Source of the DNA: a virus
DNA length: 64,000 nucleotides
Direction: 5' to 3' (one strand)
Virus record (IMG/VR): IMGVR_UViG_3300032116_000004
Location: 186,001 to 250,000 of that record
The translations under genes were made by a program, and so were the position numbers. Shown here in pieces: positions 1 through 64,000 of this stretch. Numbering within the stretch: the stretch's first letter is position 1; the number at the start of each line of letters is the position of its first letter. The notes under the pieces are model-generated. The model saw only the letters and a program-made list of their open reading frames with translations, ran no database searches and had not been told where the DNA came from.

Positions 1-15
1 AACTCGGAGAAAAAA

Positions 16-852
16 ATGACAGAAAAAAAACAAGAATTATTTGATGCGATAAAAAACACAAAGTTGGTAAGCGAAGCACCTTTCCATCCTGGCTATGAAG
101 ATGCTGCCATGAATCTTACCAACACAGGACTGGACGCCATGGTCAATGATCGAGGTTATCAAACGGCCTATCTCGGCGATGCTATCCGATTCCAAATGCG
201 GCGTGAAGGCAAAAGATTCTGGGCTGGAGACAATGTATCGGAATATGTGAATCCTGCCACCAAAGAAATCCTGATCAATGAGGCCACCGAAGCGTTTGAG
301 TTAGTGCTAGATCGTTTGCTGATCGATAGAGAAACGGATCCCAACTCCAAGGGCACCGCACGTCGTTTGGCCAAGATGTATTTCAATGAGATCATGGCCG
401 GAAGATATGAATCTGCACCCGACTGCACTGCTTTCCCCAACGACTCGGCAGACCGATACGAAGGCATGCTGGTGGTGCGCAGTGAGATCCGGAGCATGTG
501 TAGCCATCACCATCAACCAGTGGTTGGAGTGGCCTATATTGGAATCTTGGCCGCACACAAACTCATCGGTCTCAGCAAATACACTCGCATCGCGCAATGG
601 TGTAGCCGTCGCGGAACTCTACAAGAAGAATTGTGCAACGACATCGCCCGAGAGATCATGAAAGTGACCGAAAGTTCTGATGTAGGCGTATATGTGCAAG
701 CCACGCATGGGTGTTGTGAAAATCGCGGCATCATGGCCCATTCTAGCCTTACCCAGACAACCGTTCTAAACGGTGCATTCCGGACGGACCCGGCTGTGAA
801 AAAAGAGTTCATCGATAATATCAAACTGCAACAGGACTTTGCGCCTAGGTAA
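16..852 (+). CDS. folE: GTP cyclohydrolase I (FolE type)
   Basis: This 278-residue protein should convert GTP to dihydroneopterin triphosphate, the first step towards folate and towards queuosine/7-deazaguanine precursors. The C-terminal half carries the family core: MCSHHH at residues 161-166 and HGCC near 231-234 supply the zinc cysteines and histidine, followed by a GxFRTDP-like end. The N-terminal ~95 residues are longer than in typical bacterial FolE. The ATG follows a GGAG site at its ideal distance. With QueD (3788) and QueE (13082) it supplies most of a preQ0 pathway, so a role in DNA modification is more likely than folate synthesis; that last step is inference. Confidence 0.9.
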   Translation: MTEKKQELFDAIKNTKLVSEAPFHPGYEDAAMNLTNTGLDAMVNDRGYQTAYLGDAIRFQMRREGKRFWAGDNVSEYVNPATKEILINEATEAFELVLDRLLIDRETDPNSKGTARRLAKMYFNEIMAGRYESAPDCTAFPNDSADRYEGMLVVRSEIRSMCSHHHQPVVGVAYIGILAAHKLIGLSKYTRIAQWCSRRGTLQEELCNDIAREIMKVTESSDVGVYVQATHGCCENRGIMAHSSLTQTTVLNGAFRTDPAVKKEFIDNIKLQQDFAPR

Positions 853-866
853 GTGAGCACTTACCT
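847..866. repeat. 20-bp inverted repeat after folE
   Basis: Nine-base arms (AGGTAAGTG and CACTTACCT) separated by two bases overlap the folE stop codon. There is no T-run after it, so it is not a classical terminator; it could be an operator or an RNA hairpin. Confidence 0.5.
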
Positions 867-868
867 AT

Positions 869-897
869 TTGACCAATAATCCTAGATCAACTATAAT
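869..897 (+). promoter_or_regulatory. Sigma70-type promoter
   Basis: TTGACC, a 17-bp spacer and TATAAT lie just upstream of the lipoprotein gene at 929. The -10 box sits inside a near-perfect palindrome (891-910, nine-base arms CTATAATAT/ATATTATAG) that could be a repressor site covering the promoter. Confidence 0.7.
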
Positions 898-928
898 ATT
901 GATATTATAGACAAATCTGGAACGACCA

Positions 929-3313
929 ATGGATTTCAAACGCAGTATCATTGCTGTATCAATCTCTGGCATAATGTCTACCTTGGCCGGCTGTGGGGGT
1001 GGTGGTGGTGGTGGCACTAGTTCAACGCTCGGTGGTTTTGTCCGATCAGAAGTTCCTTTCCATACTCCTGTGCGCATATCGTCGGCTATAGATCCTTTGG
1101 TCAAAGTCGATGGAGCGGCACCTGTATTTGATATCTTTGAAGCAAATGTCACTGGTAGTGGCAACGATATCATATTGGCAGGTAGACAAACACAATATGC
1201 CACACCCGAAACCTGGAGTAACAGCCGGATCAGTTTGTTCGCATGGCAAAACGGAACTTTAGTCGACCGCACTGCACAGTGGTTTCCGGGTGGTATCAAC
1301 GAAATACTAGGCACAGAACCCAGCGTGAAGTTTGCTGATCTATTCAACACAGGTCGCCAAGACATGTTGGTTGCACCCAGCACGGACATGCAACACTATG
1401 GCCCTGGTTATGTGTTCGCCAACCAAGGCACACATTTCAATCGCATATCAATTCCTCTCAACAATGTATGGGCCCACGACAGCGCCATCGCAGACATGGA
1501 CGGAGACGGTTTTAAAGATTTGCTGTTTGTCGATTATGGACCAAACACCACCTTGGCAATCAACAATCGAGTCAATAACTTTACCGCATATACCGATAGC
1601 AGAGGCACGGCCGGTGATCTGCGGTGGGGTGGATCCAGCATTGTTGCTGACAGTTTTCTAGGCAATGGACAGAAACAGATCATAGTAACTGACAATGCTT
1701 GTAATACTGCCAACGCCGCATGCAGTAATGCTCGCACCACCAAGATGTATAGCTACACCATCGTTGGAGGGCAACTGAATTATCAATACATAGCCGATCT
1801 TCCTGCACCATTGTTGGATCACAATGTGAGAGTGGTATCGCATGATTTCAACGAAGATGGACGACCCGATGCCATTGTTTTTAGCCGTCTTGGTTTCCAT
1901 ACCAAACAAAGTGCCATCCAATTCCTGAAAAACAACGGCGCCGCTGTGTTCCAAGATGTGACCACAGATACACTGGTCGGTTATGATACCAATACCTATT
2001 CTACCTACAACCCCAAATTCCTAGACATCAACGGCGACGGTCGCACTGATATTTTGGTCAGTGCCACAGATTTTTCGGGTAATCAATCCAGCACTCAAAT
2101 ACTGTTGAAAAGTTCAGACGGCAAGTATGTGGCGGCTCATCAAAGGATTTTTACGGATTTTCTCAAGCAAGCCGCGCAGATGACCCAGGAGTTAGGAACC
2201 GGTGCTAACGAAGCCAACAGCACGGTGAACTTGTTCAAAGCGCCAGATGGAAAATATTATCTAGTGACCTTCATCGCATATGAAGCAAACAATGATCGCA
2301 AACTGGCAGTTTACATGAGCCAGATGGGAGGACAAGTCACACTCACAGCGCAGACAGCAGTGGATCTCATCAGACAGAAATGGCCTTACATGAGTGCGGC
2401 CGCGGCCAATTCAGTGTTGGCACAGACAGCGGCCACTTATTGGAATGGCAAAGTTATTGACATTGAGGCCGCAATGAATCCAATTGGTGGTCTTTGGATC
2501 AATTCCAAACCTATCACTGGCCATATCGCTGGTGTAGACATCGGGTCAGGTAGGATGCTGGCCACTGATGCTCTGCATAGACCGTTTGCCATCAATGCCA
2601 AGCCCATGAACACTCAAGGACTCAATGCATGGCAACGCACTGCCAACCCTGTGCAGGATCATGAAATGACCAGTCATGCAGAGTATTTGGTAGGTGGACG
2701 CAGTATGATGATGGATGGCCTGCGTGTGACCAGTGATCAAAACATCAACGGCCAACCCGGTGATGCTTACAGTATTGGAATTCCACGCATCTGGTTCAAG
2801 AAAAACTGGACCTATGGGGCGCAGTATACCAAGTTGGCATTCAACCCCTGGATTAGTTTCAGTGGTGTGTGGGGAACTGTGCGTAGTAGCAGTGTGCTAG
2901 ACAATGTTGTGGCTTATCAAAACGGTGGATTTTCCGCTCGTGGTAGCCTCATGTATGTCAACACCGAAATCAATCCAGGATTGATCACCAGAGTCACACC
3001 GACTGTGGGCACTTGGGCCGAAACAGGTTATCGATGGGACAGCAATAAAAACACACTGGGACTATATCTAGGACTTGCGCCCACTGTGTTGACAGGCAAG
3101 ATAGAAGCAAATTTACCAAGTTCATTTGACAACAACGGACAATTAGTTTACAATAAGCACTCGTTGGACATTATGAGAACTGCAACATACTATGCCAGAG
3201 GTATTTGGACCAAAGACATTGATCGCAAGACCCGCTGGAGGACCAACGTCGCTTCTAACACAGCCGGACAATATCGGATCATGAATGAAATCGTTTGGAG
3301 TCTAGATAAATGA
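929..3313 (+). CDS. Large FG-GAP/VCBS-repeat lipoprotein
   Basis: This 794-residue protein starts with a lipoprotein signal: charged N-terminus, hydrophobic stretch and an LAGC lipobox, then a glycine-rich linker. Calcium-binding loops of the FG-GAP/VCBS type occur near residues 189 (DMDGDG), 306 (DFNEDG) and 366 (DINGDG), which suggests a beta-propeller in the first half. The last ~200 residues are rich in aromatic and alternating polar residues and could be a beta domain. It is probably attached to the cell envelope. The substrate or partner is unknown; surface binding or superinfection control are guesses. It overlaps the next gene by four bases. Confidence 0.75.
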   Translation: MDFKRSIIAVSISGIMSTLAGCGGGGGGGTSSTLGGFVRSEVPFHTPVRISSAIDPLVKVDGAAPVFDIFEANVTGSGNDIILAGRQTQYATPETWSNSRISLFAWQNGTLVDRTAQWFPGGINEILGTEPSVKFADLFNTGRQDMLVAPSTDMQHYGPGYVFANQGTHFNRISIPLNNVWAHDSAIADMDGDGFKDLLFVDYGPNTTLAINNRVNNFTAYTDSRGTAGDLRWGGSSIVADSFLGNGQKQIIVTDNACNTANAACSNARTTKMYSYTIVGGQLNYQYIADLPAPLLDHNVRVVSHDFNEDGRPDAIVFSRLGFHTKQSAIQFLKNNGAAVFQDVTTDTLVGYDTNTYSTYNPKFLDINGDGRTDILVSATDFSGNQSSTQILLKSSDGKYVAAHQRIFTDFLKQAAQMTQELGTGANEANSTVNLFKAPDGKYYLVTFIAYEANNDRKLAVYMSQMGGQVTLTAQTAVDLIRQKWPYMSAAAANSVLAQTAATYWNGKVIDIEAAMNPIGGLWINSKPITGHIAGVDIGSGRMLATDALHRPFAINAKPMNTQGLNAWQRTANPVQDHEMTSHAEYLVGGRSMMMDGLRVTSDQNINGQPGDAYSIGIPRIWFKKNWTYGAQYTKLAFNPWISFSGVWGTVRSSSVLDNVVAYQNGGFSARGSLMYVNTEINPGLITRVTPTVGTWAETGYRWDSNKNTLGLYLGLAPTVLTGKIEANLPSSFDNNGQLVYNKHSLDIMRTATYYARGIWTKDIDRKTRWRTNVASNTAGQYRIMNEIVWSLDK

Positions 3314-3705
3314 CTGCTACTTTAAAACAGGCACAACAACAGGGTATCGCCCCATGGGATGATACCTATGGAGAAACTCCAGAATACTATATCTTCCGCG
3401 ATCGATATCCGGTGGCCGAAGGACACTTGCTATTCGTTCCCAAAATCAACAACGATGATGCCATCATGTCCTGCTTCCGTGCGGCTCGCCGCCATGGAGA
3501 ATGGTATGTGATCAGTGGACGATCGGATGCCTACAACATCGGTATGAACTGCGGATCTCAGGCAGGCCAGACTGTGATGTATCCACACATACACATGATA
3601 CCGAGGAGAACCGGTGACTGTGAAGATCCAGTGGGCGGAGTGCGCGGGGTAATCCCAGGGCAGGCCAACTACAAAAAAGATGGTTATCAACAGCCCGATA
3701 AATAG
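3310..3705 (+). CDS. HIT-family nucleotide hydrolase-like protein
   Basis: This 131-residue protein resembles HIT-domain proteins, which hydrolyse or transfer nucleotidyl groups. Near residue 96 it has QTVMYPHIHMIPRR, which aligns with the family's HxHxH-xxPR motif. The first of the three histidines is tyrosine, while the middle (nucleophile) and third are kept. The middle of the protein (residues 55-85) is unusually divergent. The ATG overlaps the stop of the lipoprotein gene, so they are probably co-transcribed. The substrate cannot be told. Confidence 0.75.
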   Translation: MTATLKQAQQQGIAPWDDTYGETPEYYIFRDRYPVAEGHLLFVPKINNDDAIMSCFRAARRHGEWYVISGRSDAYNIGMNCGSQAGQTVMYPHIHMIPRRTGDCEDPVGGVRGVIPGQANYKKDGYQQPDK

Positions 3706-3740
3706 AAATCTCAACAGCGGCCTTTTCGGCGTCATCCCGC

Positions 3741-3769
3741 TTTACAAACTCTGCCGCCTATGCTAAAAT
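3741..3769 (+). promoter_or_regulatory. Sigma70-type promoter for queD
   Basis: TTTACA, a 17-bp spacer and TAAAAT precede queD; a GGAG site follows before the ATG. Both boxes depart from consensus, so strength is uncertain. Confidence 0.5.
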
Positions 3770-3787
3770 TGACATAGGAGATAGACA

Positions 3788-4303
3788 ATGGCAAAATTTT
3801 ACTCAACAAAAACATACGGTAACGACAGAGGTCTGTCATGCTGTTTTAGACAATGGCGTGCCACACATAGCCACTGCTCAACGCTACATGGATATTCAAT
3901 TGGTATCAAATTAATATTTGAATGTGATACATTGGATGACAAAAACTGGTGCATGGACTTTGGCGGTCTTAAAGAATTCAAAGCATGGGCAGACCACATG
4001 TTTGATCACACTTTGGTAGTAGCTCAAGACGATCCAATGCTGGATTTTTTCAAACACATGAACGAAATTGTGGATATTGAAAGTAAAAATCATCTAAGCA
4101 AACTACCATACGAACGCGGTGCCTTATGCGATTTACGCATTGTGCCCGGTGTAGGATGCGAAATGTTTGCCAAAATGGCTTACGACAAGATGGCAGAATT
4201 ACTTGCAAACGGTGACATGCGTTACCCTATTAATCCAACAGTAAGAGTTAAATCAGTTGAAGTATTTGAACACGGAGCAAACTCTGCCACATACGAAGGT
4301 TAG
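3788..4303 (+). CDS. queD: 6-carboxytetrahydropterin synthase (QueD/PTPS family)
   Basis: This 171-residue protein belongs to the 6-pyruvoyl-tetrahydropterin synthase fold. The zinc histidines appear as THSHC near residue 26 and LHGYS near 33, with the cysteine serving as the likely catalytic residue; FDHTLV and a late FEHG complete the family pattern. QueD converts dihydroneopterin triphosphate, the FolE product, into 6-carboxytetrahydropterin, which QueE then uses. The gene is preceded by GGAG and has its own promoter. The protein is longer than the ~120 residues of bacterial QueD because of an insertion around residues 90-110. Confidence 0.88.
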   Translation: MAKFYSTKTYGNDRGLSCCFRQWRATHSHCSTLHGYSIGIKLIFECDTLDDKNWCMDFGGLKEFKAWADHMFDHTLVVAQDDPMLDFFKHMNEIVDIESKNHLSKLPYERGALCDLRIVPGVGCEMFAKMAYDKMAELLANGDMRYPINPTVRVKSVEVFEHGANSATYEG

Positions 4304-4328
4304 TTTTTTGTGAATAATTAACGGCGTA

Positions 4329-4336
4329 TATAAATA
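4329..4336 (+). promoter_or_regulatory. T4-late-promoter-like TATAAATA box
   Basis: A perfect TATAAATA lies 35 bases before the first gene of the glycan operon. It is followed by a small hairpin (TCTCAA/TTGAGA, 4341-4359) that ends at the ribosome binding site. Late promoters of T4-like phages have this form, but an 8-base match alone is weak evidence. Confidence 0.4.
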
Positions 4337-4370
4337 TTGTCTCAATACCGTGTTGAGACAGGAGAATAGA

Positions 4371-5231
4371 TTGAATCAAAACGAACAGCCAGTGGGTCTC
4401 AGAAAATTATGGACGGATCCGGCTACACACGCTATATCTGTGTTGTTGCCCACTAGGAAACGCCGAGAATCATTGAAGGCCAGTGTGCAGAGCCTGTATG
4501 ATCTGGCAGCTCACCCTGAAAACATCGAGTTGATGTTGGCCATGGATACCGATGACCAGGAAACCATAGATTGGGTCAAAGACAATGTGCTACCTGATCT
4601 CGAACAACGAGGAGTGGATGCTACCTTGGTCACTTTCACTCCCATGGGCTATATCAATCTCCATCAGTATGTCAATGCCTTGGGCCAACTGGCCAATGGT
4701 CGATGGTTGATGTTCTGGAACGATGACGCTGTAATGAAAACACCGTCCTGGGATCTTGAACTGATCAAGCACGATGGCACATTTGCTGTGTTGCGCATGC
4801 CCACACACAACTGTCATCCCTATGCCATATTTCCCATCATACCTCGAGACTGGTATTATCTATTGGGGCATCTCAGCAATCATCAACTTACAGATGCTAC
4901 CATCAGCCAGATCGCATATACCTTGGATATCATGATCAACATTCCAGTAGATGTGCTACATGATCGTCATGATCTCACTGGCAACAACAATGATGAAATC
5001 TATAAAAATCGTCCCATGCTAGAAGGTAACCACAATCATCCAGCAGATTTTAATCACCTCAATTTCAGGCAGAAACGCCTCAACGATGCCAATAGGATAG
5101 CATGGTATCTAGATAGGATAGGTCAGCACAGTGATTGGTTTGATCGAGTCATGACCGGGGAAATAGATCCCTGGACCAAGATGACCAGCAAAGAACAAGA
5201 TCCCAATGGTCAAGTGAGTATCATCCAGTGA
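4371..5231 (+). CDS. Family 2-like glycosyltransferase
   Basis: A GT-A fold glycosyltransferase of about 286 residues is indicated by the N-terminal ISVLLPTRKR nucleotide-sugar strand and the metal-binding motif WNDDAV near residue 120. The donor and acceptor are unknown. I place the start at a TTG because CAGGAG lies six bases upstream; a GTG at 4350 would overlap the hairpin and has no ribosome site. It opens a run of overlapping genes to 12194, consistent with an operon that builds and transfers a modified sugar. Confidence 0.75.
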   Translation: MNQNEQPVGLRKLWTDPATHAISVLLPTRKRRESLKASVQSLYDLAAHPENIELMLAMDTDDQETIDWVKDNVLPDLEQRGVDATLVTFTPMGYINLHQYVNALGQLANGRWLMFWNDDAVMKTPSWDLELIKHDGTFAVLRMPTHNCHPYAIFPIIPRDWYYLLGHLSNHQLTDATISQIAYTLDIMINIPVDVLHDRHDLTGNNNDEIYKNRPMLEGNHNHPADFNHLNFRQKRLNDANRIAWYLDRIGQHSDWFDRVMTGEIDPWTKMTSKEQDPNGQVSIIQ

Positions 5232-6004
5232 AAGACATTGAACGACGTATAGTTGATTACTGGAATCATCAACCCTGCAACATCCGCCACAGCCAAGCAC
5301 CTGTAGGCAGCCAGGAATTCTTTGATGCTGTCACTGCCAAACGCTATCGTGCTGAACCGCACATATTAGATTTTGCCGGATTTCATCTCTGGCGTGGTCG
5401 CCGTGTGCTAGAGATTGGATGCGGCATAGGATCTGACGCTGAACAGTTTGCCCGACATGGTGCCGAATATGTTGGGGTAGACATTTCCGAAGAAAGCCTG
5501 AGATTGTGCCGGCAACGGTTTGATGTGTATGATCTCCAGGGAGATTTCCAGCAAGGATCTGTGACAGATCTTGATTTCTTGCAGAGTCTGGGCAAATTCG
5601 ATCTAGTATATAGTTATGGTGTGCTACACCATTTTCCTGGCATGGGATCACATCTATCTAACATCGCCAATATCCTGCCCTCGGGTGGTGAACTCAGATT
5701 CATGGTCTATGCCCGCAATTCTTGGAAGTATGCTATGATCCAGAAAGGCCTGGATCAGTTTGAAGCACAGGCCGATTGTCCCTACGCTGAAGCATTCACC
5801 CGAGAAGACATAACCAAATTGCTGGACCCACACTATCATGTGGAACGCATCCGGCAAGATCATTGTTTCATGTATGATGTTGCGGCTTACAAACAAGGCG
5901 AGTTCCAACTAGAGCCATGGTTTGAAGCCATGCCCGAAGTCATGAGGCTGGCAGTGAAAGAATATCTAGGCTGGCATCTCTTGGTCAAGGCCAAAAAGTT
6001 GTGA
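5228..6004 (+). CDS. SAM-dependent methyltransferase, class I
   Basis: This 258-residue protein carries a clear class I methyltransferase motif I (VLEIGCGIGSDAEQFA near residue 61), an acidic end of strand 2 (YVGVDIS) and the YGVLHHFPG stretch after motif III seen in small-molecule methyltransferases. It probably methylates a sugar or nucleotide-sugar of the glycan operon. It starts with GTG inside the preceding stop codon and overlaps the next gene by four bases, so translation is coupled. Confidence 0.82.
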   Translation: MKDIERRIVDYWNHQPCNIRHSQAPVGSQEFFDAVTAKRYRAEPHILDFAGFHLWRGRRVLEIGCGIGSDAEQFARHGAEYVGVDISEESLRLCRQRFDVYDLQGDFQQGSVTDLDFLQSLGKFDLVYSYGVLHHFPGMGSHLSNIANILPSGGELRFMVYARNSWKYAMIQKGLDQFEAQADCPYAEAFTREDITKLLDPHYHVERIRQDHCFMYDVAAYKQGEFQLEPWFEAMPEVMRLAVKEYLGWHLLVKAKKL

Positions 6005-6951
6005 AAAAAATAGTTTACGTCACTGGTTGTTTGGGATTCATGGGCGTGCATGTGACTCGGGCCTGTTTAGACGCTGGATTTAAAGTCATAGGTGTGGATA
6101 AAAAGACCTATGCCAGCAACGACTGGGCCTTGATCGAATTCCTTCAGCACAACAATTTCACATGGTTGCACCGAGACATCAATGATCTCGATAGACTTGT
6201 GGACTGTGACTACATCATCAACATGGCCGCAGAAACACATGTAGACAATTCCATAATGAGCAGTGGTGTTTTTTTACATTCCAATGTCAACGGAGTGCAT
6301 CATCTCCTGGAATTGATAAGACAAATCCCTCGCTACAAGCAACCCATCCTGTTGCATTTTTCCACAGATGAAGTCTATGGCGACATCGATCAAGGTAGTC
6401 ACACTGAACAGGATCTGTTAAAACCCAGCAACCCTTATTCGGCTTCCAAGGCCGCAGGCGACATGCTGATAATGGCCTGGGCCAGGACCTATGGTATCAA
6501 GCATGTGATAGTGCGTCCCACCAACAACTATGGCATAGGACAGTATGTAGAGAAACTCATCCCCAAATCAGTGAAATATCTTGAACTGGGGCGCAAGATC
6601 GATCTACACGATCGTGGAGAGCCTCGACGAACATGGTTGCATGCTTCGGATACCGCTCGAGCCGTGATGGCAATCATTGAGTCTGGTCAGGTCAACGAAA
6701 TATTCAACATATCGGGCAACATAGAACTGCCCAACCGAGAAGTGATCAAGAAACTGCTGGCCATCTACTGGAATGAAAACAAAGATCACTGCTGGCAAGA
6801 TTACATCATGGACAGCCAGCGAGAAGGTCAAGATGTTAGATACAGCATCGATGATAGCAAACTAAAAGCACTGGGTTGGCTGCCGCAGGCGGACTTTGAT
6901 CGCGAGTTGGTAGCCATCGTTGACTACTACAAAAAAAACTTTATTTGGTGA
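6001..6951 (+). CDS. Nucleotide-sugar 4,6-dehydratase (SDR family)
   Basis: This extended short-chain dehydrogenase of 316 residues has the NAD-binding GCLGFMG at the N-terminus, STDEVYGD near residue 120 and the catalytic YSASK near 150. STDEVYG and the later NNYG...EKLIPK match the dTDP/CDP-glucose 4,6-dehydratase branch. It would make the 4-keto-6-deoxy sugar that the RfbH-type enzyme at 8341 needs. The base carried (CDP or dTDP) cannot be read from sequence. GTG start overlapping the previous stop. Confidence 0.82.
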   Translation: MKKIVYVTGCLGFMGVHVTRACLDAGFKVIGVDKKTYASNDWALIEFLQHNNFTWLHRDINDLDRLVDCDYIINMAAETHVDNSIMSSGVFLHSNVNGVHHLLELIRQIPRYKQPILLHFSTDEVYGDIDQGSHTEQDLLKPSNPYSASKAAGDMLIMAWARTYGIKHVIVRPTNNYGIGQYVEKLIPKSVKYLELGRKIDLHDRGEPRRTWLHASDTARAVMAIIESGQVNEIFNISGNIELPNREVIKKLLAIYWNENKDHCWQDYIMDSQREGQDVRYSIDDSKLKALGWLPQADFDRELVAIVDYYKKNFIW

Positions 6952-6954
6952 TCT

Positions 6955-7623
6955 ATGGGAACATATTATAAAAACGCAGAACCTTGGTTGGATCAGATCG
7001 ATCGTGCGGCTTGGGTAGAATTGGGTGTGGATCGAGGCGAAGGCAGCACACGCTGGTTCAGTGACATGGCCAAAACCAGAGCTACCAAGTTCTACGGTGT
7101 GGACATGGATCCTGATCAGATCGAACGGGCCAGAGTCAACTTGGCTCAGAGCAGGACAGCGACCATACAGTCCGATGGATCTATCGCCATGATCCCCGGT
7201 GATATAGATCCGCATATCGAACTGATCGCAGACAAAGGCGAAGAATTTTTGCGTAAAATGGATCCCGCTGAAAAGATCAGTTTGTGTTATCTGGACAATT
7301 TTGATTGGGATTATTGGTTAGGGCAAGAGGAAGAATCCTTTGTGGCCGGAGTGAAACAACGCTATCGAGACACCATACAGACCGAGATGACCAACACCAA
7401 CAGCCAGCTAACGCATTTGATACAGACCATGCGACTGATTCCTCGGCTCATGCCCAACAGCCTGGTTATCTGCGATGACACTTGGTTTATTCCCGAAGAA
7501 GGTATATTCAGCGGCAAATGTTCTGCGGCTATACCGTTGTTGATATTGCATGGTTTCAAACTGTTGCACCGTGAAGGTTATCGGCAAAACAGCGGTGCCA
7601 TACTGGGCAGGTTCCGTGATTAA
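6955..7623 (+). CDS. Class I methyltransferase-like protein
   Basis: This 222-residue protein has a Rossmann-type SAM site: WVELGVDRGEGS near residue 20 and FYGVDMDPDQIERA near 46, with YLDNFDWDYW further on in place of the usual motif II. It resembles the cephalosporin-hydroxylase/Methyltransf_24 group, which often act on sugars or glycans. It lies inside the glycan operon, three bases after the dehydratase. Assignment of activity is tentative. Confidence 0.65.
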   Translation: MGTYYKNAEPWLDQIDRAAWVELGVDRGEGSTRWFSDMAKTRATKFYGVDMDPDQIERARVNLAQSRTATIQSDGSIAMIPGDIDPHIELIADKGEEFLRKMDPAEKISLCYLDNFDWDYWLGQEEESFVAGVKQRYRDTIQTEMTNTNSQLTHLIQTMRLIPRLMPNSLVICDDTWFIPEEGIFSGKCSAAIPLLILHGFKLLHREGYRQNSGAILGRFRD

Positions 7624-8344
7624 GAACTACATCGTCTCAGCAGTGCGCCCTATCCGTGAAGGATGGCACATAGAAAAACACCAAGAACTCTACAAGAATT
7701 ATCGCGAGATGTATGACCTCAGCGTGGCCAGTTATCGCAAGTTCGTAGAAGAACCATTTGAAGCTGTGCTGTTGGAATCTCCAGTGGACAATAACTACCA
7801 AAACAATTTAGAGACTTGGCAGTTCATCCACGATCTTTGGCATCAGGAACCTTGTAATATCTTGTGGGCAGGCGCTGACACATTCATGACCCAATCCACA
7901 TCGCTGTTCAGCGGTAGATACCCCGAGTATCGATTGTTCAATTACACTGATCCAAAATCGTTTGGGCCTTTTGCACATCACTTCAATGATGATGTGCAAC
8001 TGTATCCACACACCATGAGCGAAGACACCTGGCAGGTAGGTAAGCAGTTCTGGGACACGGGCATGGAAGATCCTGCCATCCGGGAATGGGGATTTGATCA
8101 ACTGCGTCACAATGCCATGTTCTGGAGCCAAGACATTGCCGACGATGACAGATGCCATCCTCATCTGAATTTTATCTGCATGAATCTGCGCACTCTGGAT
8201 CCTGCCATTATCAGATGGCATGAACAATGGAACCGTTGCGAATTCGATAGAGCACATATCTTGCACTTCTGCGCCAGCAGAGGCAGTGCCAGCGTGATCT
8301 CAATCATGAAGGAACTGGCAACACAATTAGGAGTGGCACAATGA
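7616..8344 (+). CDS. Unrecognised protein of the glycan operon
   Basis: I do not recognise this 242-residue protein. It has ILWAGADTFM near residue 80 and FNYTDP near 110, which look like strand ends of a Rossmann-like fold, and many aromatic residues throughout. A GTG that overlaps the previous stop with AGG upstream is the best start. Its place between a methyltransferase and the RfbH-type enzyme suggests a glycosyltransferase or sugar-modifying role, but nothing in the sequence proves that. Confidence 0.6.
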   Translation: MIKNYIVSAVRPIREGWHIEKHQELYKNYREMYDLSVASYRKFVEEPFEAVLLESPVDNNYQNNLETWQFIHDLWHQEPCNILWAGADTFMTQSTSLFSGRYPEYRLFNYTDPKSFGPFAHHFNDDVQLYPHTMSEDTWQVGKQFWDTGMEDPAIREWGFDQLRHNAMFWSQDIADDDRCHPHLNFICMNLRTLDPAIIRWHEQWNRCEFDRAHILHFCASRGSASVISIMKELATQLGVAQ

Positions 8345-9660
8345 AAGAAATATTGGATCTAGTGCGCCAGCACGTCGAACAAAAACAATCTGACAAGACC
8401 TGGGTGGCCGGCAAAGACTTTGTGAACTATGCAGGTCCATATTTTTCGTCTGACGAGTATGTGGCGGCCGCCGAAGCATTGCTAAACGGCTGGTTGGTCA
8501 TGGGCAACAAGAGTCTTAGATTCGAGCAAAAATTCCCCAAAGAGTTTGGCAAAGATCGTGGCGTGCTCACCAACAGTGGTAGCAGTGCAAATCTCTTGAT
8601 GATGACCGCAATGAAGAGCAAACGTGGACACAACTTTCCGCCAGGTACCAAGGTATTGATGCCTATCGCAGGATTCCCAACTACACTGAATCCAACCTTA
8701 CAAAACGGATTCACACCAGTTTTCTGTGACATCGAAATCGATACACTAAACATTGACTTGGATCAAGCAGAACAGATATTGGCCAACGATCCAGACATCC
8801 GGATCATGACTTTTGCTCATGTGCTGGGTAATCCGCCCAACATGGACCGAGTGATGGAACTGGTGCATCGACACAATTTAATCTTGTTGGAAGATTGCTG
8901 TGATGGCTTGGGCACAACCTATGATGGCCGACCATTGGGGAGTTTTGGTCTAATGGCATCGTGCAGTTTTTATCCAGCACATCATATGACCATGGGCGAA
9001 GGCGGCTTTGTGGCCATGAACGATCCACAACAAGAAATCATTGTGCGCAGTCTACGTGAATGGGGTCGTGGTTGCTATTGTGTAGGACCCGAGGCTAACA
9101 AATTAAAATGTGGCACTTGCGGCAAACGGTTCAATGAGTGGATCCCAGAGATGCCAGATCAGATCTTTGATCACAAGTATGTGTATGATGAAATTGGATA
9201 CAATCTAAAACCCATCGAACTACAAGCGGCCATGGGACTGGAACAAATCAAGAAGTTGCCCGAGATACATGCTCTACGGCAACGCAACTACGCTCTGTTG
9301 TTTGAGATCTATGAAAAGTATGAGGAATTCTTCCACTTACCACGTGCCAGAGACAAAGCCGATGTCAGCTGGTTCGCGTTTCCATTGACCATCCGTGCGG
9401 ATGCTCCATTCTCTCGCATGGATATCGTTGACTATCTCGAAGAAAATCTCATACAGACACGCCCTTATTTTGCTGGCAACATCATGTTGCAACCTGCGTA
9501 TAGTCATTTGATGGATCCTGTGGCGGCACGCGACAACTATCCAGTGGCCACATTTACCATGAAGAACACATTCTTCCATGGCTGTAGTCCAGTTATCACT
9601 CCTGAACAGGTCGCCTACATTGGTGAAAAGGTCGACGGATTCCTGAGTCTTTACCTATGA
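8341..9660 (+). CDS. rfbH: CDP-4-keto-6-deoxyglucose 3-dehydrase-like (RfbH/E1)
   Basis: This 439-residue protein belongs to the DegT/DnrJ/EryC1 fold but carries the marks of RfbH (E1): the PLP lysine is replaced by histidine in SFYPAHHMTMGEGG (around residue 219), and a cysteine cluster follows (C near 244 and CGTC near 259-262) that in RfbH binds a [2Fe-2S] centre. Such enzymes remove the C3 hydroxyl to give 3,6-dideoxy-4-keto sugars. No E3 reductase partner is seen in the window. It is translationally coupled to its neighbours. Confidence 0.85.
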   Translation: MKEILDLVRQHVEQKQSDKTWVAGKDFVNYAGPYFSSDEYVAAAEALLNGWLVMGNKSLRFEQKFPKEFGKDRGVLTNSGSSANLLMMTAMKSKRGHNFPPGTKVLMPIAGFPTTLNPTLQNGFTPVFCDIEIDTLNIDLDQAEQILANDPDIRIMTFAHVLGNPPNMDRVMELVHRHNLILLEDCCDGLGTTYDGRPLGSFGLMASCSFYPAHHMTMGEGGFVAMNDPQQEIIVRSLREWGRGCYCVGPEANKLKCGTCGKRFNEWIPEMPDQIFDHKYVYDEIGYNLKPIELQAAMGLEQIKKLPEIHALRQRNYALLFEIYEKYEEFFHLPRARDKADVSWFAFPLTIRADAPFSRMDIVDYLEENLIQTRPYFAGNIMLQPAYSHLMDPVAARDNYPVATFTMKNTFFHGCSPVITPEQVAYIGEKVDGFLSLYL

Positions 9661-10283
9661 TCACCCGGCAAGAACTCATCGACTTTGAATCAGACATAGC
9701 ACACTGTTTCAATACGAAACAGATACGGGCACCCATCCATCTCTACGATGGTGCCGAAGATCAGATCATGCGGGTGTTTGAAAAAATCAATGTTGACAAC
9801 GATTGGGTATGTTGCACATGGCGAAATCACTATCAAGCCTTGCTCAAAGGTGTGCCACAAACTTTGCTGAAAGAAAAGATCCTGGCGGGAAAAAGCATGG
9901 TGATGAATCTGCCCGAGTATCGTTTTATCTGTTCCAGCATCGTGGGCGGGATTCCCAGCATCGCAGTGGGACTGGCCCTGGCATCAAAAATACAACAAAA
10001 AGATTCTCGTGTATGGTGTTGGTGTGGAGATATGAGCGCCGAAACCGGAGCCTGGTCCGAAGCCTATAGATATTCTCAAGCACATGATCTACCCATAACC
10101 TTCATAGTAGAAGACAATGAGTTGAGTGTGCTGACACCCACTAGGGAAGTGTGGGGAGAGTCGAGATGGTATCTCCCAGATCAAGAGCCGACCGATTGGT
10201 ATGAAAGCCAGCATCTTATCTACTATCGATATAAAAACAACAAATATCCACATGCAGGAGCAGGTGTCAGGGTGCAATTCTAA
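9657..10283 (+). CDS. TPP-dependent enzyme, alpha-like subunit
   Basis: This 208-residue protein matches the diphosphate-binding half of 2-oxo-acid dehydrogenase E1/transketolase enzymes: GGIPSIAVGLALA near residue 98 and GDMSAETGAWSEA near 123, a variant of the GDGx(25-30)N motif ending in VEDNELS. It is shorter than E1-alpha proteins (about 320). The next gene encodes the pyrimidine-binding half, so the two should form one active site. With RfbH and an SDR nearby, a two-carbon transfer to a sugar, as in AviB1/AviB2-type branched-sugar synthesis, is a reasonable inference. Confidence 0.75.
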   Translation: MITRQELIDFESDIAHCFNTKQIRAPIHLYDGAEDQIMRVFEKINVDNDWVCCTWRNHYQALLKGVPQTLLKEKILAGKSMVMNLPEYRFICSSIVGGIPSIAVGLALASKIQQKDSRVWCWCGDMSAETGAWSEAYRYSQAHDLPITFIVEDNELSVLTPTREVWGESRWYLPDQEPTDWYESQHLIYYRYKNNKYPHAGAGVRVQF

Positions 10284-10822
10284 TGACCACACAACATTAC
10301 AATCAATGCCTCAAAGATGCCATGTCATGGTTATCACAACAGCCTGGCACTGTGTTTCTGGGCCAGGCTGTGAGATATGGCGGAACCGGATGTTATGAAA
10401 GCCTTACAGTGGTCGACGACACACGCAAAATAGAATTCCCCATAGCAGAAAATTTCCAAATTGGTGTCAGCACTGGCTTGGCCATGGCAGGATTGATTCC
10501 TGTGTCCGTGGTTCCTCGATGGAATTTTCTACTGTGTGCTACGGATCAGATAGTGAATCATCTCGACAAAATGGTCACTCTCAGCGATGGTGCCTGCCGC
10601 CCAAAGGTCATCATCCGTGTGGCTGTTGGCAGTGAAATACCCGTGGATCCACAAGACCAACACAAAGGTAATTTCAGTGAAGCGTTTAGATTGTTGTGCA
10701 AACACATAGACATCATTGAGTGCGATACTCCGGAAAGCATATTGCCAGCCTACCAACATGCATATCAGAGGCAGGATGATCGGAGCACCATCGTGGTTGA
10801 GTTTCCGGACTACGGTAAATGA
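10283..10822 (+). CDS. TPP-dependent enzyme, beta-like subunit
   Basis: This 179-residue protein matches the pyrimidine-binding domain of transketolase/E1-beta: FPIAENFQIGVSTGLAMAG near residue 51 contains the glutamate that activates the thiamine ring, followed by the conserved WNFLLCATDQIVNH region. There is no C-terminal transketolase domain. The gene starts within the stop codon of the alpha-like gene, a normal arrangement for obligate subunits. Confidence 0.75.
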   Translation: MTTQHYNQCLKDAMSWLSQQPGTVFLGQAVRYGGTGCYESLTVVDDTRKIEFPIAENFQIGVSTGLAMAGLIPVSVVPRWNFLLCATDQIVNHLDKMVTLSDGACRPKVIIRVAVGSEIPVDPQDQHKGNFSEAFRLLCKHIDIIECDTPESILPAYQHAYQRQDDRSTIVVEFPDYGK

Positions 10823-11625
10823 AAATACTGATCACTGGAGGCCATGGATTCGTTGGGCGTTTCCTGGGCCAATATCTGGCTCACAGTCACGACGTTTATG
10901 CACCCGGAAGGGATCAATTGGATGTATGCGATCCTGGCGCTGTGGATCGTGTTTTGAGCAATGGCTATGATTGGATCATCCACTGTGCCGTATCAGGTCG
11001 CAATCAAACTCTAAGCACGGATCCTGCCATAGTTTCCAACAACATCAGGGCCTTGAACAATATTTTATCAAAACGAGACAGTTGGGGATCATTGATCAAT
11101 ATAGCCAGTGGAGCAGAATTTGATCTTGACACCGATATCGATCGTGCCAAAGAACAAGATATCTGGATCCGAAATCCACAGCACAGTTATGGCCTGAGCA
11201 AAAATTTAACAGCAAAGATAGTGGCGGCGTTACCAAATTGCGTCAATCTCCGTTTGTTTGGGTGTTTTGATCCCAGCGAATCCGATCCCAGACCTATCAA
11301 AAGGTGCCAAGGGTTGGTCTCACAAGGATTGCCTTTTTTGATAGAGGACAGGCCTTTTGATACAGTTTCAGCAGGAGATTTTGCTCGGGTGGTTTCGGCT
11401 GTTTTGGATGGTAAAATACGTGACAACGATTTGAATGTAGTGTATAATAAAAAACATACATTGGGTGAAACATTGAAAATTTACTGTAGATTACACAACT
11501 ATGATCCAGATTTGATCAGGATCTCAGACAAACCGGGCAGGAGTTATACCGGTGATGGCAGCCGACTGCATGCACATGCTTTGCCCTTGGTCGGACTAGA
11601 ACACAGCCTCAGAGAATACCTATGA
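10819..11625 (+). CDS. NAD(P)-dependent sugar reductase/epimerase (SDR)
   Basis: This 268-residue extended SDR begins with ILITGGHGFVGRFLG, the dinucleotide site, and has an active-site YGLSK near residue 127. It resembles dTDP-4-dehydrorhamnose reductase and GDP-fucose synthase-like proteins. In this operon it would reduce a 4-keto group, or the branched-chain carbonyl, as the last step before transfer. The codon use around 11400-11470 is a little AT-richer than the neighbours. Confidence 0.75.
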   Translation: MKILITGGHGFVGRFLGQYLAHSHDVYAPGRDQLDVCDPGAVDRVLSNGYDWIIHCAVSGRNQTLSTDPAIVSNNIRALNNILSKRDSWGSLINIASGAEFDLDTDIDRAKEQDIWIRNPQHSYGLSKNLTAKIVAALPNCVNLRLFGCFDPSESDPRPIKRCQGLVSQGLPFLIEDRPFDTVSAGDFARVVSAVLDGKIRDNDLNVVYNKKHTLGETLKIYCRLHNYDPDLIRISDKPGRSYTGDGSRLHAHALPLVGLEHSLREYL

Positions 11626-12194
11626 AAAAAGTCTACGTGAGTTGGTCTGACGTGCAACGACAGGTGCAGGAATTAGTGCGACAGATGTGGTTGGATCAAT
11701 GGCGACCAGATTATGTGGTAGGTATCACCCGAGGTGGTCTGGTTCCAGCCAACCTGATCAGCCAGTATCTGGATTGTCCGATGTATACTCTAGGCGTTCG
11801 ATTGCGCGACGGCAACGATGGTGATTGCGAAAGCAATCTTTGGATGCCAGAAGACGCTTTTGGTTACCATAGAACCGACGACTTGCCGGGATTTAGCAAT
11901 TCCGCCTTGCGTAAGAACATCCTGATAGTGGATGATATCAATGACTCTGGCGCCACTATAAACTGGATTCGCAAAGATTGGCAAGGGTCTTGTTTGCCTA
12001 ACGATCCTGCCTGGGCCGAAGTCTGGGGCAATAATCTACGCCTTGCTGTGCTCTATGACAACGAATCCAGTGAAGCAGAACTCATAGTAGATTACGCAGC
12101 CGAACGTGTGAACAAATTTGAAACACCACAGTGGATCGTGTTTCCGTGGGAAGAGTGGTGGCGTCATTGGAATCCCGAAGAACAACATGTATGA
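11622..12194 (+). CDS. Phosphoribosyltransferase (Gpt-like)
   Basis: A type I phosphoribosyltransferase of 190 residues. VVGITRGGLVPAN near residue 30 and the PRPP-binding ILIVDDINDSGAT near 103 are diagnostic, and the overall pattern is closest to xanthine-guanine phosphoribosyltransferase. It would salvage a purine base to its nucleotide; because preQ0-pathway genes lie close by, a modified base is a possible substrate, but that is speculation. Overlaps the SDR gene by four bases. Confidence 0.8.
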   Translation: MKKVYVSWSDVQRQVQELVRQMWLDQWRPDYVVGITRGGLVPANLISQYLDCPMYTLGVRLRDGNDGDCESNLWMPEDAFGYHRTDDLPGFSNSALRKNILIVDDINDSGATINWIRKDWQGSCLPNDPAWAEVWGNNLRLAVLYDNESSEAELIVDYAAERVNKFETPQWIVFPWEEWWRHWNPEEQHV

Positions 12195-12648
12195 TGTGGT
12201 AGTTGTCATGGTGCATGTATGGCAAGACATGCCCAAATTGGAAAACATACGTTGGAAAGAATTCTCTGCACTGATAGTAGATGATGCCAACAAGATTTCT
12301 TGGCCCAAAATATGGCAGTTTGATTTCATAGATAAAACAGCATGGTTGAATTTGACTGCCAATAAACCAGATATTGCAGATAAGATAATGGATCAAGGCA
12401 AAGTGCCCCATCCTGCCATAAGATATGGATACAACGATTGGATATCAACATCTGATGGGCAAACAGCAGATATCATAAAACTACTCAATCCAAAAATAGT
12501 GATGTTTGGAGGCCTCCACAAAGATTTGTGTGTCACAGGCGTCAAACTAGCCGTAGAAGATGATCAACGAGAATACTTTGTCAGTGATAGATTGAGTTAT
12601 ACTTGGAAACAAACCGCCGCGGCCATATACAAGGATTGGGACAAATGA
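12187..12648 (+). CDS. Isochorismatase/nicotinamidase-fold protein
   Basis: This 153-residue protein resembles the cysteine hydrolase superfamily: an N-terminal acidic strand (ALIVDDANK), and near residue 98 MFGGLHKDLCVTGV, which aligns with the catalytic-cysteine motif GxxTDxCV. A nicotinamidase-like role in NAD salvage or another amide hydrolysis is possible. It is slightly shorter than family norms and the first catalytic aspartate region is poorly conserved. Confidence 0.65.
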   Translation: MYDVVVVMVHVWQDMPKLENIRWKEFSALIVDDANKISWPKIWQFDFIDKTAWLNLTANKPDIADKIMDQGKVPHPAIRYGYNDWISTSDGQTADIIKLLNPKIVMFGGLHKDLCVTGVKLAVEDDQREYFVSDRLSYTWKQTAAAIYKDWDK

Positions 12649-13073
12649 TAGAGCCATTGCGCGATGATCTAATGGTGCAACAACAGTTGCCTGCCGGGCG
12701 CACAGTGAATGGTGCTTGGCAACACATGGTGGCTGTGATCATGCTGAACCAAACTGGACGCAAACCGGTAAAAACAGTTTTCCCTATCTTTATGGATAGA
12801 TGGTCTACGCCCGATCGATTCCTTCGAGCCACTGAGAAAGAAGTCAAGGATGTAATCTGTCCTTTGGGCATGGTCAATGTTAGATATAAAAGATTACATG
12901 GCATGACTCAAGATTTCTTGACCTGGCAACACGAAGATGCTACAATGTTATATGGCATTGGCAAATATGGGTCAGACAGTTATGAAATCTTTTTCAAGAA
13001 CAACTATGCTGTTGATCCCACAGACAAAGAACTAAAACGCTATTTACAAGAAGAAATTTTTGAAATCATCTAA
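12645..13073 (+). CDS. HhH-GPD DNA glycosylase, MBD4-like
   Basis: This 142-residue protein matches the compact glycosylase domain of MBD4-like enzymes: IMLNQTGRKPV near residue 28, a helix-hairpin-helix with LYGIGKYGSDSY near 103, and VDPTDKELKRYL near 123 with the catalytic aspartate. Such enzymes remove mispaired T or U opposite G. There are no iron-sulphur cysteines. It could repair deaminated bases, or protect or restrict modified DNA. The ATG overlaps the preceding stop. Confidence 0.8.
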   Translation: MIEPLRDDLMVQQQLPAGRTVNGAWQHMVAVIMLNQTGRKPVKTVFPIFMDRWSTPDRFLRATEKEVKDVICPLGMVNVRYKRLHGMTQDFLTWQHEDATMLYGIGKYGSDSYEIFFKNNYAVDPTDKELKRYLQEEIFEII

Positions 13074-13081
13074 ATACAATC

Positions 13082-13981
13082 ATGGAAAAAATCACTTACA
13101 CAGAAATATTTTATAGCCTCCAGGGCGAAGGCCGATGGGCCGGCGTGCCTTCGGTATTCTTCCGCACCTATGGTTGCAACTTCCGTTGTAAAAAGTTTGG
13201 CCGTCCACGCGATGAAATCCTTGAAGGACACAACCCCGAAGTCACGGACATCATCGAAATGGTTCGGGCCGAACCCGAACGTTATAAGAAGTTTGAGGAT
13301 CTGCCCCTTGTGACCACAGGATGCGATACCTACGCTTCGATCTATCCTGAGTTTAAGAGTTTCAATCACATCGACGACACAGACACTATCGTAGACAAGA
13401 TGCATGCTATGATTCCCAACAATCGTTGGAACTCCGACGGATGGAACGACAATGACATCCATCTTGTTGTCACTGGCGGAGAACCACTGTTGGGGTATCA
13501 GCAACTGTATCCGCAACTGTTAGAACGCTGTAGGGCCAACGGACTGAAAAGTCTGACCTTTGAAACCAATGGAACCCAAGATCTCTACCCCGAAGTGCAT
13601 GAATACTTGTTTGAAGAATTCACGAGGCACGGTCGAGATTATGACAGGCTCACATTCAGTGTCAGTCCAAAACTACCCTGTTCTGGAGAGTCGTGGGATC
13701 GTGCTATCAATCCCAAGATCATCAAGAATTATGAGATGATTGGTTATACCTACGTGAAATTTGTGGTAGCTACACGCCAAGACGTGGAAGATGCCGAACG
13801 TGCAGTGGCTGAATTCCGCGAGGCAGGATTTGGCGGGCCTGTGTATCTCATGCCCATGGGTGGTGTTCCGCAGGTATACAATCTCAACACGCAAGAAGTG
13901 GCACGTTTAGCCATGGAACGTGGATGGCGTTACAGTCCCAGACTGCAAGTGGATATCTGGCGCAACGCCTGGGGAACATGA
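13082..13981 (+). CDS. queE: 7-carboxy-7-deazaguanine synthase, phage-type QueE
   Basis: This 299-residue radical SAM protein starts with YTEIFYSLQGEGRWAGVPSV, the QueE signature. The cluster motif reads GCNFRCKKFG, so the third cysteine of CxxxCxxC is phenylalanine; about 55 residues of inserted sequence include TGCDTYAS, whose cysteine could be the missing ligand. VTGGEPLL and TFETNGTQ follow. The product is a precursor of preQ0. This variant form is what phages usually carry, as far as I know. A TAAATA sequence just before the ATG resembles a late promoter. Confidence 0.87.
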   Translation: MEKITYTEIFYSLQGEGRWAGVPSVFFRTYGCNFRCKKFGRPRDEILEGHNPEVTDIIEMVRAEPERYKKFEDLPLVTTGCDTYASIYPEFKSFNHIDDTDTIVDKMHAMIPNNRWNSDGWNDNDIHLVVTGGEPLLGYQQLYPQLLERCRANGLKSLTFETNGTQDLYPEVHEYLFEEFTRHGRDYDRLTFSVSPKLPCSGESWDRAINPKIIKNYEMIGYTYVKFVVATRQDVEDAERAVAEFREAGFGGPVYLMPMGGVPQVYNLNTQEVARLAMERGWRYSPRLQVDIWRNAWGT

Positions 13982-13982
13982 T

Positions 13983-14465
13983 TTGTCAAACAAGGCCAAG
14001 GGTCGCACGAGCTATGATACCCAAGCCGGTAATGTAGTCGTTGAGTTCTTCAACAGGAACGTAACGCCTTATCCTACTGAAGCTGGCGGACCTAAGTTTG
14101 ATCTTATTCCCATCGAAAAGCAAAAAGACATCATGGTCAATGTGGCCAGGATGCATGCTGAACAAGAATATCATCGCATACTAGAACTGGTAGAAGTGCT
14201 ACAACGACAGGCCGCGGGAATTAAACGTCGGTTGGATGTCACTGACATGGTGCATCAAGCGCACTATCAGTTCCAGACCTATCATGGCCAATGTTATTGG
14301 TTAGCCCATGATCACATGCACCAAGGTAGGATAGCATTGTTGCACATGGGACCAGGAGAATGGAGCACAGGTGCCCCGGACTGGTATGAATATATCTGCC
14401 GAGTGAAGTGGCTAGGTGACTACACTTGGGCAGAAGTTGATGATCAAGGAAACGTCATAGAATGA
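13983..14465 (+). CDS. DUF2452-family protein
   Basis: This 160-residue protein resembles DUF2452 (phage and C1orf50-type proteins): a long helical middle (residues 55-85) is followed by a tyrosine-rich C-terminal part with CYWLAHD, GPGEW and LGDYTWAEVD. Function unknown. A TTG one base after the queE stop is the likely start; the longer ATG-started frame would lie wholly within queE. Confidence 0.7.
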   Translation: MSNKAKGRTSYDTQAGNVVVEFFNRNVTPYPTEAGGPKFDLIPIEKQKDIMVNVARMHAEQEYHRILELVEVLQRQAAGIKRRLDVTDMVHQAHYQFQTYHGQCYWLAHDHMHQGRIALLHMGPGEWSTGAPDWYEYICRVKWLGDYTWAEVDDQGNVIE

Positions 14466-14824
14466 CCGTGATACACATTGATCGAGAAGCCGGGCCCAAA
14501 GAAGTCAGTTATAAGATAGAACGTCCTGATGGTGGGTGGAAACGTAACTTTACCGAATCCGAAAAAAACAAACTGTCGCCCATAGCCGAAACCTTGGCCA
14601 TGATGGATGGCAATGCATTCTTTACCAACTCTGATGTGGTAGAAAGTTATCTGCCCGAAGCCCATGCCATATATGAAAGCAACGGCGGCGACACGGGTTG
14701 GGCTAGTGAATGCAGTTGGCTGCGAGATTGGCGCATGATACAAGAAGATACCACACTCAAGGATGCTTACGATAAATTACAAGTGCTATTGGCGCTGAAG
14801 AGGAAAGAAAATGGGAATATTTGA
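14462..14824 (+). CDS. Unrecognised small protein
   Basis: This 120-residue protein is acidic, with no clear motif; tryptophans cluster near residues 79-89. It overlaps its neighbours at both ends by 4 and 14 bases, which supports real translation. Confidence 0.6.
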   Translation: MTVIHIDREAGPKEVSYKIERPDGGWKRNFTESEKNKLSPIAETLAMMDGNAFFTNSDVVESYLPEAHAIYESNGGDTGWASECSWLRDWRMIQEDTTLKDAYDKLQVLLALKRKENGNI

Positions 14825-15227
14825 TCTGTTCAAAAGAAAAGAAAAAGTCAGTGAAACTGCGGTTTCCAACGAAAATGTTGACAAAGATATAAAAAAGTCT
14901 GCAGAACCAACAAAAAGTAAGAAAAAGTCTGAGAAAGAATTAGCCACAGAACGTGGTGAACCTTACATCGAAATACTGAGAATGGACGTCAACCCCAATG
15001 ACATCAACACCGGCGCATTTGAGTTTGATTGGAATGACAAGTTCGTGGCCAATCTCATACGAGCAGGATATCAAGGCAAAACCGATGCTGACCTAGTGGA
15101 TCAATGGTTCCAGAATGTGTGTCGCAACGTGGTGCTAGAAACCTACGAACAGTATGAAGCCATGAACAACGACAGCCGTTACATGCAGAGCAGAGATCTC
15201 GGAGATGGTCGGAGAGAGATAGGATGA
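14811..15227 (+). CDS. Unrecognised protein with charged N-terminus
   Basis: This 138-residue protein starts with MGIFDLFKRKEK and a lysine-rich, probably disordered stretch to residue 55, then a compact acidic domain. It is coupled by overlap to both neighbours. The N-terminus resembles small phage proteins of unknown role. Confidence 0.6.
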   Translation: MGIFDLFKRKEKVSETAVSNENVDKDIKKSAEPTKSKKKSEKELATERGEPYIEILRMDVNPNDINTGAFEFDWNDKFVANLIRAGYQGKTDADLVDQWFQNVCRNVVLETYEQYEAMNNDSRYMQSRDLGDGRREIG

Positions 15228-15742
15228 TATTCAATCACATCAAACAACTGCATGCCGAAGGCAAGAAGATTGGCATCACATTCTCGACCTTTGACATGTT
15301 GCATGCTGGCCATATTGCCATGCTGAGCGAAGCTAAAAATCACTGTGACTATCTCATCTGTGGTTTACAAACTGATCCCACCATAGATAGACCTGACACC
15401 AAGAACCGCCCTGTGCAAAGTATCGTAGAACGACAGATACAGTTGGCGGCCTGCCGTTATGTGGATGAGATTGTGATATATTCCACCGAACAAGATCTAC
15501 GAGATCTTTTGCTGATACTGCCCGTGGATGTTCGTATCTTAGGAGTAGAATATCAAGGAAAGAATTTTTCCGGACAGGCTGAATGTGAGCAACGTGGAAT
15601 AGATATCATATTCAATGGCAGAGATCACAGTTTCAGTTCCAGCGGTCTGCGCCAACGTGTGGTAGCAGCCGAGCACGAAAAAGAAATCAAGAAAAAAGCC
15701 GCACCCGTTGGCAACGATGATAACCCGACAACGAGTCCTTGA
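15224..15742 (+). CDS. Cytidylyltransferase-like nucleotidyltransferase
   Basis: This 172-residue protein has TFSTFDMLHAGHIAML near residue 20, containing the HxGH nucleotide motif of the TagD/RfaE-like cytidylyltransferase family, and FSSSGLRQRV near 143 in place of the ISTT motif. It would activate a phosphorylated small alcohol or sugar with CTP. It may feed the glycan genes (CDP-linked precursor), but the substrate is not determined. The C-terminal ~25 residues are lysine-rich extra sequence. Confidence 0.75.
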   Translation: MIFNHIKQLHAEGKKIGITFSTFDMLHAGHIAMLSEAKNHCDYLICGLQTDPTIDRPDTKNRPVQSIVERQIQLAACRYVDEIVIYSTEQDLRDLLLILPVDVRILGVEYQGKNFSGQAECEQRGIDIIFNGRDHSFSSSGLRQRVVAAEHEKEIKKKAAPVGNDDNPTTSP

Positions 15743-16491
15743 TGATTTTAACCAATGGTTGTAGTTTTACTGAAGGTTTTTATCTTGCTAACAAAAATGA
15801 CGCTTGGCCTGCACAACTTGGATCTTTATTAAATTCCACAGTGATGGATCTGTCGTTAGGTGGGGCGAGTAATCAAAGAATTTTACGGACCACACAAGAA
15901 TCTCTGGTCAATCATAAAAATATTGATTTGGTAGTGATCGGGTGGACCGGAAACGAACGCAATGAAATTTTTTCAACTGATGGCGATTACGTGAGAGCCA
16001 CGTTTGGCGGCTGCCTTGGCGAAAAAACAGACAATCGCAACAATCAGGAATATCTTGAAATCTTGCATAAGAATTGGGTGAAATATAATTTCAACGAATG
16101 GTTAAATTATCGTAATTGGATCTACGACGTCTTGTTACTGCAAGATTATCTTGATTTTGCAAAAATTCCTTATAAATTTTTTTCAGCATTTGGTGAGAAT
16201 CTTATCGCCGATTTTTTAAATAAAGATCAAAAAAGCCTCGACTTGGTCCGGCACGCTTGGGCTCCATGGAATCGAGAACAATTCTCTCCGGATATGGAGC
16301 GAAATCTAGATTGGAAAGAAATGTGTGATTTAATAACAAAGATAAACCTTGATCGTTGGATAACTAAAAATGAACACACGATGGATAGTTATCTGATGTC
16401 TATAGGAATAATCGAAAGAGAACCAGGAGGACATCCTGTGGAAAATGGTCATCGGTGTTGGGCAGAAAAAATAGCGACTGAAACACGATGA
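15742..16491 (+). CDS. SGNH/GDSL-like hydrolase 1
   Basis: This 249-residue protein begins MILTNGCSFTEGF, a GxSxT-type block I of SGNH hydrolases with serine as candidate nucleophile, followed by DLSLGGASNQRI (block II glycine/asparagine) and VVIGWTGNER (block III). A late PGGHPVENGH supplies the histidine of block V. Such proteins remove or add acyl groups on glycans. Base composition is AT-richer than the genes before it. The next gene is a second member. Confidence 0.65.
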   Translation: MILTNGCSFTEGFYLANKNDAWPAQLGSLLNSTVMDLSLGGASNQRILRTTQESLVNHKNIDLVVIGWTGNERNEIFSTDGDYVRATFGGCLGEKTDNRNNQEYLEILHKNWVKYNFNEWLNYRNWIYDVLLLQDYLDFAKIPYKFFSAFGENLIADFLNKDQKSLDLVRHAWAPWNREQFSPDMERNLDWKEMCDLITKINLDRWITKNEHTMDSYLMSIGIIEREPGGHPVENGHRCWAEKIATETR

Positions 16492-17189
16492 TATTATATG
16501 TCAACGGCGACAGCCATACAGCCGCGGCCGAAGCTGTCAATGCTTATGCTTTTGCTGAGGATGATCCTAATTTAGGATATCTGCACAGACTACCCCATCC
16601 AGATAATCTAGCTGTGAGTTGGGGGAGATTACTGTCTGAAACGCTCAAAGCCGCATTCCACTGTGATGCAGAATCAGCAGCCAGCAATGACCGCATCATG
16701 CGTACCACACGAAGTTGGATTGACAAACACCAGCGTGATTGGTCCAGGACACTGATGATCATACAATGGTCTACTTGGGAGAGAGAAGAGTGGTTGCATG
16801 AAGAAACCTACTATCAAGTCAATGCTTCGGGCATCGACGATGTTCCACTTGAATTACAAGACCGATACAAACAGTTTGTGGCGTCAGTGGATTGGCAAAC
16901 CAAGACTCAACATTGGCACCAACAGATATGGCAACTGCATCTAGATCTTGCGCAACGTGGCATAAGGCATGTGTTCTTTAATGGCAACTCAGATTTTTCG
17001 GCCGTGCCAAATCGTCTGGAATGGGGCGCCAATTATTTGGAACCTTACAGTCCAGAACACTCATTTTCCATCATCTTGTCCAAAAATTATCAAACAGTGG
17101 CACCCAATTCCTATCATTTTGGTCAGGAAGCTCATAGATTTTTTGCTCATTTTATGTTACAATACTGTATCGCCAACAAATTGATATGA
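16488..17189 (+). CDS. SGNH/GDSL-like hydrolase 2
   Basis: This 233-residue protein begins with LYVNGDSHTAA, matching block I of the SGNH family (GDSH), with ASNDRIMRTTR and IIQWSTWERE as blocks II and III and SYHFGQEAH near residue 205 as the catalytic histidine region. It resembles the preceding gene in order of motifs but is divergent in sequence. Probably acts on the same glycan system. Confidence 0.65.
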   Translation: MILYVNGDSHTAAAEAVNAYAFAEDDPNLGYLHRLPHPDNLAVSWGRLLSETLKAAFHCDAESAASNDRIMRTTRSWIDKHQRDWSRTLMIIQWSTWEREEWLHEETYYQVNASGIDDVPLELQDRYKQFVASVDWQTKTQHWHQQIWQLHLDLAQRGIRHVFFNGNSDFSAVPNRLEWGANYLEPYSPEHSFSIILSKNYQTVAPNSYHFGQEAHRFFAHFMLQYCIANKLI

Positions 17190-17192
17190 GCC

Positions 17193-18194
17193 ATGCGTTA
17201 TCTACTGATTGACACTGCCAACATGTTTTTCCGTGCCCGACACGTGGCTTTCCGTGCCGAGGATCCATGGGAGAAAGTGGGCTATGCCCTACACATCACC
17301 TTGAGTGCTGTGAACAAGGTGTTCAACAAATTCCAAGCGGATCATGTGATATTTGCGTTGGAAGGTCGCTCGTGGCGCAAGGATCACTATGCTCCTTACA
17401 AAAAGAATCGCGCCGATGCTCGTGCCGCGCTCACAGAACGTGAACAAGAAGAGGATCGCATGTTCTGGGAAACATTTGATGCGTTCAAAGACTATCTCAG
17501 TATCAAGACCAACTGCTCGGTGATCCGCGAACCCAATGCTGAAGCCGATGACATCATCGCACGTTGGATTGACCTACATCCCAACGACGAACATTACATC
17601 ATTTCATCTGACACTGACTTCGTGCAACTTTTGGCTGGCAATGTGCATCAATACAACGGCATTACTGACGAACTGCTCACTGTCAAAGGTATCTTTGATG
17701 CCAAGGGCAAGGAAGTGATAGACAAAAAGACCAAAGAACCCAAACGCATACCGGACCCTGAATGGTTGTTGTTTGAGAAATGCATGCGTGGCGATGTCAG
17801 CGACAATGTGTTTTCGGCCTATCCTGGTGTGAGAACCAAAGGCACTAAAAACAAAGTGGGCCTGTTGGAAGCCTTTGCTGATCGCACATCCAAAGGTTAT
17901 AATTGGAATAATCTCATGCTACAACGCTGGACTGATCACAACGGCGAAGAGCATCGTGTTTTAGACGACTACAATCGTAATCGTGCGCTGATCGATCTAC
18001 GAGCACAACCCGACACAGTAAAACTGGCTGTAGACACGGCCATACACGAGCAGATTTCACACAAAGATGTAGGACAAGTTGGTAGCCACTTCATGAAATT
18101 CTGTGGTAAATACCAACTCAACAGAGCCAGCGAACAAGCAGAACAGTTCGGACGATGGCTCAATAAAACATATCAAGGAGTTTTAAACCCATGA
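17193..18194 (+). CDS. 5'-3' exonuclease / RNase H (T4 Rnh-like)
   Basis: This 333-residue protein belongs to the FEN/5'-nuclease superfamily: LLIDTANMFFRA at the start, KDHYAPYKKNRA near residue 66, EADDIIARW near 120 and SSDTDFVQLL near 140 give the metal-binding acidic cluster, and the Gly/Lys-rich helix region follows near 210. T4-like phages use such a protein to remove RNA primers of Okazaki fragments. Start is an ATG shortly after the previous stop. Confidence 0.85.
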   Translation: MRYLLIDTANMFFRARHVAFRAEDPWEKVGYALHITLSAVNKVFNKFQADHVIFALEGRSWRKDHYAPYKKNRADARAALTEREQEEDRMFWETFDAFKDYLSIKTNCSVIREPNAEADDIIARWIDLHPNDEHYIISSDTDFVQLLAGNVHQYNGITDELLTVKGIFDAKGKEVIDKKTKEPKRIPDPEWLLFEKCMRGDVSDNVFSAYPGVRTKGTKNKVGLLEAFADRTSKGYNWNNLMLQRWTDHNGEEHRVLDDYNRNRALIDLRAQPDTVKLAVDTAIHEQISHKDVGQVGSHFMKFCGKYQLNRASEQAEQFGRWLNKTYQGVLNP

Positions 18195-18634
18195 TCCTGG
18201 CAAAACCTGTTATAGCAAACAAATACTGGATTCTCAAAGAAGACGATCAAAAAATAGGCTCCGTAGAGGCTGAAGGTGGTGTGTTCCGTGTGCGCATGTA
18301 TGATGCGGCCGAAGAATTCAAGACCATCAAAACCATAAAAAACAAAACACGAATCATATTCGAAGAACCACCTGCACAGAAAAAAACCAAAAAAGAGCAT
18401 GCGGTCAACGGCTTCGCTACAGATGCCACACCTCACAATGCTATCTATGATGTGCAACGTCGTTTGCCCATCTACACCAAGAAGAACAAATCAAAATCAT
18501 GGTTTGCCGCGGGGTGGTATCAGATCAACACCACTGGCTCGTGGGAAACTGTGTTTTGCCCCAAACTGATCTTGCTCCAACGCTACGAGTATCGCGGCCC
18601 TGCACACTCAGCCGATCAGTTCACGTTCAGTTAA
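18191..18634 (+). CDS. Conserved phage-type protein, unknown function
   Basis: A 147-residue beta-rich protein with no catalytic motif. It has a lysine-rich middle (QKKTKKE, residues 58-65). It overlaps the exonuclease gene by four bases and the next gene by one base, so it is translated in one unit with them. I recall similar small proteins next to DNA-replication genes in T4-like marine phages, but cannot name one. Confidence 0.6.
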   Translation: MILAKPVIANKYWILKEDDQKIGSVEAEGGVFRVRMYDAAEEFKTIKTIKNKTRIIFEEPPAQKKTKKEHAVNGFATDATPHNAIYDVQRRLPIYTKKNKSKSWFAAGWYQINTTGSWETVFCPKLILLQRYEYRGPAHSADQFTFS

Positions 18635-18840
18635 TGAGCCGGTTACACATCTCCAAATTCATAGATCGGGTGCAACACTTTGAACAGCGTGGTGCCCGAG
18701 ATTTCACCTGCCCGCTGGTGGATGCCAAAAATCTACACGCTGACATCACGAGATTACTGCTCGAACTAGAAGAACTGCGTGAAAAAGGCCAGCAGGGCGA
18801 ATCTCGCATAACCGTGGAGATGCAGGGCGGAAGTTTTTAA
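18634..18840 (+). CDS. Small helical protein
   Basis: A 68-residue protein of two predicted helices (LLLELEELREKGQ near residue 42). The ATG shares its first base with the preceding stop codon. No known family. Confidence 0.55.
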   Translation: MSRLHISKFIDRVQHFEQRGARDFTCPLVDAKNLHADITRLLLELEELREKGQQGESRITVEMQGGSF

Positions 18841-18846
18841 TCTACC

Positions 18847-18868
18847 CAGTTTATCATAAATAAACTGG
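18847..18868 (+). promoter_or_regulatory. Hairpin before the 18879 gene
   Basis: CCAGTTTAT and ATAAACTGG form a nine-base-pair stem with a short loop. There is no T-run; its 3' side runs into the ribosome binding site, so it may affect translation or stabilise the 5' end of a processed mRNA. Confidence 0.4.
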
Positions 18869-18878
18869 AGAGATAAAG

Positions 18879-19178
18879 ATGAGTAGACCCAAGCCCAAAG
18901 TCTTGGTCGAACTGACCAACAAATCAACTTATAAAACCGAACAGGTGCTGGCTTCAGAAGGTATCTGGGCGGTGTTCTTTGATGACAAACCTATCAACCT
19001 CAAAACGTCAAACTTCCTGGTGCAGTATCCTGGACCCAAATACAAAAAAGTAAGTTTTTCCAATCCTGGTCATGCCATCAACCTGGCCAAGAAACTCAAT
19101 CAACAATTCAAGACAGACAAGTTTTCTGTAGTGCTACTCAAATCGGGAGATAGGATCTATCCCGATGGCAAACAATAA
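18879..19178 (+). CDS. Unrecognised small protein
   Basis: A 99-residue basic protein, with a proline/lysine-rich start and a mixed alpha/beta body. GAGAG upstream gives a good ribosome site. Overlaps the next gene by 14 bases. Function unknown. Confidence 0.55.
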   Translation: MSRPKPKVLVELTNKSTYKTEQVLASEGIWAVFFDDKPINLKTSNFLVQYPGPKYKKVSFSNPGHAINLAKKLNQQFKTDKFSVVLLKSGDRIYPDGKQ

Positions 19179-19518
19179 AAGAGAAATCACCCAACGCCTG
19201 CTGGCATTGATTCCTGACCAATCAGTGAATCTCGACCATGCTTTGAAAGTCTGGTATATGAACATCAGAGACACAGGTGGCTTGCGACTCACTGCCATTG
19301 GTTATGCTGTGTTGAGGACCTTGGACATAGAATCCTGGAACATGGATCTAGATCCAAAAAAGATCAACAAGAAGACCATACTGGAACTGGATCGCAAACT
19401 ACAGTGGCCTTACTACATTGACACCAAGAAACGACAGATCATCTTTTTCTCCAGCCGCGAAGCCATGCTGGCCACACTGTATGGCGACCTGGGATCATTT
19501 CTCAAACAGTATTCTTAG
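19165..19518 (+). CDS. Unrecognised protein
   Basis: A 117-residue basic protein with helical N-terminal half and a beta-like KRQIIFFSS near residue 93. Its 3' end overlaps the convergent glycosyltransferase-like gene by 24 bases, tail to tail. Function unknown. Confidence 0.55.
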   Translation: MANNKREITQRLLALIPDQSVNLDHALKVWYMNIRDTGGLRLTAIGYAVLRTLDIESWNMDLDPKKINKKTILELDRKLQWPYYIDTKKRQIIFFSSREAMLATLYGDLGSFLKQYS

Positions 19519-20472
19519 ATCTTCAGCGGCACGACGACGTATGCTGTCAGCATAGTCACCCATGAGATAGTCAAAGTTACGATCGATTTTTTCTTTGACT
19601 CTATCAAGATCGATGTCTTGGCGCAGTGTATCAATGTTGCGTTCTATGGCACTATACATCCGGGTATCCTTGTGCTCAGTGTCATATGAATAGTCATAGA
19701 TTTCAGGATATGTGTCAAATCCCAGATTCTCAACATCTTCCATGCACAGCCGATGGCCGATGCACATGAATGGATGCCGGGCGGCGATGGCCAACAAGGT
19801 CTTTTCTGTGACGATGCCTCCCACATCTTGATAAAGGCTTTCTGTGATGATGGATGATCTAGCACTCTGATACACAGGCAACATCTTGACGAAATTGTCT
19901 ACATTGTTGAAATTGTAGGCCTGATAGGGATGTATGTCTATGGGATTGAATATCGAGTGGCTGACAAAGCCCGAAGGTTCGTGTCTCAGCAGATTGTAGA
20001 CTTCTTGCCGATATTCTCGAGCACGGCCATTGAGACAGATCCAATTGTGTCGAATGTCTTTTTTGGTAACATCTTTCCATTCAGCCCATCGGGCTTTCAG
20101 TTGATGCACCAGTTCATAACTGTGGCTAGCGAAGTTCACTATACGTATATTTCCTTGATAGATGTCTCGCAGTCTGTGATCCCAACACACGAAGATTATC
20201 TTGCTCTGTTGTTCTGGAGTGAACTGTTGTTCCAGCCAATGCAGTTCCACGCAAAGATTATCGTAAAAATGTATGAAATCCTGTGCATGGATAACCAGCC
20301 GGAAATTCTTGCGATACCAACGCTCTCGAGCGATATCAGGTAGATTGATGTTCCATCGACTGCTCACTATGGGCCTGCCCAGGGCGCAAGGAACGAACTC
20401 AAAGTCCAGTCCACGAGCCCGGAGCAACAGGATCATTTCTTTGTTAAAATTGGGTTCCGTGTAGTTGGGCAT
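19495..20472 (-). CDS. Glycosyltransferase-like protein (paralogue family member 1)
   Basis: This 325-residue protein shares a C-terminal motif with four other proteins in the window (36466, 54729, 59522, 60574): a hydroxyl/Thr-Glu-Lys site (GIVTEKTLLAI), a glycine strand, LxxLGFDTY and DYSYD. TEKxxxA/P followed by PxxxG is the nucleotide-sugar site of GT10 fucosyltransferase-like enzymes. It is probably a GT-B glycosyltransferase with unknown donor. It is transcribed against its neighbours and reads leftward from the promoter-rich zone near 20.5 kb. Confidence 0.6.
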   Translation of the reverse strand: MPNYTEPNFNKEMILLLRARGLDFEFVPCALGRPIVSSRWNINLPDIARERWYRKNFRLVIHAQDFIHFYDNLCVELHWLEQQFTPEQQSKIIFVCWDHRLRDIYQGNIRIVNFASHSYELVHQLKARWAEWKDVTKKDIRHNWICLNGRAREYRQEVYNLLRHEPSGFVSHSIFNPIDIHPYQAYNFNNVDNFVKMLPVYQSARSSIITESLYQDVGGIVTEKTLLAIAARHPFMCIGHRLCMEDVENLGFDTYPEIYDYSYDTEHKDTRMYSAIERNIDTLRQDIDLDRVKEKIDRNFDYLMGDYADSIRRRAAEDLRILFEK

Positions 20473-20483
20473 TGAATCAGGGG

Positions 20484-20512
20484 TTGACCAGGAATTAAAT
20501 TTCGGGTAAAAT
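20484..20512 (+). promoter_or_regulatory. Sigma70-type promoter
   Basis: TTGACC, 17 bp, TAAAAT. It points away from the 19495 gene and has no coding start within 100 bases before the next promoter (20583), so it may drive a short RNA or add to the next promoter. Confidence 0.6.
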
Positions 20513-20518
20513 TGTGTT

Positions 20519-20576
20519 GTAAATCAGCAACACCGCACAAATGCTAGGTTAGCAAGCACTAACTTAGTGGTTTTCT
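20519..20576 (+). ncRNA. Possible short structured RNA
   Basis: Downstream of the 20484 promoter lie three short stems (GTGTTG/CAACAC, GTTAG/CTAAC and CACTA/TAGTG), the last two sharing sequence and so mutually exclusive, followed by TTTT. No open frame is present. It could be a small RNA or an attenuator; evidence is only this pattern. Confidence 0.25.
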
Positions 20577-20582
20577 GCCCGG

Positions 20583-20612
20583 TTGACCAAAAATACCCTT
20601 TTCGGTTATAAT
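20583..20612 (+). promoter_or_regulatory. Sigma70-type promoter, leaderless type
   Basis: TTGACC, 18 bp, perfect TATAAT. The likely ATG begins only six bases after the -10 box, where transcription should start. Confidence 0.75.
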
Positions 20613-20618
20613 ATATGT

Positions 20619-20960
20619 ATGGACAGTAAAAAAACACCCCGTAAAAAGCGAGCAGATCGCACCCACATCATCTACAAGATCATGTCGGGCACAGACTTCT
20701 ACATTGGCGTCACTGCCAAGACCGAAACCACTGTGCTGAAATCGGTGCGGGTTCGCATGAACAAACATCTGTATCGTAGCAGGAGCGAAGACCGATCTTG
20801 GGCACTCTACGAAGCCTTGCGTGAGCGTGGTTCGGAGTGTTTTTGTTACTCTATCGTGGCTGTGGTGCGTGGCAAGCGAGAAGCACATCAAGTTGAGCGT
20901 GCCTTGATCCGCGAACTCCGGCCCAATTTGAATACTGACGTGCGTGAAAGGAGAGCATGA
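20619..20960 (+). CDS. GIY-YIG domain protein
   Basis: A 113-residue basic protein with THIIYKIMSGTDFYIGVTAK, the GIY-YIG core (I-Y-K then Y-I-G), followed by an arginine helix (RVRMNKHLYRS) and a glutamate in EAHQVERALIREL, which can act as the metal ligand. It is probably a small nuclease, possibly a homing or host-DNA endonuclease. I start it at the ATG six bases after the -10 box; no ribosome site is possible, so the mRNA would be leaderless. Confidence 0.7.
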   Translation: MDSKKTPRKKRADRTHIIYKIMSGTDFYIGVTAKTETTVLKSVRVRMNKHLYRSRSEDRSWALYEALRERGSECFCYSIVAVVRGKREAHQVERALIRELRPNLNTDVRERRA

Positions 20961-21112
20961 TGGGATATTTTTCTAACCTAGCCATTGACATCGAAGAGGC
21001 CTTGTTCCAAGGCGCCACCGTGGAGCAGATCGCTGAGCGATTCAACTTGTCAGTGCCGGCGGTCGCCGCCTACATCGAGCAATTGGAACAATGTGATCGT
21101 GACCCAAATTGA
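20957..21112 (+). CDS. Small helix-turn-helix-like protein
   Basis: A 51-residue protein with ATVEQIAERFNLSVPAVAAY, which reads as a helix-turn-helix of the MarR/sigma-like kind. ATG overlaps the GIY-YIG stop; AGGAG precedes. It could be a regulator of the early region. Confidence 0.5.
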   Translation: MMGYFSNLAIDIEEALFQGATVEQIAERFNLSVPAVAAYIEQLEQCDRDPN

Positions 21113-21118
21113 TTGGTG

Positions 21119-21148
21119 TTGACCAAAAATTGAATATTGCAGTATAAT
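21119..21148 (+). promoter_or_regulatory. Sigma70-type promoter
   Basis: TTGACC, 18 bp, perfect TATAAT, 25 bases upstream of the 21174 start, which has an AAGGAG site. Confidence 0.75.
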
Positions 21149-21173
21149 AAAGTAAATCGTAAAGGAGCAAAAC

Positions 21174-21407
21174 ATGGATGCTTATGAATATCAGGGTAAA
21201 TTTTATGACGGACGCCACGGCGGGGCATTTGATCGTGGATCTGCGGATTCATACTATCACCGCCCACGCCGGCCACACATCTATCTAGGAGCCACTGGAT
21301 CCAGTCCCCAAATCAACGAGGAACACATGGATCCTGCCGACGTTGAAGCCTACAATGCTGGCTATGACTACAACGAACGTTTTGGCGACAAAAAATCTTG
21401 GGACTAA
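21174..21407 (+). CDS. Small tyrosine-rich protein
   Basis: A 77-residue acidic, Tyr/Gly/Asp-rich protein without a known domain. It has its own strong promoter and an AAGGAG site, so it is likely expressed early and at high level. Confidence 0.55.
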   Translation: MDAYEYQGKFYDGRHGGAFDRGSADSYYHRPRRPHIYLGATGSSPQINEEHMDPADVEAYNAGYDYNERFGDKKSWD

Positions 21408-21416
21408 GGAATAGAT

Positions 21417-21596
21417 ATGACACTGATAGAATTTGAACAAAAACTTGAAAACTGGGAATTGGAAGACCAGTATGCTGAATACATCATGGACCATGCCGCA
21501 GGAGATCGTGTGATTTGCAACGGTGACACTTTGTTGGCGGCCATGGAAGATGGCTATCTGTTAGAAGACTTCAAAGACAGTTTGGTAACACAATGA
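21417..21596 (+). CDS. Small acidic protein
   Basis: A 59-residue, strongly acidic protein beginning MTLIEFEQKLENWE. Preceded by AAGGAATAG. It overlaps the next gene by four bases. No family recognised; it is below the size cut-off many gene finders use. Confidence 0.5.
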   Translation: MTLIEFEQKLENWELEDQYAEYIMDHAAGDRVICNGDTLLAAMEDGYLLEDFKDSLVTQ

Positions 21597-21757
21597 ACGA
21601 ATTTGAAGTGATCTTGGTGCATGAGGATCTGCGCCAAAAAGGCATAAAAAATTATACCATGCGACAAGGCAATGACTGCATCTGGGTGTCATACGGCCTT
21701 GTTGACTGCTATTATATTTTCCGTGAAGGACAGATCGTAGACATACAATTTGACTGA
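21593..21757 (+). CDS. Small protein
   Basis: A 54-residue beta-rich protein with alternating hydrophobic residues (VSYGLVDCYYIF). Start overlaps the preceding stop. Unknown function. Confidence 0.45.
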   Translation: MNEFEVILVHEDLRQKGIKNYTMRQGNDCIWVSYGLVDCYYIFREGQIVDIQFD

Positions 21758-21758
21758 A

Positions 21759-21890
21759 ATGAACACTACCAAACAACCCGCAAAGACACGCAACTGGGTA
21801 GCCAAACACAATCGGCACCGGGCTGTGGTCATGCGAGTCCGCACTTGGTATCAGCGCCAGCCCAAACATCGCAACAAGGAAGTATCATGA
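21759..21890 (+). CDS. Small arginine-rich protein
   Basis: A 43-residue, very basic protein (many Arg, Lys and His), which could bind nucleic acid. The start lies two bases after the preceding stop and its own stop overlaps the next ATG. Confidence 0.4.
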   Translation: MNTTKQPAKTRNWVAKHNRHRAVVMRVRTWYQRQPKHRNKEVS

Positions 21891-22282
21891 AGATTGGTTT
21901 TAGTTATAGCCGATGTGTGTGTGATATTGCGGAAGGCAATGTCAACATGGACGATGTGTTGATCATCATTGCCCGTACCAACTTTGACCCTCACAATGAT
22001 GAACAGTGGCAAGGTATTTGGGGCGGATATCGACATGGGGGTCATAGTCGTGCCGAATGGAACCATTGCCGAGACAGTGATGAACAACGCTACCGAGACA
22101 TCTCTTTGGAACTTTATGAATCAGGACGTCTGCATCAGCCCAGACAGTTTGGCGCACACCCTCGTCGCAGTCCGTATGTGTGGGTGGATACTGGCCCTGT
22201 TGGCCACGAACAATACCAACAACCTGAGAGTGTGCAACAGGCTTGGCAAAACTATTTGATGCTGTCAACATTGACGAGGTAA
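21887..22282 (+). CDS. Conserved phage-type protein
   Basis: A 131-residue protein starting MKIGFSYSRCVCDIAEG with VLIIIARTNFDPHND near residue 25. I recall this N-terminal pattern in T4-like marine phages, where the role is unknown. The C-terminal half is rich in Gln, His and Arg. ATG overlaps the previous stop codon. Confidence 0.6.
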   Translation: MKIGFSYSRCVCDIAEGNVNMDDVLIIIARTNFDPHNDEQWQGIWGGYRHGGHSRAEWNHCRDSDEQRYRDISLELYESGRLHQPRQFGAHPRRSPYVWVDTGPVGHEQYQQPESVQQAWQNYLMLSTLTR

Positions 22283-22284
22283 CC

Positions 22285-22662
22285 ATGGGATTCCAAAAGA
22301 AACGGGCGATGGCCAAAGATAAACTCATTGATTGGAGTCTCCAGGACAGCCGTTACATGGGGATGAAGTTCAGCGATGACTTCAAAGGATCCATTGAACG
22401 CTACCTGCTACAGGGACTCAAGCCCGGTGGTTTTGGCGAAGCCATGCTGGCCTGTGACTGGGAACGTGCTCTTTACAGTGCCGATACACACAATCGACAG
22501 GTGTTATGGGCCGTGGCCATATGGGTGCGCGAACACATGCCCGGGGGATCGTGGGGCAGTTATGAAACAGTAGAGGCATGGTGCCGCGATGAAGATGGTC
22601 GCCGCAGTGAGTTTCTCAATGCGTGGGAAAAAGAACGAGTTTGGTTAACATTAGTGAAATAA
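22285..22662 (+). CDS. Unrecognised protein
   Basis: A 125-residue protein rich in tryptophan and charged residues, probably helical (KKRAMAKDKLIDW near the start). GAGGTAAC precedes the ATG by the right distance. Unknown function. Confidence 0.55.
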   Translation: MGFQKKRAMAKDKLIDWSLQDSRYMGMKFSDDFKGSIERYLLQGLKPGGFGEAMLACDWERALYSADTHNRQVLWAVAIWVREHMPGGSWGSYETVEAWCRDEDGRRSEFLNAWEKERVWLTLVK

Positions 22663-22671
22663 GGAGCAGTC

Positions 22672-22890
22672 ATGGATGATAGACTTTACAATGTAGTGAA
22701 AAATCGATGCCAGTGCCGTCAGTGTGATGACATCATCGAATCCAAGCATAGACACGATTTTGTGCGATGCCGGTGTGGCGCTATCTTTACCGATGGTGGA
22801 ACAGCCTACATCCGTAGAGGAGCCAGAGATCTTGGCGACATCATTGACCTTTCTGAATACCAACTCAAGGAGTTAAACCATGGAGTATAA
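22672..22890 (+). CDS. Zinc-ribbon protein
   Basis: A 72-residue protein with two cysteine pairs, CQCRQCDD near residue 13 and CRCG near 33, spaced as a zinc ribbon. GGAGCA precedes the ATG. It overlaps the next gene by 11 bases. A protein- or RNA-binding adaptor is likely. Confidence 0.6.
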   Translation: MDDRLYNVVKNRCQCRQCDDIIESKHRHDFVRCRCGAIFTDGGTAYIRRGARDLGDIIDLSEYQLKELNHGV

Positions 22891-23110
22891 GATCGACGGA
22901 CTCACCCGGAAGCAAGTGGCCTTGTTGGACATCATGTGGACCTTGGATGATGAACAATCAGTTGAAAACTTTGTGCGCAGTCTTCCACGTGCTGACCAAC
23001 AACAGGCCCAAAGCCTTAAAACTCTGTTGATACACGAGATGATGGAAGAATTCCTTGAAGGTATCACAGAGTTTCCTGACGCACAAGAAATCATCCAACG
23101 GGTAAAATGA
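22880..23110 (+). CDS. Small helical protein
   Basis: A 76-residue, acidic, fully helical protein. It sits in a chain of overlapping small genes and shares four bases with the next one. No family recognised. Confidence 0.55.
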   Translation: MEYKIDGLTRKQVALLDIMWTLDDEQSVENFVRSLPRADQQQAQSLKTLLIHEMMEEFLEGITEFPDAQEIIQRVK

Positions 23111-23811
23111 TGCTACATTTCCAAACTATCTATACTGTCAATCAGGGTCGTTCCAGACTCAAAGGCAATCGTTATGACAGCCCGTGGCATAGGCATCGTG
23201 ATGATGGTGCCAGCCGAGATGGCGATGAGATGTCAGTGTTCACTTTTAGCAAACAGGCCCAGGCCGAAAGCCAATGCAACTTAGATCACTGTTTGACCGT
23301 GGCCCGAGACCATGCCATGAGCCTGCTGGTCATAACTCCCAACAGGATCCAAGTAGGTGGTGACGGTGATGGCCCCAAAGCACACAACACCGCTGATGTC
23401 CTATTCACGAAATCTTGGCTGAGAGAGCACAATGATTGGTTAGAATCAACTTCCGATATCGCACCAAAGATCGAAGAAAGCCAACACGGGCAGTTCCTAG
23501 ATTTCTACACTTATCGCAGGAGCGTCTGTGTGCAGGAACATCAAGGAGTATACGATGTGGTCACAGGCCAACGCATAAAACCTCGCCGTGAAATCATCGA
23601 ACGCATGTGGGCCTTGGGTTTCGCCGCATATCGTGGTAGACCTCTGACCATGGCTCGTCCACGCTGGGCCGGCGAGCGTGAAGAACTAGAGGAAATCACT
23701 GCCTTGGCTGATCGCTATTGGACCAGGCGCAGTCGCAGTGATGCTGCCAAGAAACTGGTGTCAACATTCACATCGATCAATCGCTACTGTGCATGGCCCG
23801 GTGCATGGTAA
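23107..23811 (+). CDS. Unrecognised 234-residue protein
   Basis: This Arg/His-rich protein has no motif I recognise. A Tyr-Arg-Gly-Arg-Pro segment near residue 178 and an amphipathic helix (DAAKKLVSTF) at the end are visible. The start overlaps the previous stop. Confidence 0.55.
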   Translation: MMLHFQTIYTVNQGRSRLKGNRYDSPWHRHRDDGASRDGDEMSVFTFSKQAQAESQCNLDHCLTVARDHAMSLLVITPNRIQVGGDGDGPKAHNTADVLFTKSWLREHNDWLESTSDIAPKIEESQHGQFLDFYTYRRSVCVQEHQGVYDVVTGQRIKPRREIIERMWALGFAAYRGRPLTMARPRWAGEREELEEITALADRYWTRRSRSDAAKKLVSTFTSINRYCAWPGAW

Positions 23812-23824
23812 AAGGAGCATGACA

Positions 23825-24211
23825 ATGATACACAGCAATAAAAAGGATCTACGCAACTGGAGATTCCTGGGCATGGAGATGGAAGCCCTGGGCACCAGAC
23901 TGGATGCGGCCAGACAGTCTCTTAGCAGTGCCGACTCTGCATGGGCTCGGTGGTATTGGACTGAAACTGTAGACCGACTGATGTTGCAATGGCGTAGCCT
24001 ACCGATCATGCACGATGGCGATGCTACCATGACACAGATGCCGCGTTGGTCCATCAACTACGAATGGTGGGAAAGCTCAACTGAGGTTGGTTACACTGGC
24101 TTGGAAGGGCTAACTGACAGTCTGTTTGACAAGATATTCCGAGCAGAAGATCTAGATGCAGTATGGCGACGGCATAGAGATACCAGATTGATGAAGTGCA
24201 ACTGTCAATGA
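23825..24211 (+). CDS. Unrecognised tryptophan-rich protein
   Basis: A 128-residue protein rich in Trp, Arg and Asp. I chose the second of two close ATGs because AAAGGAG is eight bases upstream of it. Overlaps the next gene by four bases. Confidence 0.5.
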   Translation: MIHSNKKDLRNWRFLGMEMEALGTRLDAARQSLSSADSAWARWYWTETVDRLMLQWRSLPIMHDGDATMTQMPRWSINYEWWESSTEVGYTGLEGLTDSLFDKIFRAEDLDAVWRRHRDTRLMKCNCQ

Positions 24212-24438
24212 CACAGTATGAATCGTGGCCACCGCCAGACTGGCCCGAAGTGGTCATAACCTGGAGAACCATGTTAGACTATTCAGATTACAGTCCCAAC
24301 ATGATCATGCATTGGATAGACAACGCCCCTGGCGGTCGTTATCATTTGCATGGATTCCAAGCCACAGAAGGATTCGCTTTCCGTTTTGAACGACCAGAGG
24401 ACGCTGTTATGTTTGCATTGAGGTGGCTAACAATTTAG
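24208..24438 (+). CDS. Small protein with shared C-terminal motif
   Basis: A 76-residue protein whose end, GFAFRFERPEDAVMFALRW, resembles the ends of the proteins at 50148 and 50384 (F-F-x-N/P-x-D-A-x-x-F-x-L-K/R). This suggests a small paralogous family with a common C-terminal fold. Function unknown. Confidence 0.55.
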   Translation: MTQYESWPPPDWPEVVITWRTMLDYSDYSPNMIMHWIDNAPGGRYHLHGFQATEGFAFRFERPEDAVMFALRWLTI

Positions 24439-24470
24439 CGGCATACATCCAAGGGCACCATAATTAACAA

Positions 24471-24656
24471 ATGTCTAACTACATTATTTCTTTTATTTTT
24501 TTTGTCATCGGAATCTTTTTCAAGTATCATTCCTCAAATCTGACCATGGGAAGTTTACGAGACATGGGACCCGGATTCTATCCCGACATGATATCTAACT
24601 TACTCATCATCATTGCGATATTGATCGCGGCAAAACAGGCAATATGGAAATCATAA
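24471..24656 (+). CDS. tctB: TctB-like small subunit of tripartite tricarboxylate transporter (short form)
   Basis: A 61-residue membrane protein that matches only the first part of TctB: a hydrophobic N-terminal helix, then MGPGFYPDMISN (the conserved G-x-FP region) and a second helix. Full TctB has four helices and about 150 residues, so this is a natural short form or a truncated copy. It overlaps tctA by 13 bases, in the usual B-A order of tct operons. The helices should sit in the inner membrane. Confidence 0.72.
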   Translation: MSNYIISFIFFVIGIFFKYHSSNLTMGSLRDMGPGFYPDMISNLLIIIAILIAAKQAIWKS

Positions 24657-26122
24657 ACAACTTATCGTTGGGTATTTCCACCGCTTTTACCTGGACCAAC
24701 ATCTTATATTGCTTTGTAGGAACTTTCCTGGGCACACTGGTGGGAGTTCTTCCAGGACTGTCTCCATTGACTGCTGTGGCTATATTATTACCATTAGTTT
24801 ATTCCATCGGTGATCCAGTAACTGCACTAATATTGTTGTCGGGAATTTATTACGGGTCTCAATATGGTGGATCAACCACATCAATACTGCTGAAAATACC
24901 CGGAGAAGTACCGAGTCTAGTGACTGCCATCGACGGTTACGCTATGACCCGCAACGGTCGCGGTGGCGCGGCACTGACCATCGCCGCATTGGCCAGCTTT
25001 TTCGCAGGAACGATCACCACATTGTTGATAGCGATTTTTGCTAAACCATTGGCACAAATCGCATTTGCATTTGGATCAGCAGAATACACATCTCTCATGG
25101 TCATGGGCCTGTTGGCATCTGTGGCACTCACCAATGGGCCGTTCCTTCGTGGAGTAGGCATGGTATTGATCGGAATCTTGCTAGGAACTGTGGGAATAGA
25201 CATCAACACCGGAATAGAAAGATTTACCTTCGGATCTCTGACTCTCATGGATGGTATAAATTTTGCGATCATTGCCGTGGGTGTGTTTGGGTTTGGGGAA
25301 ATGATTTATAATCTCTTCCACGGACAAAAAATTTCAGCACAGATACCAAAATTTAAAGATTTATATCCTACAAAAAAAGAATTAAGAGACAGTGTGGGTC
25401 CTGGAGCCAGAGGAACACTGATTGGTAGCTTGCTGGGGATTTTGCCCGGTGGCGGTGCTTTGCTTTCTTCCTTTGCCAGTTATGTGGTAGAGAAAAAACT
25501 GTCCAAAGATAAAAAAAGTTTTGGTAAAGGAAATATAGCCGGAGTGGCCGGTCCCGAAGCCGCCAACAATGCCGGGGCCCAGATAAGTTTTATCCCAATG
25601 CTGAGTCTGGGGATCCCCACCACTCCCATAATGGCATTGATGATAGCATCATTGATGATCTTTAGCATACAACCTGGTCCAGAAGTGGTAAACTCTAACC
25701 AATCTTTGTTTTGGGGATTGGTGGTATCCATGTGGTTGGGGAACTTAATGCTGGTAATTTTAAATATCCCGTTGGTCGGGGTATGGGTCAGTGTGCTGAG
25801 AATCCCACAGGTTGTGTTATTCAGCATAATATTCTGTATCTGTGTTTTTGGCATTTATGTGATGAATAATAACATCACTGAAGTATGGCTATTACTACCA
25901 TTTGCTGTGCTGGGTTATATTTTCCGTAGATTAGATTGCGAGCCGGCTCCACTGGCCATGGGGTTTGTCATCGGTTTGTTGTTTGAAGAATATTTTAGAA
26001 AAGCCATGATGATATCAAAGGGTGACTGGATGATTTTTTTACAGAGTCCGATCAGTGCTACGTTTTTGTTGATATCATTGGTTGTGATCGCAATTAGTAT
26101 AATATTTAAAATTAAAAAATGA
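24644..26122 (+). CDS. tctA: TctA, large permease of tripartite tricarboxylate transporter
   Basis: This 492-residue protein is full length for TctA. Diagnostic stretches are GTLVGVLPGLSPLTAVAILLP near the N-terminus, YGGSTTSILLKIPG near residue 73, and GPEAANNAGAQ near 306, with about twelve hydrophobic segments. TctA carries a carboxylate such as citrate across the inner membrane using a sodium or proton gradient, fed by a TctC binding protein; two TctC homologues occur at 31612 and 46504. A complete permease in a phage-like element is unusual. AT-richer than nearby genes. Confidence 0.88.
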   Translation: MEIINNLSLGISTAFTWTNILYCFVGTFLGTLVGVLPGLSPLTAVAILLPLVYSIGDPVTALILLSGIYYGSQYGGSTTSILLKIPGEVPSLVTAIDGYAMTRNGRGGAALTIAALASFFAGTITTLLIAIFAKPLAQIAFAFGSAEYTSLMVMGLLASVALTNGPFLRGVGMVLIGILLGTVGIDINTGIERFTFGSLTLMDGINFAIIAVGVFGFGEMIYNLFHGQKISAQIPKFKDLYPTKKELRDSVGPGARGTLIGSLLGILPGGGALLSSFASYVVEKKLSKDKKSFGKGNIAGVAGPEAANNAGAQISFIPMLSLGIPTTPIMALMIASLMIFSIQPGPEVVNSNQSLFWGLVVSMWLGNLMLVILNIPLVGVWVSVLRIPQVVLFSIIFCICVFGIYVMNNNITEVWLLLPFAVLGYIFRRLDCEPAPLAMGFVIGLLFEEYFRKAMMISKGDWMIFLQSPISATFLLISLVVIAISIIFKIKK

Positions 26123-26391
26123 TCGATTATTATTACGAATTTCCTGAAGGACATCGAGTGTTTGGGGAGCCCACACGCTATGCATTGTTGCGAGGGTATC
26201 ATCCTGAAGAAGCATCTACCAGCCAGCATCTATTCCATAGTCAGTGCTGTTTGGAATCCACCCGTGTGTGGTTGGAAAATGCCAATGGTGCATATCTAGT
26301 GCGCCGTGGTCGGCGAGATGTGCATGAACCCATACATGCCAAAGAAATGACCTGGGTCAAACTGCAGGCCCGAGAATTAGAGATCATATAA
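26119..26391 (+). CDS. Unrecognised 90-residue protein
   Basis: A His/Arg/Glu-rich protein with no known motif; it overlaps tctA by four bases, so it may be translated with the transporter. A bidirectional terminator follows directly. Confidence 0.5.
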   Translation: MIDYYYEFPEGHRVFGEPTRYALLRGYHPEEASTSQHLFHSQCCLESTRVWLENANGAYLVRRGRRDVHEPIHAKEMTWVKLQARELEII

Positions 26392-26413
26392 AAACCGCCC
26401 CTCGGGCGGTTTG
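26392..26413. terminator. Bidirectional terminator between convergent genes
   Basis: AAACCGCCC, a CTC loop and GGGCGGTTT form a strong stem with A- and T-rich flanks on either side. It serves the tct transcript from the left and pstS from the right. Confidence 0.85.
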
Positions 26414-26453
26414 CTGACCATTTGGCTTATTATACGCTGTCAGCCAGCGAGTG

Positions 26454-27458
26454 TTATTTGATCTGACTCCATACACGCTGACGGATCTGTTGTGTAAGAC
26501 TGTCAGGCAGTGGAACGTAGTCTAAGTCAATGGCATCTTTCTTCCCGTTACGGAACGCCCAGTCAAAAAACTTCAATGCTTCTTGGCTTTGATTTTTGTT
26601 TGCAGGATCTCGATACATCAAAATAAATGATGCTGTGGTCACTGGCCATACTGCATCGCCACGCTGATCAACTATACTCAATCCCATACCAGGCACAGAG
26701 AACCAATCGGCACCAGCGGCTGCGGCCGCGAATGTTAGATCATCAGGATGGACCCACTTGCCTGATTTGTTTTGCAGTTGGAGATAGGTCAACTTGTTTT
26801 TCTTGACGTAGGCATATTCCACATAACCTATGGAACCTCGGATGCGGGCCACATTGGCAGCCACACCTTCGTTGCCTTTGCCTCCCATAGCTGTGGTGGG
26901 GATCCATTTCACAGCAGGACCACGTCCCATACGATCTGCCCATTCTTTGCTTACTGTGGCAAGATAGTCTGTCCAGTTGAATGTTGTGCCAGAACCGTCG
27001 GCCCGATGCACCACAGTGATTGGTTGGTCTGGCAATGACTTACCAGGATTCAATGCTGTGAGTTTAGGATCATTCCACTTGGTGATGTTGCCCATGAACA
27101 CATCAGCCATTACGGGACCAGTGATGCGCAGTTCACCTGGCTTGAATCCATCCAAGTTAACGATAGGCACAGTGCCACCAATGATGGCAGGAAACTGAAT
27201 CAGACCTTCACGATCAAGTTCTTCGCCTTTCATGGGTGCGTCGGATGCCCCAAAGGTCACTGTTTTGGCTTTGATTTGGCGGATGCCGCCCGATGAGCCA
27301 ATGGATTGATAGTTGAGACCAATATTGGTTTCTTTCTTGTAGGCTTCGGCCCATTTTGCATAGATGGGGTAGGGAAAAGTTGCACCTGCCCCGGTGATAT
27401 CGGCTGCCTGTGCTGTAACCGCGACTGCGGCCAGTAGTGTCAGTATGAGTTTTTTCAC
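26454..27458 (-). CDS. pstS: Phosphate-binding protein PstS
   Basis: This 334-residue periplasmic protein starts with a signal peptide (KKLILTLLAAVAVTAQA) and then ITGAGATFPYPIYAKW, the PstS N-terminus. GSSGGIRQIK and HRADGSGTTFNWTDYL are the phosphate-binding loops. It would capture phosphate for the host PstABC permease, whose genes are not here. The start is a GTG with GGAGATC upstream. A Pho-box-like sequence lies 60-80 bases upstream, so host PhoB probably controls it. Similar pstS carriage is known from marine cyanophages. Confidence 0.93.
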   Translation of the reverse strand: MKKLILTLLAAVAVTAQAADITGAGATFPYPIYAKWAEAYKKETNIGLNYQSIGSSGGIRQIKAKTVTFGASDAPMKGEELDREGLIQFPAIIGGTVPIVNLDGFKPGELRITGPVMADVFMGNITKWNDPKLTALNPGKSLPDQPITVVHRADGSGTTFNWTDYLATVSKEWADRMGRGPAVKWIPTTAMGGKGNEGVAANVARIRGSIGYVEYAYVKKNKLTYLQLQNKSGKWVHPDDLTFAAAAAGADWFSVPGMGLSIVDQRGDAVWPVTTASFILMYRDPANKNQSQEALKFFDWAFRNGKKDAIDLDYVPLPDSLTQQIRQRVWSQIK

Positions 27459-27520
27459 TGTGATCTCCTTTTGGTTGAGTAGTGATGTGCGACTTGCACA
27501 AGATTATTTAAGTATAGCAG

Positions 27521-27539
27521 TATGACCGTTTTGTTACAC
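27521..27539 (-). promoter_or_regulatory. Pho-box-like site upstream of pstS
   Basis: Read on the minus strand, GTGTAACAAAACGGTCATA shows two seven-base repeats (TGTAACA and GGTCATA) four bases apart, close to the PhoB consensus CTGTCAT-N4-CTGTCAT. A TATACT (27511-27516) and a TAAATA follow in the direction of pstS as candidate -10 boxes. Confidence 0.65.
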
Positions 27540-27557
27540 TTGCGAAAAAGGTTGAGG

Positions 27558-27586
27558 TTGACTCACAATGCTGGTTCAGTTATAAT
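27558..27586 (+). promoter_or_regulatory. Sigma70-type promoter for tRNA (CAT)
   Basis: TTGACT, 17 bp, perfect TATAAT, ten bases before the mature 5' end of the tRNA at 27596. It is divergent from pstS and close to its Pho box. Confidence 0.75.
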
Positions 27587-27595
27587 ACATGCTTA

Positions 27596-27672
27596 GGGCC
27601 TATAGCTCAGTTGGTTAGAGCAGTGGACTCATAATCCATTGGTCCCTGGTTCGAGTCCAGGTGGGCCCACCA
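27596..27672 (+). tRNA. tRNA with CAT anticodon (Ile2-like or Met)
   Basis: Full cloverleaf with encoded CCA. The anticodon loop is CTCATAA. The T-arm and variable loop (CATTGGTCCCTGGTTC) look more like the AUA-reading tRNA-Ile2, whose C34 is changed to lysidine, than elongator Met. It stands 6.6 kb away from the main array and has its own promoter. Confidence 0.85.
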
Positions 27673-27687
27673 TACAAAGAATACAGC

Positions 27688-27957
27688 ATGACATTACCAG
27701 ACGAAAGATATCGAGCCATTGTATATGCCAAGCAGTTCTGCGAAGATTTGTTGGATCCTAAGAAGACTCCTCGTGTGCCCAGAGACATCCGCCGCAGGGC
27801 GCTGGGAGTTCTAAGGCATTTTCCTGACGAGTATTATCTTTCCATGTTGGCAGAAGCACGTCCGGATATCATAGAACGCAGAGGCGAACCATTTGAACCT
27901 CTGTATAAAATGATCAAACAATACGAGTTGGAGAAACAATCATGCGACAAGAACTAG
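27688..27957 (+). CDS. BPSL0761-family protein
   Basis: An 89-residue protein starting MTLPDERYRAIVYAKQFCED, like BPSL0761 proteins found in Burkholderiales genomes and their prophages. It is helical with many charged residues (VPRDIRRRALGVLRHFP). Function unknown. It points to a Burkholderiales host. Start chosen at the ATG 16 bases after the tRNA. Confidence 0.65.
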   Translation: MTLPDERYRAIVYAKQFCEDLLDPKKTPRVPRDIRRRALGVLRHFPDEYYLSMLAEARPDIIERRGEPFEPLYKMIKQYELEKQSCDKN

Positions 27958-28403
27958 ATCAACTGCTGTGCGAACGCTATCCCAAGATATTCGCCAATCG
28001 ACACGCTGATATGAAGACCACGGCCATGTGTTGGGGATTCGAACATGATGATGGATGGTTCAATATCATCGATCAGTTATGTGCCAACATCCAACATCAT
28101 ATCGATTGGAGAGAAAAACAACGCCAGTGGACCATTACTTTTAACAGTAAGGCTGCACCAGAAGAACTGAAAGACATTCCGGAAGTTGTTTCGCAAGTCG
28201 TTGCAGATCAAGTAAAGGAAAAGTTTGGTGCTCTGCGCTTTTACTATCATGGTGGTGACGATATCGTAGATGGCATGGCACGCATGGCTGAATCCATGAG
28301 CGCAGTGACCTGCGAACAGTGCGGTGCACCAGGCCGTCAGCGGGGCCGTGGCTGGATCGTGACACGCTGTGATGAACATGCAAAGGAAGACGAAAATGAC
28401 TAA
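27942..28403 (+). CDS. Zinc-ribbon phage protein
   Basis: A 153-residue protein. The end has CEQCGAPGRQRGRGW...TRCDEHA, a zinc site of the kind seen in many small phage proteins that begin with an N-terminal MRQELD-like helix. The centre contains EKFGALRFYYHGGDD, also typical of that group. Function unknown. Confidence 0.65.
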   Translation: MRQELDQLLCERYPKIFANRHADMKTTAMCWGFEHDDGWFNIIDQLCANIQHHIDWREKQRQWTITFNSKAAPEELKDIPEVVSQVVADQVKEKFGALRFYYHGGDDIVDGMARMAESMSAVTCEQCGAPGRQRGRGWIVTRCDEHAKEDEND

Positions 28404-28710
28404 ACCAGAAAAGAAATTACTGAGTGGCACGGGCAAGATCGCAAACGCACAGCCCGGTGAGCCACTCAAGGTGGTTTTCGAACCCGGTTGTTTCGATCAC
28501 ATTGACGTGGAAAGCCAGGAAGAACTGGATCGGATCATGGCGGAAATACAGACCATGTTTGCTGGCATGTCTCGCGAAGAATTGGAAGCACAGAGCCGAC
28601 CACTCACGGACGAAGATATCGACGACCTGGATCCAGAAGAACGCGAAGCATTGATGCAGGCATTGGAACAGGCCCATGACCAAGAAACCCGAAAGCAACG
28701 TCTCAATTAA
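28396..28710 (+). CDS. Unrecognised acidic protein
   Basis: A 104-residue protein with an acidic C-terminal half (DEDIDDLDPEEREAL). ATG overlaps the previous stop region by eight bases; the 3' end overlaps the next gene by 35 bases, one of the longest overlaps in the window. Confidence 0.55.
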   Translation: MTKPEKKLLSGTGKIANAQPGEPLKVVFEPGCFDHIDVESQEELDRIMAEIQTMFAGMSREELEAQSRPLTDEDIDDLDPEEREALMQALEQAHDQETRKQRLN

Positions 28711-29200
28711 GGTAGCGTCCAGCCCTGATCGGCATACCTTCCAGCGAGAAGGATATCTAAAACGCTGTGAAGAAAAAGGGGAAGAACCCAACCAAGCCTA
28801 TCTCGAGATGTGGGACAAGGTCAAACAGCAGGATGCCGAGTGGCACCAACAACAACATGTCAATGATCTCGAATATGACTTGAGATCAACTGACTGGATC
28901 GTTGCCAAAGCACGGGCCAGTGAATCTTACGCACAAAATATCTACGCGGCCTTGTGCAACATGCAGTGGCAAAAGATAGATGTATGGCCCGTGCTCAAAG
29001 ATGAACTCTGGTCATGCTCATGGCGCAGTGCCGGGGGTATCGTGGCCGATCTACGTGGTGAAGGTGACTATATCGATTGGTATTGTTCAGGCATGGCGGA
29101 CAAAGACGACACTGGATTCGTTCCAGAAGGCGCTGTGACAGATGAGATCCGGGAGGACTTCCAACGATTGGGGTGGCAGCCTGTGCCCTATGACGAATGA
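28676..29200 (+). CDS. Conserved phage-type protein
   Basis: A 174-residue protein. The second half has WSCSWRSAGGIVADLRGEGDYIDWYCSG-like sequence, split here only for reading, seen in small T4-like phage proteins. It is acidic and Trp-rich with no catalytic motif I recognise. Confidence 0.6.
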   Translation: MTKKPESNVSIKVASSPDRHTFQREGYLKRCEEKGEEPNQAYLEMWDKVKQQDAEWHQQQHVNDLEYDLRSTDWIVAKARASESYAQNIYAALCNMQWQKIDVWPVLKDELWSCSWRSAGGIVADLRGEGDYIDWYCSGMADKDDTGFVPEGAVTDEIREDFQRLGWQPVPYDE

Positions 29201-29262
29201 TGGTTATTGATTTTTCCTATGATCAATATAAAAAAATATTCAGAAAAAACCTATAAAAACCA

Positions 29263-29291
29263 TTGATCTAATAGCTATATACTGCTACAAT
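29263..29291 (+). promoter_or_regulatory. Sigma70-type promoter for ahpC
   Basis: TTGATC, 17 bp, TACAAT in a very AT-rich 140-base gap. The spacer contains the palindrome ATAGCTAT; it is only faintly like an OxyR half-site, so redox control is a guess. Confidence 0.6.
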
Positions 29292-29341
29292 TTTATATCA
29301 GTAGAAACACTGAGTCTCACAAAACTTCACAGGAGAAACAC

Positions 29342-29875
29342 ATGAAAACAGTAGGAAACAAAATCGAAAAATTCGCCATCACTGGCGTGAACCCAGGCAA
29401 GGACGATTTCTTCACCATCACAGAAGAATCATTTGCAGGCAAGTGGAAGGTCATCGTTTACTATCCCAAAGACTTTACATTCGTGTGCCCAACAGAAATC
29501 GTGGCCTACGACAAACTACACGGCGACTTCGCTGATCGTGATGCTGTGTTGCTCACAGGATCCACAGACAATGAGTTCTGCAAACTGGCATGGCAAGCCG
29601 CACATGAAGATCTCAAGAAGATCCGGCATATCCAGTTCGCTGACACACAGCGTGGTGAGTTGAGCCTGGTTGAGCAATTGGGTGTGTTCTTTGCACCAGC
29701 AGGCGCCGCACTCCGTGCTACCTTCATCATCGATCCCGAAGGTGTGATCCAGCATGTCACTGTCAACAATTTAAACGTAGGCCGTAGCCCAGAAGAAACT
29801 CTGCGTATCCTTGACGCTCTTCAAACAGGAGAGAAGTGTGCATGCAATCGTGCAGTGGGTGGAGAGACTCTATAA
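29342..29875 (+). CDS. ahpC: Peroxiredoxin (AhpC)
   Basis: A 177-residue 2-Cys peroxiredoxin. The peroxidatic cysteine lies in FTFVCPTEIVAYD near residue 47, and the resolving cysteine region is GEKCACNRAVGG near 167. The order and the partner gene ahpD match the AhpC/AhpD system in which AhpD reduces AhpC. It would protect the infected cell against hydroperoxides. AGGAG precedes the ATG. Confidence 0.92.
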   Translation: MKTVGNKIEKFAITGVNPGKDDFFTITEESFAGKWKVIVYYPKDFTFVCPTEIVAYDKLHGDFADRDAVLLTGSTDNEFCKLAWQAAHEDLKKIRHIQFADTQRGELSLVEQLGVFFAPAGAALRATFIIDPEGVIQHVTVNNLNVGRSPEETLRILDALQTGEKCACNRAVGGETL

Positions 29876-30390
29876 TGACTGCCTGGGTAGATCAAATCAA
29901 GGAAACCATACCTGATTACGCCAAGGACACTCGTCTCAACATTGATGCAGTGATCAAACGCTCGTCTTTGCCCATAGAAGAAGCAGAAGCCGTGGCTTTG
30001 GCGGCTGCCTTTGCTACAGGCAATACGAAACTGTGGACCTGGATGCAGGGCCAGATCGCAGACCAAAAGGAAGCCGAGGCGGCCATCACAGCCGCTAGTC
30101 TAATGGCCATGAACAATGTATGGTATCCCTACGTCGAAATGGCCGAAGACGAGCGACTCACTGGTTTGCCAGCACAACTACGCATGAATGCTATTAGCTC
30201 CCATGGTGGGACGACCAAGGCTCGATTTGAGAGCTATAGTCTAGCCGCCAGTATCGTGGGCAAGTGCCACTTCTGCGTAAAAGCGCACTACGAAACACTC
30301 AAGAAGGAAGGCTACTCAGTAGAACAACTGCGAGACATCGGTCGGATCGCCGCAGTGATCACAGCAGTGGCTCGAGTGCTCAATAGCTAA
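29875..30390 (+). CDS. ahpD: Alkyl hydroperoxide reductase AhpD
   Basis: A 171-residue AhpD-family protein with the active-site motif KCHFCVKAH near residue 131 and the upstream glutamate. The ATG shares one base with the ahpC stop codon, so the pair is translated together. AhpD passes electrons from lipoylated proteins to AhpC; whether the host has that donor is unknown. Confidence 0.88.
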   Translation: MTAWVDQIKETIPDYAKDTRLNIDAVIKRSSLPIEEAEAVALAAAFATGNTKLWTWMQGQIADQKEAEAAITAASLMAMNNVWYPYVEMAEDERLTGLPAQLRMNAISSHGGTTKARFESYSLAASIVGKCHFCVKAHYETLKKEGYSVEQLRDIGRIAAVITAVARVLNS

Positions 30391-30398
30391 ATGTTACC

Positions 30399-30437
30399 AT
30401 GGCGGAGTTTAGTCTTTAAATACTCCGCCCATGGAAC
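30399..30437 (+). promoter_or_regulatory. Hairpin covering a start codon
   Basis: CCATGGCGGAGT and ACTCCGCCCATGG form an almost perfect stem (one extra C) with a 13-base loop. The 3' arm contains the ATG of the PP-loop gene at 30431, so the hairpin could block its translation; a TTTAAATA box lies in the loop. Confidence 0.5.
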
Positions 30438-31615
30438 TCCTCGAACAAAATCCCAAACTTGGTTTTTACACAGTAAACGGTAAGAACTTTTATTCTAAAC
30501 CTCAAGCCCTGCTAGAGGCCACCGCCACTGGTCAGTTTCCCACATGGAACTTCAATCGAGAAGTTTTTAGTCGCATGGACACAACCAAAGAGCCTCAGTT
30601 GAGCTTACGCGAACTGTATCGTATGCGGGCACAGCAACTGAGAGACCGATATGATTACATCCGATTGGAGTTTTCAGGTGGGTCAGACTCTGCTACAGTG
30701 CTCTATAGTTTTATCAACAACAACATACATCTCGACGAGGTGGTATTCCGCTATCCCATGCAAGGAGATAAAAATCTCGGCCCCGATGCCAAGAACATGA
30801 AGGCCGAAAATACCTTGAGCGAGTGGCACTTTGCGGCCAAACCTATCTTGCAAAAGTTGGCTGTCACCCATCCAACTATCAAGATCACCATGCATGATTT
30901 TTCCGACAACATCTTAAAATATCAAGGCGATGAATCATGGGTCAACAATGCCAAAGATTACTTACATCCTGAGCACACGTTCAAACACGACCCCTTGGGT
31001 CTAAAAGGTCACAAAGAGTTGGCCGAAACTGGCAAGCAGATTTGCATCCTCTATGGTGTGGACAAGCCCAAGGTCTGTATCAAAGATGGTCGTTGGTGGT
31101 TGTATTTCTTGGACATACAGGCCAATCACAGCCAGAACCAGCGTGGTCCTTATGACAACATTACCACAGAATATTTCTACTGGCAGGCTGATCTTCCGGA
31201 ACTCATAGTCAAACAAGCCCATACCATACGCAACTGGTTCATGACTCCCACTGCACAGCATCTACAGTTCCTAGTGCGTTGGCCCAATCACAGTGTAGCA
31301 CAACGTGGTGCCTACGAACAGTTGGCCAAGCCCTTGATCTACCCTGACTATGATCCCACCACATGGCAAACTACCAAGTCAACCAACAACTTCTACTCAG
31401 AAATGACTTGGTGGTTCTTCAAGAACTTCAAGGACACACGTTTCTACCAAGTCTGGGAAGCCGGTCTAGCGCACATGGTCAATTCCATTGATCCCAAGTT
31501 CTTTACCTATGAGCAAGGCCGTGCTGTGGGATTTGTTGGCTTCATGGATCAGTTTTACGATCTTGGGCCCACCGACTACGTAAATACCGACATCATCCAA
31601 GGATCTCTCAAATGA
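30431..31615 (+). CDS. PP-loop ATP pyrophosphatase-domain protein 1
   Basis: A 394-residue protein. LEFSGGSDSATVLYS near residue 79 is the SGGxDS PP-loop of N-type ATP pyrophosphatases, which adenylate a substrate before amidation or thiolation. The C-terminal half shares YFYWQADLPELIVKQAH with its paralogue at 47439. It is too large and lacks the cysteines of QueC. It overlaps a TctC gene by four bases, as its paralogue also does. The substrate is unknown; peptide, tRNA or small-acid modification are possible. Confidence 0.75.
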   Translation: MELLEQNPKLGFYTVNGKNFYSKPQALLEATATGQFPTWNFNREVFSRMDTTKEPQLSLRELYRMRAQQLRDRYDYIRLEFSGGSDSATVLYSFINNNIHLDEVVFRYPMQGDKNLGPDAKNMKAENTLSEWHFAAKPILQKLAVTHPTIKITMHDFSDNILKYQGDESWVNNAKDYLHPEHTFKHDPLGLKGHKELAETGKQICILYGVDKPKVCIKDGRWWLYFLDIQANHSQNQRGPYDNITTEYFYWQADLPELIVKQAHTIRNWFMTPTAQHLQFLVRWPNHSVAQRGAYEQLAKPLIYPDYDPTTWQTTKSTNNFYSEMTWWFFKNFKDTRFYQVWEAGLAHMVNSIDPKFFTYEQGRAVGFVGFMDQFYDLGPTDYVNTDIIQGSLK

Positions 31616-32511
31616 AAAAGTTTTTATTATCAATTGCCATTGCATTGGCGGCATTTTCTTCACACGCTCAACAGCAGATTTCTATAGTGTGGCCATTTGG
31701 CATGGGCGACACGCAGGCACAATATAGTCGCAGTCTAGTAGAAGAACTCAACAAGAATCAAAAGGCCTACACTTTCATCTTAGAAAATCGCCCAGGGGCC
31801 GGAGCTACCATTGGTGCCAAACATGTGGCAAGCACACCCAATTCTATTTTGTCCGCGTCCACAGCATTCTTTGTGAGACCTAACTTTTATCCTGAGGAAA
31901 GTCACAGTGTAGCAGACTTCCGGCCCTTGATGACACAGTGTGCCGCGCCCATGGTCATTGTGAGCAAACGATATCGCAATTGGAACGAAGTTGACAAATC
32001 AAAATCCATCAACATTGGCATTTCTGGGCTGGGTGCTACATCGCACTTGATGGCCATGGAGATTGTCAAGCAATATCCCAATGCTCAACCTGTGCCCTAC
32101 AAGGGCACTCGCGAAGCCAGTATAGATGTGATTGCAGGCAATATTGAACTCAGCGTGGCATTCTTGGGCGAGGTAGAAGGATTCCTTGATCGCGGTGATT
32201 TGTATGCTTTGGGTATTTCGGGCAGGAAAAAAGTGCGCGGCATAGCCACACTGGAAAGCCAAGGATTTGCTGGAGTGGGCGAAGTGGTCAACATGCACAG
32301 TCTACAAGTGCCACGATCCATGCCCGACTCACAGTATCAACAACTGCGCGGCATGATCATGCAAGCCGCTCGTGCTGATTCAGTCCAACGGGCCTATGCC
32401 GTGGACTACTGCGAATCCAGCAATCTTGATGCCATAGCCACACAGCGTTGGTTTGATTCACAGGTTGCCCTGTGGAAACGCCTGAGCCAAGGTGTGAAAC
32501 TGGCTAAATAA
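31612..32511 (+). CDS. tctC: TctC/Bug-family solute-binding protein 1
   Basis: A 299-residue periplasmic protein with a signal peptide (LLSIAIALAAFSSHAQ) and the family patterns ENRPGAGATIGAKHVA near residue 59 and ATSHLMAMEI near 143. Bug proteins bind carboxylates such as citrate, tartrate or nicotinate. It could serve the TctA/TctB permease at 24.5 kb. The gene is translationally coupled to the PP-loop gene. Confidence 0.85.
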   Translation: MKKFLLSIAIALAAFSSHAQQQISIVWPFGMGDTQAQYSRSLVEELNKNQKAYTFILENRPGAGATIGAKHVASTPNSILSASTAFFVRPNFYPEESHSVADFRPLMTQCAAPMVIVSKRYRNWNEVDKSKSINIGISGLGATSHLMAMEIVKQYPNAQPVPYKGTREASIDVIAGNIELSVAFLGEVEGFLDRGDLYALGISGRKKVRGIATLESQGFAGVGEVVNMHSLQVPRSMPDSQYQQLRGMIMQAARADSVQRAYAVDYCESSNLDAIATQRWFDSQVALWKRLSQGVKLAK

Positions 32512-32656
32512 AAATGGCAGCGCCGGTCAGGTGATCGACGCCGGTTACAACGACGCCTAGGGTAGCAAACCCTTTTACCAGCATGATATGCCTGGAACGC
32601 CGAACCGTAGCGAGCAATCGCAAGCACATTTAAACTACCAAATTTGGATATAAAAA
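32512..32656 (+). ncRNA. Candidate structured RNA between tctC and dctP
   Basis: This 145-base gap has no open frame but several stems: GTC/GAC inside a CCGG-flanked region, AGGG-TAGCAAA-CCCT (32559-32573) and GCGA-GCAA-TCGC. GC content is higher than in intergenic promoters here. It could be a leader RNA of the dctP gene or a processed RNA. Confidence 0.35.
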
Positions 32657-33616
32657 ATGAGCAAAACTACTAAGATTCGTTGGGTTATAGCCCATGAGCC
32701 TTTGAACCTTTTCCTTCGTGCCGCTGAAGATTTTGAGCGTCGTGTAAACGAACAACAAAGCGAGCACAAGATCGAAGTGGAAATCATGACCTTGACAGAA
32801 TACAGCCAGCGTTACAACGATGGTGTCGTCATCACCAAGCACGATCTCTTGGATCTCATGGAACAGGGCAAAATTGAAATGAGCCAGATGTATACCACAT
32901 GGCTCGCAGAACGCTATGAGCAAGACTTCTTGGCATTCGATCTACCATTCCTGTTCCGGGATCACGAGCATGCTACTCGCGTGTTCGAGAGCGAGATCGG
33001 CGAAGGTCTGTTACAGAAACTCACAGACAAGTCAAACGTGCGTGGCCTTTGCTACACATATTCCGGTGGTTTCCGCCAGATGATCGCTAACAAGAAAGTT
33101 TCTACTCTAGAAGAACTTGCTGGCACACCTGTGCGTTCAAACCGTAATCCTGTGGCACAAGCAACTATCGCTGCCTTGGGCATGAAGCCTGTTGTGGCCG
33201 AAGTTGAAGATCTGCGTCGTGTTGTTGTAGAAGGTCAAGCCGAAGGTGGCGAAACCAACTATCCTCGCATGTATCCTCTGCGCCACAATGAAGTCACCAA
33301 GTCAGTGATCGACACTGGTCACAGCTTGTTCTTGACATCGATGATCATTGGTGATCAGTTCTGGTCATCATTGAGCCCAGAAGTGCAGGCCGTGATCAAG
33401 ACTGCCGCTATCCTGGCCGGACGTGAAGAGCGTGCTGAAACCATCCGTGATGGTGCTCGTGCCGAGAAGCGTCTAGTGGAAGAAGAAGGCGCCAACATCG
33501 TCAAGTGGACACAAGAGCAACGTGAAGCCGCCAAGGTTGCACTGAGTGGTGTTTACGATCAGTTCCGTGATTCATTCACACCTGGTCTCATTGAGGCGAT
33601 TGAAAAGAAGGCTTGA
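32657..33616 (+). CDS. DctP-like TRAP solute-binding protein without signal peptide
   Basis: A 319-residue protein of the TRAP-transporter DctP family: AYDLPFLF-like sequence (FDLPFLFRDHEHATRV near residue 96), YSGGFRQM near 135, the arginine-containing GTPVRSNRNPVAQAT near 155 and HSLFLTSMIIG near 225. Normal DctP proteins have an N-terminal signal peptide; this one begins MSKTTKIRWVIAHEP and enters the mature fold at once, so it should stay in the cytoplasm. No TRAP permease is in the window. Confidence 0.8.
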   Translation: MSKTTKIRWVIAHEPLNLFLRAAEDFERRVNEQQSEHKIEVEIMTLTEYSQRYNDGVVITKHDLLDLMEQGKIEMSQMYTTWLAERYEQDFLAFDLPFLFRDHEHATRVFESEIGEGLLQKLTDKSNVRGLCYTYSGGFRQMIANKKVSTLEELAGTPVRSNRNPVAQATIAALGMKPVVAEVEDLRRVVVEGQAEGGETNYPRMYPLRHNEVTKSVIDTGHSLFLTSMIIGDQFWSSLSPEVQAVIKTAAILAGREERAETIRDGARAEKRLVEEEGANIVKWTQEQREAAKVALSGVYDQFRDSFTPGLIEAIEKKA

Positions 33617-33632
33617 TAAGTAGGCAAGCATA

Positions 33633-33656
33633 AAACAAAAACCCTACCAAGTGTAG
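33633..33656 (+). terminator. Rho-independent terminator after dctP-like gene
   Basis: CCCTAC, loop CAAGT, GTAGGG followed by TTTTTTG. Confidence 0.85.
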
Positions 33657-33687
33657 GGTTTTTTGTTGTAAAAAGGTAAACCAGAGG

Positions 33688-33716
33688 TTGACCTTATATA
33701 AATAAACCTATACAAT
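33688..33716 (+). promoter_or_regulatory. Sigma70-type promoter, leaderless type
   Basis: TTGACC, 17 bp, TACAAT. The spacer also contains a perfect TATAAATA (33697-33704), a T4-late-like box, so early and late use are both possible. An ATG lies seven bases after the -10 box. Confidence 0.65.
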
Positions 33717-33723
33717 ACACACT

Positions 33724-33840
33724 ATGATGAAAACTTTAAGACCTTATTCGATATCATTTATGCAGAAGGAGCCAACAAGTCTCTTGTGGCACCCCACCTG
33801 CCTACGTAATGATGCGATTGGTCCGGAGGGTTCTGAGTAG
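33724..33840 (+). CDS. Possible 38-residue peptide
   Basis: An open frame begins seven bases after the promoter and encodes 38 residues (MMKTLRPYSISFMQKEPTS...). A terminator follows at 33872, so the transcript would be about 185 bases: either a leaderless micro-protein or a small RNA. Confidence 0.35.
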   Translation: MMKTLRPYSISFMQKEPTSLLWHPTCLRNDAIGPEGSE

Positions 33841-33871
33841 AAATCAGATTGTAAAAATTATTCTACACAGG

Positions 33872-33905
33872 ACCCCGGAACTAAAAACTCCGGGGTTTCT
33901 GTTTT
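33872..33905 (+). terminator. Rho-independent terminator
   Basis: ACCCCGGA, nine-base loop, TCCGGGGT, then TTCTGTTTT. It closes the short 33.7-kb transcript. Confidence 0.85.
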
Positions 33906-33925
33906 ATACACAAAGGAAAAAGAAG

Positions 33926-34105
33926 TTGACAGAAAAAATAGATTACAGTAAAATTGCCGATCGTGTTGTCGAACAAGCATTTGAGCATAGTGGGTTTGTC
34001 CTAGATGAACATGATATGCAACGATTGCTCCAAGGCAAGATAGATCGGGCTCGAAAAGAAATCGATGCTAGGGCTACATGTCCAGTCTGGCACACTGATC
34101 GATAA
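33926..34105 (+). CDS. Small charged protein
   Basis: A 59-residue protein from a TTG start with AAAGGAAAAAGAAG upstream; a longer ATG-started frame would run through the terminator and is rejected. Helical and charged (IDRARKEIDAR). Unknown function. Confidence 0.45.
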   Translation: MTEKIDYSKIADRVVEQAFEHSGFVLDEHDMQRLLQGKIDRARKEIDARATCPVWHTDR

Positions 34106-34314
34106 TCGAGCAAAGTGTAGTGGGAAACGAGGTCCCAGAGCGCACTCTAAACATGCTCTAAACGGGCGGGGTCCTGGATTGAAATCTCCGGCGGTAACGG
34201 AGAAAGTAAGATAGGCAAGCGGAGGATGTCTCCGCTTTGGCTCTGGCAACAGAGCCCATATTCAAACACATGACCGAGCAGTCAAGTCAATGAGTCGTGT
34301 GTTTGAATATGCAT
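34106..34314 (+). ncRNA. Candidate structured RNA before the tRNA array
   Basis: A 209-base gene-free stretch with many stems: TGGG/CCCA, TCTCCG/CGGAGA, GCGGAG/CTCCGC, GGCTCT/AGAGCC and a perfect 14-bp stem (CATATTCAAACACA at 34257-34270 with its complement at 34298-34311) that ends four bases before tRNA-Tyr. No promoter or frame explains it. It may be a separate ncRNA or a tRNA-array leader. Confidence 0.45.
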
Positions 34315-34404
34315 GGGGGTTGTTCTCTACGGCGGACTGTAAATCCGTTGCCTTTAATATGTAGAGTGGCCGGCGATTAGGTTCGATTCCTTCAGTCCCC
34401 ACCA
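34315..34404 (+). tRNA. tRNA-Tyr (GTA), aberrant
   Basis: Anticodon loop CTGTAAA and a 7-bp acceptor stem with encoded CCA are clear. Only about ten bases separate the acceptor from the anticodon stem, so there is no normal D-arm, and just three pairs of the T-stem can form. CTCTAC in the D region is complementary to GTAGAG in the long variable arm. It may be an unusual fold or a degenerate gene. Confidence 0.65.
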
Positions 34405-34409
34405 AACAT

Positions 34410-34484
34410 GGTCTCATAGTATAATGGTTAGTATAGCGGCTTGTCACGCCGTTGATAGGAGTTCGATTCTCCTTGGGACCGCCA
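34410..34484 (+). tRNA. tRNA-Asp (GTC)
   Basis: Seven-base acceptor stem GGTCTCA/TGGGACC, loop TTGTCAC, encoded CCA. Confidence 0.93.
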
Positions 34485-34490
34485 AACAAT

Positions 34491-34565
34491 TCCAAGGTAG
34501 CACAGCGGTAGTGCAGAAGACTGTTACTCTTTTGGTCGCAGGTTCGATCCCTGCCCTTGTAGCCA
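34491..34565 (+). tRNA. tRNA-Asn (GTT)
   Basis: Loop CTGTTAC; acceptor TCCAAGG/CCTTGTA has one mismatch; encoded CCA. Confidence 0.9.
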
Positions 34566-34571
34566 TGATCT

Positions 34572-34661
34572 CCCCCGCTAGCTCATGGAGAGCAGGTCGG
34601 CTTATAACCGATTAATCTAGATAAGGTCCAGGATGAGGTTCGATTCCTCAGCGGGGGACCA
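34572..34661 (+). tRNA. tRNA-Ile (TAT) with long variable region
   Basis: Acceptor CCCCCGC/GCGGGGG and loop CTTATAA give anticodon UAU, which reads AUA. The variable region is about 20 bases, far longer than in normal Ile tRNAs, and the D-loop is only five bases. Confidence 0.82.
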
Positions 34662-34670
34662 AAAAAATAT

Positions 34671-34747
34671 TACGGCGTAGTTCCAACTGGCAGAACGACA
34701 GTCTCCAAAACTGTATGATGGGGGTTCGAATCCCTCCGCCGTAGCCA
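34671..34747 (+). tRNA. tRNA-Trp (CCA)
   Basis: Acceptor TACGGCG/CGCCGTA, loop CTCCAAA, encoded CCA end. Confidence 0.92.
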
Positions 34748-34754
34748 ACACAAT

Positions 34755-34832
34755 GTGAAGGTGGCAGAGAGGTCCAATGCAAGAGTCTGCAAAACTCTAA
34801 AACCGTCGGTTCGAATCCGACCCTTCACTCCA
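34755..34832 (+). tRNA. tRNA-Cys (GCA)
   Basis: Acceptor GTGAAGG/CCTTCAC, loop CTGCAAA, discriminator T and encoded CCA. Confidence 0.93.
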
Positions 34833-35210
34833 TTAGAATTCTAGTCGTAGGCCTATGCTGAGATTGTTTATAACCAAAGCGGATTCCATACCAGTGACCA
34901 CTTTGAGATACAGAGTGCGGTTACGGCCTTGGAAATAATCTGCCGCAAAATAGTTGGCTACCATCCAAGTCACGAAATGCAGATCCACTGCTTGCGTGGT
35001 AGGATGCCGGCCCAACAACGGATTACGTTCATAGTAGCCTTCAGCATATCTGCGAGTCATGTTGCGTGTGGTCGCCCAATCACCCAGAATGGCCGCGTTG
35101 GATGCCAAGAACCAATTTTGTTGCTCTGTGGTCCAGTTAGACCAGGCCCAGCTAGCACTGGGCAACCATAGCAGGATGGCCAAGAGTTTTTTCACAACAA
35201 TATTTAACAA
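34833..35210 (-). CDS. Small exported protein within the tRNA array
   Basis: A 125-residue protein with an N-terminal signal peptide (LLAILLWLPSASWAW). The mature part has YYERNPLLGRHPT and two weaker hydrophobic stretches, as in small envelope proteins found in Burkholderiales. It is antisense to the tRNAs, ending at the base after tRNA-Cys and starting one base before tRNA-Ser. Function unknown; a GTG seven codons in (VKKLLAIL) is an alternative start. Confidence 0.6.
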   Translation of the reverse strand: MLNIVVKKLLAILLWLPSASWAWSNWTTEQQNWFLASNAAILGDWATTRNMTRRYAEGYYERNPLLGRHPTTQAVDLHFVTWMVANYFAADYFQGRNRTLYLKVVTGMESALVINNLSIGLRLEF

Positions 35211-35211
35211 T

Positions 35212-35301
35212 GGAAGCGTGGCAGAGTCTGGTTTATTGCACCGGTCTTGAAAACCGACGATCCGAAAAGGTCCGTGAGTTCGAATCTCACCGCTTCCGCC
35301 A
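35212..35301 (+). tRNA. tRNA-Ser (TGA)
   Basis: Acceptor GGAAGCG/CGCTTCC, loop CTTGAAA, long variable arm typical of Ser, encoded CCA. Confidence 0.93.
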
Positions 35302-35306
35302 AACCT

Positions 35307-35396
35307 GGAGAGGTCCCATAATGGTATTGGAGCGGATTGCTAATCCGTCGGTCGGCGTAATCCGGCTTCTGGGTTCAAGTCCCAGTCTCTCCGCCA
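35307..35396 (+). tRNA. tRNA-Ser (GCT)
   Basis: Acceptor GGAGAGG/TCTCTCC, loop TTGCTAA, long variable arm, encoded CCA. Confidence 0.93.
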
Positions 35397-35621
35397 TATC
35401 CCGTCCATAGCAAACGTGATTGCTGTCGCTTACTCAGCGTTACGAGTCGGGGGCGGAGAACCGTTAAGCAGAGTGCCCTTTTATTGGGAGTCCAAACCGC
35501 TGTGCTGAATCACAACAGCGAAGAAGTTAACAACGTGATGACAGAGTAGACAACTCAGGACGGGGCGATGTGGAAACGTGGCCGTCCACCAAATATGTTT
35601 TTAGACAGGTGTGAATTCACT
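35397..35621 (+). ncRNA. Candidate structured RNA within the tRNA array
   Basis: A 225-base gene-free, GC-richer stretch between tRNA-Ser and tRNA-His. Stems include CGCTGT/ACAGCG (35498-35503 with 35515-35520) and GGACGG/CCGTCC (35558-35563 with 35582-35587). No frame or promoter is seen. Probably a structured RNA, function unknown. Confidence 0.4.
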
Positions 35622-35696
35622 GGTGTGGGTAGTGTAATGGTAGCACACTTGATTGTGGATCAGGTAGTGCGGGTTCGAATTCCGTCCTTCACCCCA
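35622..35696 (+). tRNA. tRNA-His (GTG)
   Basis: Loop TTGTGGA and the extra 5' G opposite C73, as required for His. The acceptor stem has one T-T mismatch. Confidence 0.88.
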
Positions 35697-35705
35697 AATG
35701 TGTGA

Positions 35706-36173
35706 TCAAGTGGGTGTTACTTGCCCGGTAACAGCATCCACATGCACAGGTCGGCGTGTGACAAATGCGAAATCATAGAAAGGATTGAAGCGATAGTCTA
35801 CTGTTTTGCGCAGTCTGCAGAATGTCCAGGTGTCGGTGATTCCGGCCTTGGCCATGGCCTGCTGTGCTTGGGCGCAACTCAGTTTGGGTGGATACACAAA
35901 CGCCGTGCATTCGGCCACTCGCGAATCATCAATCACAGGTGAGGTGGCATGTCCTGATGTATCAATGGTTATGGCATAGGGTTTTTGATCTTGAGAACCT
36001 TGCCAAACAGTATACATGGTTCCGCCTGCATTGGCTTCGGCGAGATAAAATTGCGATGCGCTCTGATAGAGATCCATGAGACTCTTGCCGCCCCATATTT
36101 GCTGATCGTATGTCAAGGGCGATAACACCCCCAGTCGTCTGAGATGTTTCTTTACAGCGGCTATGATTTTCAT
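35706..36173 (-). CDS. Unrecognised protein within the tRNA array
   Basis: A 155-residue protein with a basic N-terminus and no signal peptide; three cysteines and a Tyr/Phe-rich C-terminal part. It is antisense to the tRNAs. AAGGGG lies upstream and a perfect TATAAATA box (36195-36202) further up suggests late transcription. Confidence 0.5.
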   Translation of the reverse strand: MKIIAAVKKHLRRLGVLSPLTYDQQIWGGKSLMDLYQSASQFYLAEANAGGTMYTVWQGSQDQKPYAITIDTSGHATSPVIDDSRVAECTAFVYPPKLSCAQAQQAMAKAGITDTWTFCRLRKTVDYRFNPFYDFAFVTRRPVHVDAVTGQVTPT

Positions 36174-36194
36174 GGTTAATCCCCTTTATTCGAG

Positions 36195-36202
36195 TATTTA
36201 TA
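36195..36202 (-). promoter_or_regulatory. T4-late-promoter-like TATAAATA box
   Basis: On the minus strand this reads TATAAATA, 21 bases before the start of the antisense gene at 36173. Confidence 0.4.
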
Positions 36203-36213
36203 GGTGTTTTTTT

Positions 36214-36290
36214 GCCCCGGTGACGGAATTGGTATACGTGTTGGTCTTAGAAACCAAATTTTAGGAGTTCGAGTCTCCTCTGGGGCACCA
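36214..36290 (+). tRNA. tRNA-Leu (TAG)
   Basis: Acceptor GCCCCGG with TGGGGC-type 3' arm, loop CTTAGAA, encoded CCA. The variable arm is short for Leu. Confidence 0.9.
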
Positions 36291-36303
36291 AATTTATTAG
36301 TAT

Positions 36304-36380
36304 GCGGTAGTGACGGAATCGGCATACGTATCGGACTTAAAATCCGAGTTTTGTGGGTTCGAGTCCCACCTTCCGCACCA
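36304..36380 (+). tRNA. tRNA-Leu (TAA)
   Basis: Loop CTTAAAA; acceptor GCGGTAG/CTTCCGC has one mismatch; encoded CCA. Very similar in D-arm to the preceding tRNA-Leu, so they may be duplicates. Confidence 0.9.
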
Positions 36381-36385
36381 TACAA

Positions 36386-36464
36386 CGGAGTGTAGGCTAG
36401 TCTGGTCCAAGTCGCCTGCTTTGGGAGCAGGAAACCGCAGGTTCGAATCCTGCCACTCCGACCA
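36386..36464 (+). tRNA. tRNA-Pro (TGG)
   Basis: Acceptor CGGAGTG with CACTCCG, loop TTTGGGA, encoded CCA. Confidence 0.93.
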
Positions 36465-36465
36465 A

Positions 36466-37659
36466 TCACAAAGGATGTCTTAATAGATCTTTTAAACAAC
36501 GATTTGATTCATCTAGCGTGAGTCTTTTTAATTTGTCATGAAATCGCTGTTTGGCAAAATCCAGGTTAGCATCAAACCTTTGTTGATTTTGATTCCAGAG
36601 TCTGACAGTATCAACAGGATTTGTGAGCAAGTGCTTGTTATTACTCACGGCGGTATACAATCTATCTATAGGGTTATCTATGATGTCATACGAATGATCA
36701 ATGATGTCGTCAAACATATCAAATCCAAAACTACGATAAAGATCTACGGTTCCTCGACTAGATATCATGATAGGAAAATTCCGAGCATATATCGTGTGGA
36801 TAAATTTTTCATCGATGTTAATAGTTGGCTCGCAGAAAAGTCTATTTGAAACCAATTCTACAAAACTTGTTCTATACAAAGGACGCAGATTGTTTCCAAA
36901 ATTGTTCACGTTATCAAAGTCTAGCACTGTGTCAGATCCAGCCTCTGTCAAATAGATGTCGTTGCCATTATCATCACCAAATCGTAAATTATCAGGATTT
37001 GATATCATCTTGTCAAACCCTTGGCACATGATCTGTTTTACATGATCATTGTGATCATGATATTGCCAAGGGTTGTGATCAAGGAAATCCCTGCTAGGCA
37101 ATTTATCTAATTGTTTGTATAAATGACCAGTGCTGATATGGCAGCAATTATCTAGATCTAATCCATACAAAAGGCTACAGAGAGCCAATCGATGAGTGCG
37201 CATTTGTCTATTCAGTGCGATGCCTATTTTTTTAGATTGTTGATTCTTGTCGTTGATTGGGGATAATTTTGCATATAGATCATCTTCAGGAACGGTAAAC
37301 CATTTGCCTACTCTTACATTGGGCAGATTGAAATATCCATCATGATAATGATTACCTTGTAACATAAAGACAATGGTTTTTTCAGGAGATGCGAGCGCCA
37401 GGTTCCTGATGTCTTGGAAAATAGTGGGTTCTTGGCCTTCAGTCCAATAATCATACTCCTGTGGGAAATTGCCGTAATGAGGACTGTCTTCCAAAATCAA
37501 AAACAACAGGTTTTCGTTGAGATCAAGGTTTAACCATTGATTCCAAGATGTTATATGCGTAAAAACACTGTCGTGCGGCACAGAAATGGCATCAGTCACT
37601 GTGTCAAATAATTTTCGTGCCATGGGCAATCTGTGTGGCACATGAGTAAAATATTTCAT
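36466..37659 (-). CDS. Glycosyltransferase-like protein (paralogue family member 2)
   Basis: This 397-residue protein has the family C-terminal block: INIDEKFIHTIYARNFPIMISSRG, LYRSFGFDMFDD and IDHSYD, closest to the protein at 54729. The TEK of other members is DEK here. The start is the ATG at 37659 because the longer frame would run through tRNA-Leu(CAA). It lies antisense inside the tRNA array and is AT-rich, which suggests insertion from elsewhere. Confidence 0.6.
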   Translation of the reverse strand: MKYFTHVPHRLPMARKLFDTVTDAISVPHDSVFTHITSWNQWLNLDLNENLLFLILEDSPHYGNFPQEYDYWTEGQEPTIFQDIRNLALASPEKTIVFMLQGNHYHDGYFNLPNVRVGKWFTVPEDDLYAKLSPINDKNQQSKKIGIALNRQMRTHRLALCSLLYGLDLDNCCHISTGHLYKQLDKLPSRDFLDHNPWQYHDHNDHVKQIMCQGFDKMISNPDNLRFGDDNGNDIYLTEAGSDTVLDFDNVNNFGNNLRPLYRTSFVELVSNRLFCEPTINIDEKFIHTIYARNFPIMISSRGTVDLYRSFGFDMFDDIIDHSYDIIDNPIDRLYTAVSNNKHLLTNPVDTVRLWNQNQQRFDANLDFAKQRFHDKLKRLTLDESNRCLKDLLRHPL

Positions 37660-37681
37660 ATACAAATTTATGTAAACCCAT

Positions 37682-37759
37682 GCCCCCTTGGACAAATAGG
37701 TAAAGTCGTCTCTCTCAAAAGGAGAAGTTCTCTCGGTTCGAATCCGAGAGGGGGTACCA
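37682..37759 (+). tRNA. tRNA-Leu (CAA)
   Basis: Acceptor GCCCCCT/AGGGGGT, loop CTCAAAA, encoded CCA. Confidence 0.9.
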
Positions 37760-37765
37760 AACAAT

Positions 37766-37841
37766 GCAGGTATAATTCAGCTGGAAGAATGTCACGTTGC
37801 CAACGTGGATGTCGTCGGTTCGAACCCGACTACCTGCTCCA
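37766..37841 (+). tRNA. tRNA-Gly (GCC)
   Basis: Acceptor GCAGGTA/TACCTGC, loop TTGCCAA, discriminator T, encoded CCA. Confidence 0.92.
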
Positions 37842-37915
37842 GAATTATGTCCCAGGCCTCCGACTATTGGCCACTCGTTGATGCGCAGTGGTTGCGTCTG
37901 TGTTTTCTTTTTCTT

Positions 37916-37990
37916 GCATCGTTAGTTTAATGGTAAAACGCCCTCCTTACAAGTGGGATAGCGGTGGTTCGATTCCATCACGATGCACCA
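37916..37990 (+). tRNA. tRNA-Val (TAC)
   Basis: Acceptor GCATCGT/ACGATGC, loop CTTACAA; one mismatch in the anticodon stem; encoded CCA. Confidence 0.9.
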
Positions 37991-37992
37991 AT

Positions 37993-38068
37993 GCCGCTTT
38001 AGCTGATGTGGTCATAGCACCGGTTTGAAGCACCGAGGAACCTGGTTCGATCCCAGGGGGCGGCACCA
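37993..38068 (+). tRNA. tRNA-Phe (GAA)
   Basis: Acceptor GCCGCTT/GGGCGGC, loop TTGAAGC, encoded CCA; outermost anticodon-stem pair is a mismatch. Confidence 0.86.
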
Positions 38069-38074
38069 CTCTGT

Positions 38075-38148
38075 TGGGGGTTAGTTAAATGGTATAACCA
38101 CGGATTTTGATTCCGTTATTATAGGTTCGATTCCTATACCCTCTGCCA
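38075..38148 (+). tRNA. tRNA-Gln (TTG)
   Basis: Loop TTTTGAT, acceptor TGGGGGT/ACCCTCT with a weak first pair, as in Gln tRNAs; encoded CCA. Confidence 0.9.
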
Positions 38149-38154
38149 ATCATC

Positions 38155-38230
38155 GGGACGTTAGCTCATTAGGTAGAGCAGTAGACTTTTAATCTATTGG
38201 TGGTGGGTTCGAATCCCGCACGTCCTACCA
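38155..38230 (+). tRNA. tRNA-Lys (TTT)
   Basis: Acceptor GGGACGT/ACGTCCT, loop CTTTTAA, encoded CCA. Confidence 0.94.
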
Positions 38231-38234
38231 ATAT

Positions 38235-38309
38235 GGTAATGTAGCATAACGGTAGTGCTCCACCTTCATACGGTGTTCAGTGTAAGTTCGACTCTTACCA
38301 TTACCACCA
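38235..38309 (+). tRNA. tRNA-Met (CAT), elongator type
   Basis: Acceptor GGTAATG/CATTACC with a normal first pair, loop TTCATAC, encoded CCA. Confidence 0.88.
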
Positions 38310-38314
38310 AATAT

Positions 38315-38390
38315 CCGGCCGTGGTCTAATGGATAAGGCAACGCTCTTCTAAAGCGTCCGATGTGGGTTCGATTCCTGCCGGCCGGGCCA
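38315..38390 (+). tRNA. tRNA-Arg (TCT)
   Basis: Acceptor CCGGCCG/CGGCCGG, loop CTTCTAA, encoded CCA. Confidence 0.94.
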
Positions 38391-38392
38391 AA

Positions 38393-38468
38393 CGGTCCTT
38401 AACTCAATGGATAGAGTGCCAGTCTTCGAAACTGGAGGTTGGGAGTTCGAGTCTCTCAGGACCGGCCA
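38393..38468 (+). tRNA. tRNA-Arg (TCG)
   Basis: Acceptor CGGTCCT/AGGACCG, loop CTTCGAA, encoded CCA; two bases after the preceding tRNA. Confidence 0.94.
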
Positions 38469-38470
38469 AT

Positions 38471-38544
38471 GCTCGGGTAGTTAAATGGTATAACGGCCGA
38501 CCGATAATCGGCTATTCCTGGTTCGATCCCAGGTCTGAGCACCA
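38471..38544 (+). tRNA. tRNA-Ile (GAT)
   Basis: Acceptor GCTCGGG/TCTGAGC, loop CCGATAA, encoded CCA. Confidence 0.92.
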
Positions 38545-38635
38545 ATTTTGCCAAATCAGTCAACGCTGAACACTGCTGTGACGTTATATAAGTGTAGGAC
38601 ATAATTCCTACAGTTTCTAACCAAAGGAGAACTTT

Positions 38636-38845
38636 ATGAAACTCGTAACCACACTCGTAGCAAGTTTGTTTGCAGTATCCGCTTTCGCACAAGCACCTGC
38701 CAAGAAAGAAGAAAAGAAAGAAGCAGCCAAGCCTGCCGCAGCCGCTCCTGCACCTGCCGCCAGTAAGCCTGCCGACAAAAAGGCTGAGCCTGCCAAAAGC
38801 GACGCTAAAAAAGACGATAAAAAAGCCGAAGCCGCTAAGAAGTAA
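38636..38845 (+). CDS. Small exported Lys/Ala/Pro-rich protein
   Basis: A 69-residue protein with a signal peptide (MKLVTTLVASLFAVSAFAQA) and a mature part made almost only of Lys, Ala, Pro, Glu and Asp. Such low-complexity secreted proteins are common in Burkholderiales. AAGGAG precedes the ATG. It would be a charged, disordered periplasmic peptide of unknown role. Confidence 0.65.
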   Translation: MKLVTTLVASLFAVSAFAQAPAKKEEKKEAAKPAAAAPAPAASKPADKKAEPAKSDAKKDDKKAEAAKK

Positions 38846-38861
38846 TCCAACCAGGTATATC

Positions 38862-39071
38862 CTGGTCCATGTAGAGGGCAACGAAGATGGGTATTCCATC
38901 GACGATGAAAACATCTATGTAGGCTACAGGAGACCTGAAGTGGTAAAAGATCTCAAAGATACTGTCGCTGATGACGAGGATCTTTCGGATTATATAAAAA
39001 CCCGTTTGTTTTTAGCCCGACAGTTGGCCTTGATGAAAGCAATGGGATATGATTTAAGGACCCGAGTCTGA
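38862..39071 (+). CDS. Small acidic protein, start uncertain
   Basis: An open frame of about 69 residues with acidic N-terminal half (DDENIYVGYRRPEVV) and a helical end (LFLARQLALMKAMGYD). No ATG, GTG or TTG lies in the right place; a CTG after CCAGG is the best guess. Its stop codon is inside the terminator at 39060. Confidence 0.4.
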   Translation: MVHVEGNEDGYSIDDENIYVGYRRPEVVKDLKDTVADDEDLSDYIKTRLFLARQLALMKAMGYDLRTRV

Positions 39072-39086
39072 CTCGGGTTCTTTTTT
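39060..39086 (+). terminator. Rho-independent terminator
   Basis: ACCCGAGT, CTG, ACTCGGGT, then TCTTTTTT. It ends exactly where tRNA-Ala starts. Confidence 0.85.
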
Positions 39087-39160
39087 GGGGGATTAGTTAA
39101 ATGGGATAACATCGGCTTTGCAAGCCGAGATTGAGAGTTCGATTCTCTCATTCTCCACCA
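39087..39160 (+). tRNA. tRNA-Ala (TGC)
   Basis: Acceptor GGGGGAT/ATTCTCC, loop TTTGCAA, encoded CCA. Its 5' end directly abuts the terminator T-run, so expression needs read-through or processing. Confidence 0.9.
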
Positions 39161-39169
39161 TCCAACTCG

Positions 39170-39199
39170 TTGACAGTCACTAAATATTTTTGTTATAAT
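39170..39199 (+). promoter_or_regulatory. Sigma70-type promoter
   Basis: TTGACA, 18 bp, perfect TATAAT; consensus at all twelve positions. It could serve the small genes at 39.2 kb and the tmRNA. Confidence 0.8.
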
Positions 39200-39220
39200 C
39201 AAGTAACCAAGGAGACTGCG

Positions 39221-39382
39221 ATGGAACAGAAAAAACAACCAGTGCCAGAATATTTCTTCAGTGCCGGTGAATGGGACAGACTGGGTTGTGGTCCTTTGCC
39301 ACCAGAGCGCAACAAGGATCGTCTGCAGATTCCGGAAAAGAGCGTGCAAAACAAAGATGACGCTGGCCTTGGCTACGATTGA
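39221..39382 (+). CDS. Small protein
   Basis: A 53-residue acidic protein beginning MEQKKQPVPEYFF, with AAGGAG at good distance and a consensus promoter upstream. No family recognised. Confidence 0.55.
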   Translation: MEQKKQPVPEYFFSAGEWDRLGCGPLPPERNKDRLQIPEKSVQNKDDAGLGYD

Positions 39383-39392
39383 TGTGATCATG

Positions 39393-39476
39393 GCCAACAT
39401 GGTTTTTGCTGTTGCTGTGATGTGGCTACTGATTGAAGATTTTCGCACAGAAATGCGGAATTTGTCGGCTAAGTAA
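39393..39476 (+). CDS. Possible 27-residue membrane peptide
   Basis: MANMVFAVAVMWLLIEDF is a single transmembrane helix followed by a charged tail. No good ribosome site, so support is only its position and composition. Confidence 0.3.
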   Translation, partial: ANMVFAVAVMWLLIEDFRTEMRNLSAK

Positions 39477-39483
39477 TTTTACT

Positions 39484-39857
39484 ATGCAGGAGTATGCACC
39501 CAAGGGCTCTTGAAAAATCTCTTGGAATTGTTGATGTGGTGAGAGGCCACAGGTCACGCGAGGACCGTACATGTCCTGATAGTCTCGTGAAAGAATTGTT
39601 GTATGAAGCAAAGAGAAAAGTGTTCAAGACATGGGTTCGAATCCCATCACCTCCACCTAAGTGTATAAGGTATATTTAGGTGGGGGTGCTCCGGTAATCG
39701 ATTGAGCAAAGAGTAAATGAGTGGACAACACGATAGGCGATGATCGTTAATCAAGCAAACTTTATAACTGCAAACGATGAGTTATACGCTCTAGCCGCCT
39801 GATAGGCACTAGATGAGGATTTTCCGGTTGTGCCTTATAACCCAAACAACCGGTTGA
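39484..39857 (+). ncRNA. ssrA: tmRNA, circularly permuted (two-piece)
   Basis: The acceptor half comes first: a T-arm (ATGGG-TTCGAAT-CCCAT, 39631-39647), the 3' acceptor strand CACCTCC (39648-39654) and ACC. After a 24-base spacer comes the 5' strand GGGGGTG (39682-39688), which pairs with it fully. TTGAGCA (39702-39708) pairs with TGTTCAA (39621-39627) as helix P2. The tag frame at 39770-39802 encodes ANDELYALAA and stop. A pseudoknot follows (AGGCAC/GTGCCT crossed with CCGGTTG/CAACCGG). It rescues stalled ribosomes. Exact outer ends are estimates. Confidence 0.92.
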
Positions 39858-39882
39858 CTCTTTTTTATTTTCCTGTTATAAT
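39854..39882 (+). promoter_or_regulatory. Sigma70-type promoter for tRNA-Glu
   Basis: TTGACT, 17 bp, perfect TATAAT; starts next to the last stem of the tmRNA and lies 35 bases before tRNA-Glu. Confidence 0.75.
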
Positions 39883-39916
39883 TAACAATCGTTCTTTAAC
39901 AATTCACAGCATCAAT

Positions 39917-39991
39917 GCTCGGTTCGTCTATCGGTTAGGACACCGCCCTTTCACGGCGGGAAGAGGGGTTCGATTCCCCTACCGAGTACCA
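39917..39991 (+). tRNA. tRNA-Glu (TTC)
   Basis: Acceptor GCTCGGT/ACCGAGT, loop CTTTCAC, encoded CCA. Confidence 0.94.
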
Positions 39992-40527
39992 TAAGCAAAC
40001 ATATCGGCCCCAGTGTCATACCTAATAGGTCTGCGGCAACACTGGGTGAAATCCTGTCGCAGGGACAAAGGTATGTTTGCTTATGGTAAATGGTGTGAGC
40101 GAAAGAACGCCTCGCCAGCAATACCCTGACCATCGGGGGAGATAACCACCCTAAGCCGCTGTAACCGTAATAGGACGCACTCGTTGGCTACGAGATGAAC
40201 ACGCGAGAGGGGGACTGGGCACCAGGCTGATACCCTGGGCAAAATGTCTGGACCTTAAACACAAGATGGTGTCATTTATCATTTCAACATAGACAGACAG
40301 TGATGCATACTATATTCCTGGCGGTACTACAAGCCCGGGTCACTCACTGCTATGTTTAGCCATACTGGATCGATCCGAGTATACGGTAGTTTTCCAGTCA
40401 CTGGCAACCCCAATCGGTCTGGGCTACACTCTGTGCTCTGTATGATCTGACGGAACGTTGATCCTCTACATCACAGGTCACTGAGCATCAACACAGACTC
40501 CGCATAATCGTAAGCGGAACTAACAAT
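39992..40527 (+). ncRNA. Large structured RNA candidate (about 540 bases)
   Basis: No gene fits here. It opens at the base after tRNA-Glu with a 12-bp stem (39992-40003 with 40072-40083) enclosing a pseudoknot: CCCAGTGT/ACACTGGG (40009-40016 with 40039-40046) crossed by CTGCG/CGCAG (40031-40035 with 40058-40062). Further stems are AACATAG+CAGTGA with TCACTG+CTATGTT (40286-40303 with 40344-40356) and GTTGAT/ATCAAC (40457-40462 with 40487-40492). Size and place beside tRNAs recall GOLLD or ROOL RNAs, but I cannot match it to either. Confidence 0.55.
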
Positions 40528-40602
40528 CGCGGAGTATATCAGTGGCAGATGGCGAGTCTCATAAGCTCGAGGTCAGTGGTTCGAATCCACTCTCCGCAAC
40601 CA
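40528..40602 (+). tRNA. Initiator-like tRNA-Met (CAT)
   Basis: Loop CTCATAA. The acceptor CGCGGAG/CTCCGCA has the C1-A72 mismatch that marks bacterial initiator tRNA, but the anticodon stem (CGAGT/GCTCG) lacks the three G-C pairs normally needed in the P site. Confidence 0.85.
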
Positions 40603-40608
40603 AATAAA

Positions 40609-40686
40609 GCGGGTAGATCGTGGCAAGGGGCGCCCAGCAGTCTTCCAAACTGATCATGCGGAGTTCGACTCTCCCTACCCGCTCCA
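40609..40686 (+). tRNA. tRNA-Gly (TCC)
   Basis: Acceptor GCGGGTA/TACCCGC, loop CTTCCAA, discriminator T, encoded CCA; D-arm is irregular. Confidence 0.87.
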
Positions 40687-40930
40687 GGACGTTCCGTGTA
40701 GCAACGGATAGTGCGACCCGCACGATGAGAAGTGGTGTAGCAACCACGGGTGGTCCCAGTCTAACCTAACTGGCGCTGGCAATGCGACAATCCCGAGGGT
40801 GGCGAGCGGGTGCCTACCAGCCCAAGTAGTCCTGCTGAGGGACTGGAAGCCGATGGGCCAAAGGTGGTAACACGAATCCAACCAGGACGCTGGCAGGCAA
40901 CAAAAAGACCGCGGCTCTCGGGCAAGCACT
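40687..40930 (+). ncRNA. Candidate structured RNA before rpoZ
   Basis: A GC-rich gene-free stretch with repeated small hairpins. Two share the same loop sequence: TCCG-TGTAGCAA-CGGA (40693-40708) and GTGG-TGTAGCAA-CCAC (40732-40747). Others are CCAGT/ACTGG and AGTCC/GGACT. It may be the 3' continuation of the RNA at 39992, interrupted by two tRNAs, or the leader of rpoZ. Confidence 0.45.
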
Positions 40931-40952
40931 TTCTAAACACAAGGAGAATGTC

Positions 40953-41180
40953 ATGGCAAGAATCACATCAGAAAAAGCAGTAGAAGCCGTAGGTAATCGT
41001 TATGATCTAGTGTTGATCGCTAGTCGCCGAGCACGTGAGTTATCCAACGGCCATGCTCCTCACATCACGACCGACGATACTACCACAGTCAAGGCCATCC
41101 GCGAGATTGAACAAGGTCATGTGGGCAGAGATTACCTAAATAAAAACCCAGAAATAAACAAGAAAAAATCCAAATCTTGA
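40953..41180 (+). CDS. rpoZ: RNA polymerase omega subunit-like protein
   Basis: This 75-residue protein begins MARITSEKAVEAVGNRYDLV and continues IASRRARELSNGH and TVKAIREIEQGHVG, the core of bacterial RpoZ (about 70-90 residues). The omega subunit helps assemble the host polymerase and, in proteobacteria, forms part of the ppGpp site. The MAR N-terminus of that site is kept. AAGGAG precedes the ATG. As part of a phage-like genome it would insert into host polymerase; this function is inferred. Confidence 0.88.
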   Translation: MARITSEKAVEAVGNRYDLVLIASRRARELSNGHAPHITTDDTTTVKAIREIEQGHVGRDYLNKNPEINKKKSKS

Positions 41181-41211
41181 TTTTTATTGCAAAGAGATAT
41201 ATACACATATT

Positions 41212-41646
41212 ATGCTATCATTCATACGCGAACTCACTGATCCACTGTTAGATTATCTCAAGGACGATCCAGTGCGTCCCGAGATCTCACGCGAATTCCG
41301 TGTGAGTGGTCAGCGTTTCGTGTCAGCCCTGGTAGACGATCAACCACGTGCCATGGTCTGCGTGAGCCTGCATGATTTTGTGCCTGAGACTGTGGCGGAT
41401 CTGTCGCAGGACCCTGCGGAACCCAACACAGCGATATTTTATACTATCTGGAGTTATGCTCCTGGAGCGGCCACAGAACTGTTGTTTGCCACAGTGGATC
41501 AAATCCGAGAACTTTATCCCACTGTGCGACGATTCGTCACACTGAGTCCCAAGACAGAAATGGCTCGCAAATTCCATCTACGCAACGGGGCACATGTGCT
41601 GAGAGAAAACACAGACACTGTCAACTACGAATATATAATTGCATGA
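41212..41646 (+). CDS. GNAT-like protein
   Basis: A 144-residue protein. RRFVTLSPKTEMARKFHLRNGAHVL near the end has the pattern of the last helix and strand of a GNAT acetyltransferase, but the acetyl-CoA loop (Q/RxxGxA) is not obvious. It may be a degenerate acetyltransferase. It overlaps the next gene by four bases. Confidence 0.5.
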   Translation: MLSFIRELTDPLLDYLKDDPVRPEISREFRVSGQRFVSALVDDQPRAMVCVSLHDFVPETVADLSQDPAEPNTAIFYTIWSYAPGAATELLFATVDQIRELYPTVRRFVTLSPKTEMARKFHLRNGAHVLRENTDTVNYEYIIA

Positions 41647-41810
41647 CCAAATTCACTGACACTCTACGGGCCGCGCTAGAGAAAAAACATGCCGCGGCAC
41701 ATCCTGACACCAAGTCGGATGCCAAAGATGATGGCAAAAGCAAACCTAAAAGGACACCGCCGGTGATCACGGGTAAACCAGTAAAGAAAGTCACTGGACG
41801 TGGACGCTAG
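41643..41810 (+). CDS. Small lysine-rich protein
   Basis: A 55-residue basic, probably disordered protein (MTKFTDTLRAALEKKHAAA start, Lys/Pro-rich end). Coupled to both neighbours by overlap. Confidence 0.5.
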   Translation: MTKFTDTLRAALEKKHAAAHPDTKSDAKDDGKSKPKRTPPVITGKPVKKVTGRGR

Positions 41811-41916
41811 TATTTGGAACTTGCCTTGGTGGCAACTGGGTTGGGGACTGGCAGTGGTAGCCAACTACATTTATTGGATCTTTGTTGATCCTGTGTTGCA
41901 TACAGAACGCAGTTGA
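41800..41916 (+). CDS. Small membrane protein
   Basis: A 38-residue peptide from a GTG start with a Trp-rich transmembrane helix (LGWGLAVVANYIYWIFV). Its last codons overlap the -35 box of the next promoter. Confidence 0.4.
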   Translation: MDASIWNLPWWQLGWGLAVVANYIYWIFVDPVLHTERS

Positions 41917-41941
41917 CCAAAAACTGCTTTTCTAGTATAAT
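41913..41941 (+). promoter_or_regulatory. Sigma70-type promoter, leaderless type
   Basis: TTGACC, 17 bp, perfect TATAAT. The next ATG starts exactly six bases after the -10 box. Confidence 0.75.
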
Positions 41942-41947
41942 GCTAGA

Positions 41948-42313
41948 ATGGACTTTTACATAGATGAAGCATATCTCACTGATGTTGTAGTGCGGACTGA
42001 ATATCCTCGCTACAACGATCGCACAGAGCTGACTGCAGAAGAACTTATCTCGGTAATAAAACATCCTGCGCCTGCTGTTAGTATTGGCACCAAAGATCAT
42101 CCTGAGTTTGCTTGCCTACGTGAGCAGTTAGAACAAGATGGATATATTCAAGTTCAACGTGGTTGGTGGAACGGTGATCGTGTGTTAAAGCCATTCCAGT
42201 TAAACGATGTAAAATTTAAAAAAGGTGATCAGTTTCCCTGTGCCGCGGCCATGAACGGTCATTTAAAGTTTCGAAAACTATATAAACAAAAGAAAGGAGG
42301 GCACAATGCCTAG
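41948..42313 (+). CDS. Unrecognised protein, leaderless mRNA
   Basis: A 121-residue protein with a C-terminal basic tail (KFRKLYKQKKGGHN). The ATG is six bases downstream of the -10 box, so the transcript should start at or next to the ATG. It overlaps the phosphoesterase gene by eight bases. Function unknown. Confidence 0.6.
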   Translation: MDFYIDEAYLTDVVVRTEYPRYNDRTELTAEELISVIKHPAPAVSIGTKDHPEFACLREQLEQDGYIQVQRGWWNGDRVLKPFQLNDVKFKKGDQFPCAAAMNGHLKFRKLYKQKKGGHNA

Positions 42314-42896
42314 TGTATTTTTAGTATCAGACACGCACTTTGGTCACGCAGGTGTGTGCCGCTTCACACTCAACGACGGAGTAACCAAACTTCGTCCCTG
42401 GGATGATCCAGAGGAGATGGATGAGTTCATGATCAAGGCCTGGAACGAACGTGTCCGACCTACAGACAAAGTCTACCACTTGGGCGATGTTGTGATCAAC
42501 AGAAAAGCGTTGAAAACTCTTGCTCGTCTAAACGGTGACAAGGTCTTGATCCGCGGCAATCACGACATCTTCAGAGATGATGAGTATCGAGCATACTTCC
42601 GTGAGCTTCGTGCTTACCATGTGATGAATGGCATGATCTTGAGTCATATCCCTATCCATAGCGAAAGCCTGGGTCGGTTTGGTGTCAACATCCATGGTCA
42701 CTTGCATGCCAACCGGGTGATGAAAGCCATGCCGCCGGCATACAGGCCTGATATCATAGATCCACGTTATCATTGTGTGTGCGTGGAACAAACTGACTTT
42801 GCTCCTATCTTGTTCGAAGATGTGATCAAGCGCATCGAAGCAGAAGGTGGTACTATCGGTTTTCAAAACGGCAACGGCCCTCGAGGTGCAGATTGA
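42306..42896 (+). CDS. Calcineurin-like metallophosphoesterase
   Basis: A 196-residue protein with the metal motifs in order: VSDTHFGH near residue 7, YHLGDVV near 58, IRGNHD near 79 and NIHGHLHA near 125. It hydrolyses phosphate esters; phage members often act on nucleotides or 2',3'-cyclic phosphates. The reading frame starts after AAGGAGGG, the strongest ribosome site in this region. Confidence 0.88.
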   Translation: MPSVFLVSDTHFGHAGVCRFTLNDGVTKLRPWDDPEEMDEFMIKAWNERVRPTDKVYHLGDVVINRKALKTLARLNGDKVLIRGNHDIFRDDEYRAYFRELRAYHVMNGMILSHIPIHSESLGRFGVNIHGHLHANRVMKAMPPAYRPDIIDPRYHCVCVEQTDFAPILFEDVIKRIEAEGGTIGFQNGNGPRGAD

Positions 42897-43063
42897 TGAC
42901 ATATCCAAGGATCAAATTCTGGGAAGCCACCATCCGCACCCCAGATGGTCAAGAGTTTAAAGACCGTGTGGGAGCAGATACGGCCGAACAGGCTCGTAGA
43001 CTTTTGCAAGAACGGCATGGCCCACGTGCAGTGCCTTACTTGCCGCGCATGATCCCCAGTTAG
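42896..43063 (+). CDS. Small protein
   Basis: A 55-residue basic protein (MTYPRIKFWEATIRTPDGQ start) with a helix EQARRLLQERHG. The pattern resembles a small ribosome- or phage-type DUF (modified-residue proteins with GADTAEQA). Start overlaps the phosphoesterase stop by one base. Confidence 0.45.
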   Translation: MTYPRIKFWEATIRTPDGQEFKDRVGADTAEQARRLLQERHGPRAVPYLPRMIPS

Positions 43064-43200
43064 GGCCACAGTCAGCCTTGCTCACTTGGCCAGCGCCAAT
43101 AAGTGCCGATAGCAAAATGACTGGGTGACGTCGGGTAATACCGCAAGAGCCGTAGATACCATAAGTCTGCGCCGGACTGGGTAACCGGCATACATATTTC
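43064..43200 (+). ncRNA. Candidate structured RNA before radical SAM gene
   Basis: A 137-base gene-free stretch with GGCC/GGCC, CAGTCA/TGACTG, GGT/ACC and GCCGG/CCGGC stems reaching to the next ATG, where no Shine-Dalgarno is visible. It may be a leader or cis-regulatory RNA for the radical SAM gene. Confidence 0.35.
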
Positions 43201-44388
43201 ATGCCAAAAATCATTTCCATAGAACCTGCCATTGATCCTAATGCCAGACCTACATTCTTACTAGATTGGGAATTGACCATGAAGTGCAATCTAGACTGTA
43301 GTTACTGTCCTACTCCAGATCAGGTTCCTGTATCTATGGCCTATCATGACAATTCAGCTGATCATCCATCGTTGGAAAAATGTCTATCGACTATAGATTT
43401 CATGTATGAATATGTGGATCTTTACATGCAACAAAAACCACGATGGAATAGGTCTGTGGTGCTCAATATCTACGGTGGAGAGAGTTTGTTTCATCCAGAC
43501 ATAGAAAAGATCATGGCTGCGGTCAGAGACAAACATAAGCCTTATCGAGACAGTTGGCCATTGACTGTGACTTGCACAACCAATGGCGTCGTTGGTCCAA
43601 ATCTCATGAAGAGAGTGGTAGGCTTTGTAGATGAATTCACAGTGAGTTATCATGCGGAATCATTGTCCAAACAAAAACAACAAGTGCTAGACAATCTTCG
43701 TTTGATAAAAAATAGTGGCCGTCGTCTCAAGTGTGTTGTGCTCATGCACGGCGATGAAAAATTTTGGCCAGAATTGCAAGAAGTCATTGCTTTCTGCCAA
43801 CAAGAGAATATTCGATATCTTCCCCGGCATTTGGATGGTCATGTCAATGCCAATTATGGCCCCAAACAAATACAATGGTTCCAAAATTTATGGAATCAAC
43901 GCAGTCCTGGCCATGCCGCGATCAAACAGCGAGAAATTATTGAACACAAACAACAAACACTGACGAGCAATGTAGATCTATCTGATGTGGGCAGGGCCTG
44001 TTGCGGCGGCAGATTGATGTGTGTCAATCAAGAAATGAAAGATCCGATATTTTACATTCCTGACAATAACTTCCTGGGCTGGAAATGCAGTGTGAATTGG
44101 TATTTTTTGTATGTTAAACAACACACCGATGAAGTTTATCTCAACAAAGACTGTCGCATGAATTTTGACGGGTCTGTATCACCAATCGGTTATCTCAATA
44201 ATACCACGGAAATTTTAGATTGGCTCAAAACTAGATTCCATGGATCCAACCTTCCCGTCATCACCTGTGCCAAAAATCTTTGCACATGTGGTCTGTGCGC
44301 ACCAAAAAGCCAATCCGAATCTAACTTTCGTGAGATAATGCGTAAACATGTAGCCGATATCAATGTTTTTGATGTTGACACAGCGTGA
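43201..44388 (+). CDS. Radical SAM enzyme with C-terminal cysteine cluster
   Basis: A 395-residue radical SAM protein: LTMKCNLDCSYC near residue 30 holds the CxxxCxxC cluster, and NIYGGESLFH near 94 the SAM-binding GGE. The C-terminal part has many cysteines (ACCGG, WKCS, DCRM, CAKNLCTCGLC), enough for a SPASM-like auxiliary cluster. Such enzymes modify peptides or small molecules. No precursor peptide is evident, though the small basic genes next to it are candidates. Confidence 0.82.
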   Translation: MPKIISIEPAIDPNARPTFLLDWELTMKCNLDCSYCPTPDQVPVSMAYHDNSADHPSLEKCLSTIDFMYEYVDLYMQQKPRWNRSVVLNIYGGESLFHPDIEKIMAAVRDKHKPYRDSWPLTVTCTTNGVVGPNLMKRVVGFVDEFTVSYHAESLSKQKQQVLDNLRLIKNSGRRLKCVVLMHGDEKFWPELQEVIAFCQQENIRYLPRHLDGHVNANYGPKQIQWFQNLWNQRSPGHAAIKQREIIEHKQQTLTSNVDLSDVGRACCGGRLMCVNQEMKDPIFYIPDNNFLGWKCSVNWYFLYVKQHTDEVYLNKDCRMNFDGSVSPIGYLNNTTEILDWLKTRFHGSNLPVITCAKNLCTCGLCAPKSQSESNFREIMRKHVADINVFDVDTA

Positions 44389-44403
44389 TGATTATCGTAA
44401 AAT
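44375..44403 (+). promoter_or_regulatory. Sigma70-type promoter for tRNA-Thr
   Basis: TTGACA, 17 bp, TAAAAT, lying across the end of the radical SAM gene, nine bases before tRNA-Thr. Confidence 0.7.
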
Positions 44404-44411
44404 AACATTCT

Positions 44412-44485
44412 GCCCTGTTAGTTAAATGGTATAACAGTTGATTTGTAATCATCAATTGGCAGTTCGATTCTGTCACGGGGCACCA
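44412..44485 (+). tRNA. tRNA-Thr (TGT)
   Basis: Acceptor GCCCTGT/ACGGGGC, loop TTTGTAA with one T-T mismatch in the anticodon stem, encoded CCA. Separate from the main array; it completes the set of 20 amino acids. Confidence 0.88.
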
Positions 44486-44508
44486 ATCTAATATAAAAGG
44501 AAACAGTC

Positions 44509-44673
44509 ATGCTAAAACCCAACTCCACATATCGAATGAGCAAGGCTGCCAAGACATATCTGGCATTCAATTGGTATCGACTTGGCATCCGTTCTATCAT
44601 GCGTGCCACTGTCGAAGCCGAATTGGCAGACAAGATCCAACCTCGGGGCCGGCGCGACAAAAATGATGCCTAA
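44509..44673 (+). CDS. Small basic protein
   Basis: A 54-residue basic protein (MLKPNSTYRMSKAAKTYLA) with AAAGGAAA upstream; helical. It could bind nucleic acid. Unknown family. Confidence 0.5.
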   Translation: MLKPNSTYRMSKAAKTYLAFNWYRLGIRSIMRATVEAELADKIQPRGRRDKNDA

Positions 44674-44684
44674 TAAGTAAAGGC

Positions 44685-45257
44685 ATGTTGCACACCGAAC
44701 TTGCTCTGCATCTTGGCCCAGGACTTTGGTATCTACCACAAGTATTTGACATTGCAACCTATCGTGAGATACGTCGATCATATCGGGAAACTGTGACAGG
44801 GTGGCAATGCCTCGGCCCCAACAGGCTCATGAGCCTGCCCAACAACCCAGATTACTCATATCTGCGTGAAGTGGCTCTGGACATCAATCTCGCTGTGAGC
44901 GAATTGACTGATCATAGATTGCGTCCATTGGATCAGACCATATTCGTGGATCTCCCTGGTCATCAACTCACATGGCATTTTGACCACAACAATTATCGCG
45001 TATTGCTCCAGGTCTACTGCGGAGATATCGCACAGCCCGGTATGGGCACTCAGTGGTATGTGGGCGAAAAAAATACAGAATTGTTAGAACAATATGGCAC
45101 AGATAAAATAGTAGATGTGACGGGCCTAGAAACAGTGGAAACAGCCTACGCACCCAATGCGGGCTACATCAACGATAATACTGTCAAAAAAGCACATGGC
45201 ACCCGCCGTGTAGGGCCGGGTCTCAGCAGAGAGAGCGTGCTTTTTACTTTTGGATAA
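44685..45257 (+). CDS. 2-oxoglutarate/Fe(II) oxygenase-like protein
   Basis: A 190-residue protein with LTWHFDHNNYRVLLQVY near residue 91, where H-x-D would bind iron, and KKAHGTRRVGPGLSRESVLF near 168, with the distal histidine and the arginine for 2-oxoglutarate. Such enzymes hydroxylate proteins, nucleotides or sugars and are common in T4-like phages. Assignment rests on these motifs. Confidence 0.65.
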   Translation: MLHTELALHLGPGLWYLPQVFDIATYREIRRSYRETVTGWQCLGPNRLMSLPNNPDYSYLREVALDINLAVSELTDHRLRPLDQTIFVDLPGHQLTWHFDHNNYRVLLQVYCGDIAQPGMGTQWYVGEKNTELLEQYGTDKIVDVTGLETVETAYAPNAGYINDNTVKKAHGTRRVGPGLSRESVLFTFG

Positions 45258-45271
45258 ATTTTCTTGTCAGA

Positions 45272-45301
45272 TTGTATTTTACGTAAGTAATGCGTTATTA
45301 T
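45272..45301 (+). promoter_or_regulatory. Putative porin promoter with palindrome
   Basis: TTGTAT, 18 bp, TATTAT. The -10 overlaps an inverted repeat (GTTATTA at 45294-45300 and TAATAAC at 45311-45317), which could be an operator. Confidence 0.5.
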
Positions 45302-45343
45302 CGTCGCACGTAATAACAGATCAAACTTTCGAAAGGAAATACA

Positions 45344-46483
45344 ATGAAAAAAACAGCGATTGCAGGTATCCTGGCAGCGACTCTAGCGGGTGCCGTGCAT
45401 GCTCAGAGTAATGTCACAGTCTACGGTGTATTGGACACAGGTGTAGTCAGTGCAAGTAACTCCGGCACGGCCAATGGTCAGTTCACAGGCGTAGTAAGTG
45501 GTATCCACGGAGCCAGCCATATTGGTTTTAGAAGCACTGAAAAAATTGATAACAAATTGACAGTAGGTGTCAAAATTGAATCCGACATCAACGTGGCAAA
45601 CGGAACACAAGGACTAGCATCAGGATCTGGTTCAGCTAACGCTGTGTTTGCTCGTGGATCCAATGTGTTCTTGCAACACACTGACCTTGGCACAGTGACG
45701 ATCGGTCGACAAGACAATGCGGCCTGGAGCACATATTCCAGCCTAGACTCGCGTCGCCACAGCAACTTTGGTGGTAATCCTGTGTTCCTGTCGGATGGTT
45801 CCAGTTTCGGCGGTACGGCCACTTCCAAAACAGGACTGAGCAAATACACAGGTGGTCCATTTGTGAGCCAGGCAATTCGCTATGATACGCCAACGTTTGG
45901 TGGGTTCAGCGCGACCTATGCTCGTATGTTTGGTAACGTAGCTGGTGACATGGATGCCAGCGCAGCCGACCAAGTGGTCTTGCGCTACGACAACAAAGGC
46001 ATGGTGTTTGGTGCTGTGGGTTATTACAATACCAATGCCAGCACTGGTACAAGCCAAGGACGCAACAATTATGCAGGCGTAGGTATCCGTGCTACCAAAG
46101 ATCTCACTCTGTTGACCAACTACTGGAAGATGGAAGACCCCAACGGTGCCGGAGCCGCAAACACCAAATTTGATCTTTACAGCGTGGGTGCTCGTTATCA
46201 GATCAATCCTAAGTTGGAGGCCACTGTTGGTTTCTATCGCTTAGAGGACAAGATCAACAGCAACAATGGTGCTGATCGTCAGTCCGCTGGTCTAGCATAC
46301 TCACTCAGCAAGCGCACCACACTCATGGCCATGGCTTCTTATGCGCAAAACAAAGGAACCACTGGATTTGCAGCCTGGGGCGGCGGTGGATCTAATGCCA
46401 ATACTTTAGGCAACAGTTTTGGATTGAATGCCGCTGGAATTGATCAGAAGGCCTATGCTGTAGCGATCCGTCACAGCTTCTAA
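45344..46483 (+). CDS. Gram-negative porin (Burkholderiales type)
   Basis: A 379-residue outer-membrane protein. It has a signal peptide (MKKTAIAGILAATLAGAVHA), then SNVTVYGVLDTGVV, the typical start of Comamonadaceae/Burkholderia 16-strand porins, LGTVTIGRQDN for the L3 region, and a C-terminal phenylalanine (AIRHSF) recognised by the BAM machinery. It would form a trimeric channel. Length and motifs are intact, so it is likely functional. GAAAGGAAA precedes the ATG. A host-derived porin in a phage-like genome is unusual. Confidence 0.93.
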   Translation: MKKTAIAGILAATLAGAVHAQSNVTVYGVLDTGVVSASNSGTANGQFTGVVSGIHGASHIGFRSTEKIDNKLTVGVKIESDINVANGTQGLASGSGSANAVFARGSNVFLQHTDLGTVTIGRQDNAAWSTYSSLDSRRHSNFGGNPVFLSDGSSFGGTATSKTGLSKYTGGPFVSQAIRYDTPTFGGFSATYARMFGNVAGDMDASAADQVVLRYDNKGMVFGAVGYYNTNASTGTSQGRNNYAGVGIRATKDLTLLTNYWKMEDPNGAGAANTKFDLYSVGARYQINPKLEATVGFYRLEDKINSNNGADRQSAGLAYSLSKRTTLMAMASYAQNKGTTGFAAWGGGGSNANTLGNSFGLNAAGIDQKAYAVAIRHSF

Positions 46484-46503
46484 AAACAAAAAGGAATACA
46501 ATC

Positions 46504-47442
46504 ATGAAGAAAATCGTTACTTCTGCGATGATGTCATTCCTTTTCGCTATCTCTGGGCCGTCGCTGGCTCAGTCGATAGTGGGAGGGTTTGGTAGCACGA
46601 CTACAGAATACAAAATCATCACCAACAATCCAGTGGGGGCCGGTGCTGATGTGTTGGCACGCAAAATCAGCCAGATCATGCAAGAACGTCATAACATCAA
46701 CAGCAAGGTCTACAATATCACCACAGGCGGCGGTTTAGCATCCGCTCAAGAATTTAAGAAGGAACGACTTGCAGTCACTATCACCAGCGCCAGTGCATTG
46801 GCTTATCTACCTATACAACTAGGCAATGTAGGTTATACCCGTGCAGATTTTAACGTGATCAACGAGATTGGGATCGGCGGGGTCATTTGGTTTTCTTCTG
46901 CTGACAGCGGGATCAATGATCTCGATGATCTTGTCAAAGTTTTACCTACCTTGCCCAAGTCATCGGTTTCTGTTGGTGCTGCCGACGGTGGTTCGAACGC
47001 CCAGGCATTCTTGAAAACCAAGAATCTAAAAGTTCCTGTGGTCACTTTCCGTTCAAACTCAGATGCTGTGTTACAGGTGGCCGGTGGTCATGTGCCGGTT
47101 GGCGTGGTTACTTTGACCACTGAGCAGATTTGGACTTTTGCGGCAGAGAAAAAGATCAAGATCCTTGGAGTCACAAGCAAAAAGACCCTGGAACATCGTG
47201 GACATAAGATCCCATCAATCAATGAGAAATTTGGAGTTCCTATCCTACCGGGCGGTGCTTTCTTGGCCATGACCCCGGGCGACACAGTCGAGCATCGTGC
47301 TCTCAAAGTCGCTTTGTTGGAGGCTCTCAAAGATCCAGAAATCGAAGCCATAAAGAAAAAATACTGGCCCATGGGTAACTACATCACGCTGGATGAAATC
47401 ATTCAAGTGGCACAGAAAAATCAAGATCTTATCAAGAAATGA
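46504..47442 (+). CDS. tctC: TctC/Bug-family solute-binding protein 2
   Basis: A 312-residue protein with signal peptide (LFAISGPSLAQS) and NNPVGAGADVLARKISQIM near residue 41, the Bug-family N-terminal pattern. It is divergent from the copy at 31612. It lies behind the porin gene in the same direction, so outer- and inner-membrane uptake steps may be co-expressed, and overlaps the PP-loop gene by four bases. Confidence 0.82.
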   Translation: MKKIVTSAMMSFLFAISGPSLAQSIVGGFGSTTTEYKIITNNPVGAGADVLARKISQIMQERHNINSKVYNITTGGGLASAQEFKKERLAVTITSASALAYLPIQLGNVGYTRADFNVINEIGIGGVIWFSSADSGINDLDDLVKVLPTLPKSSVSVGAADGGSNAQAFLKTKNLKVPVVTFRSNSDAVLQVAGGHVPVGVVTLTTEQIWTFAAEKKIKILGVTSKKTLEHRGHKIPSINEKFGVPILPGGAFLAMTPGDTVEHRALKVALLEALKDPEIEAIKKKYWPMGNYITLDEIIQVAQKNQDLIKK

Positions 47443-48575
47443 CCCTGAGTAAAAATCGCGGATACTGGAGAGTCAACGGAGAATGCTTTGACAACAAAGT
47501 CAAGGCTATACTGGCGGCACAACACCAGGGACTCGGATTTGATGATGTCAGTTATCATTACAATGATGAGTGGTATGATCAACATGACTGGTCAGTGGAG
47601 CCAAAAGAAACACTGGATGAACTGTATCTAAAAAGAGCCCAACAACTGAGAGAAAAATACAAGACTCTTATTTTGCGATACAGCGGTGGCGCCGACAGCC
47701 TCAACATACTAAGGACTTTCGTTGATAACAACATCAAACTTGATATAGTCACTATGAACGAGTGGCATGCACCTGGCACAGATCCGTGGCTTTCAATTGC
47801 CAACGTAGAAAAAAATCTAATAGCCAAACCGTTCGTCGAGGATCTTGTCAAAAAAGGTGCAAACTTCAAAGTAATTGTCAATGATTTCAGTCCTACCATT
47901 TCGGTGTTAGGGTCTGATCCTGGTTGGATATTTGACATCGATGCTCCTAGATTTAATTGTATCGATATAACTGCTCATAGAGCATGCACCACTGAAGAAT
48001 TCGAAGAATGGAATGATCCTTCTACCGCGGTGATTGTTGGCGTAGACAAGCCCAAAGTTTGGGTCAGAAATGGAGGTAAAATTTGGTATTTTTCGCAAAA
48101 TGATACATTACACTCGATGCACAATCGGGCTGATCATATGATACCGGAACCTTTTTATTGGTCAGCAGATCTGCCGGAATTGGTCATAAAACAATGCCAT
48201 GTTGTTAAAAATTATTGGAGGCACCATCTAGACAAAGTAGATATAACCGAAAATGATAAACAATCAATACAGAAAAAAACTCAAGTGATTCCTTTGATTT
48301 ATCCTAAATATTATGGTCACCTGGATCCTCATGCTTCCGAACTTCCTTACTGGGATCATGATGACATAAATTCACAATATCGAAACGGAAACCATCAATC
48401 TCCGCGTGGATATGGCTGGGATTGGGAGTTCCATAAGTCTCCATATTTTAAAGTCTGGAAAGACGGCATAGACCTGGCAGACAGAATTATCCATCGACGG
48501 TTTAAAACCAAAGATACTATCTGGGAAAATGGGCTACTTGTCTGCCGGACTAAACCTAGATGGTTAGGTAAGTGA
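47439..48575 (+). CDS. PP-loop ATP pyrophosphatase-domain protein 2
   Basis: A 378-residue paralogue of the protein at 30431. LRYSGGADSLNILRTF near residue 80 is the PP-loop, VDNNIKLDIVTMNEW follows, and EPFYWSADLPELVIKQCH near 247 is shared. AT-richer than its paralogue. Both copies lie next to a TctC gene, here downstream of it rather than upstream. Confidence 0.75.
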   Translation: MTLSKNRGYWRVNGECFDNKVKAILAAQHQGLGFDDVSYHYNDEWYDQHDWSVEPKETLDELYLKRAQQLREKYKTLILRYSGGADSLNILRTFVDNNIKLDIVTMNEWHAPGTDPWLSIANVEKNLIAKPFVEDLVKKGANFKVIVNDFSPTISVLGSDPGWIFDIDAPRFNCIDITAHRACTTEEFEEWNDPSTAVIVGVDKPKVWVRNGGKIWYFSQNDTLHSMHNRADHMIPEPFYWSADLPELVIKQCHVVKNYWRHHLDKVDITENDKQSIQKKTQVIPLIYPKYYGHLDPHASELPYWDHDDINSQYRNGNHQSPRGYGWDWEFHKSPYFKVWKDGIDLADRIIHRRFKTKDTIWENGLLVCRTKPRWLGK

Positions 48576-48584
48576 TCACTGACC

Positions 48585-48617
48585 ACCCTGCTACAAGCAG
48601 GGTTTTGTTGTATTTTT
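48585..48617 (+). terminator. Rho-independent terminator
   Basis: ACCCTGC, TACAA, GCAGGGT, then TTTGTTGTATTTTT. Confidence 0.85.
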
Positions 48618-48633
48618 ACAACAATCATTTAGA

Positions 48634-48662
48634 TTGACCAGAAATAGCCATTTTGCTACAAT
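48634..48662 (+). promoter_or_regulatory. Sigma70-type promoter
   Basis: TTGACC, 17 bp, TACAAT; 32 bases upstream of a GTG-started small gene. Confidence 0.7.
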
Positions 48663-48694
48663 ATAGGTATAGTAAACATTACAGGAGCCCTACT

Positions 48695-48946
48695 GTGAAA
48701 TCACTCAAAGCCTATGTAGATCAAAAGAATCAATGGAACGCTATTTTTGGCGGCCGGCCATTGGTCATTGGCCAAGATAATCAACGCATCGCCGACATGA
48801 TCGACGGTGATCTTTCCCCAGAAAATCTCACCTGCGACGGAGAATTGCCTCGCAGTCAAGTTCAAACTCGTTATCGTCAACTCACGGCCGCGGCACAAGA
48901 ACTACGTCGTCTAGATCCCACAGTAAAGTTTTATGAGTTCTCTTGA
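48695..48946 (+). CDS. Unrecognised small protein
   Basis: An 83-residue protein from a GTG with ACAGGAG upstream; helical and charged, with ADMIDGDLSPENLTCDGE in the middle. Own promoter and preceded by a terminator, so a separate unit. Confidence 0.55.
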   Translation: MKSLKAYVDQKNQWNAIFGGRPLVIGQDNQRIADMIDGDLSPENLTCDGELPRSQVQTRYRQLTAAAQELRRLDPTVKFYEFS

Positions 48947-48947
48947 G

Positions 48948-48976
48948 TTGACTGAAAAATCAATTCAGCATACAAT
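48948..48976 (+). promoter_or_regulatory. Sigma70-type promoter for the MoxR gene
   Basis: TTGACT, 17 bp, TACAAT; a good AAGGAG and the ATG of the MoxR gene follow. Confidence 0.7.
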
Positions 48977-49008
48977 TATAAAATCGTAAACAAGAAGGAG
49001 TAAGCCCT

Positions 49009-50103
49009 ATGTCAGTTGAACATCGCACCGTTACCGCGGTTGGTGCCCGCAAATCGATCAAGAAGTGCTTCGACAAGAAGCGTCCCCTGTTCCTGTGGGG
49101 TCCCCCCGGAATCGGCAAGTCAGAAGTGGTAGCAGACATCACCCGCGAATTGGGCGGTTTGATGATCGACCTTCGCTTGGGCCAGATGGATCCAACCGAT
49201 ATCCGTGGTATTCCGTTTTATAACAAAGAAGTAGGCAAGATGGATTGGGCACCCCCCATTGACTTGCCCGATGCAGAAACCGCCAGCCAGTATCCGGTAG
49301 TGGTATTGTTCTTGGATGAGATGAATTCTGCGGCTCCGGCTGTGCAAGCGGCCGCTTACCAGTTGGTGCTCAACCGCCGTGTGGGCAAGTATATCCTGCC
49401 AGACAATGTAGTGCTGGTAGCCGCGGGCAATCGCGAATCAGACAAAGGTGTGACCTATCGCATGCCTACTCCGTTGGCCAATCGCTTCGTCCACTTAGAG
49501 ATGCGAGTTGACTTTCCTGTGTGGCAAGAGTGGGCTGTCAATAACAGCATCCACAAAGATGTGGTAGGTTACTTGAGTTTTGCCAAGCAAGACCTCTACG
49601 ACTTTGATGCAAAATCTGCGTCACGCTCGTTTGCTACTCCACGCTCGTGGACCTTTGTGAGCGAACTCTTGGCAGACGAAGATGTGGACGAGACCACTTA
49701 CACTGATCTCATCGCAGGTGCTGTGGGTGAAGGCTTGGCAGTGAAGTTCATGGCGCATCGCAAAATCGCATCTAAGATGCCCCGGCCTGAAGACATCTTG
49801 TCAGGCAAGGAAAAAGAACTCAAGGTCAAAGAAGTATCGGCCATGTATAGCCTGGTGATCTCCATGTGCTATGAACTCAAAGGTGCTATCGAGCGCAAGG
49901 TCAAGGATTCAGAGTTCCATGCCATGTCTGACAACTTCTTCCGCTACATGATGGACAATTTCGAGACTGAACTGGTTGTGATGGGTGCTCGTATCGCGCT
50001 CACCACATACAATCTTCCGTTCCAACCTACCAAGCTCAAGAACTTCGACGAGTTCCATCAGCGGTATGGCAAGTATATTCTCAGCGCAAGCCAGAATTCC
50101 TAA
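49009..50103 (+). CDS. MoxR-family AAA+ ATPase
   Basis: A 364-residue AAA+ protein with Walker A FLWGPPGIGKSEV near residue 28, Walker B VVLFLDEMNSA near 101, sensor 1 VLVAAGNRESD near 141 and the arginine near RMPTPLANRF at 158. MoxR proteins work as chaperones with VWA-domain partners to insert metals or remodel complexes. The partner follows at 50782. T4-like phages often carry this pair; its role there is unknown. Confidence 0.87.
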   Translation: MSVEHRTVTAVGARKSIKKCFDKKRPLFLWGPPGIGKSEVVADITRELGGLMIDLRLGQMDPTDIRGIPFYNKEVGKMDWAPPIDLPDAETASQYPVVVLFLDEMNSAAPAVQAAAYQLVLNRRVGKYILPDNVVLVAAGNRESDKGVTYRMPTPLANRFVHLEMRVDFPVWQEWAVNNSIHKDVVGYLSFAKQDLYDFDAKSASRSFATPRSWTFVSELLADEDVDETTYTDLIAGAVGEGLAVKFMAHRKIASKMPRPEDILSGKEKELKVKEVSAMYSLVISMCYELKGAIERKVKDSEFHAMSDNFFRYMMDNFETELVVMGARIALTTYNLPFQPTKLKNFDEFHQRYGKYILSASQNS

Positions 50104-50111
50104 ACGGTTCA

Positions 50112-50163
50112 GGGTTGGATCCACTTTCGGAAACGAGACATAGGGCTATGTCGGATCCAACCC
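50112..50163 (+). repeat. Long inverted repeat around a start codon
   Basis: GGGTTGGATCC (50112-50122) and GGATCCAACCC (50153-50163) are perfect inverted copies; inside lies a second stem ACATAG/CTATGT. The ATG of the next gene (50148) is inside the structure. Confidence 0.6.
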
Positions 50164-50387
50164 ATCTTTTCTCCCAACCACCCGTGAGGGTGGTTTTCGC
50201 ACCTTACGATCATGACCGAGTGCAGGAAGTCCTGGTGCAAGTGTGTCGAGAATTTGGCCGTCCTGGAGCACGTTGGAAGTATCGTAGTCCCGACATAGGC
50301 ACCATCGAAGACAATGTATGGGTGGTGGATTTCCATTTTGCCAATCCACATGATGCAATCATATTTGGTCTTAAATATCAACGATGA
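50148..50387 (+). CDS. Small protein with shared C-terminal motif
   Basis: A 79-residue protein ending DFHFANPHDAIIFGLKYQR, similar to the ends of 24208 and 50384. Its start lies in a long inverted repeat and a terminator-like hairpin (ACCACCC-GTGA-GGGTGGT then TTTT, 50177-50198) lies inside its first codons, so expression may be attenuated. Confidence 0.55.
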   Translation: MSDPTHLFSQPPVRVVFAPYDHDRVQEVLVQVCREFGRPGARWKYRSPDIGTIEDNVWVVDFHFANPHDAIIFGLKYQR

Positions 50388-50737
50388 GATACAAGATAGT
50401 CAAACTGGATGGTCGTTGGAGTTACAGAAAATACTTCGAGTATGCTGTGATTTTTTCTGGTCGCATGAGCAACAGCCAAGGTCCCATGCAGTTTGCCGAA
50501 GCACAGAAATATTTCTTTGATATCTATGGCTGGAGTGCCGAGATACGCCAGTGGGCTGACATCCGAGAGTATCATCACAATGTGTGGAACTATATCAAAC
50601 CCCCGCCCGTGGGAATCATGCCCGAATGCGTGAACCCCATGTGGTCATGGACCAATGGCTACGAAGATCTGCGTATATACGTGAAAAGCCAGCAAGAACT
50701 CACGCTGTTCACGCTGAAATACCCGGTTGACCAATAA
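50384..50737 (+). CDS. Unrecognised protein of the same small family
   Basis: A 117-residue, Tyr/Trp-rich protein. The C-terminal segment YEDLRIYVKSQQELTLFTLKYP matches the motif of its neighbour, split by a variable region. It overlaps the previous gene by four bases. Confidence 0.55.
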   Translation: MRYKIVKLDGRWSYRKYFEYAVIFSGRMSNSQGPMQFAEAQKYFFDIYGWSAEIRQWADIREYHHNVWNYIKPPPVGIMPECVNPMWSWTNGYEDLRIYVKSQQELTLFTLKYPVDQ

Positions 50738-50755
50738 TTCCATTTTATGTATAAT
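50727..50755 (+). promoter_or_regulatory. Sigma70-type promoter for the VWA gene
   Basis: TTGACC, 17 bp, perfect TATAAT; begins inside the preceding gene. Confidence 0.75.
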
Positions 50756-50781
50756 AATAGAATACAGTGAAGGAGCACCCT

Positions 50782-52065
50782 ATGTCTACAGCACAAACTA
50801 CCACCCAAAACAAAGACGACGCTAAAAAGTTTGAAAATCTCCTGGGCCCCATGGATCCCAAACTAGATCGCGAAGTGCGCGAGATGCTGGTCACTGCCCG
50901 TGTGGGACTCCTGCTCCGTGCTTCATTCTTTGGCAATCTGGCCACTCGTTTGAAGTTGGTCAATGCCGATGAGTGGTGTCCTACTGCCGCCACAGACGGG
51001 CGCCATTTTTATTATAACAGCCGATTCATCAAACTACTCAAACCCAAAGAGATCGAGTTTTTGTTTGGGCACGAGGTCTTGCATTGTGTGTATGATCACT
51101 TTGGTCGCCGTGGCGATCGTGATCCACAGTTATTCAATATCGCCAATGACTTCTGTGTCAACGCAGATTTGAAGAAGCATCGCGTGGGCGAGTTCATCAC
51201 TTCAGTGCCTTGCTTGTATGATGCCAAGTTTGAAGGCAAGAGTTCTGAAGAGATCTATGACTATCTCTACGAGAACGCTGAAAAAATCAACATCAATGAC
51301 CTCATCGACAAATTGCTGGATGAGCACATGGATGGCGACGAAAATGGCGATAGCGGGTCCGATGGCGACAAAGAAGGCAAGGGCAAAGGTCGCCCCAAAC
51401 TGAGTGCCGAAGAGCGTGCCAAGATCCGTGACGAGATCAAAGAAGCCATGCTGGCGGCCGCCCAAGCATCGGATGCAGGCAACATCCCGGCCGGTGTCAA
51501 ACGCATGATCCAGGATTTAACCGATCCCAAGATGAACTGGCGCGAACTGCTCCGTATGCAACTCGAGAGCACTATCAAGAGTGATTACACTTGGATGAAG
51601 GCCAGCCGACGTGGTTGGCACATGGATGCTGTGATGCCGGGCATGCGGAACACTGACGCTATCGATATCGCAGTGGCCATTGACATGAGCGGTTCAATCT
51701 CAGATGCGCAAGGCAAGGACTTCCTCAGCGAAGTCAAGGGCATCATGGAAAGTTTCGATTCCTATCGCATCCATTTGTTCACGTTTGATACCCAACCATA
51801 CAATCCGCAGAACTATAATTCCGACAATCTCGAAGATATCACAGACTATGATTTGCAAGGTGGTGGTGGCACCGACTTTGATGCTATATTCCAGCACTTG
51901 AAAGAAAACGAGATCGAACCCAAGCGCCTGGTGGTGTTCACAGACGGTTATCCGTTTGGAAGTTGGGGCGATGAAAACTACTGCGACACAGTGTGGATCA
52001 TCCACGGAGACAAAAATCCAAACCCACCCTTTGGTGTATGGGCACTGTATGAGGAGCAACAGTGA
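50782..52065 (+). CDS. VWA-domain protein (DUF2201-like), MoxR partner
   Basis: A 427-residue protein. The N-terminal half has FLFGHEVLHCVYDHFGRR near residue 93, an HExxH-like site typical of DUF2201 proteins; a low-complexity acidic linker follows near 190. The C-terminal VWA domain shows the MIDAS motif AIDMSGSIS near 300, then GGGGTDF and FTDGYP. It should be regulated by the MoxR ATPase. ATG chosen after AAGGAG. Confidence 0.8.
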   Translation: MSTAQTTTQNKDDAKKFENLLGPMDPKLDREVREMLVTARVGLLLRASFFGNLATRLKLVNADEWCPTAATDGRHFYYNSRFIKLLKPKEIEFLFGHEVLHCVYDHFGRRGDRDPQLFNIANDFCVNADLKKHRVGEFITSVPCLYDAKFEGKSSEEIYDYLYENAEKININDLIDKLLDEHMDGDENGDSGSDGDKEGKGKGRPKLSAEERAKIRDEIKEAMLAAAQASDAGNIPAGVKRMIQDLTDPKMNWRELLRMQLESTIKSDYTWMKASRRGWHMDAVMPGMRNTDAIDIAVAIDMSGSISDAQGKDFLSEVKGIMESFDSYRIHLFTFDTQPYNPQNYNSDNLEDITDYDLQGGGGTDFDAIFQHLKENEIEPKRLVVFTDGYPFGSWGDENYCDTVWIIHGDKNPNPPFGVWALYEEQQ

Positions 52066-52187
52066 CCTTCAGTGAATTCATATACTTCGCCTGTGGCTTC
52101 TGGATGGGTTGGTGGATCGGTGAACCAATCATTCGATCTATCCCCAAGATCATTCGCGAGATCAGAGAAACCCGCTGGAGGCAATGA
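52062..52187 (+). CDS. Small membrane protein
   Basis: A 41-residue peptide from a GTG overlapping the VWA stop: aromatic-rich hydrophobic segment (FIYFACGFWMGWWIG) followed by a basic amphipathic tail (RSIPKIIREIRETR). It may anchor something at the membrane. Confidence 0.5.
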   Translation: MTFSEFIYFACGFWMGWWIGEPIIRSIPKIIREIRETRWRQ

Positions 52188-52194
52188 AGCAGAC

Positions 52195-52533
52195 ATGATC
52201 ACTAACTTGCACTCACGATCAGATTGGCTTTATACCAATACCAGTCCCAGTTCAGTGTATGTGGGCAATCAGCAGAGTGCAGGCATGTTGAGATATAATA
52301 CCCAAAGCAATCAACTGGAAGTGTATGACGGAAACAACTGGTTGAGTTTTGGCTCTGGTGCTACAGTAGGACTGTCTCCAGAAGCCGAGCAAATCTTGAG
52401 TTGGGGCAGAGAAAAAATGGCCGAAGAACACGAACTAGAGAAACTCATGAAAGATCACCCGGGTTTGAAGGAATTACACGAGAAATTCCTACTAATGAAG
52501 GCCTTGGTAGCACGAGAGTCTAAAAAACCGTGA
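52195..52533 (+). CDS. Possible virion-associated protein
   Basis: A 112-residue protein starting MITNLHSRSDWLYTN with GNQQSAGMLRYNTQSNQLEVYDG near residue 25, which is the kind of short beta repeat found in phage tail fibre and neck proteins. The C-terminal half is helical. Virion location is inferred. Confidence 0.5.
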   Translation: MITNLHSRSDWLYTNTSPSSVYVGNQQSAGMLRYNTQSNQLEVYDGNNWLSFGSGATVGLSPEAEQILSWGREKMAEEHELEKLMKDHPGLKELHEKFLLMKALVARESKKP

Positions 52534-52576
52534 GATCAAGATCAAAAAGGTAAAACTGAAACAAAAACTACTCTGC

Positions 52577-52600
52577 AACCGCCGCTAAGGCGGTTTTTTT
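52577..52600 (+). terminator. Rho-independent terminator
   Basis: AACCGCC, GCTAA, GGCGGTT and TTTTT. Confidence 0.87.
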
Positions 52601-52645
52601 GTGGCATAAACTACGTAGATTTCTTTTTCGCTCGTAAATAGATGT

Positions 52646-52849
52646 ATGGAGAACCAACCCCAGAATCTATCAGTGTCAGACTTGATCATGCTTCAAAGCA
52701 TAGTGCAAGTGGCCTGTGAACGCGGTTGTTTCCGTGCCGATGAAATGAGCCAGATAGGTCAATGCTATGATCGATTGAGTGCTTGGTTGGCACAAATGAC
52801 TGCACCAGCAGAAACAGAGACACCCAACGAAGAAACAAAAGGAGAATGA
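52646..52849 (+). CDS. Small protein, phage type
   Basis: A 67-residue helical protein (LSVSDLIMLQSIVQVACERGCF) of a type common in T4-like phages near structural or regulatory genes. A TAAATA box ten bases upstream may be a late promoter. Function unknown. Confidence 0.55.
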   Translation: MENQPQNLSVSDLIMLQSIVQVACERGCFRADEMSQIGQCYDRLSAWLAQMTAPAETETPNEETKGE

Positions 52850-52851
52850 CA

Positions 52852-53529
52852 ATGTTCATTAAACACGTAGGTAAACAAGGCGATCGCAGGGTAGCCATTA
52901 TATTCAGAGAAGTGCCAGGTGAGGACCATATGTGTTTGGTCGTATATCCCGACGTTCTTCCAACTCACATGCATGATGCGCTGATGAAAGCCATCGAAAC
53001 ACCCGAAGCACAGCAGAGCGACAATCTAGCCGATGCTGTCCACAGACAGATGTTCCCGGATGGTCGTCCCATGCTAGTGGCTTTGCATTCAGAAGGCATG
53101 TTGAAAAAGATACAGACCGAAACAGTGATCGTGACCCCTACACCCACTGCTTCATGCAAACTCAGCGAACTCAACGACATCCTTCGCCAGATGAAAGAAG
53201 GCAAACAGGCCGTAGATAAGTTGGCCGAACTGGATGCCAATGCCGGAATTTCCGGCAAAGCCAAGGTCCGTGACGGTCTAGGACGTGAACTGCGTTCACC
53301 ACCTGCTGCCAGGACCAATCTCGCAGGCAGTAATCAAGTGTTGACAGACGACGCACTGGCTACAAATCTCCGACAACAAGCCGAGCGCATGTCTGCCGAA
53401 GCCAAGAGTCTATTGGCCGAGAGTGCCAGATTGATGGAGGAAGCGGCCACCATGACCGGCGCTCCTACCAAACCCGCTAAACCTAAAAAAACAACTAAAT
53501 CAAAGGTAGCGGATGCGGCTCAAAGTTGA
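52852..53529 (+). CDS. Unrecognised protein with coiled C-terminus
   Basis: A 225-residue protein. The first ~75 residues are a compact alpha/beta part, then come predicted coiled stretches (LRQQAERMSAEAKSLLAESA) and a Lys/Pro/Ala tail. ATG chosen after GGAG. Overlaps the next gene by 17 bases. Confidence 0.55.
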   Translation: MFIKHVGKQGDRRVAIIFREVPGEDHMCLVVYPDVLPTHMHDALMKAIETPEAQQSDNLADAVHRQMFPDGRPMLVALHSEGMLKKIQTETVIVTPTPTASCKLSELNDILRQMKEGKQAVDKLAELDANAGISGKAKVRDGLGRELRSPPAARTNLAGSNQVLTDDALATNLRQQAERMSAEAKSLLAESARLMEEAATMTGAPTKPAKPKKTTKSKVADAAQS

Positions 53530-53815
53530 TGACGTAGAAAAATGGGAAGAAGTGATCTCGTCAGTAGACAAAGATCACATCCCTATCGATTGTGTCAAAA
53601 AAGTCACAATCAAACTCAAGGGTAATCGACAGAAATCTATCAATCTAGAAATCCTGCGCCGTAATGGGCTGGATATCGAAGAGATTGAATCTGTGATGGC
53701 ACGCACCATGAATGAACTGGGCAACCAGATAGTAAATATCGATTTTGTTATCGATGTAAACACAGTGGCCCGTCATGTGCAACCACTCACTGACAAAATC
53801 CTAGGAAAACTATGA
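53513..53815 (+). CDS. Unrecognised 100-residue protein
   Basis: An acidic and basic mixed protein with helix-strand pattern. Overlap with ThyX by four bases links it to that transcript. Function unknown. Confidence 0.5.
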   Translation: MRLKVDDVEKWEEVISSVDKDHIPIDCVKKVTIKLKGNRQKSINLEILRRNGLDIEEIESVMARTMNELGNQIVNIDFVIDVNTVARHVQPLTDKILGKL

Positions 53816-54483
53816 ATGTTCGTTTGGTATCCTACAGTCAACCCACAGGTGAATTTAGACACATGGGCATCCAAGATGCGCAAGAACTCATTGCGTATTG
53901 CGCCCGTGTCAGCAATCCCGCCAACCAACTCAACACTGAATCATCAGAAAAGCTCATCAGATACTTGGTCCGACATCAACACTGGAGTCCACTGGAAATG
54001 GTCTCAGCCTGTTGCGAAATTACCACAACCAGAGACATCGCCAGACAGATACTTAGACATAGATCATTCTCATTCCAAGAGTTCAGTCAGCGATATGCTG
54101 ACCCTACTCGAGACCTCTCGTTCGTATGTAGAGAAGCACGGCTTCAAGACACTGCCAATCGCCAAAACAGCATCGCCGTGGATGATCCAATGTTACAGAT
54201 CGAATGGGAACGTGCCCAACAACGAGTTATCTATGCCGCCAAGCGAGAATATGAGTGGGCTATCGCTAATGGCATAGCCAAAGAACAGGCCCGTGCTGTG
54301 TTGCCAGAAGGTTTGATCGAAAGTAGGCTCTACATGAACGGCACCTTGCGTTCATGGATACACTTCATCGAACTGCGCAGTGGTAATGGCACACAAAAAG
54401 AACACATGGAAGTGGCTCGTGCCTGCGCCGAGGTCATAGCCAAAGTATTTCCTATGGCCACAGATCTGGTTGCACAATCCTAA
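53812..54483 (+). CDS. thyX: Flavin-dependent thymidylate synthase (ThyX)
   Basis: A 223-residue ThyX: RQILRHRSFSFQEFSQRY near residue 80 is the family signature RHRxxSxxxxSxR(Y), and PEGL...RSWIHFIELR near 165-190 is the substrate loop. It makes dTMP from dUMP with FAD and methylenetetrahydrofolate. It would support phage DNA synthesis. Confidence 0.92.
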   Translation: MNVRLVSYSQPTGEFRHMGIQDAQELIAYCARVSNPANQLNTESSEKLIRYLVRHQHWSPLEMVSACCEITTTRDIARQILRHRSFSFQEFSQRYADPTRDLSFVCREARLQDTANRQNSIAVDDPMLQIEWERAQQRVIYAAKREYEWAIANGIAKEQARAVLPEGLIESRLYMNGTLRSWIHFIELRSGNGTQKEHMEVARACAEVIAKVFPMATDLVAQS

Positions 54484-54498
54484 TATACCTGTTATACT
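54470..54498 (+). promoter_or_regulatory. Sigma70-type promoter, leaderless type
   Basis: TTGCAC, 17 bp, TATACT. A GTG start lies six bases after the -10 box. Confidence 0.55.
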
Positions 54499-54504
54499 GT
54501 GACT

Positions 54505-54738
54505 GTGAAGGTCATATTCCATTCTTTTACCATGGGCGATGTAGATGATTTAGATATCTATGTGGCCCAACCCATTTACGAATGGCAACAGACTGACAAG
54601 GGAAAATGGGTCATGGACAACGCTTCCGACCTTAAGTATTATACCAGTGCCGACCCAACGACCTTTGGGCATAAAATCACCATCCAAGGGAAACTGGAGG
54701 ATATCAAAGCAACGGAGTATTATCTGCGATGGAGTTGA
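54505..54738 (+). CDS. Small acidic protein
   Basis: A 77-residue protein (MKVIFHSFTMGDVDDLD start). GTG chosen because it lies where transcription should begin; a GTG two codons earlier is equally open. No Shine-Dalgarno. Overlaps the next gene by ten bases. Confidence 0.5.
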   Translation: MKVIFHSFTMGDVDDLDIYVAQPIYEWQQTDKGKWVMDNASDLKYYTSADPTTFGHKITIQGKLEDIKATEYYLRWS

Positions 54739-55865
54739 TAAAACATTTTTCATTTATTCTTCCATACATCAACGACCTTTTTGATCAGGATGTAATGGTC
54801 ACTGTTAGTTTTGATAGAGATTTTAATATACAGCAGTCAAATATCGTAATATTGACAACCGACCATTGGGGAGATGACGAATACCTTCTGACCCCACCCG
54901 ACTGCCGTCCTCAATCAATGATTGACTGTCTGAAAATTAAAGTCCGCCAATATCCAACAAAAACTTTTTATCTCATGACTGTCTGCCCTTTTCTAGAAGA
55001 ATTTTTTACAGATGAGAAAAATTTAATTGTTATACATTGGGGAAATGATTTCATGCTACATCCAGATACTGACTATTCTGGGATTAGTCCTGTAATGGAA
55101 AAAGAATTTTCTAAAAATTGGCATTGGGTTTCATTATCTAATAATCTAAGAGTTCACAGAAGCATTTGTCATCTAATACTTTTAGGACTAGATATAAAAC
55201 ACGGTTATCAAAGATTTGACCCATCGTGGATTATCAGGCACGAATCTTGGAAATCATTCAAGTCATATCTAAAATATAACAAATATCCTTATCTGAATAG
55301 TATCTCTAGAAAATTCTATCCTGTCATGGAAAAAGGATTTTTAAAAGTTAAAAACTCAGAAGGATATGATGCAAAAAAGTATCTGCACAGGGATAACAAA
55401 TCTGCAGAAGTGGGGATGAACCTAAAAGAAAATTTTAATCAATCTCTCAAGAACGTTTTCTACCAACATAGCGCAATCGAAGTGGTGACAGAAACTGTTT
55501 TTATAAACCAAACTGGAATAATTACGGAAAAATATCTTAACACTGTATATGGCAGCAATTTTCCTATCATAATTGGCATGCACAGAACTGTTGCTCACCT
55601 AAGATCTTTGGGATTTGATATGTTTGACGACATTATCGATCATTCTTATGATGAGATCGTTGATCCTTATGTCAGAATGACAAAAGCTATCACGGATAAT
55701 CGAAAAATGCTCGAGGACAAAGGTGTTGCTATTTCTGCTTGGTTTGATTGTCAAGATAGATTCCAACAAAACTATCGTCTAATCGAGGCAATTTATCAAA
55801 ATAAGGAACACATGGTGAAACAACAAATACATAATACTCTAGATAGAAAAAAAACACGAAACTGA
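54729..55865 (+). CDS. Glycosyltransferase-like protein (paralogue family member 3)
   Basis: A 378-residue protein with the C-terminal family block TGIITEKYLNTVYGSNFPIIIG, LRSLGFDMFDDIIDHSYDE. The N-terminal half is divergent. Strongly AT-rich compared with the rest of the window, as is member 2, which suggests a different origin. Probably a nucleotide-sugar-dependent transferase. Confidence 0.6.
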   Translation: MELIKHFSFILPYINDLFDQDVMVTVSFDRDFNIQQSNIVILTTDHWGDDEYLLTPPDCRPQSMIDCLKIKVRQYPTKTFYLMTVCPFLEEFFTDEKNLIVIHWGNDFMLHPDTDYSGISPVMEKEFSKNWHWVSLSNNLRVHRSICHLILLGLDIKHGYQRFDPSWIIRHESWKSFKSYLKYNKYPYLNSISRKFYPVMEKGFLKVKNSEGYDAKKYLHRDNKSAEVGMNLKENFNQSLKNVFYQHSAIEVVTETVFINQTGIITEKYLNTVYGSNFPIIIGMHRTVAHLRSLGFDMFDDIIDHSYDEIVDPYVRMTKAITDNRKMLEDKGVAISAWFDCQDRFQQNYRLIEAIYQNKEHMVKQQIHNTLDRKKTRN

Positions 55866-55918
55866 ATATTTCTTCAAATGGCACAAATAACTAATTTTAT
55901 CAGCGAAAGTTTATTATA

Positions 55919-56896
55919 ATGCGAAAAATTTTAGTCACTGGAGGTTTGGGACTCATTGGACACAATGTTGTTCGCCGCCTCATTGATGCAGGACACGAGG
56001 TATCTGTAACAGATACACAAACCAACTACGGGTTGGTTCCACAGGATGAACTAGATTATCTCATGGCCGAGCGGCGTGCTAAGATTCCAGAGATGAATCT
56101 GCGCACACATCGCATAGATATCGCAGATCAGGCTGGAATCGACTGGCTCGTCAAACACTATCAACCCGATACTGTGATACACATGGCCAGTTTTCCCCGG
56201 CAGAAAGTGGTCAATGTCAACCCCATGATAGGATCACGTGCCATGAGCGAGGGCTTGCTCAATTTGCTAGAAGCCGCAAAGAATAATCATGTGTGCAAAT
56301 TCATATATATTAGTAGCAGTATGGTCTATGGAGACTTCACTGACGATGTCACAGAAGATGCTGAATGCCGTCCACAAGGGCAGTACGGCATCATGAAACT
56401 TGCAGGAGAATGGCTTGTCCGAGATTATAGTAGGCGTGGTTTTTTTGATCATGTCATTATTCGTCCTTCCGCTGTATACGGAGAACTCGATGTTGAAGAT
56501 CGTGTTATTTCAAAGTTTCTGTTGACAGCCATGCGTGGCGGCACACTCAAAGTCAATGGTGCCACCGAAACTCTCGATTTCACTTATGTGGGTGATGCCG
56601 CCGACGGTATAGTTGCGGCGGCCTTGAGCACCACAGCCAATAATCAAACCTATAACATTACCAAGAGCCATTCATGGAGCCTGCTGGACGCGGCTAACTT
56701 AGCTGTGCGGATAGTAGGGAAAGGTTCGGTAGAAGTGCGTGACAAAGATGCCGATTTCCCCAGCAGAGGTGCGCTCAACATCGATGCCGCACGACGAGAT
56801 TTCGGGTATGATCCCAAGGTAGATATCGAAGAAGGTTTCCAGAAATACTATGAGTGGCTTAACAGTTCCCTTTACTGGTCTCCGAAAACAGTATAA
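55919..56896 (+). CDS. NAD-dependent sugar epimerase/dehydratase (SDR)
   Basis: A 325-residue extended SDR: ILVTGGLGLIGHNVVRRL at the N-terminus, ISSSMVYGDF near residue 130 and YGIMKLAGEW near 155 for the YxxxK. It resembles UDP-glucose 4-epimerase-like enzymes. It overlaps the aminotransferase gene by 47 bases, so both probably act on one sugar. Confidence 0.8.
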   Translation: MRKILVTGGLGLIGHNVVRRLIDAGHEVSVTDTQTNYGLVPQDELDYLMAERRAKIPEMNLRTHRIDIADQAGIDWLVKHYQPDTVIHMASFPRQKVVNVNPMIGSRAMSEGLLNLLEAAKNNHVCKFIYISSSMVYGDFTDDVTEDAECRPQGQYGIMKLAGEWLVRDYSRRGFFDHVIIRPSAVYGELDVEDRVISKFLLTAMRGGTLKVNGATETLDFTYVGDAADGIVAAALSTTANNQTYNITKSHSWSLLDAANLAVRIVGKGSVEVRDKDADFPSRGALNIDAARRDFGYDPKVDIEEGFQKYYEWLNSSLYWSPKTV

Positions 56897-57947
56897 CAAT
56901 CTCCGCCAGGAGATACTAGACGCCACAGACGAAGTGTTGCGCAGTGGCCAACTCATGAATGGCAATTTCACTGCCGAATTTGAGTCTTGGTTGGCCAAAC
57001 GCAATCATGTAAAATATGCCATATGTGTCCACTCTGGCACATCGGCCCTGGAAGCCATCGCGGAATTCTACGCCAAAAACTCTGCTGTGCCCAATCCTCC
57101 CACTGTGTTGATTCCCAGCCTGACCTATGCGGCCACGGCCAACGCTTTTATACGTGCAGGATGGGATGTTGTGTTTATTGACACCGATCATCATGGTATC
57201 ATTGACGTCAAAAAAATACCTACGGATATTAGTTATCAGGCCGTTGTGTTGGTAGGGCTGTATGGCGCCTCAGTGAGCCACATGGGTGACATATCCACCT
57301 GGCGGCAATGGACGCTGAACGACAAGATCGTGATTGAAGATGCGGCACAACACTGGTTGGCCGCTGATTGCACTCGTATTGGTAGAGCATCTGCCTTGTC
57401 ATTTGATCCCATGAAGAACTTACCTTGCTATGGCAACGGGGGTGCAGTGATCACCAATGATTCAGATCTCCTGCACTGGGTCAGAGCCTGGAGAGACAAC
57501 GGTAAATCCACCAACAACGACACAGGAACCAACAGCCGTATGAGCGAGATTGACTGTGCCCATATGATGGTCAAAGCACGACATATCGACACGTGGCAGA
57601 TCCGTAGGTCTAAGATAGCAGGATATTGGAGAGAACGTCTAAAGAATACTGATATCCGTTGCTTGATAGATCAAGACAACGAACATGACCATGCTTATCA
57701 TAAGTTCGTGATTGACATCAACAATAGAGACATCCTGCAAAAAAATCTAGCCATACGCAAGATAGAGACCAAGATACACTATGTCCAGCCCTTGCATGAA
57801 ATTGGCTTGTTCCGTGCGTATCAAGGGCCCGATATCTTGAGTTGTGCTAGTGCTTTGAGTCGACGTGTATTGAGCCTGCCGTTGTATCCTGAACTCACTG
57901 ATCTTGAAGTTGAGTATGTCATTGATCAGGTGACAGATTGCGCCTGA
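56850..57947 (+). CDS. PLP-dependent sugar aminotransferase (DegT/DnrJ/EryC1)
   Basis: A 365-residue protein with IEDAAQHW near residue 167 and SFDPMKNLPCYGNGG near 186, in which the lysine binds PLP. Unlike the RfbH-type enzyme at 8341 it is a true aminotransferase by this residue. It would place an amino group on a keto-sugar made by the SDR before it. Confidence 0.85.
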   Translation: MSGLTVPFTGLRKQYNNLRQEILDATDEVLRSGQLMNGNFTAEFESWLAKRNHVKYAICVHSGTSALEAIAEFYAKNSAVPNPPTVLIPSLTYAATANAFIRAGWDVVFIDTDHHGIIDVKKIPTDISYQAVVLVGLYGASVSHMGDISTWRQWTLNDKIVIEDAAQHWLAADCTRIGRASALSFDPMKNLPCYGNGGAVITNDSDLLHWVRAWRDNGKSTNNDTGTNSRMSEIDCAHMMVKARHIDTWQIRRSKIAGYWRERLKNTDIRCLIDQDNEHDHAYHKFVIDINNRDILQKNLAIRKIETKIHYVQPLHEIGLFRAYQGPDILSCASALSRRVLSLPLYPELTDLEVEYVIDQVTDCA

Positions 57948-59523
57948 GCAAGGCATAACTGGCCAGCCAAGACCACTCATAACTTTTCTTCAACGCATCA
58001 AAGTCACCGTTGACTTCATCATAGTAAGCCACAGCATCCTCGGCTCCCCAGATTGACCATTGTCCATTGGGATTTCCTGCACCTGCTGTGAGCCATTTCT
58101 TCAGCCTGTATTGACTTTCTACATCTGTCTGACCACGCAATTTAACGCACTCGCGGAAGGCAGTGCGCCATGCTGACCAAGCAGTGTAAGCATATCGGGC
58201 TGTGCCCGACACTACGGGCACCACTTCATGTTCGTCATCCAGTGTGAAATCCAGTCCTCGACCGGCATTGGCCAAAACCAATCTTTTGTTGTAAGCGATC
58301 ATGGCTTGATGTCCATAGGTCAATCCTGTGATAGGGTTGAAAGCATGGAAAATGTAATGTTTAGCGGCCTGCATGCGATCTGGTTGCCAAGACCAATCAA
58401 AATCGTTGACCACTTCTAACTTCGCGAACACAGCGAAAAACCAATCAGTGTTGGATGCTTGAGCTGCCGCATGATAGGCTGCCGCACGGCCGTTGACACC
58501 ATCGCTACGCACTGCTCTATTGTCATGCCCTCTTTGCAGGGCATAAATCAAAGTCTGCCAATTTTGATCAGCATTGGGTTCACCGTTGGAAATAAAAACG
58601 ATATCAAGGGGTCTGTCATTGTTTTTGTTTTTGTGTGTTTTATCTATGTAGGGATAATCATATAACTGTGTTTTGAGATGATTTTTGGCCTCTCTAGGGA
58701 CCAGCACAGAACTGGCTCCAGGTGTGAGTGGAATGACAGTCTTGACCTTTTCTCTCCAGAGATTCATGGCGGGCACATCTTCAACAGCATCGTGCCGCAC
58801 AAACTGCACCACCGGTGCCTGGAAATCGTATGCCCACACAGCGGGCACTTGGCTGTCATGCTCGTGTCGGCACACAGGCACAGGACGCCGAGGTACTGAT
58901 TGGCCTTCTACGAAGTGTATGGTATCAAACCATTCCAGCAAAGCCAGTTCCTTGGATTTCTCAAGGAAACTGGGAACATGCACCAGAAAAGTATCCCCAA
59001 ACTTCTGATCATCGCTGGCCCATACGTGCAACATGTCCTGCTGCCATTCTGACGGATGCCAGGTAAAATCAAACCTGCTGTAATCACACACACTGGACAC
59101 TATCCACACATATTGATGTTGGCATTTGCCGAGTATGCGCCTGAGTGTGCCAAAATAGTCTGAAATATATCGAGTCTTTTCTCGACACGGGATCAGCAGA
59201 CCATCTCCATGATCTATACCTATCCTTGGATAGCTGCCTATGCGTTGGATTATGTCATGAGTTCGGTTGACATCTCGCATACTGGTTTTGGGTATAAGAT
59301 ACGTTCCACCATTTTCCTGATGCTGGCTAGGCCATACATGAGTTTGTGCAGATTCCCATGGCACAGGTTCCCATGACCAATCAAATCGAGAATAGTCGTT
59401 CAGACCGTCTACTATCCATAAGTATCTCGTGCGACTGAGTTCAATAGCATGATCAACAGATTCTGCTTTCCGTTCATGTGGGAACAAATAGGTAGGATTA
59501 TTTAGATAAAAAACGTCAAACAT
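57919..59523 (-). CDS. Large protein with repeated glycan-type module
   Basis: A 534-residue protein with three related segments: YLWIVDGLNDYSRFDWSW near residue 34, YVWIVSSVCDYSRFDFTW near 143 and WFFAVFAKLEVVNDFDWSW near 359, each followed by an aromatic strand and VW/FHAF. This repeat looks like a phage glycosyltransferase-associated module; a GT-A-like segment (DIVFISNGEPN) lies near 306. Its 3' end overlaps the aminotransferase gene tail to tail by 29 bases. Confidence 0.6.
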   Translation of the reverse strand: MFDVFYLNNPTYLFPHERKAESVDHAIELSRTRYLWIVDGLNDYSRFDWSWEPVPWESAQTHVWPSQHQENGGTYLIPKTSMRDVNRTHDIIQRIGSYPRIGIDHGDGLLIPCREKTRYISDYFGTLRRILGKCQHQYVWIVSSVCDYSRFDFTWHPSEWQQDMLHVWASDDQKFGDTFLVHVPSFLEKSKELALLEWFDTIHFVEGQSVPRRPVPVCRHEHDSQVPAVWAYDFQAPVVQFVRHDAVEDVPAMNLWREKVKTVIPLTPGASSVLVPREAKNHLKTQLYDYPYIDKTHKNKNNDRPLDIVFISNGEPNADQNWQTLIYALQRGHDNRAVRSDGVNGRAAAYHAAAQASNTDWFFAVFAKLEVVNDFDWSWQPDRMQAAKHYIFHAFNPITGLTYGHQAMIAYNKRLVLANAGRGLDFTLDDEHEVVPVVSGTARYAYTAWSAWRTAFRECVKLRGQTDVESQYRLKKWLTAGAGNPNGQWSIWGAEDAVAYYDEVNGDFDALKKSYEWSWLASYALLRRNLSPDQ

Positions 59524-60580
59524 GATTAGAATAGATGAAATTTATTATAACATATTCCTACAAAAAATAAAAGACAAAACGGCCAGCATACATTGGTTTG
59601 AACCATTTGGGACTACTGCGTTTGAAAATATTTGCAGTATGCCCGACATCACCGAACCAGCGACCAGGATTTTATTTTGGGATCAAGAACCATTACATCG
59701 TGATCGTGTGGCTAATGTATTGCCCCGATTCCGTGAATGCTATGGTGATGATCGCGGACCCGACGAAGTAATTATCGTCCATTCAGAGAGAGATAGCGAA
59801 AACATTGATTGGATAGAAAATACCTACGGTGTAAAATCACAATATTATTTTTTCCATGCTTGGGCTTCGCTGGATTGGTATAGAGGCTATGATCGATCTT
59901 TACTATCAATTCCTTTCCAGAATCGCAAAATTAAACATACATTCTTGTGTCCTAACAATATCATCGGCGGTCAACGTAAGCACCGTCTAGAATTATTGTC
60001 AGAGTTGGTAGATAGAGATCTAATAGCAGACAATTTTGTAAGTTTTCCAGAACGCTGTCCTTACGAAAATAAAACCGTGGCAGAACTTTGCCGAGAATAT
60101 GACATAGCGTTAGGATCTATCGATCTTCCTCTAATCATCGATCAAGGATCTGACTATGCTGGCAACAGTCACAAGATAGACATGTGGTCGTTTGCCGATC
60201 TAAGTTTATTACAGGTGGTCACAGAAACAGTGTATTCTGGTCGTAGATCGCATCTTACCGAAAAAACATTCAAATCTATAGTGATGCAACAACCATTTGT
60301 GTTAGTATCCTGTCGAGGTAGTTTAGATTATATCCGATCATATGGATTTAAAACTTTTGGAGAATTCTGGAACGAAGACTATGATGATTATGATGATAAC
60401 ACCAGAATCATGCGTATAGGAAAACTACTCAATGACATCAACAATCTTTCCGTTAAAGAAAAAGTGACTCTACAAAAACACTTGGCTCCTATAGTAGAGC
60501 ATAATTTTAATTGGTTCTACAGCCAACAGTTCGAACATCTCCTTTGGCAAGAATTATCAGATGTGATCGACCAATGGTAA
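59522..60580 (+). CDS. Glycosyltransferase-like protein (paralogue family member 4)
   Basis: A 352-residue protein with RSHLTEKTFKSIVMQQPFVLVSCRG near residue 242 and LDYIRSYGFKTFGEFW near 268, the canonical form of the family motif. Its ATG overlaps the ATG of the opposite-strand gene (57919-59523) by two bases. It overlaps member 5 by seven bases. Confidence 0.65.
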   Translation: MIRIDEIYYNIFLQKIKDKTASIHWFEPFGTTAFENICSMPDITEPATRILFWDQEPLHRDRVANVLPRFRECYGDDRGPDEVIIVHSERDSENIDWIENTYGVKSQYYFFHAWASLDWYRGYDRSLLSIPFQNRKIKHTFLCPNNIIGGQRKHRLELLSELVDRDLIADNFVSFPERCPYENKTVAELCREYDIALGSIDLPLIIDQGSDYAGNSHKIDMWSFADLSLLQVVTETVYSGRRSHLTEKTFKSIVMQQPFVLVSCRGSLDYIRSYGFKTFGEFWNEDYDDYDDNTRIMRIGKLLNDINNLSVKEKVTLQKHLAPIVEHNFNWFYSQQFEHLLWQELSDVIDQW

Positions 60581-61764
60581 AGTTTTGTGTAGATAAAAGC
60601 GTCGATGGCAAACCATATCCCAATGTTGCTACATGGAATGCCAGACCTTATACCTCAGATTGGCGCAAATTCAGCACCAACTGGCCTTACAGCGAGCCTG
60701 TGCATTTTTTTGAATATCTCGATCAAGAAAATATACCATATCAAATAGTTGATTGGACCCAATCTGACAGATCCACTCTATACCCCATAAGTTTGAGTTT
60801 TTTCGATTTTAATATTGATTGGTTTGTGCTGTTGCCTGTTATGATCAGAGAAAAACTAAGATCAAGAAATATCACACTTTGGTTTTTTTACAGCGAAGGT
60901 GATCATCCTGGACGCATACGGGATCATCTACATGCACAATTTCAAAAATACGACATAGATCTCGGTCTGATACAATTCACCAGCGCCAATTCCGCCGCTG
61001 ATCAATTGTCTGGATTCCATTATTTTGTTGACGATGAATGTTTGTATCGTCTACGCAATACCAATTGCCCTATCAAATTCCATGATCGCCCAAGGAGTCA
61101 CAAATACACAGCATTGGTAAGGACTCACAAGTGGTGGCGGGCTACTACCATGGCCAGAATCTGGGCATTGGGATTACACAATCATGGATTTTTTTCTTAT
61201 AATCACTATCTTTCAGTGGAAGACAAAGAGACTGATAACCCCATCGAAATAGATAGATTTGATAATCTGCGTGCCAATACCTACGAATTTTTACAGCATT
61301 GCCCATTTCGAGCAGACGAATTATCATCACAGGAGCATAATCTGTATGCCACCACGGTGGTCGAACATTTCGAAGATAGTTATCTCAATGTCGTGCTGGA
61401 AACTCACCTGGATGCGGATCAAAGTGGAGGAGTTTTCCTCACCGAAAAAACATTCAAACCCATCAAGAACTGCCAGCTGTTCATGATATTCGGAGCTCGA
61501 GGTAGCATAGCACAATTAAGGAACATGGGGTATGACACGTTCGACCATGTGATTGATCACTCATACGATGTCATAGAAAACAATACCGAACGATGGGATC
61601 GGGCATGCAAAGAATTTGAAAGACTCATGCGCACCGATTTACATTCGATTTACATTGGATGTAAATCAGCATTGGAACACAACCAGCAGTTATTTTTGTC
61701 TAGTAAAGCCAACTGTTTAAATAACCTACTTAAACGAAGCCTTGAAATATGCAACCACTTGTAA
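60574..61764 (+). CDS. Glycosyltransferase-like protein (paralogue family member 5)
   Basis: A 396-residue protein with GVFLTEKTFKPIKNCQLFMIFGARG near residue 287 and LRNMGYDTFDHVIDHSYDV. Start at the ATG overlapping the previous stop. Two neighbouring members in tandem suggest a duplication followed by divergence. Confidence 0.65.
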   Translation: MVKFCVDKSVDGKPYPNVATWNARPYTSDWRKFSTNWPYSEPVHFFEYLDQENIPYQIVDWTQSDRSTLYPISLSFFDFNIDWFVLLPVMIREKLRSRNITLWFFYSEGDHPGRIRDHLHAQFQKYDIDLGLIQFTSANSAADQLSGFHYFVDDECLYRLRNTNCPIKFHDRPRSHKYTALVRTHKWWRATTMARIWALGLHNHGFFSYNHYLSVEDKETDNPIEIDRFDNLRANTYEFLQHCPFRADELSSQEHNLYATTVVEHFEDSYLNVVLETHLDADQSGGVFLTEKTFKPIKNCQLFMIFGARGSIAQLRNMGYDTFDHVIDHSYDVIENNTERWDRACKEFERLMRTDLHSIYIGCKSALEHNQQLFLSSKANCLNNLLKRSLEICNHL

Positions 61765-62804
61765 ACAGTTATACCAGTTGGCAACCTCTAGAAGAAGTGA
61801 TCGTAGGTCGTGCCTACGATCCGGACTACTTTGATTTTTTAGATAACGCCCAAGTCCGCAACCAACTACAACAGATATTGTTTGAAACAGCAGAAGATCT
61901 CAATAATCTCCAACGCACAATAGAATCATATGGTGCTGTGGTCAGACGACCAAATTTACCTCCCAAACAGATCTTTGAAAATAATCAAATGAACGTTGAT
62001 CAGGGCATACCTATTCCCCCCTTGACTCCTAGAGATTGGCAAATCACCCTCGGACAAAAACTGCTACGTATGTTGTCAATACCCGAACTCGATGATGTTT
62101 GTGATCTTTACAAAGATCAAGTGGTGAATCCTCACGACAATGATCAAAATTTAAATGATAATCAAAATTTCGATGAGAATTGCACGCTGAATGGTGCCAG
62201 TGCCAGCTGCATAGTTCGGGTTGGCAGAGACATATTTTTTGACAATTCAGAATTTTTAAAACCAGAACAGAGTCGATGGATCGTTGAAAATCTACTAGGA
62301 CCAGAATATCGTATACACGAAGCTGTCACTGATGGGCACGGGGATGCTGTGTTTGCCATCCTCAAACCTGGAGTTATATTAAGTAGCAAGCACGATAGCA
62401 ATTTAGATTTCGGCAGAGATTTTCCCGGTTGGGAAGTGTGCAAGGTTTGGGATAGCTCAATTTGGGCAGCCATGGAGGTTGGCAAGTTCAAAGAAGATAA
62501 CTTTAACGGCCGCTGGTATGTGCAAGGTCAAACACCCACCGAAGAATTCACGAAATTCGTAGATGAATATCTCAACAAATGGACGGGATTTGTGAGTGAA
62601 ACAGTGTTTGATGTTAACTGTCTGGTGCTAGACGAATCACATGTAATCTTCTCGGCATACAACAAACCAGTATTTGATTTCTGTAAACAGCATAAAATTG
62701 AACCTATCATCTCGGAATTGCGTCACAGCTATTTCTGGGATGGGGGTGTTAGCTGTTGCACACAAGACATCCGGCGACGCGGTGGCTTAGAGACTTATCT
62801 CTAG
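61749..62804 (+). CDS. Amidinotransferase / arginine-modifying enzyme
   Basis: A 351-residue member of the guanidino-group-modifying superfamily. DGHGDAVFAILKPG near residue 197 contains the Asp/His pair, and DGGVSCCTQDIRR near 332 the catalytic cysteine. The closest pattern is arginine:glycine amidinotransferase, reported from cyanophages as well. It could transfer an amidino group onto an amino sugar made by the genes upstream. Confidence 0.8.
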   Translation: MQPLVNSYTSWQPLEEVIVGRAYDPDYFDFLDNAQVRNQLQQILFETAEDLNNLQRTIESYGAVVRRPNLPPKQIFENNQMNVDQGIPIPPLTPRDWQITLGQKLLRMLSIPELDDVCDLYKDQVVNPHDNDQNLNDNQNFDENCTLNGASASCIVRVGRDIFFDNSEFLKPEQSRWIVENLLGPEYRIHEAVTDGHGDAVFAILKPGVILSSKHDSNLDFGRDFPGWEVCKVWDSSIWAAMEVGKFKEDNFNGRWYVQGQTPTEEFTKFVDEYLNKWTGFVSETVFDVNCLVLDESHVIFSAYNKPVFDFCKQHKIEPIISELRHSYFWDGGVSCCTQDIRRRGGLETYL

Positions 62805-64000
62805 TTGCAAACTTTTACACCGTATAGTTTTTCAAACCGATCAGCATCGTCTCTATCATTGACCATAGGCTCACCGCGTATGTTTAGACTGGTGTTAAGC
62901 AACATAGGACATCCTGTTTCTACATACCAACGTTCTAACAGTTCTCGTATACCTGACCCACAGTCCTTGCTTACTGTTTGAACACGACTGGTCTTATCTA
63001 CATGTATGATAGCAGGAAAATGATCCGGATGGCGACAACGTGCTACCACTTGCATGTAAGGGCTACTGGTATATCCTTGGGGCATCTCAAAATAATCGTT
63101 GACACATTCTTCTAGTATCACAGGTGCAAACGGTCTAAACTGTTGTCTGCGTTTGATCGCATTGACTTTCTCCTTGATCTCGCTGCCTCTAGGGTCTGCA
63201 AGGAGGCTACGGTTTCCGAGTGCGCGGGGACCGAACTCAGCTCTGCCGGAGGCAACTCCCACAATCTGTTCATTAAGTAGCCGAGCCACAAGCTCATCAA
63301 CAGGATAAGGGCCAGGTATATTATACCCAAGATAAGGACTGGTCCAGTTAACTCTATGCCCATGAGCCAAAGCGGCAGCACCAAGGCTGCTACCAGCATC
63401 ACCAGGATTAGGCATGATCCAAATATTTTCATAGATGTCTCCAAGATTTCTATTGGCTAAACAGTTGAGAGCAACACCTCCCATGTATACAAGATTGGTT
63501 TCGCCTGTGAGTTCGCGAGCTTTTTTCATTACACTCATTATGAGATCTTCAGCCACTAACTGCGTAGCGCACGCAATATCTTCATTGGTAGCCGATTCTA
63601 AAAATGTTGAGTCAACTCCTATATGGAAGTTTTCATTGAGTTCAATGCTGTTGTAGTCTTTGATCACGCGATTGCTCAAGGCTTGGTACCACGTATCTCG
63701 ACCCCAGGCGGCCATGCCCATAGTAATGTATTCTTCGTCCATGGGTTTTAGTCCCACACGATCAGTCATGGCGCTGTAGAATAATCCAATTGAGTGTGGA
63801 TACATTTGGCGCCATAGTCTCTGGTATTGTGCCCGACCCTTGTTGTTGTAACATGCACGATAGATGCTAACAGTATCTAACTCACCAATGGCATCTATAA
63901 CAACAACTACTGCACGGTCAAATGGTGATGTTTGAAAACCTGCGGCTGCATGGCTGAGATGATGGCTGGTGCTGACTTCGTTACGAGCCGGATTTTGATA
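62801..64000 (-). CDS. Carbamoyltransferase, NodU/TobZ family (5' part beyond the window)
   Basis: The frame runs from the right edge, so the N-terminus is missing. The visible part starts in the Kae1-like domain with the metal-binding HHLSHAA and DRAVVVVIDAIGE, and ends with the YrdC-like/C-terminal region GRAEFGPRALGNRSLLADPR near the middle and MLLNTSLNIRGEP. These enzymes carbamoylate sugars using carbamoyl phosphate and ATP. An internal ATG at 63805 is not the true start. Its gene end overlaps the amidinotransferase end by four bases. Confidence 0.88.
   Translation of the reverse strand, partial: YQNPARNEVSTSHHLSHAAAGFQTSPFDRAVVVVIDAIGELDTVSIYRACYNNKGRAQYQRLWRQMYPHSIGLFYSAMTDRVGLKPMDEEYITMGMAAWGRDTWYQALSNRVIKDYNSIELNENFHIGVDSTFLESATNEDIACATQLVAEDLIMSVMKKARELTGETNLVYMGGVALNCLANRNLGDIYENIWIMPNPGDAGSSLGAAALAHGHRVNWTSPYLGYNIPGPYPVDELVARLLNEQIVGVASGRAEFGPRALGNRSLLADPRGSEIKEKVNAIKRRQQFRPFAPVILEECVNDYFEMPQGYTSSPYMQVVARCRHPDHFPAIIHVDKTSRVQTVSKDCGSGIRELLERWYVETGCPMLLNTSLNIRGEPMVNDRDDADRFEKLYGVKVCN

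Follow-up and report, generated by a model that had tools for sequence, protein, structure and literature searches.

A complete circularly permuted tmRNA gene of beta type in the tRNA array of a jumbo phage, and protein-coding intervening segments in related phage tmRNA genes

Two-piece tmRNAs have already been reported in phages, among them that of methylophage Melnitz, and 53 of 133 unique phage tmRNA structures were suggested to be two-piece (PMC9004378). A survey of 97,179 tmRNAs, 79 of them from phages, described a tRNA-Ala gene in one intervening sequence and a repetitive element in another, and mentioned no open reading frame (ORF) in such a segment (PMC11915505). Our literature search, with most subscription papers outside its reach, likewise found no report of ORFs in tmRNA intervening segments (IVS). 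Permuted phage tmRNA is thus already known, and for an ORF-filled IVS no earlier description was found. The gene described here resembles that of Melnitz in being a permuted tmRNA of a phage that carries its own tRNAs; however, the Melnitz gene has alphaproteobacterial affinities and a predicted glutamine riboswitch (PMC9004378), whereas the present gene is of beta type and its jumbo phage also encodes ClpP and a ClpA-like protein. With the permuted tmRNA of betaproteobacteria (RF01850/RF04321) it shares the gene order, the fold, the acceptor GGGGGUG/CACCUCC, a short UAAG...UUUAGGU IVS, and a 10-residue ANDxxxALAA tag. Unlike the betaproteobacterial genes, it is phage-borne and lies in a tRNA array, its IVS sequence is absent from bacteria, it is only about 73% identical to its best Burkholderiales match, and there is no SmpB gene in its record. 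A cultured counterpart is the jumbo Sinorhizobium phage Phosso (PV764938.1; terminase 48% identical), which has a permuted tmRNA with the full acceptor fold; its IVS, unlike the present one, is 411 nt long, and neither a CDS nor a tmRNA is annotated at PV764938.1 349487-350239. The permuted tmRNAs with odd IVS in the survey (PMC11915505) set a precedent for an IVS that tolerates inserts, but the phage relatives described below differ from those cases in holding intact protein ORFs under purifying selection.

The stretch of DNA that was analyzed (the window, 64,000 nucleotides) comprises positions 186001-250000 of a 315,778-base IMG/VR record, a linear contig without end repeats. The record encodes a tail sheath, a terminase, a capsid-type structural protein, a phage-type B-family DNA polymerase (PolB), and ribonucleotide reductase, and the named terminases nearest to its own (52% identity) come from Pseudomonas phage PA5oct and other jumbo phages. 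Judged by gene content, the record is a jumbo-myophage contig and not a chromosome. These virion and replication genes ruled out a chromosome fragment as well as a plasmid or integrating conjugative element, which the gene layout had suggested. A chromosome with a single native ssrA, the finding that by the earlier note would have counted against a phage tmRNA, is therefore not what the record represents, and no second, standard ssrA scored over the cut-off in the 315,778 bases. The tmRNA lies, as the earlier note had it, within a large tRNA array, which holds 25 tRNA genes; together with a lone tRNA-Met, the 26 tRNAs of the window cover 19 of the 20 amino acids, with Tyr missing (Table 1). 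Other features of the region include genes of the tripartite transporter families TctA, TctC, and DctP shortly before the array (window 24644-26122, 31612-32511, and 32657-33616), and, outside the window, a single ORF of 4,835 amino acids on the minus strand (record G000:270757-285264).

Table 1. Features of the permuted tmRNA gene and its surroundings (positions are those of the window unless a locus handle is given)
Feature	Position	Strand	Source or remark
tRNA array, 25 tRNA genes surrounding the tmRNA	34410-44485	+	ARAGORN, Rfam
Lone tRNA-Met	27596-27672		
tRNA-Ala(UGC), upstream neighbor of the tmRNA	39087-39160	+	ARAGORN
Sigma70-like promoter TTGACA-18-TATAAT, perfect, extended -10	39170-39199	+	Consensus match only; upstream of the tmRNA
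3' half (acceptor piece) of the tmRNA	39597-39657	+	
Outer helix strand GUUGU	39598-39602	+	Pairs with ACAAC 39725-39729
P2 strand UGUUCAA	39621-39627	+	Pairs with UUGAGCA 39702-39708
T-arm	39631-39647	+	
3' acceptor strand CACCUCC	39648-39654	+	
A73-C74-C75	39655-39657	+	
24-nt IVS	39658-39681	+	UAAGUGUAUAAGGUAUAUUUAGGU; no ORF
5' half (coding piece)	39682-39861	+	Includes the tag and the downstream pseudoknot
5' acceptor strand GGGGGUG	39682-39688	+	
Tag reading frame ANDELYALAA and stop UGA	39770-39802	+	
Pseudoknot helix GGCAC/GUGCC	39805-39809/39830-39834	+	From sequence
Pseudoknot crossing helix CCGGUU/AACCGG	39824-39829/39848-39853	+	From sequence
tRNA-Glu(UUC), downstream neighbor of the tmRNA	39917-39991	+	ARAGORN
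ORF-bearing permuted tmRNAs, examples	L195 (G021), L201, L202, L353, L382, L399, L408, L372, L351, L380, L263, others		

The permuted tmRNA proposed in the earlier note was recovered by both of the approaches that the note had named, the tRNA and tmRNA finder ARAGORN and covariance models of the permuted form. ARAGORN placed a permuted tmRNA at 39566-39893 with the tag ANDELYALAA and its stop, and two Rfam models matched above their gathering thresholds: RF04321 (tmRNA_permuted) at 39597-39802 (128.2 bits; E = 1e-24; threshold, 47) and RF01850 (beta_tmRNA) at 39563-39861 over its full length (model positions 1-331; 127.2 bits; E = 2e-38; threshold, 84). The latter was the best-scoring Rfam subtype within its clan. 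The gene extends from about 39563 to 39861 on the plus strand; the span of 39484-39857 given before began about 80 nt too early. The T-arm and the 3' acceptor strand do precede the 5' acceptor strand, with 39648-39654 pairing to 39682-39688 at 7 of 7 positions, including the G3-U70 alanine identity pair. The tag frame also reads as first described (codons, 39770-39799; stop, 39800-39802), and both helices of the crossed pseudoknot 3' of the tag were located within 39805-39853, by reading of the sequence. The gene encodes ACC followed by U at its 3' end, so that the final A has to come from addition after processing. For the precursor, a 19-bp hairpin is predicted at 39648-39688, in which the IVS pairs with itself and with the ACC and so extends the acceptor stem; the region from 39590 to 39803 had a minimum free energy z-score of -2.6. 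Taken together, the matches and the anatomy confirmed the presence in the window of a complete tmRNA gene in circularly permuted (two-piece) form.

Among 98 listed phage loci that had been picked by the tag pattern alone, the permuted fold was present in 79 and the standard fold in 15. The permuted loci used 12 different acceptor pair combinations, and when the upstream sequence was shuffled (20 rounds), none of the loci retained the permuted fold. Scans for the tag pattern, the acceptor pattern, and the string ACCA-AUAAGGA-ATG, followed by a structure-based finder, yielded at least 227 distinct permuted tmRNAs, a few bacterial loci included, with IVS of 21 to 416 nt. None of 88 intervening segments contained a tRNA. 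The phage tags mostly have hydrophobic ends of the -ALAA type. Several phage permuted tmRNAs (L027, L030, L047, L070, L081, L095, L032, and L386) carry very long tags of about 25 to 33 amino acids (for example, ANVNKTVTVSGKNVKFSARTAKEALAV), some of them without the ALAA end. T-loops such as GGCAGUG or UGCGAAU replace UUCRANY in many phage permuted tmRNAs (L200, L211, L222, L226, L263, and others) and resemble that of the mitochondrial tmRNA model. In cyanophage BUCT-ZZ01 (ON615601.1, 117163-117357), a beta-type permuted tmRNA is missing from the annotation, and its 3' half coincides in part with the annotated CDS UTS52133.1; a tRNA-Pyl(CUA) is called by ARAGORN nearby, at 118326-118401.

SmpB genes were found neither in the 315,778-base record nor in 13 further phage records, and since the phage record lacks SmpB, the function of the tmRNA would depend on SmpB of the host. 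The record does encode a ClpP (99103-99693; PF00574, 266 bits; E = 5e-70 to a solved bacterial ClpP) in which the Ser, His, and Asp motifs are all kept and the triad is intact. It also encodes a ClpA-like protein of 760 amino acids (150413-152695) with both AAA+ modules (ClpA/B domains), a Clp N domain, and an IGF docking motif at residue 614. A second ClpP-like protein (G000:96906-97487, outside the window) is closer to head maturation proteases and lies 2 kb upstream of the true ClpP; four records of the terminase family likewise carry a ClpP pair. The phage ClpP and ClpA-like unfoldase could use the tag, and because their genes are about 126 kb and about 75 kb, respectively, from the tmRNA gene, we infer rather than observe a joint tmRNA-Clp module.

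Our favored reading, which we hold to be likely, is that the gene is a phage-owned permuted ssrA of beta type, descended within phages and most likely functional, which would give a two-piece RNA that works with host SmpB and directs its tagged products to ClpAP. From the anatomy, the gene content, and the acceptor pairing conserved among phages, we infer the steps of processing, charging, host SmpB use, tagging, and degradation. The precursor would fold into one long hairpin, host RNase P would cut before G39682, and host 3'-end enzymes would trim after C39657, with CCA addition finishing the tail to give the two-piece RNA. Once charged by host AlaRS, this RNA would be taken by host SmpB to the ribosomes that stall on broken mRNAs in the infected cell. 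ClpAP of the phage or the host would degrade the tagged fragments, and ribosomes, tRNAs, and amino acids would thereby be freed for virion production. The role in rescuing ribosomes during infection that the earlier note had offered is plausible, and it gains strength from the ClpP and ClpA-like proteins that the phage itself encodes.

The earlier note had also offered capture of the gene from a host with two-piece tmRNA; as a simple or recent event, this was not supported. That the gene was taken, along with tRNAs, from a current betaproteobacterial two-piece host and is essentially that host's ssrA appears unlikely, even though beta_tmRNA is its best Rfam subtype and a looser pattern retrieved seven bacterial genes of the same architecture, from Rhodocyclaceae, Burkholderiaceae, and kin, whose short UAAG...UUUAGGU IVS measure 25 to 35 nt. 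The exact stretch of acceptor plus 24-nt IVS had no match in the genomes of an 84,980-species prokaryote collection, no host emerged from exact IVS matches among these genomes (the true host possibly lies outside the collections), and the best match among 399 Burkholderiales genomes reached only 73% over 179 nt. The identical 24-nt IVS did occur in at least 15 phage contigs, with tags that were quite different. In a phylogenetic tree built from 78 permuted tmRNAs, the window sequence (represented by contig L058, which comes from the same phage and is identical to it across 417 nt) fell within a group of 28 phage rows with 82/98 support, and the 13 bacterial rows were placed elsewhere, together with two high-GC viral contigs; with 144 columns and many open forks, the tree is usable for this grouping and not for its details. 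The window tmRNA was thus placed in a phage-only group, on few columns, and not among betaproteobacterial ssrA genes. By its anatomy it is of beta type, and on the tree we do not file it as a betaproteobacterial gene. These results indicated that the gene descends within phages and was not recently picked up from the present host. Permuted tmRNAs were also found in phages of Stenotrophomonas (Marzo) and Xanthomonas (X1). The ssrA genes of Stenotrophomonas and Xanthomonas themselves are one-piece, and therefore the permuted form need not follow the host.

Three further explanations were weighed. That the tmRNA rides as a passenger in the tRNA array without a selected function would fit a phage that lacks SmpB and the absence of a tmRNA from most records of the terminase family, although nearly all of these are fragments. 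This seems quite unlikely, as all structural elements are intact, the acceptor pairing is kept in related phages through compensatory changes, and most tags retain hydrophobic ends of the -ALAA type. Selection on the window copy itself is read from these relatives, because the only close homologue (L058) is identical and no diverged one was available. Still less probable, in our estimation, is that the phage tmRNA acts as a decoy that competes with or poisons host trans-translation, in the way that the tag-less tmRNA of mycobacteriophage DS6A is reported to act (PMC11915505). Such a decoy would bind the host SmpB that the phage lacks; however, the tag of the window gene is complete and ends in a standard ALAA, in contrast to DS6A, and the ClpP and ClpA-like protein that the phage contributes could make use of it. 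Finally, integrating elements commonly target ssrA (PMC11915505), and the sequence might be what such an element left behind at its junction. We give this very little credence, since the gene is complete, lies inside the tRNA array, and is present in related phages.

A relative with a different IVS was a phage of 331,654 bases (G021) whose terminase is 71% identical to that of the window phage and whose tmRNA (L195:13519-14064) also lies in its tRNA array. This tmRNA was missed by ARAGORN, and RF04321 spanned it (74.8 bits) when a short stretch was searched. Its acceptor, GGGCCUG/CAGGUCC, is compensatory relative to that of the window and keeps G3-U70, and between its two halves lies an intact ORF of 101 amino acids (L195:13604-13909). 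The same arrangement was found in L201 and L202, with proteins 88% and 74% identical. The window holds the empty form (24 nt) of an IVS slot, and G021, from the same terminase family, the filled form. The tRNA arrays of both phages also encode a small basic protein with a KPVKKVTGRG(R/G) end (window 41643-41810 and L195:12057-12218).

In all, at least 48 distinct phage-contig tmRNAs had an IVS filled by one intact ORF of 35 to 133 amino acids. Of 51 listed IVS of at least 150 nt, 41 were filled to at least 80% by one ORF starting within the first 40 nt, compared to a mean of 0.76 and a maximum of 5 when the IVS interiors were shuffled (200 rounds); 30 of these 41 ORFs had their stop codon ending one base before the 5' half. 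The dN/dS ratio was 0.10 to 0.35 in ten clusters with diverged members; one further cluster gave 0.7 to 1.4 on few changes and was uninformative, and another consisted of identical sequences. The IVS ORFs are thus far above chance and under purifying selection. Their products belong to many unrelated families, including thioredoxin, DUF2061, PGDYG, and unknowns; one was weakly GNAT-like (predicted structure pLDDT 64; matches only at E above 0.01), and the structure of another was poorly predicted (pLDDT 44). RF04321 covered the insert in all 14 loci tested (78 to 136 bits). The frequency of the ORF form cannot be read from the set found with ACCA-AUAAGGA-ATG, because this pattern selects for a Shine-Dalgarno sequence and a start codon; in the sample picked by tag alone, 4 of the 79 listed permuted loci had a full ORF of at least 40 amino acids. 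The ORF form was seen in metagenomic contigs only, and INPHARED contained no cultured homologues of two IVS ORFs. As cultured ORF forms, we rejected the 411-nt IVS of Phosso, which lacks both an annotated CDS and the kind of Shine-Dalgarno start seen in the others, as well as BUCT-ZZ01, Xanthomonas phage X1, and Stenotrophomonas phage Marzo, which are permuted but have a short IVS without such an ORF. Since ARAGORN missed 21 of 51 long-spacer tmRNA genes tested, such genes are probably under-annotated. One tRNA array with an ORF-bearing permuted tmRNA also holds a GOLLD giant RNA (RF02032; 192.6 bits; L434:9451-9914).

Of the 48 ORF-bearing segments, 46 had ends that paired in a single register over at least 6 contiguous bases, with a mean of 10.9, compared to a mean of 8.6 and a maximum of 9.4 after partners were shuffled. 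Because the two ends pair, the Shine-Dalgarno sequence lies inside a helix. In most of these segments the opposite strand encodes the last codons, and 25 of the 48 proteins end in Ser-Leu. That the phage IVS is a slot for an exchangeable protein ORF is, as an arrangement, very likely. More tentatively, and with less than even confidence, we suggest that expression of the ORF may be coupled to or regulated by tmRNA maturation. The Shine-Dalgarno sequence AUAAGGA, right after the ACC, would be locked inside the helical extension of the acceptor stem, with the ORF stopping at the UGA of UGAU, usually one base ahead of the 5' half, and RNase P together with 3'-end processing would excise a tiny mRNA, so that the making of tmRNA and the expression of the ORF would be coupled or in competition.

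The window phage unites a beta-type permuted tmRNA, 26 tRNAs, ClpP, and a ClpA-like protein in one jumbo phage, and with this gene set phage-run ribosome rescue and tag degradation become directly testable. Such tmRNA genes are indicated to be an old phage lineage that need not share the tmRNA form of the host. If true, the exchangeable protein genes between the tmRNA halves would represent a new way for protein genes to be nested within structured RNA genes, in which the excised spacer of the tmRNA would become an mRNA.
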